IMG/VR virus record: IMGVR_UViG_3300027976_000129
Location: 1-31,528 of that record
Reading direction: 5' to 3' (one strand)
From: a virus
Length of the DNA: 31,528 bases
A program made the position numbers and the translations under genes. Of this stretch, positions 1 through 31,528 are shown piece after piece. The notes under the pieces were generated by a model, which worked only from the letters and a program-made list of their open reading frames with translations, did not search any database and was not told where the DNA came from. Positions within the stretch are counted from its first letter, which is position 1. Each line of letters opens with the position of its first letter.

Positions 1-743
1 TCTTTCATTTTATTCCATTTTTCTTCTAAATAGTCAAACCATTGCACTTCTGTATAGTCCCAATCATGTAACATCGTTAGGCATGTACCTAATCTGGCAC
101 CTGCCATTGCCCATAATCCATTTTCCACATCAGCTCCTATGTTATGCCATACTGTTAAATGGTCTAAATTGCGACTGTGTGCTTTTTGTTTAAATTCTTC
201 TAGTTTAGGTTTTGTTCCTCTGTCTAAACACATCTTGACCCCTTCACGGAATCCTGCACGCCATGCCTGAAAGGGTGTTGCGTTAGGGTATGTAGTTGAA
301 TAACAGTCATTCATTGCCCAGTATAAAGGATCAAAACAAAATTCTACACTAGTAGCATCATCTCCATCTGTATTCTCATGTGTCTTCATGTTGTAAATGA
401 ATTCTTTAGTCCAACAACTCATTCCACCATTGCCATACATCAATCCGTTTACGTTGTTTGTGGCCTTCCAACGGAACACAACATCTTTGTTATCATCATC
501 TAAGGTTAATTGTAAATTAAAAAACTCAGATTCTGGCAAGTTGTCACCATCTATTAGAACAAAACGATCTGTGTCACTGGCATCGGCCGCGGCTTTGTGT
601 GCGGCATCACTGCCTTTAACTCCGTCCACACGTTTTGCCCATGGAACCATGTTCTGTATCTTGATCCAAAACTCTTCCTTCTTGGGCTCATCATAGCTTA
701 AATAGATGCAATCTAAATCAGCTATATCAACTATTTGTATCAT
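1..743 (-). CDS. Glycosyltransferase-like phage protein, 3' end missing
   Basis: The reading frame is open from an ATG at 743 to the window edge (247 codons), so the C-terminus is missing. The N-terminal half looks like a GT-A-fold nucleotide-sugar transferase. It has a beta strand ending CIYLSYDEP (residues 12-20), a KRVDGVKGSDAAHKAA stretch (38-53), and FVLIDGDN (61-68), whose DGD at 65-67 is a candidate DxD metal/nucleotide-sugar motif. A Gly-rich LMYGNGGMSCW segment follows near residue 105. Proteins of this type recur in marine T4-like phages; acceptor and sugar donor are unknown. GGAG lies 4 nt before the ATG. The start overlaps the preceding gene by 17 nt, which suggests translational coupling. 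It is the last visible gene of a five-gene unit with two other glycosyltransferase-like proteins. The fold is inferred by motif only. Confidence 0.75.
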   Translation of the reverse strand, partial: MIQIVDIADLDCIYLSYDEPKKEEFWIKIQNMVPWAKRVDGVKGSDAAHKAAADASDTDRFVLIDGDNLPESEFFNLQLTLDDDNKDVVFRWKATNNVNGLMYGNGGMSCWTKEFIYNMKTHENTDGDDATSVEFCFDPLYWAMNDCYSTTYPNATPFQAWRAGFREGVKMCLDRGTKPKLEEFKQKAHSRNLDHLTVWHNIGADVENGLWAMAGARLGTCLTMLHDWDYTEVQWFDYLEEKWNKMK

Positions 744-1074
744 AGTACTCCACGTCGTGATGTGTTTCCGTTTCCAACAAGACACCTGCATGATTCTTGA
801 CCACGCGATATCCACTGTCGCTACTCTTTAATTGTACATGATATCCAGTGGGTTTGTCAATGATCTTAGGCTTTCCATCAACTATTTCATATCGCCAATA
901 GTTACTGTAGAGATCTTTATCTACTACCAAATATTGTGTGTCGTCAGGATGTTGTTGCATGGTACACAAATAGATCTGACCATGTTCATCATAATGCAAT
1001 CTATATTCCAGAGTCTCTGGTATTATCTCTGGCCATTGTTTCATGGCTTCCTGATATTCTAATTCAGTAAACAT
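727..1074 (-). CDS. Small conserved phage protein of unknown function (115 aa)
   Basis: This gene is real by context: it overlaps the upstream gene by 16 nt and the downstream gene by 17 nt, and a strong GAGAGG ribosome-binding site precedes its ATG. The product is acidic and rich in Tyr, His and Asp, with no signal peptide or membrane segment. The core LEYRLHYDEHGQIYLCTM (residues 22-39), then YLVVDKDLY (48-56), resembles small unnamed proteins seen in large marine phages, in which a short beta-rich domain starts with a YRLYYD-type strand. I do not recognise a function. Its position between two glycosyltransferase-like genes suggests an accessory role in the same pathway, but that is only guilt by association. 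Confidence 0.8.
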   Translation of the reverse strand: MFTELEYQEAMKQWPEIIPETLEYRLHYDEHGQIYLCTMQQHPDDTQYLVVDKDLYSNYWRYEIVDGKPKIIDKPTGYHVQLKSSDSGYRVVKNHAGVLLETETHHDVEYYDTNS

Positions 1075-1907
1075 TGTTCATACCTCTCAATCAGTTGGTC
1101 ACTAACCCAAGATTTTTCTTGATAGTGCAATGGATGATATTGATTAACATTATTGATACGTAGCATAGGAAGATCAATCTCAGTTAACACCAATTCAGGC
1201 CATGTCTTATCTTCAGGCCATTGGTTAATTGCGTTCTTCATGTGGGTAAAATTAATAAAGTCACAACTAGGTAAAGTGCATTGATCAACTCCAATAGTCT
1301 TTGCCACTATAGCGTATATTAAATCAGTTGTTGGCTCTTCGTAACTGCAATTAATTAGTATGTTCTCTTTAATAGTGTTCCATTCAGCAAATATCTTACG
1401 GGCTAACTCAAAGAAGTTATTTCCAGTTTGGCTATAACGGAAGTACATCAACCCATTGTAAACATCTGGTAAGTCGTTGGCATCAAATATTCTTCTATAT
1501 CTTCTTGACTGCGCCGGTCTGCCCCGGTAATCTTTGGCACCTAGACTTAATACCACGTCACGGTGTCTAAATGCTGTCCACCAATGTTCAATGCTACGTG
1601 TAAACAGGATGTCACTTTCTACTTTGATTGTTTCTTTGAAGGGAGTTAACGCAAATACCTGCCACTCGTTGACCAATTTCCATTTGTCATCTTTAGCATG
1701 ATCAACAGGCATCACTATCACGTGATCAAATACCTTTCGATGTTGTTCTGTTACTTGAGCAAGGGTTGGTTCGTCGACTATAACAGCATATTGGCTACCG
1801 GGAATAGATAATTTAATACTCATGGCCTGTGCGTAGGCCAATCGTAGATAGTCTACATCACTATTCTGTGCAATGCTTAAGAATCCTTTTGCCGCTATTC
1901 TTGGCAT
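1059..1907 (-). CDS. Glycosyltransferase-like protein, paralogue of the next gene upstream (282 aa)
   Basis: The layout is that of a GT-A-type nucleotide-sugar transferase. An N-terminal strand-helix region (GFLSIAQNSDVDYLRLAYAQ, residues 8-27) is followed by the central motif LTPFKETIKVESDILF (87-102). The motif aligns with the LSPYDETILMDSDYLV motif of the neighbouring gene. Here the catalytic-type DxD reads E-S-D (97-99), so its first Asp is replaced by Glu. Later conserved-looking patches are YNGLMYFRYS, EEPTTDLIYAI and FINFTHMKNA, then a C-terminal HYQEKSWVSDQLIERYE. The gene starts inside the end of its upstream neighbour (13 nt overlap), with GGA before the ATG. Proteins like this occur in cyanophage-type genomes next to fibre genes. 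The Glu substitution could mean altered metal binding or loss of activity. Donor and acceptor are unknown. Confidence 0.8.
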   Translation of the reverse strand: MPRIAAKGFLSIAQNSDVDYLRLAYAQAMSIKLSIPGSQYAVIVDEPTLAQVTEQHRKVFDHVIVMPVDHAKDDKWKLVNEWQVFALTPFKETIKVESDILFTRSIEHWWTAFRHRDVVLSLGAKDYRGRPAQSRRYRRIFDANDLPDVYNGLMYFRYSQTGNNFFELARKIFAEWNTIKENILINCSYEEPTTDLIYAIVAKTIGVDQCTLPSCDFINFTHMKNAINQWPEDKTWPELVLTEIDLPMLRINNVNQYHPLHYQEKSWVSDQLIERYEQCLLN

Positions 1908-2665
1908 ATCATATCCACAAATTGTTCATGCTGGTCAGATAGCAGATAGTCCTTGTCCATAATATGCATCGACTGCCTTGCAAAGACGTGTGCATCAGTC
2001 GCTTCTCTCACTATTAACATGTTCTTGTTTATCTCAATTTTATCTATCAGATTTTCCATGGTCAACATGATCCATGGTATGCCAGGACTAGATGTATATC
2101 CGTTAATGATATTATCTGCAATCGCAAAAGCGTAGTCGTTGCGGAAGGTCTTACCTCTTAAATGGTACAGTTTTCCGTAGTACGGATAATTACGTTGGAT
2201 CCTGCCCACCAGATCAAATAACTTCTTAGTTTTTGCAGTTTTCTTAAACACCACAACAGTAGCCCAAACAAAATCTAGGCTTAGTATTCCCATGTCCCCA
2301 TCTTGGCTTGCTCTTGGGCTTTGGTTGTTGGTCATTATCCTGTAGTCGTCAAGGGTGTCCATTATCTTAATAAGATTATTATCTAACACCAAATAATCGC
2401 TGTCCATTAATATAGTTTCGTCATACGGGCTAAGTTCGTAGGCACGATATCTATCACCATTAAACCATTGGGTACCTCGCGCATACCCTGATCTCACATT
2501 GGTCTGCGGAGATTGCATTTCAGTTATTATAGTAACTGGCAAGCCTAAGGTATGTTTGATTAATCGTGAGGCACGCTCTGCAATTTTGACATAGTCAACA
2601 GTGTCGGTATTAAAGGCAAATAACAGGACGCCTCTAGACTTTTCGTTGGCGTTTAAGTTGTTCAT
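1895..2665 (-). CDS. Glycosyltransferase-like protein with intact DxD motif (256 aa)
   Basis: Residues 11-20 (RGVLLFAFNT) form the first strand of a probable Rossmann-like GT-A domain, followed by DYVKIAERASRLIK and a second strand PVTIITE. The diagnostic motif is ETILMDSDYLV (83-93), with D-S-D at 88-90 as the expected divalent-metal and sugar-nucleotide binding site. RNDYAFAIADNIING further on resembles the acceptor-side helix of this family. The C-terminus (MDKDYLLSDQHEQFVDM) resembles the end of the next gene, which supports an old duplication. The ATG at 2665 lies 32 nt inside the upstream reading frame, so the two genes are translationally linked. The likely role is glycosylation of a virion or host-surface component; this is inference. 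Confidence 0.82.
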   Translation of the reverse strand: MNNLNANEKSRGVLLFAFNTDTVDYVKIAERASRLIKHTLGLPVTIITEMQSPQTNVRSGYARGTQWFNGDRYRAYELSPYDETILMDSDYLVLDNNLIKIMDTLDDYRIMTNNQSPRASQDGDMGILSLDFVWATVVVFKKTAKTKKLFDLVGRIQRNYPYYGKLYHLRGKTFRNDYAFAIADNIINGYTSSPGIPWIMLTMENLIDKIEINKNMLIVREATDAHVFARQSMHIMDKDYLLSDQHEQFVDMICQE

Positions 2666-2948
2666 GCTCGATATGCCAAGTATTCATTACCATTTGATAG
2701 TGTTCCTGACATTTGGTTAAAAACTCTTGTCTATTGATATTAATCGGATTTTGATATGTGTCTTCCAGGAATAGTTCGTCGTCGGGCCACGTGGCCAGGA
2801 AGGCAATTAATTCGGTGGTAACCAAAAATAAACCATTGTTGTGTGTTACGTGTAAGTCTGTCTTAACCTTCTCACGTAAGATACGTTTATTAGTTTGGTA
2901 ATCCGTTGACTGCTTGATTTGTTCTACTAGTTCATTGATTTCGCTCAT
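2634..2948 (-). CDS. Small conserved T4-like phage protein (104 aa), function unknown
   Basis: This is the first gene of the left transcription unit. The product looks mostly helical: a charged N-terminus (EINELVEQIKQ), then NKRILREKVKTDLHVTHNNG (19-38), a LIAFLATWPDDELFLEDTYQNPI stretch, and a C-terminal helix rich in His, Glu, Lys and Arg. I recall similar small proteins, with a TDLHVTHNGG-type segment and a DTYQNPI segment, near fibre genes of marine T4-like phages; none has a known function. No Shine-Dalgarno precedes the ATG. A GATAAATA late-promoter-like box lies 5 nt upstream, so transcription could begin at or next to the start codon. It overlaps the following glycosyltransferase-like gene by 32 nt. 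Confidence 0.8.
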   Translation of the reverse strand: MSEINELVEQIKQSTDYQTNKRILREKVKTDLHVTHNNGLFLVTTELIAFLATWPDDELFLEDTYQNPININRQEFLTKCQEHYQMVMNTWHIEHEQLKRQRKV

Positions 2949-2953
2949 ACTAC

Positions 2954-2961
2954 TATTTATC
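2954..2961 (-). promoter_or_regulatory. Late-promoter-like box GATAAATA (first gene of the left unit)
   Basis: On the minus strand the octamer GATAAATA differs from the T4 late-promoter box TATAAATA by one base. It sits between the terminator and the ATG at 2948, only 5 nt from that ATG. With T4-like geometry (start about 6 nt after the box), transcription would begin at or beside the A of the ATG. Confidence 0.6.
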
Positions 2962-2978
2962 GGTCAGTTTTTAGAGGC

Positions 2979-3007
2979 AAAAAAAAGCACTCCGTAGAGT
3001 GCTTTTT
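2979..3007 (-). terminator. Intrinsic terminator closing the fibre/baseplate unit
   Basis: A perfect inverted repeat has arms at 2982-2992 and 2997-3007, with GC-richer core arms GCACTC and GAGTGC around a 4-nt loop. On the minus strand it is followed by an eight-T tract (2979-2986 on the plus strand are all A). It begins about 20 nt after the stop codon of the last fibre gene. The arms continue into an A/T run on both sides, so it could also act on plus-strand transcripts. Confidence 0.93.
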
Positions 3008-3027
3008 GATAACAAATTTCTGTTATG

Positions 3028-3987
3028 TTATGCTAAGGCTGATGTTGGAGTTCCCCAAGTTGTAGCCAAATATGTTGTTTCTGGATAAACTATGTCTACT
3101 CTGTGACGTAGTGTCATTGATATTGTGTCATCCCATGGAACATCTGACACATATAAGTTTATACGGAATACTACTGTTGCACCCTTGGATCCATCGGTAG
3201 TAGTAGCATCGTCTGTGAACACTGATAGTCGACCATAACTGTCAGTGTATGCGGCTGTGGTGTCAGTTACTTGGACTACGATGGTTGCACTAGTGGTGTT
3301 GTCAAAATAACCATGTGTGGTAAGATTGGTGTCTAGGGTAATGCCAGACCCAGTACGTCCACCGTTAGTTGTTTGTTTAAAGTCAACACCGCCGATGCCA
3401 GTGATCAATCGATCAACGCTCGATTCTGCTCCACTGCCTCCACCATCCACTGTTACAATTCTGTAATTTAATTGACCACCTGCGTTAAAGAAGTATCTTG
3501 CCGCTTGAGCTGAAGCAAATGTTAATTTAGCGTCATAGTTCGTTGCAATGGCTAGGCCTGTTGTCGAACTTATTGCGTCATCAAGGTTTCCGCCAGTTGT
3601 TGTTGACCCTTGTGATGCAAATGTATCTTTGTTAGTTACGACAGTATTAACTGCTGTTGCTACGTTGGCGTATGCCGCAATTGTTGCACCAGCGACTATA
3701 CCAACGTTTGAACCGTTAGCTATGGGTGTTTGGCCTTGATGGTTTAATGTTTTATTTAAATGATATACAAACCCACTCCATTGAGCGGCTGTGGCAGTTA
3801 CTCCGCCGGCTACGCTAAGGGCACTAATTGCTGACACATCCTGTCCGTAGCCATAAAGTCCGGTTCCGTGTCCCCAAACTACTGCTAGATTATTGATACT
3901 AGTAGTGTATGTTCCGCTTGTATTTCCGCCCCAGGTCAACCAGTTGTAGTCCTGCGCCTGTATTAATTCACCTGTTGTATATGCCAT
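3028..3987 (-). CDS. Tail-fibre-type virion structural protein (319 aa)
   Basis: The protein is rich in Thr, Ala, Gly and Asn, with few charged residues and no membrane segment, as in phage fibre or decoration proteins. The N-terminal region (about 1-95) contains DYNWLTWGGN, VVWGHGTGLYGYGQD and a TATAAQWSGFVYHLNKTLNHQG stretch. This is a pattern I know from structural proteins of marine myoviruses. A second region from about 160 begins with ARYFFNAGGQLNYRI, a common motif in such proteins, and continues in beta-rich sequence to the end. AGGA stands about 10 nt before the ATG. It is the last gene of the fibre block and is followed by a strong terminator. Whether it is a fibre tip, a collar or a decoration protein cannot be told. 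Confidence 0.82.
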   Translation of the reverse strand: MAYTTGELIQAQDYNWLTWGGNTSGTYTTSINNLAVVWGHGTGLYGYGQDVSAISALSVAGGVTATAAQWSGFVYHLNKTLNHQGQTPIANGSNVGIVAGATIAAYANVATAVNTVVTNKDTFASQGSTTTGGNLDDAISSTTGLAIATNYDAKLTFASAQAARYFFNAGGQLNYRIVTVDGGGSGAESSVDRLITGIGGVDFKQTTNGGRTGSGITLDTNLTTHGYFDNTTSATIVVQVTDTTAAYTDSYGRLSVFTDDATTTDGSKGATVVFRINLYVSDVPWDDTISMTLRHRVDIVYPETTYLATTWGTPTSALA

Positions 3988-4003
3988 TTTACGCTGTTCC
4001 TAA

Positions 4004-4030
4004 TTGTGTAATTTGTGTAATTTGTATAAT
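4004..4030. repeat. Three tandem 9-bp units in the leader of the last fibre gene
   Basis: On the plus strand the 9-mer TTGTGTAAT occurs at 4004-4012 and 4013-4021, with a one-base variant TTGTATAAT at 4022-4030. The array fills most of the 47-nt gap between two fibre genes and leaves the Shine-Dalgarno just outside it. On the minus strand it reads as AT-rich ATTACACAA repeats. Confidence 0.8.
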
Positions 4031-4034
4031 TATA

Positions 4035-5483
4035 TTAACTATTTAGCTTAACTATGGCCTCTATGGTGCCTTCGCCAGCTGTGTTTTTGCTTTCCAATGC
4101 ACGTCCGAGGACGTTAAACGCTGTAATCTCATCTCTCGAAGCTGACCGTGCTAGTCCAGCGCCTGCTGATACTAATCGATCACCCTTACTCACTTTACCA
4201 ACTACGCGAACCGGTACTCTTCCCTGCATTGCTATCGGTGGATGTGTAACATCACTGCCCGCGTCGCCATTCATTAAAAACCCTGCACGTGTACTTATCA
4301 CTCCAAACACCGTGTCACTTAAATCTTGCATTGCCGCTGTAATTTCTTTAACTCCGCCAAGTTCAACAACTGTTCCTGGCAAGTAAGAATTGTCTGCTTC
4401 AAAACGTTCAGCCAAATCCGCATATTGTGCTGTAATAGCAGTGCCACGGAATGTTGTAGCCCATACGTTTGCAAATTTTAAAGATGTTGATCCAAGCTCA
4501 ATGGTGTTGTCTGCGGACGGTTTAATTTGTGCCGCCGCAGTTGTTATACCATTTAATTGTAATGTTGAGCTACATGTTGTCGCACCACTCAATGTGGTCG
4601 CACCTGTAACTTGGAAATCATTTGATGTTGTAAGTTTAGCAGTAGTTCCTGCAATGCCGAGGGCTTTAGTACTTACACCACCTTTATTAACATATAGATT
4701 TAGGTCTTTGTTGCTGGTTCCATTGACTACATTAATATCACCGGAGCTAGATGAAACTGTTAAATCACTTCCAACTAACAGTTGTCCGACAGTTAATGCA
4801 TATGATGTACTAGCCGCCGCATCACTGCGTAAGAATTGACTGGCTGTAATGCCTGACAAAGAAGATGCATTAGTTACTGTACCAGTAAACACCGCTCCCG
4901 ATATCGATGAGCTTAAATTAAATCCTGGAACTACTGTAGTAAATCCACTGATTCCTGTTGCTGGAGTAAATGTTGCGTCTTTGCTTAATATCGCAACCAC
5001 TGTATTACTAATGTAGAATTTAACAACTACATGACTTGCCGCGCCACCGTCTAATATTGTTTCAACAACAGTACCCGAGGTGCCTGATGTAGTTGTGTAA
5101 CTAGGACCAACAGTGATCCAAGCACTTCCGCTCCATACTTTTAATTGTGCATTAGCTGAGTCGTACCATAAGTCACCAGTAATTGGGCTTGCTGGTTGTG
5201 TAGTACCACTTGCCGAACTTGAAATTGGTTTCCAAAGGCTACCATTGTATACTTTTAACAGTGAATTTGTACTGTCATACCATAGCTGTCCTGCTAGTGG
5301 TTGTGTTGGTGCTGATGAATTATAAAAATTTTCTAATAGCTTGATGTAATTTTCATTTAAGAAAATACCATAACCGGCATAGTTCTTACCAATTAAGGTT
5401 AAACTCGTAGCCGTGCTATTTACGGTGCCATCTGCAACCGATGCTAACGTTGATCCAGCTGTTGTAGTAATTGTATATGCCAT
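4035..5483 (-). CDS. Tail fibre protein A: shared N-module plus shared C-terminal domain (482 aa)
   Basis: The N-terminal 130 residues (TSLTLIGKNYAGYG near 26-39; LAGQLWYDS and TGDLWYDSANAQLKVW) closely match the first 130 residues of the next fibre gene upstream. The middle is beta-rich Ser/Thr/Ala sequence ending in a LGSTSLKFANVWATTF-type segment typical of fibre shafts. From about residue 352 (AQYADLAERFEAD, then PGTVVELGG, MQGRVPVRV, KGDRLVSAG, VLGRALE) it matches the C-terminal domain of the 474-residue fibre gene further upstream. That domain type occurs at the ends of many phage fibres; a link to autoproteolytic Peptidase_G2-like domains is possible but unproven. It is therefore a mosaic of its two neighbours. 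AGGT about 9 nt before the ATG and a GATAAATA box 23 nt upstream support the start. Confidence 0.87.
   Translation of the reverse strand: MAYTITTTAGSTLASVADGTVNSTATSLTLIGKNYAGYGIFLNENYIKLLENFYNSSAPTQPLAGQLWYDSTNSLLKVYNGSLWKPISSSASGTTQPASPITGDLWYDSANAQLKVWSGSAWITVGPSYTTTSGTSGTVVETILDGGAASHVVVKFYISNTVVAILSKDATFTPATGISGFTTVVPGFNLSSSISGAVFTGTVTNASSLSGITASQFLRSDAAASTSYALTVGQLLVGSDLTVSSSSGDINVVNGTSNKDLNLYVNKGGVSTKALGIAGTTAKLTTSNDFQVTGATTLSGATTCSSTLQLNGITTAAAQIKPSADNTIELGSTSLKFANVWATTFRGTAITAQYADLAERFEADNSYLPGTVVELGGVKEITAAMQDLSDTVFGVISTRAGFLMNGDAGSDVTHPPIAMQGRVPVRVVGKVSKGDRLVSAGAGLARSASRDEITAFNVLGRALESKNTAGEGTIEAIVKLNS
4040..4047 (-). promoter_or_regulatory. Weak late-promoter-like box GCTAAATA
   Basis: The octamer differs by one base from the GATAAATA boxes seen elsewhere in the window. 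It overlaps the last codons of the upstream fibre gene and lies about 52 nt before the ATG at 3987. Because part of the match is forced by coding sequence, this is only a possible promoter. Confidence 0.25.
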
Positions 5484-5506
5484 TTTTATTACCTAATTAT
5501 ATATGT

Positions 5507-5514
5507 TATTTATC
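5507..5514 (-). promoter_or_regulatory. Late-promoter-like box GATAAATA before fibre gene A
   Basis: The box lies 23 nt from the ATG at 5483. The expected transcript start, about 6 nt downstream of the box, leaves a leader of roughly 17 nt that contains an AGGT Shine-Dalgarno. This is a normal late-promoter geometry for a T4-like phage. Confidence 0.6.
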
Positions 5515-5521
5515 TTAAATA

Positions 5522-6883
5522 CTATGCTTCACGTTGGAACCAAATATCACCATCATTTGACCCAACATCGTTAACGCCTGCGTCTGGTGCCGCTGTACTA
5601 ACCCACTTAGCACTTCTATGTGCGCTATTACCCCACCAAGTTGATGCTGTCTTAACAAATTGTGTTGTTGCTACTCTAGCATTACCAGTACCATTGTAGG
5701 CATCTGTTTGTGTAATTGCTGTCGCACCATTTGTAAGATTAAATCCACTACTACTAGCTGTCGCTACTGTCGTTCCGCTGACTACTACGTTTACTGACGT
5801 TGTATCAGTCCAAACATGTGTAGTTCCGTTGTAAACTTTGTATGGAAACAATCCTGCTGAACCATTAACCACAAATGCTGTGGTAGCAACTGTAGTGTCT
5901 GCTGTACCAGCTGATTGTGTTGGTGCTGTCAAGTTTCCGGTAAATGCACCAGTTCCTGCTACTGTTAACGCACCACCTACTGATGCTGTTGTGCCTACGG
6001 TTAACTCACCTGTTGTTGCTACTGACACCATTCTTGCTATACCTGCGTTAGCATCTAGATGTAACGTGTTTGTGTCAACTCCACCAACATTAAGATAGAA
6101 GTTCATGTCGCCATTTGATTTTGTATTTCTAACAGTTGCGTTGCCAATTGAATCTGTAGCTATTGTAAGGTTACTGTCTAGCCCAATGGTTAGGTTAGCT
6201 AATGTTACTGCACCTGTAGCTGTATCATTTGCATCTGAACGTAGATAGCTTGCCGCTAGTTGTCCACCTAGGTATGATGAGTTGTTTGCTAATCCCCAGA
6301 ATGTAGCACTTCCTACGCTGGTATTAGCATTGATACCTGTTTTAATTGTTGAGAATCCAGTGATAGCAACATTAGGAGTAAACTCGGTGTCTAAACTAAT
6401 GATCTCTGTTCTTGCATTATTTAATTTTACACTTAGTACGTCATGTACTACTAGTCCGGTATCAGTAATTTGTTCCCAAATAGCACCACTACCGTTACGT
6501 TGTGGGCCTACTAGGATCCACGTTGCACCATCATAAATGTATAGTTGTGCATTAGCAGAATCAAACCACAAATCACCCGATATTGATCCTGAAGGTGCTG
6601 AACTTGCCACTGTGGCACTGCTGATAACTTTAAAGGCTGACCCTGTGTATACTTTTAATCTACCAGTACCGGTATCCCACCATAGTTGTCCTGCTAGCGG
6701 ATTGCTAGGACTTGACGAATACGCAAAGTTCTCTATAATATGAACTAGATCATTGGCAATAAATTGCCCATAATTACTATAATTACGTCCAATTAATGTC
6801 AAGCTAGTAAAGCTAGTATTAATGGTTCCGTCTGTTATAGTACCTAGCGAGGTTCCGTCTGTTTTAGTTATGGTGTAAGCCAT
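5522..6883 (-). CDS. Tail fibre protein B sharing the N-module of A (453 aa)
   Basis: Residues 1-130 are paralogous to fibre A: same MAYTIT start, TSLTLIGRNYSNYGQF, NPLAGQLWWDTGTGRLKVY and SGDLWFDSANAQLYIYDG. Such a conserved N-terminus usually attaches a fibre to the baseplate or to another fibre. Two later segments, TTVATTAFV and ARVATTQFV, match the ATTaFV motif widely found in phage fibre shafts. The C-terminus differs from A: it ends WWGNSAHRSAKWVS and then GDIWFQREA, so the receptor-facing part has been swapped. The ATG at 6883 has AGGAAAAGGAA just upstream. I see no clear late-promoter box in the 22-nt gap before it. Confidence 0.86.
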   Translation of the reverse strand: MAYTITKTDGTSLGTITDGTINTSFTSLTLIGRNYSNYGQFIANDLVHIIENFAYSSSPSNPLAGQLWWDTGTGRLKVYTGSAFKVISSATVASSAPSGSISGDLWFDSANAQLYIYDGATWILVGPQRNGSGAIWEQITDTGLVVHDVLSVKLNNARTEIISLDTEFTPNVAITGFSTIKTGINANTSVGSATFWGLANNSSYLGGQLAASYLRSDANDTATGAVTLANLTIGLDSNLTIATDSIGNATVRNTKSNGDMNFYLNVGGVDTNTLHLDANAGIARMVSVATTGELTVGTTASVGGALTVAGTGAFTGNLTAPTQSAGTADTTVATTAFVVNGSAGLFPYKVYNGTTHVWTDTTSVNVVVSGTTVATASSSGFNLTNGATAITQTDAYNGTGNARVATTQFVKTASTWWGNSAHRSAKWVSTAAPDAGVNDVGSNDGDIWFQREA

Positions 6884-6905
6884 TTCCTTTTCCTAAATTA
6901 TATTT

Positions 6906-7562
6906 CTATGTTAAATTTGTTAATGTCTGTATTCGTACTGTATAATCAATCTGTATCAATCTATTCATTGATTTTTGTACTGGACTGAAAATCACATGTG
7001 TTAATAATTTTCCAAGCCCTACTCCGCTTGAAGTATACCCTTTAAGTCCTAGTTCGTCAAATACAAAATCACCGTTTAGATTTTGACTATTGTCAAAAAC
7101 AGCTTGCCCACTTGGCTCACCGTAGTCTAACAGACAACTAATCACAATATCAGTATAGATCAATCCAGGTGTGTGTATGACAGTTATCTTGTTCCTAGTA
7201 GGATCAGTATTTGCCGCATTTGTATCGTCTACTATCTTGTAATACTGCGGACTGTATAGATCCGCATTTTGCACATTAGTGTTTGTAGGAAGATATGTAA
7301 TAACCCCAGTTGGATCAACAGTAGTTCCGCCGTTACCAAAATGCATCTCTGTAATAAATTGACTGTCTTTATTGCTTATGTTAAGAGCCAATGCTTCACT
7401 CATATTTTCATAATGAATGGCATTACGTTTATCAACAAATATTTCCTCTGTTTCAGGATCAAATATCTTGATATGGCCCTGTAGAAGTATTCCACTTCGT
7501 TCATCAGGCTGTTTAATTTTTGTTTGATTGTCCATAGACTCTTCTTGCTTCTTGTTATCCAT
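6906..7562 (-). CDS. Conserved virion structural protein, fibre-associated (218 aa)
   Basis: The core is highly reminiscent of a structural protein present in many marine T4-like phages: GHIKIFDPETEEIFVDKRNA (29-48), IHYENMSEALAL, HFGNGGTTVDPTGVITYLPT (74-93), DPTRNKITVIH, SCLLDYGEPSGQAVFD, FVFDELGLKGY, then LLTHVIFSPVQKSMNRLIQIDYT at the C-terminus. No enzyme motif is visible. Two in-frame starts are possible. The ATG at 7562 has no Shine-Dalgarno and stands 5 nt from a late-promoter-like box. The ATG at 7535 is preceded by AAGAAGAG and would begin MDNQTK, repeating the MDN of the first start. A 209-residue product from 7535 is plausible. The biochemical role is unknown; a baseplate or fibre attachment role is inferred from location. 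Confidence 0.88.
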   Translation of the reverse strand: MDNKKQEESMDNQTKIKQPDERSGILLQGHIKIFDPETEEIFVDKRNAIHYENMSEALALNISNKDSQFITEMHFGNGGTTVDPTGVITYLPTNTNVQNADLYSPQYYKIVDDTNAANTDPTRNKITVIHTPGLIYTDIVISCLLDYGEPSGQAVFDNSQNLNGDFVFDELGLKGYTSSGVGLGKLLTHVIFSPVQKSMNRLIQIDYTVRIQTLTNLT

Positions 7563-7567
7563 ATGCT

Positions 7568-7575
7568 TATTTATC
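7568..7575 (-). promoter_or_regulatory. Late-promoter-like box GATAAATA before the 218-aa structural gene
   Basis: The box lies 5 nt upstream of the ATG at 7562 and directly after the stop codon of the preceding fibre gene. If transcription starts about 6 nt downstream, the ATG at 7562 would be at the very 5' end. The second in-frame ATG at 7535 would then have an ordinary 27-nt leader with a Shine-Dalgarno. Confidence 0.6.
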
Positions 7576-7577
7576 GC

Positions 7578-9002
7578 TTATAATCGGCCAACAACTACTT
7601 CTATTATGCCGTCGTTTCCTTCATGTTCTTCTAACGCTTTCCCGATAACAGTACCAAATTTTGGATCGTTTGTAGATCGCGCCCTGCCATTGCCAGCCGA
7701 CACTAGCATATCCCCTTTGCTTATACTACCTTGTACTTTACATGGTACACGCCCTTGCAATGCTATCATTACCGCATGGTCAGCTACAAGTTCATCATTC
7801 ATTCTAAATGCTGGTTGGGTAGACACTACTCCTGCTACTTTATTAGTATCATCTGATGCTATTGTAACTTCATACTCACCGCCAAACTGTAATACCGTTC
7901 CGGATTCATAATCTGCATCTGCTACGTACTTTTCTGCCAAATCAGCGTATTCTGCTGACGTAGCAACACCATATATTGTTGCAAATCTATTACCGGTCTG
8001 GCCAATATCACCAACTCCATTTGACCCATTTTTTGCAATAGCTGGCACAGTCAATGTTGTGAATGTTGCCGCGGCCGCAGTTGCATTACCAATAAGTGTT
8101 GAGTTAAGTGCGGCAAATTGCCCTAGTCCACCAATTACATTACCAGTTACAGTAACAATGCCGGCTTTAACTGTGCCGGTGTATGTTGGTAGATAAGTTG
8201 CCACTTGCACATTGCTGTAACCACCTGCGGCAGAAACAGCATCAGTTACATATCCAATCATACCAATATTTGCTGTGGTTACTGCGTTTGTTGTGTATCC
8301 AATTTGCCCAATATTTGCTGTGTTTACTCTTGATGTTATTACGCCATCTTGTACGGTGTTGGCAAAGGTTGACCAGTAATCTATATATCCAACCATGCCA
8401 ATGTTTGCTGTGTTTACTCTTGATGTAATTACGCCATCTTGGACTGTGTTAGCAAAATCAGTATAACCTATCTGTCCGATATTAGCAGTGTTTACTCTTG
8501 ATGTTATTACGCCATCTTGGACTGTGTTAGCAAAATCAGTATAACCTGTTTGACCAATGTTAGCTGTGTTTACTGCATTTGTTGTATAACCTATCTGTCC
8601 AATATTAGCAGTGTTTACTCTTGATGTTATTACGCCATCTTGGACTGTGTTAGCAAAATCAGTATAACCTGTTTGACCAATGTTAGCAGTAGTAACTGCG
8701 TTATCAGTATAACCTATTTGACCAATGTTAGCTGTGTTTACTGCATTTGTTGTATAACCTATCTGGCCAATGTTTGCTGTGACTATGGCTACTTCAGTGG
8801 CATACAACTGTGTAGCTTGCTGAACTGTATTAGCTGTCAGTGTAATAAGTTCGGAAGGGATCGTACCAAGTACATACGTTTTTAATGCACTTGATGTTGA
8901 TTTAACCGTAGAAAATGTGTTACCCGCGGTTTCAACCACCGGAACATAAATTGCATCAGTCCAGGCGCTTAGATTCGCCAGTTCACTTATTTTAATTGCC
9001 AT
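7578..9002 (-). CDS. Repeat-containing tail fibre protein C (474 aa)
   Basis: There are three regions. Residues 1-74 are a compact N-terminal module (MAIKISELANLSAWTDAIYV, then KTYVLG) of the kind that begins many phage fibre proteins. Residues 75-257 hold nine consecutive units starting TANIG(Q/M)xGY, in short (15-residue) and long (26- or 30-residue) forms, probably a repetitive triple-stranded shaft. From about 347 (AEYADLAEKYVAD, GTVLQFGGEYEV, LQGRVPCKV, KGDMLVSAGNG, GTVIGKALEEH, IIEVVVG) it carries the same C-terminal domain as fibre A. AGGA lies about 9 nt before the ATG, and an AATAAATA box 19 nt upstream fits a late promoter. The gene directly follows the giant baseplate gene. The receptor is unknown. 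Confidence 0.87.
   Translation of the reverse strand: MAIKISELANLSAWTDAIYVPVVETAGNTFSTVKSTSSALKTYVLGTIPSELITLTANTVQQATQLYATEVAIVTANIGQIGYTTNAVNTANIGQIGYTDNAVTTANIGQTGYTDFANTVQDGVITSRVNTANIGQIGYTTNAVNTANIGQTGYTDFANTVQDGVITSRVNTANIGQIGYTDFANTVQDGVITSRVNTANIGMVGYIDYWSTFANTVQDGVITSRVNTANIGQIGYTTNAVTTANIGMIGYVTDAVSAAGGYSNVQVATYLPTYTGTVKAGIVTVTGNVIGGLGQFAALNSTLIGNATAAAATFTTLTVPAIAKNGSNGVGDIGQTGNRFATIYGVATSAEYADLAEKYVADADYESGTVLQFGGEYEVTIASDDTNKVAGVVSTQPAFRMNDELVADHAVMIALQGRVPCKVQGSISKGDMLVSAGNGRARSTNDPKFGTVIGKALEEHEGNDGIIEVVVGRL
8232..8780 (-). repeat. Nine tandem TANIG-type units encoding a fibre shaft
   Basis: The unit order by length is 15, 15, 26, 15, 26, 26, 30, 15, 15 residues. Short units follow TANIGQIGYTTNAVN. 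Long units replace the tail with a DFANTVQDGVITSRVN block. The 30-residue unit has a further YIDYWSTF variation. Long-unit DNA is nearly identical between copies, with the same stretch beginning at about 8321, 8411, 8489 and 8611, which points to recent duplication or recombination. Confidence 0.92.
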
Positions 9003-9021
9003 AATTTCTTATCCTATACAC

Positions 9022-9029
9022 TATTTATT
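9022..9029 (-). promoter_or_regulatory. Late-promoter-like box AATAAATA before fibre gene C
   Basis: The box lies in the 22-nt gap after the giant gene and 19 nt before the ATG at 9002. A leader of about 13 nt would contain an AGGA Shine-Dalgarno. The first base differs from the other boxes (A instead of G). Confidence 0.5.
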
Positions 9030-12000
9030 CTTTTATAATTACATCGTCTAAAGCTTCAGTTATGAGAGCTGACGTTCCGAGTTCTGTTGTTAATGTTCCT
9101 GCTGGTAGATCTATTAAATCTGCTTCGTGGTCAGCTGGTTGACCTTTTAAGAACAGTATTTGTACTGTTTCGCCACCACTGAATCCTGTGCCATCTGCGG
9201 CTGTTCCAGTTCCTGGATTCTGCCAGGTGGTTGATGTGACCAATGTTGTTCCGGCTAAGATAGTTCTTACGTATGCATTACCAACAGTTAAATTGCTACT
9301 TAATGTAGTAGTTCCAAATGCAGTATTTGGCACTCGCTGTGTTTTTGGAGTGCCGTCAGTAACACTACTACCATTAGGCACTATATTTGCTGTTGCAGTC
9401 CCCCAGGTACCTCTACGTATTTGTCCTATTGCGTTAGCAGAGAATATAGCTCTCACGTTGCCTGTGTCAAATACTGCGTTAGCAGAAATGGTTGCAGTAG
9501 CTACATAAACATTGCTGTCATATCTAATTACTGCACTGTCAACATAAGCAGTGTTGGCTGTCCAATCTACAACTTCAGAGGCATAGTTTCTCCAGTAAGT
9601 TATTCGTTCACCATTGATAAAGATTACACCAGGGTCGTTAAGTCCTAGATCTGGTGTAATAAGTATGTCGGTATTATTTAGAAAAATCTCAGTATCACTG
9701 CGTAACAATTCTTTAGCTGTTGTTGTGCTATAACTGTCAGCAATTCTTAAAAAATTTGTTTCACCTGATATATCAGTGAATATTCTATACCCTACAGTGG
9801 CATTAGCATTAGTATAGGTAGAGACATTTGACGTAAATACTCGCATATTTAACGTGTCAAATACAATGCCTGGCACTAGTTCTTCTGGAGCATGACTTGA
9901 CCAACGGTCAACATAGGCTCCGCCATCTACATTAATGTCTTCAGGTCTGCTACCTAACGCTGTGTCTGTGTAAGTACTGCGGATGATAGTGTCTACAGCA
10001 TTTTGGCTAAGCATCTCATTACCGTCTTCGTCATATTCAACTGCGTCAAACACTGTTGAGTCGTATGGTGTAGATAAAGAGCTTATAAAATCAACGGCTG
10101 TTGGATATACTGTTCTCCATGTGCCATCTACCCTGATGTTACCATTGCGGATTGATGTGTTGCTTAACACAAAGTCCGCTGTTGATTTAATAGTACCTTG
10201 CACTTTAACTGCTGACCATACTCTGGTTACAGATATATTAGCATCTAGCACTGGCCATTCGACTGCTGTAGTTAATGCAATAGTAGATGATATTGGTTTA
10301 ATAGAAACATTTGACCATGTACTAGTGTTGCCGGCAAATACGTTAGAAGATAGAAGAGTATCTCCATTAATGAATATATTTCCTGTAGTGTTAAAAGTAA
10401 AATCATTATTCTTAATAAAGTAGGCTGTTGCTGAACTAATTACATTGCCTTGTGTTGCACCAATGGCATTACCATACACTATAGCATTTGCACCAGTTGA
10501 TGGTTGTGTAATAAAGTCCCCAATGTTAGCTGTAAAGACACTGTAGAGTGGGTAAGCAGATGTGGAACCATCAACTGTAAAAATATGATCAGCTAAGAAG
10601 TTTAAGTACATGTCAGCTTCTGGTTGTATGATTACATTGCCTGTGTGTCCTGCTACTAATCCATGGGCTCCGCTAAATGTTACGTTAGCTAGTATTTCTC
10701 CACTGAATCCAGGTTGTTGATTAAAGTTTAATCCTTGTATCTGCACTCCTGGATATTCAATTCCAGGAATCAATTGATTTAAATCTTTTGCTGCCATGTC
10801 TGACTGCGGACTGTAATATGCCATGATTCGATCGTTGGCGTTATCAAAATCGGCCGCTGAGTAAACAGTATACTCACTGGTAACAAATGAGTTACTTGTG
10901 GTTACATTTGCTATTACTTGGTAGCCAACATTTCCGTAACTTACGATAGTGTTGGATTCAAAGAATGTATTTGTTTGCCAAGGTTGTACGGATGTACCAT
11001 AAGAGATTCTATCAAATTTCAGTGTGGTGTCAAATGTTCTTATTTTATTATTTTTTAACACAGCGTAAGCAGTTGCCGGAGTGCCTTGTTGTGTGGTTGT
11101 TGTAAACCCAAAGCTGATTGCTGTGTTAGTGAACACACTTGTGTTAGCTGTCGTCATAACTATTTTAAGATTTGCACGATCAATGTTTTCTATTATAGTG
11201 TTGGCTGTGAATGCAGTGTTGGCCGACATCCCAACAAATAACCCATTGGTCGAATTAACAGTGTATGTATTTGATATTATATTTGCATTGCCACCTATGA
11301 TAGTAACGTTACTAACTGTTGTTCCGTTGATTGTAATTGTCGGAGTTGTTACATAATCCTTGCCTTCAGTTACCACAGTTATACTAGTTACAGAACCAGT
11401 ATCTCCATTGATTGTTGCTGTGGCTGTTGCTTGTACGTTAGCCCCGCCGCCTGATATAGTTACAGTAGGTATGCTAGTATATCCACTGCCTGCATTGGTT
11501 ATAATTATGTTGTCAACAACAAAAGTTCTATTGTTATACCAATTTGGATAATCAATGTTAACCAATCCGCCATTGTTATTTAGATATCCTGTAGACCACA
11601 GTGAACTATCTTTTGCAACATACTCGCCACTCGGACTGCGGAACTGTTTTAGATCTTGATCATAATATGGTGCAAGATCAAAGTCAGTTAGATCTCCGCC
11701 AAACGAATCGTTACGAGTATAGTTTGTTAGATACTCGCGTATTTTAGTCCTGTATGGTTTTACTTCTTCTATGTAATTCTCATAGTAGGTTAAATTGTCT
11801 TTGATATAATTGGCCGGTTGACCTAACTCTCTCAAATAATGGGTTACGCTAATGAAACTTGTTTTAAATACCCAATCCACATATTGTTGCTCAGTGAATA
11901 GATAATTAATCATCACAAAGAATAGTTTATTAAACTCTCCCTGTAACTCGCCAACAAATATATCATCTCGCAGTGCATTTATGATATACCTTGTTTCGAT

Positions 12001-15000
12001 GTTTGGGCTTTGGTCAAACCTGTTTGCTTCAAATCCTTGATTACCTAAGCCAATACCGTTATCACTAAAATTACCCAAAGACTTACTTAGTTGTATGGTA
12101 CCGTTTTGTATGCCAACCGTTGCATACGTACCGTCATTGGTAACAGTTAATAAATTCCATCCGCCACCAGTAGCTGTTGTAACTTTAACTAAAACTTCAT
12201 CACCAATTGATGCAGATAATTTTAATGCATCCGGGAGAGTATCAACCACATACTCAATGACCTCATTGGCATCATACCCAGCGGCATACCAATCAACATA
12301 TGACCAATAAAGGCTAGTTTTATAACTTTGTATTTTTGCCAATGCCCAAGTGTTATCAGCTTGTAGTTCATATAGTACCCACAGGTTATCCTGCGTGGTA
12401 TCTTGCTCTACTAATACTTTATATCCAGTTAACAAATCGGATATATTAATATATGGCAACTCTACTTCTGTTGGAATAGCAATATCATATTCGCCCAATT
12501 TGATACTAGGTTTTGCCTCTTCAGAAAGCATCTGTGTTAGATCATATTGACGTGCTATAGGTTTAGTGATCAATATAGAATTAACATAAGTGACCAAATC
12601 ACCCATTGCTTTTAATCTATCACTGAATATAGTCTGTCTTGGTCGGATGTCAATCCCGTACCTATCAGCTGGGTTTAATGTAGGGTCTGGTACTGTTCTG
12701 CCATTGACGTCAATTCCAGATAGACTGTCTATCATCTTGTTAACAATCTTACTTGGGATTAGATTAACTGGGTTCCCTTGTTGTATTAATTCATACTCAC
12801 TGTGAATTAAACTTGAATTCTTTAACAGGTCATGATCAAGATGTAATATGGTATTTTGTGCTGATAGATATTCGCTAACATTATACACTATGATTGCATT
12901 GTTTTGTATAATCGCTGAGTAAGCAATTCCTTGTGATTTAGGATTGGCTATATAGTTTGCAATTGTTTGTATAGATAAATTTCTAGTTTCGTCATTACCT
13001 GTCAGGCTGGTTTTGTTAGTGACCCAGAAATAATAAACGCTTTCAATAATGTTTGATATTGGATTTACCCTAGACACCTCAACATAGTTGCTGTTATCCG
13101 CATATTTTGGTATGCCGTCATATCCAGCATCAACATATTGGCTAGGCAACACTGTGCTTTCTACCCATTCACAGATTTCTACTAGACTGCCAGGGAATAG
13201 TCTTCCCCAATTAATACTACGATATTCTAAATTACTTTGTTCATAATCAACAAAACGAACTTGTCCTAAATTCCACCAAACTTGATTTACTTGTGAATCG
13301 CTCCAATGGAAGGCAGAGTTTGCCTTTGCTCCGCGATTATAAACAGCAGGATCGTATTCAGTTTTAAAGGAAATTTCTTGATCTGCAACACCTAATATCT
13401 TACCTTTTGCAGGGTCGATGAATTCTAAATTAGTTAAGATGGTGTTGGATACTTTACTGTATAAGAACATCCTATTAACTGTGTCAACATCAACTCTAGG
13501 TTGTTCGTATCTTATAAGATTCCATCCTCGTGTCATTGCTGGGTTTGAGAATACATAGATACTTCCAGTGTCAATTCCTTGTGTGTCATCACCCGGTGCC
13601 GATACTACAATTTGTCCGCCCATTACATCTATGGCGGCCCCAAATCTATCACCTGAATTTAATCTATCAGTTGGTGTTAAAACATTACCGTCTATGTCTG
13701 GAAGATTAAGTTGCTGTGCAAATGCATACCTACCAGGATTTTCTACTTCATTACGTGGGTCATCATATAATTCATAAACATAAACACTGCCACTGCCGTT
13801 AATGTCATCTGTAAAGATTGTGCTGTCATCATCTAACGTCAATTCGCTGTCGTCAAATGTAGCGTCTGCTTTAGTAGTGCCACGTTCACTACCAATTACT
13901 AACATATAAGCATTTTGTGCCAATACTACTTTGTTACCAAAGTATTCGCCTTGGGCATTATGCGGACTTACTATGATTTGCATAAATGCAAATACTTTCA
14001 TTTCAGCATCTTGTAGAACACCATTGCTAGATCCTGACAATATTCTTAATAAGTTTTTAGCAACTGTTGAGTCTGAATCTAATTTTAAATATCCATTGGC
14101 ATTTGTTGCAGTAACTCCAAGAATGTCAGCAGTATTGATGTCATCAACTAACGAGTCTAATGTTGTTCCAGTAAGGGTTATTTCGTAGTTGTCTAAACGA
14201 ATTGTGTTACCGGGGGTAAATGTCGGGTTCAACGCTTCACCGGTGTTAGTTCCGTATAGCCTGCCCCTGTTATGGAATTTCCAAACCGCGCCTGTATTAT
14301 ATGCTGTGCCATTGTCGTAGTAAGGTGCACCTACATAGATTGCACAGTTGTTAGAACAAATAGTTAAGTCAGTGCCAAACGCCGCGCCTGTTTGTATTGC
14401 ATCGGTACCACCTGTTAGACTGTCGACTCCAATTAATTGTTCTAATAGATTGAACTGATTAGTTTCAATATAAACAACTTGTCCTAAAGCAGGCGGATTA
14501 ATAAATGTTAGGGTGGTACCACCAATGGTGGGTGGAAGGTAATCCTCAACAGTAATTCCATCAATTGACACTTTGTGTACTAAATCGATTGTTCCTGTTG
14601 TTGTGTATGTTAATGTCCCTGTACTTGCAAATGCTTCAATAACTCTGTCATATACATAAACAGCACCAGCGCCTTGTACCCACTCACCAGCTACAAAAAC
14701 ATTAGCATTGGGTGCGCCAACACCTAGTTGTGCGCCGTCAAGACTTGAATCCATTGAGGACCCAAATGCGCTACCGCTCTCTCCCTGGATGACGTTAGCT
14801 AATACATAGTAAGGTGCTTGCGTAATCACGTAAGTGTCTTGAGTTAAATTTTCTTTAAAGCTAATACTAGTTCCGCTCACTGTATAATCTAAATATGGAA
14901 TAAACGTCCTGTTTGAATTTCTGACTAATAGTGAATCAGCCGCATTAGCTACTGATGGTGTAAATGATGTTCCGATGACACTCAAATTTGATACACTATA

Positions 15001-18000
15001 AAGTGTTTCAGCATACAGTGAGGAGTCGATAGAATTAATTGATATGTTAGCCGCTACATTTCCTATGTCAAATCCAACTGCGGTGTCAACTACAATATTT
15101 GATGCCCAGCTACTTCCAATAATTGTGTTACCAGCTGATATTACTCTAGCTGTTGCTCCAGTTAATGGATACGTAACATAGTCTCCCACGAAGGCAGCAA
15201 CATTACCGTCAAGTCGTAGGGTGTTACGGTTATTAATTGATACAATATCTTGTTCTGATGATACGTGAGTGTTTAATCCGTATACATATACTCTGTCGTT
15301 TCCCGGGGCGCCTACATATAGCCATTCACCATATTCACTTAGTGATATGCTAGACCCAAATCTATCTCCGGTTGTGGTAACATCCTTGCTCCACAGTACC
15401 TGTGGCTCATTGAATGAAGTAGTTCCTGCAGGTCTATTGTAGAGATATACTAAACCAATATTTCCATAGCTACCAGGTGCACCAATGGCAACCTTCTCAA
15501 CTGCCTGATCAATACTGTGCCCAAATTCACTTGTAACCACTATTGCATTACCAGCGGCTGGCACTAAACTAGTGCCTGCTACAAGATTGCCTGCATAATT
15601 TTTATCAAATGTATTAACTCGACCAGTGGTCACTTCTGCACCACCACTATAGTACGGAACAGTATTTGCAAAGGGACTTCCTACTGTTGCTAAAAGTCCG
15701 TCATAACTAAATTTAACTGATTGGCCGTACCCATTAGTTGCATATTCAGAACTAGATTTTAATAGGGACTCTTTATAATCCCACGGTTTAGTTTTTTCGT
15801 ATACCTTCCAGCCACCACTTGGTACATCATAAGGTTGCCCTTGCGCCGTTGTGGTTTCACCGTCATTATCAATCCAAATCTTATCACCTACACGCCACCC
15901 TTGTTTAGGATCAGTTAATCCAAATACCCTAGAATCTTCCATGTATTGAAATCTTAGGCTATCTAACACAAACAACATACCAGTGCCATTGGATGTATTA
16001 AGATCGTCTAGATTGTCAGGGTTACCAAGATATTGTGCTGTAACTCTCTTAAGGTCGGGTGTCTTGTACACTTGATAGAAACCATCAAAATTAACATCAA
16101 ACCCACGTACTAAAAATATATCGTCTTTAACTAGTCCGTGCTGTCCTGATGACGTCCAAGTGACATAACCATCTAAGGCATTAGTTAATAATACTACTTG
16201 ATTGTTTGTTTCAGACACTCTATAGACATTCCATTTTCCTGTAAAGTCTTTAGCAGTCCATATTGTATATCCTGTTCCAATGACATCAGTTAAATTATCT
16301 AACGTAGAGTAGTCAGCTATGTCATATATTGTTGTATCTACGTCATCAATGTTAACATATCCAGCAGTTAAGATGTCGTTGTCATAGTTACTGTGGCTAT
16401 CTCTATTGATGGCAATATTGCCATTGAATTTAGCGCCAGACTGATCAAAGAATTTATAAAGTTGGCCTTGATTAAATGTGTCTAATCCATTACCTTCGTT
16501 AGCATTATCAGTTCCAACAAATTTTATAGTAGCTGGATTAACTGATATTGCTTTTTCGTCAAGAGCAATTTCAACATAAGGATTAGAAGTTATCGCGCCA
16601 TACTCGCCTGTGCGAATCGCCCATTCTTCATAATAATTAATATTGCTAGAAAGTGTATTAAAGTTTGCTTTAGTTAATGCATCAATCGCATTCTTTGTTC
16701 CTTTTTGTTTTATATAACCTTTATAAAATTCAATTTGTGTTGTTTCAGTTAACCCTAGGTCGTCTAGATACTGTCTTGGTTTATATCCAATTAGACCGTG
16801 ACTGTATGCCATCTGATCTTTATCGCGTATCTTGCCGTAGCTGTCATAGTAACTTTGAGACTCAACAGCAGTAGTTGAGAAGTTACTGAGCAATCCAGAT
16901 TTTATTTCTGATTTAGGTATCTGTTTCCAGGTAGTAAAATTAAATTCTGTCGTGCCGGGAACATTTTTTAAAGCTACATAATATTGCTCTTTGTATACGA
17001 TTAGGTCGCCTTTAAGATAGTCAACCCCGACTTGCCATTCTGGTACGGTTTCGTTGTTGTAAACAAATCCTGGAGCATACATGCTACCATCCCAAAGGTC
17101 TGTCTTTTGCCCAATGAGTTTTAATCTAAATTGTCTGTTGCCTAACTCAGGACGATATATCACATCATTGAACACTGTGGTGTTGTCAAAGACTAACACA
17201 TGCTCATACTGCACCAGGGCCAATTCAACCAGGGCCAATACATTGTCATCTGATAATGTAACACTAAAGTTATTAGAACTACGTGTAATCTGATATCCAG
17301 TATTTTTTACTAGATTAAAATTTTGATCTACGATTTTACTACCGTGTTGACTGTCTTCGATGCCGTCAACTATGTTACCTTGTGTTACTACTTTTATACT
17401 ATTTGTAACTGGACTTAATACCAATATGCTACCTGGTTTCCATCCTTGCTGTGCCCAGAATAAAAATTCTCTAACACTTAATTTCCAGTTACGTGTTTCA
17501 CCGAGATCACCATCTCTATCATTGAAGGTAAAGCCCTGTGCTATGAGATGTCTCTCATAACTTATAAGGAAGTCAACTACCTGCTGTATGGTCTTAAATT
17601 CATAACCGTATGGTACTGTTAATTTTACAGACTGATAGTCATTGAAGACATATCCTGTTTCGTCTTGAACCGTAATGCCATATCCATTATTATTAGCAAT
17701 ACTGGGAATGATAGTGAAGTAAGGTTTGTGTAAATCATAGCCTCGCACACTAAAGCCATTTGTTGATTTTTCAACAATTACAGCACTGTATGTTAATTTG
17801 CTAAGTGGTGTTGACTTATTCAATAAGACGTCATAGTTCTCATCTGGAATCATGATACTAGCATTGGTGCTTGTTGGTGAGCTTTGCTCTGCTAGAACCT
17901 GTAAATATTTCTTATCACTGAATCCTGCCATCTTATATGCTAATTTAACATTATAGTTTTCTAGCATTGTATTAATTTTTACTGACGGTGTTATGCCAAG

Positions 18001-21000
18001 ATTTTTTAAATAGTCAGCGATCCAATTTAGATAACCGGCGCCCCTGTTAATGACTGTTGGTAATAATGGGTCTATATAACCATTGTATACTATCTCATCC
18101 TGTCTAACATGATGATTATTAACAAATGTCAGATATTGGCGTAAGCTAGTATTGTAGCGAATATTATACGTGTCGATGAATCTGCCAAAATACACTGCTG
18201 GTTTAAGTAATGCCATAGCTTGTTGCAAGACATATGGATAATCACTACTGCTTCTCCACGCCCATTCAACTGGCCCCAATTGTCCGGTTGCCCAAGATGT
18301 TGCGGCATCTATAGAATTTGATGCTAACGCCACTACTTTCTCTGGACTTAATAAGTATCCGTTTTGATCTACTGGAATAATCTGTGACAGTCCTGGACGA
18401 GCATAGTTTGTATCTATACCAACCCCCGATCCCATGTCAACCAACGACCGCGGGCCACCGTATATTCGACCCGCTTCTAGATCATCCCACAACAGTTTGT
18501 TACCGCCTGTGTATGGTCCTGCGCCATAACGGTCTTCCCACCAATTTGGTTTTGTTGAGAAACCTAACATTTCCCATGGTCGGATATGTGGATATATGGT
18601 GTCATAGAAGTATTGATAAACTGCACGCCAACTGCCTGGCAGGTATTCGCCGTCGATGCGATCAACAAATCTTGAATAGTTCCATGTAAACGGTTCGTTA
18701 CTTTGGAATGAACTGTTAGTACTGAAATCAACTCTGTTCCTGCCAACCCAGGTCATAAACCCTTTTGATGTAACGTTCCACACCTCTGAGTAAGAATATC
18801 CAGATTCTCTGAACTTGCCTGGCATTGCAGAAAGCAATTCATTTTGATATGTATTGCTGTCTGGTAATTTAATGTTGTTGTAGATACGTTTTTCTAATTC
18901 AAGAAGCAGGGTATCTCTGTAATCACTAAATGCAGGTGTAATGCTACCGTCGTGACCACGTATCACAGTGATCGCAGTTCTATAAGTGTCATCAGTAATA
19001 ATCTCTGGCATAAACTTTGGATATGTGCCAAGTTTCGACGGAGTTTCTGGTATGTAAGAACCATCAGTATTTGCATATTCAACCATGGTTATTACGTCAC
19101 CAACAGCAAATGTCACATAATTAACATCAAAGGTAACTGCTGGCCTTGTGGCATCAAATGAGTAGTCTTTGCCTAATATTAATTGTGTGCCATTTAGGTA
19201 TACTAACACTGCTTGGTTAGTTAATGTTGTGGACGAAAATACATTTGTAATTTCATAACTAAGAACAAACGGATCAAACACACTGTATGTTATAACGTTC
19301 TTCAATGTTCCGTATGGAATCATGTCACTGTAATGCCATGGTGATGAAACATTCTTATTAATGTTTATTTGTGCAAGTATGATGTCAACGCTAGCGACAG
19401 GGTCTGACGAATCTATGCCTGGAGATGATACCGCCAACTCAAGAAACTTGTTCTTAAATTTTGCATACTCTCTCTGTGCATATTGAATTGCATCAACAAA
19501 GTTTGCTTTGTCATCTATCAGGAATAGTTCAGCATAAGGAATAGGTGCACTGTGTTGTAATATACTACCACCTTGGCCAGTGATGCTTATGTCTCTTAGA
19601 TTTGATAGCCCAAGGATGTCTCCTACTAATGCCGTGCTATTTGTTCCTAATGCCACAACGTGATTTCTAATTTGTCCAAGCGTCAATGACGTTATATCAG
19701 TATTCTGTGCATTTAGATCTAAGTTTAAAGGAACTTGATAGTATGCTTCTTTACTAATTTGATCACTATAAACTAATGCATTAATAGTATCACCTTGGAC
19801 CAACGTAGTATTCAGCGTTATCTTGTTTGTAGCTGATATAGTCCACTGTGTCTGTTTTAGTAGTTTTTGATTCTGATAAACTTTAACATAAGGAATCGTA
19901 TCTGAGAACCCATGTACATTTTGATTTTTTGGCGTAACGTCTAGTGCAAATAGATTATTTGTTCCGTCGTATTCAAATGCGAATATCTGATATTGCTTGC
20001 TAGGTTCGTTGACTGTGTGCCAAGTATTTTTAGGTGTGGTTGTCCTATTAGACTGTATAGACTGCAAGAATCCAATATTAGTACTTTTTTCTGTAACGTC
20101 TTGGTCAATCACATAATCAAACTTATCAGTATTAAAATAGTTAGAGAAAAGAATATCACCTTGACTATTAAAACTCCTATAGCTTAACGGAAAGCCTAAA
20201 ACACTGTCGTTGGTTCCTGTTGTTCCACGTTGATATCCAAATAATTTTGTTCCAACAAAACTACTGCGTGGATAATAGTCAGTGTTTGACAAACTTCTAT
20301 TATTATTATCGTAAACATCAAACAATGGATCTTGTTGTGCCGCTGTTTTTTGTTGACTTTCATTCCACTGTGTTCCGTTATACCACCAGGCACTGCCTTT
20401 GTATCTACCGGCACCAACTACTACTGAGTCCCACTCTTCCGCATCACCATCGTCTGCTTTAGTTAAGTTGATATGGAATGTGCCTTCTGGTGCACCATCT
20501 GAGTCAACTTCATATTGTACTAAATTAAGAACATATATTTTATTTTTTACCAATGGATCATTGTCGTTAGCAAATAGTACACGCATGCCATCAAACAATG
20601 TGATGCCAAATGCTGTTGTTAATGTTTTACCTTCTAGCTCTGTAAAAGCGTCTGTGATTACAGTGTCTAAAATATCAATATGCCGCTTACCAATTCGTCC
20701 ATGGTTGAATAGTTGCAGGTCACCTTCAAATTGTATTATAGGACGTTGAGCACGCAAGTCTTGTGAGAGAACTAATATCTCAGAATTGTAAGTTGCTGTG
20801 GCTTCAATGACTGCAGAGTGTACCCAGCGATTACTACGTGACCATGCATTTAGATCTAATGCGTCTCTTTTTATTGTGATATAGTCTGGAAATACTTTAT
20901 CCGGAAAAGCCTCGTAAACAGTTGTTCCTGAGGCTATGCTGTTGTGCCCACTTACTGCTTGTCCCTTATCAATGTTTGCTATTGAGTCAAGGGTAGTTAT

Positions 21001-22599
21001 CTTTGTTGACCCGATCGCTATATCGGTGTAAACTTCAATTGAGCTAGTGCCAACTGTAATTATTGTACCTCCGGGGATTATTCCTGTTGTCGACTTTGTC
21101 AGCATTACACGTTGCAACGGGTAGTTTGTTGCTACTTCGTCGTTGTACAACTCAGGGGTTACTAACAATGTTTCGTCGACTAATCTAATTGCTTCTCCAA
21201 CATTTTCTACATAGTATGTTTTTCCTTGGTATGAGGCAGGAGTAACATCATTGTCAAATTGTATTTTTAATCCACTGGTAAATTCTATACCATTGGGACT
21301 GGTATATGTAGACTCATTTAAAATATCATTGTCAACGTCAATGGTAAAATTATTAAACTCTACGATTTTAATCTTGGTGTAGATGTCTGCTCTCTCACCG
21401 TCTTGGATCCATAGCGTATCTAAGATACTGGATATAACTGGAACTGGTTCGAGGAAAGCGGTATATTCTTTGTAAAATTCTTTGTTGACATAGTTTATGC
21501 CTGACTTGACGTACACTTTATTATCAAATGGTATACTAGTTGTTGGGTATATATTAATAAGCTGATCACTACCGGAAGTAATTAGTTGTACTTCCCACAC
21601 GCCGTATCTACTTCCCTCAGGAACTATGTCCCCAAAATCAAATTCAACTGATTCACCACTATTCTCGTATGCTACTGTCCACGCATCTTCTACATTCGTT
21701 AATTGGTCCTGTAAAACAAATACTACAGTCTTACCGTCTAACTGACCAGCAAGTCCAGCAAACTGTGGAAATTCTTCTAAGAAAGAACTTAGTAATCTAT
21801 TTTGTACTTTAGAAAATGCCAACGGAAGTGCATAGTCAACAGTTGCTACTGTATTTTGTGCTAGGAATCTATCTTGGGCATCTGATTGTGGCACTGTAAA
21901 TGTTACTGTACCAACGTTAGCTCCGTTGTTTTCTACTCCCAACACCCCTCTACTACTAATTGTTGGAGTAACATTAATTAATCCATCTATGCCTAGTTCT
22001 GTTTGAATCCAAAATCCAGCTGACTGATTTACTGTAAAGGTGTATGTGCCACCTCGTGCCAATATCAATGTGTTGTTCTGTACTCCTTCAGAAGTAAAGT
22101 CATATTGATTTTGGTTATCGTTGCGAGAAACTGTATAACCTTTGATTAGTTCAACTCCACCTGTGTTTACTTGTACTGTGGATGGGCCATTAGGCAACCA
22201 ATAATATTGTCCAAAATTTACAAACTTGTCATATGACATCTGTGGGTCAAAGCTGTAGTATTCGCTGGCAAATAACCTACTGTGGTTATTAGTGTATCCA
22301 CCGTAGTAGTTAACCTTATTAAGGAAATCTAAATAACTAGCAAAGAATGTTGTTTCGTCTTTAGTATTTTTTATTACTGTAGTCGGTTCTAACTGATAGT
22401 CCTGACGTTTAGTTGTTCCTTCAGTAACATAACTATCACCTTTCTGATATGTTGGAGAAAATTGACGACCAATATAGCCATAAAGAGTTGTTAGTGATGG
22501 TTCACTAACTAGCTGGTCTACTGTAGCATTTAGAAACTTTTCGTTAACATCAGTTCTAAATACACCAGGAAGTAAATTTATGCTTTTTCTTGCGGCCAT
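9025..22599 (-). CDS. Giant baseplate/fibre-associated virion protein (4524 aa) with an FG-GAP propeller
   Basis: One open frame of 4524 codons directly follows gp6, the position of gp7 in T4; I see no sequence link to gp7. The N-terminus (SINLLPGVFRTDVNEKF, ATVDQLVSEP, GYIGRQFSP, then FVNFGQYYWLPNGP) matches a family of very large structural proteins I know from marine T4-like phages. Visible modules: a cupredoxin-like beta domain near 176-245; a conserved core near 1213-1480 (VIRGHDGSITPAFSDYRD, RPWEMLGF, PNWWEDRYGAGPY); a carbohydrate-binding-like module near 1851-1893; seven FG-GAP repeats at about 2290-3020; a conserved post-propeller region; GSGYTSIPTVTISGGG near 3700; and a second carbohydrate-binding-like module near 4343-4393. 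There is no signal peptide, membrane segment or internal stop. A weak GAGA site precedes the ATG, and no late-promoter box lies in the 29-nt gap. It is probably a large wedge-attached or host-contacting structure. Confidence 0.88.
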   Translation of the reverse strand: MAARKSINLLPGVFRTDVNEKFLNATVDQLVSEPSLTTLYGYIGRQFSPTYQKGDSYVTEGTTKRQDYQLEPTTVIKNTKDETTFFASYLDFLNKVNYYGGYTNNHSRLFASEYYSFDPQMSYDKFVNFGQYYWLPNGPSTVQVNTGGVELIKGYTVSRNDNQNQYDFTSEGVQNNTLILARGGTYTFTVNQSAGFWIQTELGIDGLINVTPTISSRGVLGVENNGANVGTVTFTVPQSDAQDRFLAQNTVATVDYALPLAFSKVQNRLLSSFLEEFPQFAGLAGQLDGKTVVFVLQDQLTNVEDAWTVAYENSGESVEFDFGDIVPEGSRYGVWEVQLITSGSDQLINIYPTTSIPFDNKVYVKSGINYVNKEFYKEYTAFLEPVPVISSILDTLWIQDGERADIYTKIKIVEFNNFTIDVDNDILNESTYTSPNGIEFTSGLKIQFDNDVTPASYQGKTYYVENVGEAIRLVDETLLVTPELYNDEVATNYPLQRVMLTKSTTGIIPGGTIITVGTSSIEVYTDIAIGSTKITTLDSIANIDKGQAVSGHNSIASGTTVYEAFPDKVFPDYITIKRDALDLNAWSRSNRWVHSAVIEATATYNSEILVLSQDLRAQRPIIQFEGDLQLFNHGRIGKRHIDILDTVITDAFTELEGKTLTTAFGITLFDGMRVLFANDNDPLVKNKIYVLNLVQYEVDSDGAPEGTFHINLTKADDGDAEEWDSVVVGAGRYKGSAWWYNGTQWNESQQKTAAQQDPLFDVYDNNNRSLSNTDYYPRSSFVGTKLFGYQRGTTGTNDSVLGFPLSYRSFNSQGDILFSNYFNTDKFDYVIDQDVTEKSTNIGFLQSIQSNRTTTPKNTWHTVNEPSKQYQIFAFEYDGTNNLFALDVTPKNQNVHGFSDTIPYVKVYQNQKLLKQTQWTISATNKITLNTTLVQGDTINALVYSDQISKEAYYQVPLNLDLNAQNTDITSLTLGQIRNHVVALGTNSTALVGDILGLSNLRDISITGQGGSILQHSAPIPYAELFLIDDKANFVDAIQYAQREYAKFKNKFLELAVSSPGIDSSDPVASVDIILAQININKNVSSPWHYSDMIPYGTLKNVITYSVFDPFVLSYEITNVFSSTTLTNQAVLVYLNGTQLILGKDYSFDATRPAVTFDVNYVTFAVGDVITMVEYANTDGSYIPETPSKLGTYPKFMPEIITDDTYRTAITVIRGHDGSITPAFSDYRDTLLLELEKRIYNNIKLPDSNTYQNELLSAMPGKFRESGYSYSEVWNVTSKGFMTWVGRNRVDFSTNSSFQSNEPFTWNYSRFVDRIDGEYLPGSWRAVYQYFYDTIYPHIRPWEMLGFSTKPNWWEDRYGAGPYTGGNKLLWDDLEAGRIYGGPRSLVDMGSGVGIDTNYARPGLSQIIPVDQNGYLLSPEKVVALASNSIDAATSWATGQLGPVEWAWRSSSDYPYVLQQAMALLKPAVYFGRFIDTYNIRYNTSLRQYLTFVNNHHVRQDEIVYNGYIDPLLPTVINRGAGYLNWIADYLKNLGITPSVKINTMLENYNVKLAYKMAGFSDKKYLQVLAEQSSPTSTNASIMIPDENYDVLLNKSTPLSKLTYSAVIVEKSTNGFSVRGYDLHKPYFTIIPSIANNNGYGITVQDETGYVFNDYQSVKLTVPYGYEFKTIQQVVDFLISYERHLIAQGFTFNDRDGDLGETRNWKLSVREFLFWAQQGWKPGSILVLSPVTNSIKVVTQGNIVDGIEDSQHGSKIVDQNFNLVKNTGYQITRSSNNFSVTLSDDNVLALVELALVQYEHVLVFDNTTVFNDVIYRPELGNRQFRLKLIGQKTDLWDGSMYAPGFVYNNETVPEWQVGVDYLKGDLIVYKEQYYVALKNVPGTTEFNFTTWKQIPKSEIKSGLLSNFSTTAVESQSYYDSYGKIRDKDQMAYSHGLIGYKPRQYLDDLGLTETTQIEFYKGYIKQKGTKNAIDALTKANFNTLSSNINYYEEWAIRTGEYGAITSNPYVEIALDEKAISVNPATIKFVGTDNANEGNGLDTFNQGQLYKFFDQSGAKFNGNIAINRDSHSNYDNDILTAGYVNIDDVDTTIYDIADYSTLDNLTDVIGTGYTIWTAKDFTGKWNVYRVSETNNQVVLLTNALDGYVTWTSSGQHGLVKDDIFLVRGFDVNFDGFYQVYKTPDLKRVTAQYLGNPDNLDDLNTSNGTGMLFVLDSLRFQYMEDSRVFGLTDPKQGWRVGDKIWIDNDGETTTAQGQPYDVPSGGWKVYEKTKPWDYKESLLKSSSEYATNGYGQSVKFSYDGLLATVGSPFANTVPYYSGGAEVTTGRVNTFDKNYAGNLVAGTSLVPAAGNAIVVTSEFGHSIDQAVEKVAIGAPGSYGNIGLVYLYNRPAGTTSFNEPQVLWSKDVTTTGDRFGSSISLSEYGEWLYVGAPGNDRVYVYGLNTHVSSEQDIVSINNRNTLRLDGNVAAFVGDYVTYPLTGATARVISAGNTIIGSSWASNIVVDTAVGFDIGNVAANISINSIDSSLYAETLYSVSNLSVIGTSFTPSVANAADSLLVRNSNRTFIPYLDYTVSGTSISFKENLTQDTYVITQAPYYVLANVIQGESGSAFGSSMDSSLDGAQLGVGAPNANVFVAGEWVQGAGAVYVYDRVIEAFASTGTLTYTTTGTIDLVHKVSIDGITVEDYLPPTIGGTTLTFINPPALGQVVYIETNQFNLLEQLIGVDSLTGGTDAIQTGAAFGTDLTICSNNCAIYVGAPYYDNGTAYNTGAVWKFHNRGRLYGTNTGEALNPTFTPGNTIRLDNYEITLTGTTLDSLVDDINTADILGVTATNANGYLKLDSDSTVAKNLLRILSGSSNGVLQDAEMKVFAFMQIIVSPHNAQGEYFGNKVVLAQNAYMLVIGSERGTTKADATFDDSELTLDDDSTIFTDDINGSGSVYVYELYDDPRNEVENPGRYAFAQQLNLPDIDGNVLTPTDRLNSGDRFGAAIDVMGGQIVVSAPGDDTQGIDTGSIYVFSNPAMTRGWNLIRYEQPRVDVDTVNRMFLYSKVSNTILTNLEFIDPAKGKILGVADQEISFKTEYDPAVYNRGAKANSAFHWSDSQVNQVWWNLGQVRFVDYEQSNLEYRSINWGRLFPGSLVEICEWVESTVLPSQYVDAGYDGIPKYADNSNYVEVSRVNPISNIIESVYYFWVTNKTSLTGNDETRNLSIQTIANYIANPKSQGIAYSAIIQNNAIIVYNVSEYLSAQNTILHLDHDLLKNSSLIHSEYELIQQGNPVNLIPSKIVNKMIDSLSGIDVNGRTVPDPTLNPADRYGIDIRPRQTIFSDRLKAMGDLVTYVNSILITKPIARQYDLTQMLSEEAKPSIKLGEYDIAIPTEVELPYINISDLLTGYKVLVEQDTTQDNLWVLYELQADNTWALAKIQSYKTSLYWSYVDWYAAGYDANEVIEYVVDTLPDALKLSASIGDEVLVKVTTATGGGWNLLTVTNDGTYATVGIQNGTIQLSKSLGNFSDNGIGLGNQGFEANRFDQSPNIETRYIINALRDDIFVGELQGEFNKLFFVMINYLFTEQQYVDWVFKTSFISVTHYLRELGQPANYIKDNLTYYENYIEEVKPYRTKIREYLTNYTRNDSFGGDLTDFDLAPYYDQDLKQFRSPSGEYVAKDSSLWSTGYLNNNGGLVNIDYPNWYNNRTFVVDNIIITNAGSGYTSIPTVTISGGGANVQATATATINGDTGSVTSITVVTEGKDYVTTPTITINGTTVSNVTIIGGNANIISNTYTVNSTNGLFVGMSANTAFTANTIIENIDRANLKIVMTTANTSVFTNTAISFGFTTTTQQGTPATAYAVLKNNKIRTFDTTLKFDRISYGTSVQPWQTNTFFESNTIVSYGNVGYQVIANVTTSNSFVTSEYTVYSAADFDNANDRIMAYYSPQSDMAAKDLNQLIPGIEYPGVQIQGLNFNQQPGFSGEILANVTFSGAHGLVAGHTGNVIIQPEADMYLNFLADHIFTVDGSTSAYPLYSVFTANIGDFITQPSTGANAIVYGNAIGATQGNVISSATAYFIKNNDFTFNTTGNIFINGDTLLSSNVFAGNTSTWSNVSIKPISSTIALTTAVEWPVLDANISVTRVWSAVKVQGTIKSTADFVLSNTSIRNGNIRVDGTWRTVYPTAVDFISSLSTPYDSTVFDAVEYDEDGNEMLSQNAVDTIIRSTYTDTALGSRPEDINVDGGAYVDRWSSHAPEELVPGIVFDTLNMRVFTSNVSTYTNANATVGYRIFTDISGETNFLRIADSYSTTTAKELLRSDTEIFLNNTDILITPDLGLNDPGVIFINGERITYWRNYASEVVDWTANTAYVDSAVIRYDSNVYVATATISANAVFDTGNVRAIFSANAIGQIRRGTWGTATANIVPNGSSVTDGTPKTQRVPNTAFGTTTLSSNLTVGNAYVRTILAGTTLVTSTTWQNPGTGTAADGTGFSGGETVQILFLKGQPADHEADLIDLPAGTLTTELGTSALITEALDDVIIKE
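9420..9570 (-). other. Carbohydrate-binding-like module near the giant protein's C-terminus
   Basis: Residues about 4343-4393 read VVDWTANTAYVDSAVIRYDS followed by NVYVATATISAN. This W..N.aY..g..V.y....Y.A pattern is that of small CBM5/12 (chitin-binding-like) domains. It is short, and the assignment rests on spacing of aromatic residues only. Confidence 0.4.
13530..15740 (-). other. Seven FG-GAP repeats forming a predicted beta-propeller
   Basis: Within the giant protein seven motifs of FG-GAP type occur in order: YGQSVKFSYDG..VGSPF (about residue 2290), FGHSIDQAVEKVAIGAPG (about 2360), FGSSISLSEYGEWLYVGAPG (about 2415), FGSSMDSSLDGAQLGVGAPN (about 2612), FGTDLTICSNNCAIYVGAPY (about 2740), FGNKVVLAQNAYMLVIGSER (about 2887) and FGAAIDVMGGQIVVSAPGDD (about 2984). 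Most are followed by G.VYVY-type strands (for example RVYVYGLN, AVYVYDR, SVYVYELYD, SIYVFSN). Seven such repeats close one integrin-alpha-like propeller. The DxDxDG calcium loops of integrins are not visible, so the repeats are nearer the bacterial FG-GAP_2 form. Confidence 0.88.
16920..17047 (-). other. Carbohydrate-binding-like module inside the giant protein
   Basis: Residues about 1851-1893 read VPEWQVGVDYLKGDLIVYKE, then QYYVALKNVPG and TTWKQIP. The order W-x(n)-Y-x-x-GD-x(n)-Y-x-A-x(n)-W is the signature spacing of CBM5/12 domains. These bind chitin or related glycans, or simply serve as structural modules in phage fibres. Confidence 0.5.
21865..22073 (-). other. Cupredoxin-like beta module without copper ligands
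   Basis: Residues about 176-245 of the giant protein contain ARGGTYTFTVNQSAGFWIQT, then GVENNGANVGTVTFTVPQ. This order (RGxTYtFxV, FwIkT, NNGxxxGtitFtVP) is that of plastocyanin-like repeats common in marine phage and bacterial surface proteins. The His and Cys residues that would bind copper are absent, so the module is most likely structural. Confidence 0.5.
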
Positions 22600-22628
22600 T
22601 ATTTTCTCATCTTTTGAATAGTATTCAT

Positions 22629-25600
22629 TTACGCTGTCACGGTTTGATTAAGTTGTGCGGCTGTAATAGCTGTAATAATTTGCACATTATCTACCGTGGC
22701 CGCACTTACGATAATCTCATTGTACTCTGCATTGATCTGTAAGAGACTACCAAAGGTTTCGGTTGCACTGCTTGGAACTATGGTCACACTGGCTATGTTC
22801 GGAGCCAACACGCTGTGGAGGTACGCACTTAGTTCACTGAAGTAGAATGTTTCTCCGAAGTCCCAATTGTTTAAATCAAAGTAAGTATTGATTGCCGCAA
22901 TCACACTAGTCTTCACGTTATTATCACTGACAACCACGCTAGAGTTTTTGACTACTTTAAACGTTGCCTGCAGTGCAGGTTCTGCCTTGCCACCAAAGAT
23001 AGGTTTAAACTTAGCAGGATTATATATCACTGTATCCGACACTGTCTTATAGTTCTCTAGATTGCTATAGTCTGTTCCTAAGACCTCTGGGGTAGGCGCT
23101 GTTGGTTGGACAACTGTGTTAGTTGTATCCTGCAACCAAGCAAGATAGTCTGTGGCGTAAGATTTAGTTAGTATGTACAAGTCAACAATGTTATTTGGGC
23201 TTGGATCAATACGTCTATTATTTGGACTGCTGTGTCTATATTGGAAGTATATGTCTTGTCTTCCTACCTTAGCAGTATATCCAGTAACCACAGACACTGT
23301 ATAAACTGCGCCACTGATTGCTAATTGATAGAACTTGTCAGTACTTGGAATATAAAATAATTGTCCATGTTGATAAAGAGTTTTTGCAGTTTCAAGGGCA
23401 ACAAGAGAATTATATGTACTAACTACTAAACTGTTGCTCACTGACGTTTGTATAACAAAATTATCGTAGCCATAGGTATTTTGGAAATAGACATATTTCT
23501 GAGCTGTTAAGGTAGTAGGACTTACCAGTATTTCAAATAGTTCTGGATTGTCTGGAACACCATCATCGTTTGAATCAGGGAATGTAACTAATACTTTATT
23601 GGGATTAGAATACCCATCTGTTTCGACAACATTGTCATAAATGTGCCATTGGTATTCTAATGCCAATGGGTTAGAATCATCTGGGTTTGTATTCATTTTT
23701 AATACATTGATCTGATCACGTATGGTAAATCCTGTTCGTGGGTCGTATATTTTAACGGCTTCGTCAAAATAGAAATTAGTTTCTCTGACACTTTCAAATA
23801 CGTATTGGAGCCCTCTATAATAGACTGAATATGTTTGCCCCACTGTTTGGAATCTAATTAACCAACTAGAATCAAGACCAGCTGAACTAGTATTGCCTGC
23901 GGCTGACAGATTAAACGCACCGTTGTTCATATTTTCCGGTGTTATTATAGTCCAGGCTGATGTGGTTACATCGTAGCGCAGACCAAAGTCTTTGAATGCT
24001 TGTATATAGTCAACCATACTGGTAGTCACAGCAGTAGTTAATGTATTATTAAATACTGGAAATACCCGGATAGCCTCTGCACCTGTTGGAACAATCTGAT
24101 TTAATGTTATTGGGCCACTGCCATTGGCTAAATTACCTTCACCACCATTGGTTCCATCTGCTAAGACCTCAATGATTTCAGCATAGATATAATACTTGTC
24201 TCCGGCGTTGTTTGGCGTTCCGGTTTTAATTGTGTTTTGTGCATCAAAATATTTGCCTGCGCCTGCGGAGAATTTTACAATAGAGCCTTGTTTAACATAT
24301 TTTTTACTGTCACTAACATAATGGCCAACTTGTAATATGTTGTCAGTAGCATCATAAAAATATCCAGTAATGCCTGTATCATCTAATGCCTTATTCCAAT
24401 ACGTGTTTGTCACACCAATTTGTGCATAATTAGAATAGAAGAACTGTAATGTATCTTTTTTCTTAAGTAATGATATAATCTGATTAGTAATTACTTTGTA
24501 GATGTCACTGGTAGTAACAAAACTAAAACTAAATGTGTCAGTGATCTCATCCTTGTACAATATACCATCCTGGCAGAATATGTTCGTGCTAGAATATTTT
24601 CCAGTGCTGTCAATGACGTCTAGATATCTACTGATACCGCTCGATGTCCTATTAACCCCTTTAACTTTCAACACGCTGTTGAATAACGTGTAAGGCAATA
24701 TGTTATAGTCCTCGCCTGTTACCATGCGATCTTGTGTGTAGTATTGTTGTGGTGCTTTTTGTCGTACCTCTTCAACAGTTTCGCGTGCTGTTGCATTGGT
24801 TACAGTATATCGTAAGCTAGCACGGATATTAACAGTCTCTATCCTTCCCGCTTTACTAACATAATTTATAGGTATAACTATTCCACGCATTTCGTCGGGT
24901 GATATTTTGTAGCTTAATCCGTTGCTGGTCCTGTAGTACAATCTAAATCTACCTTGTGGCATTGTTGCAAAACTTCCATCGCCAAATATCAAATCAATTT
25001 GATCGCCTGCACGTGTGTTTACTTGATAGATGTTCTTGTTAGTGCTAGTGTTGTAAATGATATTTGTAGCGCCAACACTAGGTACTGGTGTCCATAGTGT
25101 GTCAATATTACCATTTGAATCTAATTTGTATAACCAAACATCTGAATTATTAATGTTGTCAACGTTTACGTTGTATGCTCTATTAGGGAGACTTTCTTGG
25201 AAGTTGATGTCTATACTTTTTAGTCCGCCTTGTTTAAAGTACATGAAGAATCCGGTATTGTTACTGCCATTACCTAGATTGTCATTCTTGTACAATATGT
25301 TGAAACTGCTAGTTGGCCTTGGCGCGACTTCATAGATATAAGATTGGCCTGCTGATGTTGGGCTTACCATTTCAAATGATGTCTGTGACCCTTCAATGGC
25401 GGCACTAAACGCATAGGTAGCTGTTATGTTTGGTACTAGATTAATCTGATATTCTTCATTTAGTATGCTATTGATTAATTTACTGTTGCTTGGCTTGCCT
25501 ATTGACTGTGTTGTGTTAAGACTACTATTAATCACTGCATTAAATTGTTCTTGCCAATTATCGTTTGCACTGTCTGCCCAATTGATCACTAATCCTGATA

Positions 25601-26009
25601 GGTTAAGACCATTGCTGTCGTAAACTGTTTCTGTAGTACTAACTGAATCAATCTTAAGCAGGCCATTGGCTGGAATATTACGTTTGGGATTGTAGCTGAT
25701 TAGACGTGCTAGTTTTAATACTGAGTCACGGCGCTGTGCGGTGTCAATGAAGTTTTCACGTGCATTTAGATCTCCTCTAAATGCTAGACTTTGTCCTAAG
25801 AAACTTAATAGGTCAATTAGAGCGATAAACTCACTTGATTCAATGAAGTCGTTAAAGTCTTCAGGATAGTATAAGCGGAGATAGTCCACCATGCTCTTTC
25901 TTAGAGTCTCATAGTCATAGCTTTGGAAATCAGCATTGCGGAAGGTCTGATATAGTTTAGTCCAATCTTCAGCGACTAGTAAACTGCTTTGTCTTGTGGT
26001 AATTGCCAT
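22629..26009 (-). CDS. gp6: Baseplate wedge protein gp6, enlarged (1126 aa)
   Basis: gp6 forms the inner ring of the T4-type baseplate wedge and changes shape during tail contraction. The N-terminus is diagnostic: DFQSYDYETLRKSMVDYLR, YYPEDFNDFIESSEFIALID, LLSFLGQSLAFRGDLNAREN, then TAQRRDSVLKLARLISYNPK (residues about 28-110). The C-terminus (FGETFYFSELSAYLHSVLAP, SVTIVPSS, FGSLLQINAEYNEIIVSAAT) matches the conserved dimerisation-type end of gp6 proteins. T4 gp6 is about 660 residues, so some 450 residues are extra. They lie mainly in the middle (about 500-950), which is rich in YVKQGSIVKFSAGAGKYF-like beta segments. AGGGA lies about 9 nt before the ATG and a GATAAATA box 21 nt upstream. The gene sits between gp25 and the giant gene, consistent with wedge assembly. 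Confidence 0.95.
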   Translation of the reverse strand: MAITTRQSSLLVAEDWTKLYQTFRNADFQSYDYETLRKSMVDYLRLYYPEDFNDFIESSEFIALIDLLSFLGQSLAFRGDLNARENFIDTAQRRDSVLKLARLISYNPKRNIPANGLLKIDSVSTTETVYDSNGLNLSGLVINWADSANDNWQEQFNAVINSSLNTTQSIGKPSNSKLINSILNEEYQINLVPNITATYAFSAAIEGSQTSFEMVSPTSAGQSYIYEVAPRPTSSFNILYKNDNLGNGSNNTGFFMYFKQGGLKSIDINFQESLPNRAYNVNVDNINNSDVWLYKLDSNGNIDTLWTPVPSVGATNIIYNTSTNKNIYQVNTRAGDQIDLIFGDGSFATMPQGRFRLYYRTSNGLSYKISPDEMRGIVIPINYVSKAGRIETVNIRASLRYTVTNATARETVEEVRQKAPQQYYTQDRMVTGEDYNILPYTLFNSVLKVKGVNRTSSGISRYLDVIDSTGKYSSTNIFCQDGILYKDEITDTFSFSFVTTSDIYKVITNQIISLLKKKDTLQFFYSNYAQIGVTNTYWNKALDDTGITGYFYDATDNILQVGHYVSDSKKYVKQGSIVKFSAGAGKYFDAQNTIKTGTPNNAGDKYYIYAEIIEVLADGTNGGEGNLANGSGPITLNQIVPTGAEAIRVFPVFNNTLTTAVTTSMVDYIQAFKDFGLRYDVTTSAWTIITPENMNNGAFNLSAAGNTSSAGLDSSWLIRFQTVGQTYSVYYRGLQYVFESVRETNFYFDEAVKIYDPRTGFTIRDQINVLKMNTNPDDSNPLALEYQWHIYDNVVETDGYSNPNKVLVTFPDSNDDGVPDNPELFEILVSPTTLTAQKYVYFQNTYGYDNFVIQTSVSNSLVVSTYNSLVALETAKTLYQHGQLFYIPSTDKFYQLAISGAVYTVSVVTGYTAKVGRQDIYFQYRHSSPNNRRIDPSPNNIVDLYILTKSYATDYLAWLQDTTNTVVQPTAPTPEVLGTDYSNLENYKTVSDTVIYNPAKFKPIFGGKAEPALQATFKVVKNSSVVVSDNNVKTSVIAAINTYFDLNNWDFGETFYFSELSAYLHSVLAPNIASVTIVPSSATETFGSLLQINAEYNEIIVSAATVDNVQIITAITAAQLNQTVTA

Positions 26010-26030
26010 ATAATTTTTCCCTGTATAATG

Positions 26031-26038
26031 TATTTATC
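26031..26038 (-). promoter_or_regulatory. Late-promoter-like box GATAAATA before gp6
   Basis: The box lies in the 52-nt gap between gp25 and gp6, 21 nt before the ATG at 26009. The predicted leader of about 15 nt carries an AGGGA Shine-Dalgarno. Confidence 0.6.
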
Positions 26039-26061
26039 AGGATTAAAAAGTGCTATGTTAA

Positions 26062-26442
26062 TTATACGGCAGTTAGGGTACTATTTTGATTGTCAAATTG
26101 TAGATTCATTACATTAGTCTGATTTGTTAATACGTAGCGTAATTCTAGTTCAACTTGTATGCCTTGTGCATATTCTGTCACCACTACATTGTCTATGCTT
26201 AGCCTGGGATCGTAGCTGGCTACTGTTTTAATATCGGTAACTATGACACTTTTTAAATCTTCTGTTAAGGGTTCGTGCACCACGTTCCAGATGATGGTGC
26301 CAAAATCGGGATTCATTAATTTCTCACCTTTGCGGATGTAGAAATGATTGATCAGATCCTGTTTGATTAACTCAAAATCCGTGAGGCGGAATTTGCGATT
26401 GCGCCCTACTGTTGAAAATCCTCTGTACATGATACTAGCCAT
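26062..26442 (-). CDS. gp25: Baseplate wedge protein gp25 (126 aa)
   Basis: This is the GPW/gp25 family, a small wedge protein conserved in all contractile injection systems (TssE in type VI secretion). It attaches the sheath to the baseplate by offering a handshake strand. The sequence has the expected core: DFELIKQDLINHFYIRKGEK (22-41), LMNPDFGTIIWNVVHEPLTE (42-61) with E57-P58-L59 in place of the EPR motif, then DPRLSIDNVVV and a beta-strand tail. Length is normal for the family. The ATG at 26442 lies 5 nt from a GATAAATA box; the only Shine-Dalgarno-like AGGA sits rather far (11 nt) and overlaps the box. The upstream gene's stop codon is inside that box. Confidence 0.97.
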   Translation of the reverse strand: MASIMYRGFSTVGRNRKFRLTDFELIKQDLINHFYIRKGEKLMNPDFGTIIWNVVHEPLTEDLKSVIVTDIKTVASYDPRLSIDNVVVTEYAQGIQVELELRYVLTNQTNVMNLQFDNQNSTLTAV

Positions 26443-26447
26443 AGTAA

Positions 26448-26455
26448 TATTTATC
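26448..26455 (-). promoter_or_regulatory. Late-promoter-like box GATAAATA before gp25
   Basis: The TAA stop of the gp5-like gene is part of this octamer, and the box stands 5 nt from the gp25 ATG at 26442. The same spacing occurs before the genes starting at 2948 and 7562. Because A-GGA lies in its first half, it may instead or also act as a ribosome-binding site. Confidence 0.5.
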
Positions 26456-28505
26456 CTGCTTGAACAGCCTGCACTTGCGGTGCTAGTGTTGCTACTGCAA
26501 ATTTGCCTTTTTGGAAATATGTGTCTCCGGTTGTACCGTTAGCATCTGCTCCACCACCGGTTGTTCTCCATTTTTTAGCACCACCAGCACCTAATAAATG
26601 GCTAACTGCTAATATGCCGCCAACTTCTTCAGGTGAAGTGTCTTGTGCTATCGTTCCATTGTTTAACAATGATGTATAATTTTTCTTAGTATATCCAACC
26701 ATGGCACTTTCTTGTATAGTTTCGTTGCCTAAGAACGTTGCTCGATCTGTGATTCCGTCCTTGCCTGTCCATGAGTTAGGATTAGTTAGATCGGCGTTGC
26801 TGGTTACTGACGATTTGATGTATCCCTCATCGATTAGAGCTTGGTAGCCCATTTGATACTTGCCCACATAGCCTAATTCATTGACTGCGGCATAATCACC
26901 ACTGCTCTCACTCTTGCCTATCTGTGCCATGTATGCCGTTAGTTCATCTTTGCTGAGATTACCTACCGTACCGGTTGGCACTGGTTGGTTTCTAATATCA
27001 TACGTTCCACCTGGGTTGACTACTTCGGTTCCGGCCACATTTTTCGTGGCATCAAACGCACCTTTGAATGTTGGTTGTGCTGTGATTCTTGAATTAGAAT
27101 TTTCTGGGTTAAAGAATCTTGCTTGTTGTCCTCTCGGGTAAGGTTCGTGCGTTGGTGCTGACGTACAAATAGTGTTAAGTGATCGTGGAGTCGGTTGCCA
27201 AAAACCGCCCTTCAATGTAGTGTCGCTCAGATTATACTCTTTCAGGCCTCTCACGGCATCGACCGTTTCTGTTCCACCACTGTTCTGTAGTATCTGCGAG
27301 CCTTCTAATGCTAATACACCACCTGCTTTAACTGATATCTTAGCATCAGCTTGTATTTTAAATTGTCCGCCGGATTTAAATTCTGTAGTTCCTGTGGATG
27401 TTACTGACAGTTTGTTCTGTAGTAAAGTGGTCTCTCCTGTTTCTATCTGTAGCTTATTCTCTGCTCGCATCCTGATAGCACCGCCCGACTCAAAATTGAT
27501 GTTGCTGTCGGAATGGAAATTCATAGTACCTTCACTGCGTACATTAAATCCGCCCTTGCTGTACATGCTGATCGTACCGTCTTTGTCCATCTCAATCCAT
27601 GTGTTTCCGTTAGCATGCGATAGATATATCATTTCGTTAGTGTCGTGGAACATTATTTGATGTCCCTTAGCTGTTCTCAATCTTACCAATTGGTCTACGC
27701 CCAAGTTTGTTCCGTCATCCATAACAAAGGTATGTCCACCTTTGCGTGTTTTAACTTTATGATAGTCACTAGTCAGGGTGTTATTGTTTAGCTTGGTTAG
27801 ATAGTCTAGATCTTCAGCAGGGTCATTTGTTGGGCGACCCGGAGTGCTGATGCCAAATACTGCACTAGGAGTTTCTCGCTGGCTACTGCTGGATATAGAT
27901 CCACGTATAGAGTCAGTGTCTAACCCCTGTTGCTTCAATATATTATATTGAGGAATATGTATAGGTTTAGCTATATTATAGAATGCAGAATTAGTTATAT
28001 TTTCAGTAACATTTTCGTTAAATTCTACAACTGGTACGTTGACATTACTAGTAAACTTGTTTGGGCCCAATCGCACGTTCGTACTGCCTGCTAGTCCTGG
28101 CAACATGTGATGACTAAGATTAGGATTTACGCAACCCATCCAATAGCCACGCAACGGGTCTCCCGCAATGAATAATACTATAACATGGACGCCAATGTCT
28201 GGTGGCACCATCCACATACCGTAGGTATGGGCCACACTGGTAAAAGATTCGTGATCATCACTTAGATCAGGATTTGTTGTGTACCCCATAAATGGACTAG
28301 AATAACTAACTGTGCGCCAATTTAACGGTTCGCTTTCAACACCACCTAGATCTGGTATCCACACTTGCACTCGACCACTACGTGTTGGATCTAAATTATT
28401 TTTAACTATACCAATATATGGATGTGGGTCAACACGGGTGGCGGCTGTATCCTCTCTCCGTAAGTTTCTAGTTACCTTAGTGCCTGATCTAAAATCTATT
28501 GCCAT
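26451..28505 (-). CDS. gp5: gp5-like central spike with C-terminal lytic transglycosylase (684 aa)
   Basis: This is the membrane-piercing needle of the baseplate hub. Residues about 28-145 (HPYIGIVKNNLDPTRSGRVQ, VWIPDLGG, GMWMVPPDIGVHVIVLFIAG, GYWMGCV) are the OB-fold of gp5/VgrG proteins. Residues about 253-413 form the triple-stranded beta-helix of repeated short strands (GGHTFVMDDG, GHQIMFHDT, NTWIEMDKDGTISMYSKGG, GGAIRMRAENKLQIETG, GGQFKIQADAKISVKAGG). Unlike T4 gp5, which has a GH24 lysozyme between OB-fold and helix, the enzyme is at the C-terminus. IGKSESSGDYAAVNELGYVG (catalytic Glu candidate E533), KYQMG and SHLLGAGGAKKW are the pattern of SLT-type lytic transglycosylases, which cleave peptidoglycan. 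The gene starts 3 nt after the 854-residue hub protein. Confidence 0.93.
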   Translation of the reverse strand: MAIDFRSGTKVTRNLRREDTAATRVDPHPYIGIVKNNLDPTRSGRVQVWIPDLGGVESEPLNWRTVSYSSPFMGYTTNPDLSDDHESFTSVAHTYGMWMVPPDIGVHVIVLFIAGDPLRGYWMGCVNPNLSHHMLPGLAGSTNVRLGPNKFTSNVNVPVVEFNENVTENITNSAFYNIAKPIHIPQYNILKQQGLDTDSIRGSISSSSQRETPSAVFGISTPGRPTNDPAEDLDYLTKLNNNTLTSDYHKVKTRKGGHTFVMDDGTNLGVDQLVRLRTAKGHQIMFHDTNEMIYLSHANGNTWIEMDKDGTISMYSKGGFNVRSEGTMNFHSDSNINFESGGAIRMRAENKLQIETGETTLLQNKLSVTSTGTTEFKSGGQFKIQADAKISVKAGGVLALEGSQILQNSGGTETVDAVRGLKEYNLSDTTLKGGFWQPTPRSLNTICTSAPTHEPYPRGQQARFFNPENSNSRITAQPTFKGAFDATKNVAGTEVVNPGGTYDIRNQPVPTGTVGNLSKDELTAYMAQIGKSESSGDYAAVNELGYVGKYQMGYQALIDEGYIKSSVTSNADLTNPNSWTGKDGITDRATFLGNETIQESAMVGYTKKNYTSLLNNGTIAQDTSPEEVGGILAVSHLLGAGGAKKWRTTGGGADANGTTGDTYFQKGKFAVATLAPQVQAVQAG

Positions 28506-28508
28506 TGA

Positions 28509-31073
28509 TTATTGTCCAAATGAGTTTTGTTGAGATGGAGCATCAGCTCCTGATGGCACTCCCCTAAATGGGTTAAATGTTGCTGGTTCGTTCTGATCAG
28601 TCATTGGTTGGGTAGTAGCTGTTTCATTTATTCCCCGTAATGCCTGTTGATCTGGTCCTATTAACGGAGGATCTATATTATTGCGTCCTGCTTGTTGCTG
28701 TTGTGCCGACCCTGTATCATCTACAGATTGTGTTAATGCAGTAGCATCTGTGGGGGTAAAGTCTGGGCCTTGATTATATAGTTCTTGTATTGCTTGCTTG
28801 CCAGGAACGTTGTTTCTTTCATCACTGGTTGATACCTTGTTCTGAGCATAGTCCAACGACTGCTGTCTAACCAATCTAACTAAATTAAGGGTCTGTGTAA
28901 ACTGTCCATTTCTAAACTTATTAGTTACGGTTAATACACGATAAAGTCCAGAGAATAAGCTATTCTCATACTTGCTGTCAAATTTCATTAACCCTGTCGA
29001 CTCATCTCTATCAATCGGACTGCGGAATATAAGACTTACATATACTTCACCGTTGTCCATTTTTAAACTGCCATCATAGGTTAATCTAGGGTCTGTATTT
29101 TCTAGCTCAGCCGCAATCTCTGGAGACCAAAATATTTCATCCTGTTTAATAAAGGTAGGATCGCCTATTATCTCTAATTTTATATTCATCATGTCAGCTT
29201 GACTCATAGTCATCAAACTGGCTTCAACATCTGCTATCGCTACCTGCATTGCTGTTGTTGATCCACTACCAGAAGTTGTTCCTGTGTTTATTGTAACTGG
29301 TTTCATAACCAATGGCATTATGGCATTTGGATCTTGTTGCCGTATCTTGTTATATCCGTCGGGGTTTGATTGAACTACCGATTCAACGGGCGAGGCTGGC
29401 GGGGTTGTCCTGGTTAGAAGATTTCTATACAGCGTGAGTGCATTGTAGTAAAGGGCGTTAAATTTGATGTCCACATCTAATATGTCATCATTTTTTCCGG
29501 TATAGATATAATTGTAGGCCTTGACTGGGGTTTTTGCCTGGCCTTGGGGAGCCATGTCAACTTTAACGTTTTCTACCTTGTACTTTTGTATGTTGTATGT
29601 TATCTCTCTGGCCCATATCTTCCTTATCTTATCAAACTCAAGCAGTCTAATAGAAGGAGTGATCTTAAACCAGTAAAGTGGTTTGTTCTTGTTGTCTGTT
29701 TGCTTTTGAAGATATGTTTCTATATCTGTTTCACCGTCGGGTATTACCATCTGATCTGTCATCCATTGACTGTTACGTATTACCCAGGCTATAATCCTGT
29801 CTACGTAAGTACCAGCATTTACCTGGAATATCCTCGTATTGGGATCGTAATCATTGGTGTTTGCTCCGGTTGATGATTTGTATATTGAATTCGTTCTATC
29901 AATTGCAGCCATACCGGTGTCTTTTGGGCTTGATAGAGCGGCCGTTGTAAATGGGCTGTTGGCTATTTCATCATCAAGGAAATTAAAAATATATGTGTCG
30001 TTGGCTCCAATTTTGCCTGCGTCATATGCCGCTTTGGACCAGTTGTTTAGCGCAGTACCATAACTTGTGACCAAGCCAAGGTCAATTTTGGTCTGCAGAC
30101 TCAATAGAGCCGAGTTTGTTGTTGTGATATCAATCGTCGGAATTGGTCTTTTTTCTGTGGTTTCTGTTTTATTTTTATCTGAGCCAACACTGCTGGTAAA
30201 AAATTGTGATATTGTTTTAGCTTTAACTTCAAAATTTGCAGGAGTAGTAACTGTGCTTAGATCAAATGCTGAATGATTGTACGGCACTCCCTCTATCCTG
30301 TATTCTGCTCCCTTTACAGTCATGTTAACATCCATCTTGTTTAGCCTGATGGGCACTCGTTTTGTAGTATCAGGTATCATACCAGTAAGTGCACCAGTGT
30401 CGTCAATACCAAAGAAATCAATCTGCAACATGTATGGCATGTCTAGATAATTGTCACACTCAAGTTCATTACTCAGAGTAATGATCCTGTCCAACAAGGT
30501 AAATCCATATGGTTCTATTAACGTAAACTTGTAATGCACTGCATTAGAATTCCTAGACTGCGCATTTAACCCAACCACCGTTTCTAATTCAAGACCGTCA
30601 AAATAGAAATCATCTGCAAAATGTGGTGCACGTATAAATTGAGTAGGACCTAGTGTGTTATTGTGTCTTCCGGCGCTTGCTATTAGTACCCTGGTTGGAG
30701 AGTAGACACCTTCTTTGACTATCTTATTGTATTCGTCGGCAGTCATCAAAGCCAGGCTCAGTCCGTAGGTATAGCTGGCATACCCATGCAGTGGATTGGG
30801 CACTGGTTTGGATATGTCAGCATCAGGAAATTCTCTAGAATAATTCTCTGTTACGTCAATTGACGGAATCGTTCCTAAATTTGTGCTAGTTTTAGTCGTG
30901 TCTGTAGAGTCTGGTTCAACTGCATCACTGATGTCTGGTTCTACTCCAAAATCGGGTCCTATTTCTCGTTGGACGTTAGTCAACTCAGGAGGAGTTAATT
31001 CGCTCTTGCTTGTGCTTAGTAGAAGAGGTGAAATATTATTTTCTAAATCTTGGTCAGCTGTAGGGAATGCCAT
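28509..31073 (-). CDS. Baseplate hub-like structural protein (854 aa), possible gp27 counterpart
   Basis: A disordered, acidic N-terminus (about 1-90) leads into PNPLHGYASYTYGLSLALMT (about 92-111), the hallmark of a large structural protein conserved in marine T4-like phages. Further blocks are LIEPYGFTLLDRIITLSNEL, MPYMLQIDFFGIDDTGALTG, RVPIRLNKMDVNMTVKGAEY, ITPSIRLLEFDKIRKIWARE, then YNYIYTGKNDDILDVDIKFN. The region near 640-760 has FWSPEIAAELENTDPRLTYD, a YVSLIFRSPIDRD strand and FRNGQFTQTLNLVRL, beta-barrel-type sequence like hub proteins. The last 100 residues are Gln/Pro-rich and probably flexible. Position directly before the gp5-like spike suggests the gp27 role (trimeric ring that holds gp5), but I see no sequence match to T4 gp27. 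AGGG lies about 10 nt before the ATG. Confidence 0.85.
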   Translation of the reverse strand: MAFPTADQDLENNISPLLLSTSKSELTPPELTNVQREIGPDFGVEPDISDAVEPDSTDTTKTSTNLGTIPSIDVTENYSREFPDADISKPVPNPLHGYASYTYGLSLALMTADEYNKIVKEGVYSPTRVLIASAGRHNNTLGPTQFIRAPHFADDFYFDGLELETVVGLNAQSRNSNAVHYKFTLIEPYGFTLLDRIITLSNELECDNYLDMPYMLQIDFFGIDDTGALTGMIPDTTKRVPIRLNKMDVNMTVKGAEYRIEGVPYNHSAFDLSTVTTPANFEVKAKTISQFFTSSVGSDKNKTETTEKRPIPTIDITTTNSALLSLQTKIDLGLVTSYGTALNNWSKAAYDAGKIGANDTYIFNFLDDEIANSPFTTAALSSPKDTGMAAIDRTNSIYKSSTGANTNDYDPNTRIFQVNAGTYVDRIIAWVIRNSQWMTDQMVIPDGETDIETYLQKQTDNKNKPLYWFKITPSIRLLEFDKIRKIWAREITYNIQKYKVENVKVDMAPQGQAKTPVKAYNYIYTGKNDDILDVDIKFNALYYNALTLYRNLLTRTTPPASPVESVVQSNPDGYNKIRQQDPNAIMPLVMKPVTINTGTTSGSGSTTAMQVAIADVEASLMTMSQADMMNIKLEIIGDPTFIKQDEIFWSPEIAAELENTDPRLTYDGSLKMDNGEVYVSLIFRSPIDRDESTGLMKFDSKYENSLFSGLYRVLTVTNKFRNGQFTQTLNLVRLVRQQSLDYAQNKVSTSDERNNVPGKQAIQELYNQGPDFTPTDATALTQSVDDTGSAQQQQAGRNNIDPPLIGPDQQALRGINETATTQPMTDQNEPATFNPFRGVPSGADAPSQQNSFGQ

Positions 31074-31076
31074 TGA

Positions 31077-31382
31077 TTATAACCCTAACGCTGTGGTTAG
31101 AGTATCCTTTTTTGGAATGTATATGGTTGCTCCTGGCAAGAAGTCATAGATTGGATCTTGTAGTATGTTAGGATTGCGAATAGAAAAAACCCACCAAAGA
31201 GAACTGTCACCGTATAAGTCATATGCCAATAGATCGGGTCTATGATTATAGATGTTGTCGATACGATACTGCACATCACTAGGATCTTTTGGTATCGAGG
31301 GTATGTTTGCCACATCTAAAAAGAATGAGAATGTCTCAGTGTTTACATACGGACTAGTCTTGCTGTAGTTCGCCGCCGCCAT
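31077..31382 (-). CDS. gp53: Baseplate wedge protein gp53 (101 aa)
   Basis: gp53 is a small wedge protein that joins neighbouring wedges around the hub of the T4-type baseplate. The diagnostic segment is RPDLLAYDLYGDSSLWWVFS (residues 48-67) followed by IRNPN, DPIYDFLPGATIYIP and a short tail. It is a LysM-like fold in which a length-setting YGD..WW core is nearly invariant. The N-terminal NTETFSFFLDVANIPSIP and DVQYRIDNIY are also usual. At about 100 residues it is shorter than the T4 protein (about 196) but has the whole core. GGAGG lies about 9 nt before the ATG, and the start overlaps the stop of the upstream gene (TAATG), so translation is probably coupled. Confidence 0.93.
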   Translation of the reverse strand: MAAANYSKTSPYVNTETFSFFLDVANIPSIPKDPSDVQYRIDNIYNHRPDLLAYDLYGDSSLWWVFSIRNPNILQDPIYDFLPGATIYIPKKDTLTTALGL

Positions 31383-31528
31383 TATAGGAATCCTCCAAAC
31401 CCTTTCTTCTTGTTCCCAACTAACAATCCTTGGGAGAACTCATTAAGATTAAAGTTATTATGTAAGTTTGCTCTGCTGTACACTGGTCTCAATGTTACTG
31501 ACACTGTACTAGCTGTTGGCACACGTGT
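31382..31528 (-). CDS. C-terminus of a tail-tube-cap or baseplate protein (gp48-like?), partial
   Basis: A frame enters from the right edge and ends with TAA whose last base is the A of the gp53 ATG. The 48 visible residues begin TRVPTASTVSVTLRPVYSRA and end NKKKGFGGFL. The segment TASTVSVTLRPVYSRA is compatible in pattern (alternating beta strand, then R.VY/L) with the end of T4-type gp48, and its place ahead of gp53 fits a tail-tube cap or baseplate protein. Too little is visible for a firm identity. Confidence 0.6.
   Translation of the reverse strand, partial: TRVPTASTVSVTLRPVYSRANLHNNFNLNEFSQGLLVGNKKKGFGGFL

Follow-up and report, generated by a model that had tools for sequence, protein, structure and literature searches.

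A giant virion-type protein, encoded by a virus that is a relative of the jumbo phages, contains a region that is predicted, with good confidence, to fold as one closed seven-bladed β-propeller of the FG-GAP/integrin α type. The stretch of DNA analysed (the window) comprises positions 1–31,528 of IMGVR_UViG_3300027976_000129, i.e., 31,528 nucleotides, and residue numbers refer to the 4,524-amino-acid open reading frame (ORF). The propeller probably provides the tail with a platform for binding or docking. The giant baseplate-adjacent proteins of jumbo-type phages are mostly annotated just as “virion structural protein”; one such giant now has a domain of definite predicted fold, whose borders are exact and for which a relative offers a natural empty site. 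The role of the domain is thus open to testing by its precise removal.

The giant gene lies in a baseplate cluster, the setting that had been proposed from the sequence, with gp6-, gp25-, gp5- and gp53-like genes upstream:

9025..22599, minus strand: giant virion-type ORF, 4,524 amino acids, propeller-bearing, a single open frame
22629..26009, minus strand: baseplate wedge (gp6-like) gene, directly upstream of the giant (phrog_10646, E 3.7e-302)
26062..26442, minus strand: gp25-like baseplate wedge gene (phrog_43 “baseplate wedge subunit”; gp25 name via the GAP32 gene order)
26451..28505, minus strand: gp5-like baseplate hub and tail lysozyme gene (phrog_27932, phrog_13211)
31077..31382, minus strand: gp53-like baseplate wedge gene (phrog_7145 “baseplate wedge subunit”; gp53 name from the gene order of Vibrio phage 2.275.O)

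The same baseplate gene order is found in Cronobacter phage GAP32 and Vibrio phage 2.275.O. The giant ORF matches phrog_10938 “virion structural protein” with 1177 bits, and its homologue in PA5oct, gp355, is annotated as found by ESI-MS/MS. From the gene order, together with the virion mass spectrometry of homologues, we infer that the giant is physically located in the baseplate. Its gene follows gp6 directly, which is where gene 7 lies in T4. However, sequence homology between the giant and T4 gp7 was not detected (hhalign probabilities ≤0.3% for all segments), and identity as a T4 gp7 homologue was dropped despite the matching gene position. Downstream of the giant are three tail-fibre-like genes (4035–5483, 5522–6883 and 7578–9002), which have phrog_6427, phrog_22593 and phrog_15511 in common and look like paralogues of one another.

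The propeller and its seven repeats, the latter located by a motif scan and the alignment of relatives, are as follows:

13534..15789, minus strand: seven-bladed FG-GAP/integrin-α-type β-propeller, residues about 2271–3022 (AlphaFold2 and VIA-align)
15673..15729, minus strand: FG-GAP repeat 1, residues 2291–2309
15475..15525, minus strand: FG-GAP repeat 2, residues 2359–2375
15304..15360, minus strand: FG-GAP repeat 3, residues 2414–2432
14710..14766, minus strand: FG-GAP repeat 4, residues 2612–2630, with a partial DxSxDG
14323..14379, minus strand: FG-GAP repeat 5, residues 2741–2759, with TICSNNC
13885..13941, minus strand: FG-GAP repeat 6, residues 2887–2905
13594..13644, minus strand: FG-GAP repeat 7, residues 2986–3002, the best Pfam FG-GAP_2 stretch

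The earlier note had described seven FG-GAP motifs in order in this region (13530–15740), about 55 to 200 residues apart and mostly followed by a G-x-VYVY strand, and this description holds. There are exactly seven FG..GAP motifs, at residues 2291 (where the letters are YGQSVKFSYDGLLATVGSP), 2359, 2414, 2612, 2741, 2887 (..VIGSE) and 2986 (..VVSAP); they all fall within the interval given in the note, and the rest of the 4,524-amino-acid protein has no such motif. When the protein was shuffled 2,000 times, 1,978 shuffles had no motif, 22 had one, and none had more. The spacings are 68, 55, 198, 129, 146 and 99 residues, and a G-x-(V/I) strand follows six of the seven motifs, the third being followed by VYVY without the G. 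All seven positions are retained in 51 sequences of 51–100% identity. The calcium loop of integrins (DxDxDGxxD), which the note had found to be missing, occurs in none of the seven repeats in any of the 51 sequences; a partial DxSxDG occurs in repeat 4 alone, in 26/51. A DxDxDG calcium site was accordingly dropped as a candidate, the partial form being present in repeat 4 at most. In the TICSNNC loop of blade 5, cysteines 2748 and 2752 are invariant (51/51 sequences).

The Pfam family FG-GAP_2 (PF14312) matches the propeller region with E 1.7e-16 and is significant in 15/15 aligned relatives, whereas PF01839, the calcium-type FG-GAP family, has no match in the window. At least six individually significant repeats had been anticipated from a profile search; only two single stretches of the region pass FG-GAP_2 individually, so it is structure prediction and conservation that settle the fold instead. 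A family sequence profile reaches integrin α-4 (E 4.9e-6) and integrin α-V (E 2.9e-4), and a profile was needed because the single-sequence search of solved structures found nothing. Alignment A2 of relatives was too diverged and was not used for scanning.

AlphaFold2 gave a pLDDT of 72 and a pTM of 0.74 with 15 sequences, and a pLDDT of 80.3 and a pTM of 0.81 with 40. The latter model has 28 strands, arranged as seven four-stranded blades: blades 1–6 have four strands each, and blade 7 comprises three strands at model positions 741–769 together with the N-terminal strand at 25–30. In VIA-align, integrins are the top matches (in an earlier comparison, Z 28.4 with 374 residues aligned at 2.6 Å), and the alignment to integrin α-M has Z 31.3 over 357 residues at 2.6 Å, the integrin alignments spanning model positions 22–779. 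WD40 and designed seven-bladed propellers tie the integrins in Z, but with fewer residues aligned (about 285); thus, the fold by itself does not distinguish integrins from these. Foldseek TM-scores are low (0.13–0.36 on the query), which we attribute to the inserts. Separate β-sandwiches were dropped as a candidate, as two models show one ring and the relatives keep seven repeats. The closed integrin-type ring that had been predicted by counting motifs is therefore what the structure prediction returned.

The uneven spacing of the motifs is due to inserted domains, located in the 3-4 loop of each of blades 3, 4 and 5, in keeping with the suggestion of inserts within blades. These inserts and one further loop are:

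14812..15270, minus strand: blade 3 3-4 loop insert, residues 2444–2596 (between model strands 187–194 and 348–356)
14479..14625, minus strand: blade 4 3-4 loop insert, residues 2659–2707 (from the model strands)
13993..14268, minus strand: blade 5 3-4 loop insert, helix included, residues 2778–2869 (from the model)
13792..13887, minus strand: blade 6 2-3 loop with an acidic T.FD..T.FD..T-type motif, residues 2905–2936 (pattern count)

Across relatives, the length of the insert ranges from 71 to 248 amino acids in blade 3, from 47 to 529 in blade 4 and from 91 to 275 in blade 5. The relative L148, which is without large inserts, has its seven repeats in about 460 amino acids (read by eye), and the diverged L194 has seven repeats too (one read by eye). 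The strict T.FD pattern of the blade 6 loop is found in 59 of 113 unique propeller ORFs, where shuffles lead one to expect 0.3, and a T.FD-type motif persists in propellers that are too diverged for the family profile; this acidic loop is a possible metal or ligand site.

A segment of the blade 3 insert (residues 2452–2530) recurs at residues 4019–4099 (window 10303–10545; E 1.3e-6), which points to a mobile module within the giant. Such mobility would fit a propeller that is structural filler, i.e., mobile β modules that enlarge the baseplate without having a specific ligand, as would the finding that the giant of Atu_ph07 holds about 1,500 amino acids of other sequence at the same site. We consider this highly unlikely: the seven repeats survive deep divergence and blade 5 is nearly invariant, which argues for a maintained function. 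The sequence in the Atu_ph07 giant (L107, residues about 1655–3180, at the propeller position) contains GYTSTPSVSVIGGQG-type repeats.

The borders of the domain are marked by two strands that flank it:

15793..15810, minus strand: stalk strand 1, WKVYEK, residues 2264–2269 (model strand 15–20; conservation 0.99)
13501..13524, minus strand: stalk strand 2, WNLIRYEQ, residues 3026–3033 (model strand 777–784; conservation 0.85)

The order in the window is WKVYEK, the propeller, then WNLIRYEQPRVDVD (the W.NLIRYEQPRVD side). The propeller-less contig L246 has the empty site, reading WKVYQKYGVWFEYRSENKKVD at the same place, with WKVYQK and WFEYRSEN as the counterparts of the stalk strands. The hairpin (WKVYEK..W.LIRYEQ) that holds the ring in the window is kept as a short turn in propeller-less relatives, laboratory phages among them.

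Whether the propeller is present in all or only some homologues of the giant, as raised in the earlier note, has a divided answer. In the best 80 relatives by the neighbouring C-terminal segment, the loci being fetched by that segment and not by the propeller, propeller-like sequence lies upstream in 80/80; in contrast, the propeller was not detected in PA5oct, Atu_ph07, GAP32, SCTP-2, Vibrio phage 2.275.O or contig L246. The propeller flanks are conserved in the five named phages. In a tree of the C-terminal segment, in which carriers were labelled by a relaxed motif count, these six non-carriers fall on one side of a branch with support of 100/98, recovered in 100% of bootstraps; the root and the long branches limit what this tree can say on gain versus loss. 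The propeller carriers found are all metagenomic. The core of the giant matches 60 cultured phage records, and the propeller was detected in none of these; tblastn of the window's propeller against 50,697 phage records gave no match at 1e-5, and queries with the insert-free L148 and the diverged L194 gave weak FG-GAP proteins only, e.g. in S-TIM5 and Phosso. In Sinorhizobium phage Phosso (L250), the weak FG-GAP matches are to gene 108, an 11-kb ORF away from the giant gene.

Two further loci concern the propeller site. In L182 and L184 (4286–6763), about 2.4 kb with a 520-amino-acid ORF divides the giant gene in two at this site. An apparent split of the gene at the propeller in L162 (6763–6796) was dropped, because its two frames overlap by 34 bases within the propeller, which makes a sequencing or assembly frameshift likelier.

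The most conserved parts are the stalk (0.91), the 1-2 loops of blades 4, 5 and 6 (0.89, 1.0 and 0.89) and the 3-4 loop of blade 6 (0.90); the 2-3 loop of blade 1 (0.40) and the blade 3 insert (0.46) are the least conserved. We read this pattern as that of a docked side versus an exposed side; fold constraints could be an alternative cause of the conservation in blades 4–6. The propeller was probably gained in a single event, in which it was inserted at the turn of a β-hairpin (WKVYEK, WNLIRYEQ) whose strands would have become the propeller stalk, with the chain entering and leaving where blade 7 has its 3-4 loop. The stalk would most likely pack on the rest of the baseplate together with the 1-2 and 3-4 loops of blades 4–6, which are conserved, and blades 1–3, the length-variable loops and the inserted domains would, judging from strand order rather than coordinates, face outward. 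This outward side would bind a ligand, for which a glycan on the host surface is the most likely candidate. To this explanation as a whole, a pendant propeller that was acquired once, is docked on the baseplate and binds a ligand with its variable side, we give an even chance of being correct. Glycan binding fits with the CBM5/12-like matches found within the propeller-bearing stretch of the relatives L206, L232 and L237; for the propeller in the window itself, there is no match to a CBM. Counting against the adhesin reading, the downstream tail-fibre-like genes, rather than the propeller, may carry out host recognition.

The same conservation could belong to a wedge-to-fibre joint, in which the propeller is a structural hub and what attaches to its blades and inserts would be tail fibres or adjacent wedge proteins, not host molecules. 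The giant adjoins gp6 in the baseplate cluster, the stalk and blades 4–6 are very conserved, and a precedent is the nozzle propeller of SU10, in which, as described in PMC9509320, Ig-like domains are inserted and a loop docks the fibre. However, the propeller went undetected in PA5oct, GAP32, Atu_ph07 and others of the same gene order and is therefore not needed for the shared baseplate plan, and blades 1–3 are strongly variable. A joint is thus a possible role, but one that we are inclined to doubt.

A bound glycan might also be degraded. Many propellers are enzymes. The propeller of the phi11 receptor-binding protein (RBP) resembles enzymes most (PMC4901313), and a glycan-degrading domain acting against capsule or wall could be envisaged here too. 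Since Pfam finds FG-GAP repeats only on the region, with no hydrolase or lyase family, and the best structural matches are integrins, this is very improbable. Returning to the pendant, ligand-binding propeller, it can be extended to a whole lineage of mostly uncultured large phages with an exchangeable adhesion platform that was gained once, diversified by swapping of loop domains and had the conserved acidic T.FD loop of blade 6, as a new metal or ligand site, in place of the integrin calcium loops; this wider scenario appears rather unlikely.

Propellers on phage tails are already known; in the open-licence PMC literature, no earlier report was found of an integrin-type FG-GAP propeller encoded within the baseplate cluster of a phage. 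The giants of PA5oct, Atu_ph07, GAP32 and SCTP-2 are homologous to that of the window and, in the annotated cases (PA5oct, Atu_ph07 and GAP32), have gp6 immediately upstream, but differ in that the propeller was not detected. In comparison with the Pfam family FG-GAP_2, the repeats here are inside a giant phage virion protein, and two of them score individually. The likeness to integrin α (α-V, α-4, α-M) comprises seven FG-GAP blades, an N-terminal strand that completes the last blade, a Z of about 30 across some 370 residues, and detectable sequence similarity, whereas the giant's propeller is without the calcium loop, has large 3-4 loop inserts in blades 3–5, and belongs to a phage protein for which no partner β-subunit was seen; Pfam matches on the whole 4,524-amino-acid protein include no thigh- or calf-type integrin domains. 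Cyanophage S-TIM5 F417_gp054 is likewise a virion protein with an FG-GAP-type propeller, from a cultured phage, but is about 407 amino acids long and encoded by a separate gene, outside any giant protein. Gp131C of the Pseudomonas myophage PhiKZ (PDB 4GBF) has, according to PMC4901313, a seven-bladed propeller at the baseplate periphery and is a suspected receptor binder; likened here by description, it differs in that its propeller is a C-terminal domain. The phi11 RBP (Gp45) and PRD1 P2 have propellers in host-recognition proteins (PMC4901313), but these are five-bladed and the proteins are dedicated to receptor binding. The SU10 nozzle has a seven-bladed propeller core, Ig-like insertions and a docking site for fibres, but belongs to a short-tailed phage and lines the tail channel, no FG-GAP repeats being reported in the available part of its description (PMC9509320). 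As these phage-tail precedents cover both, adhesion and fibre docking are both candidate roles for the propeller of the giant.
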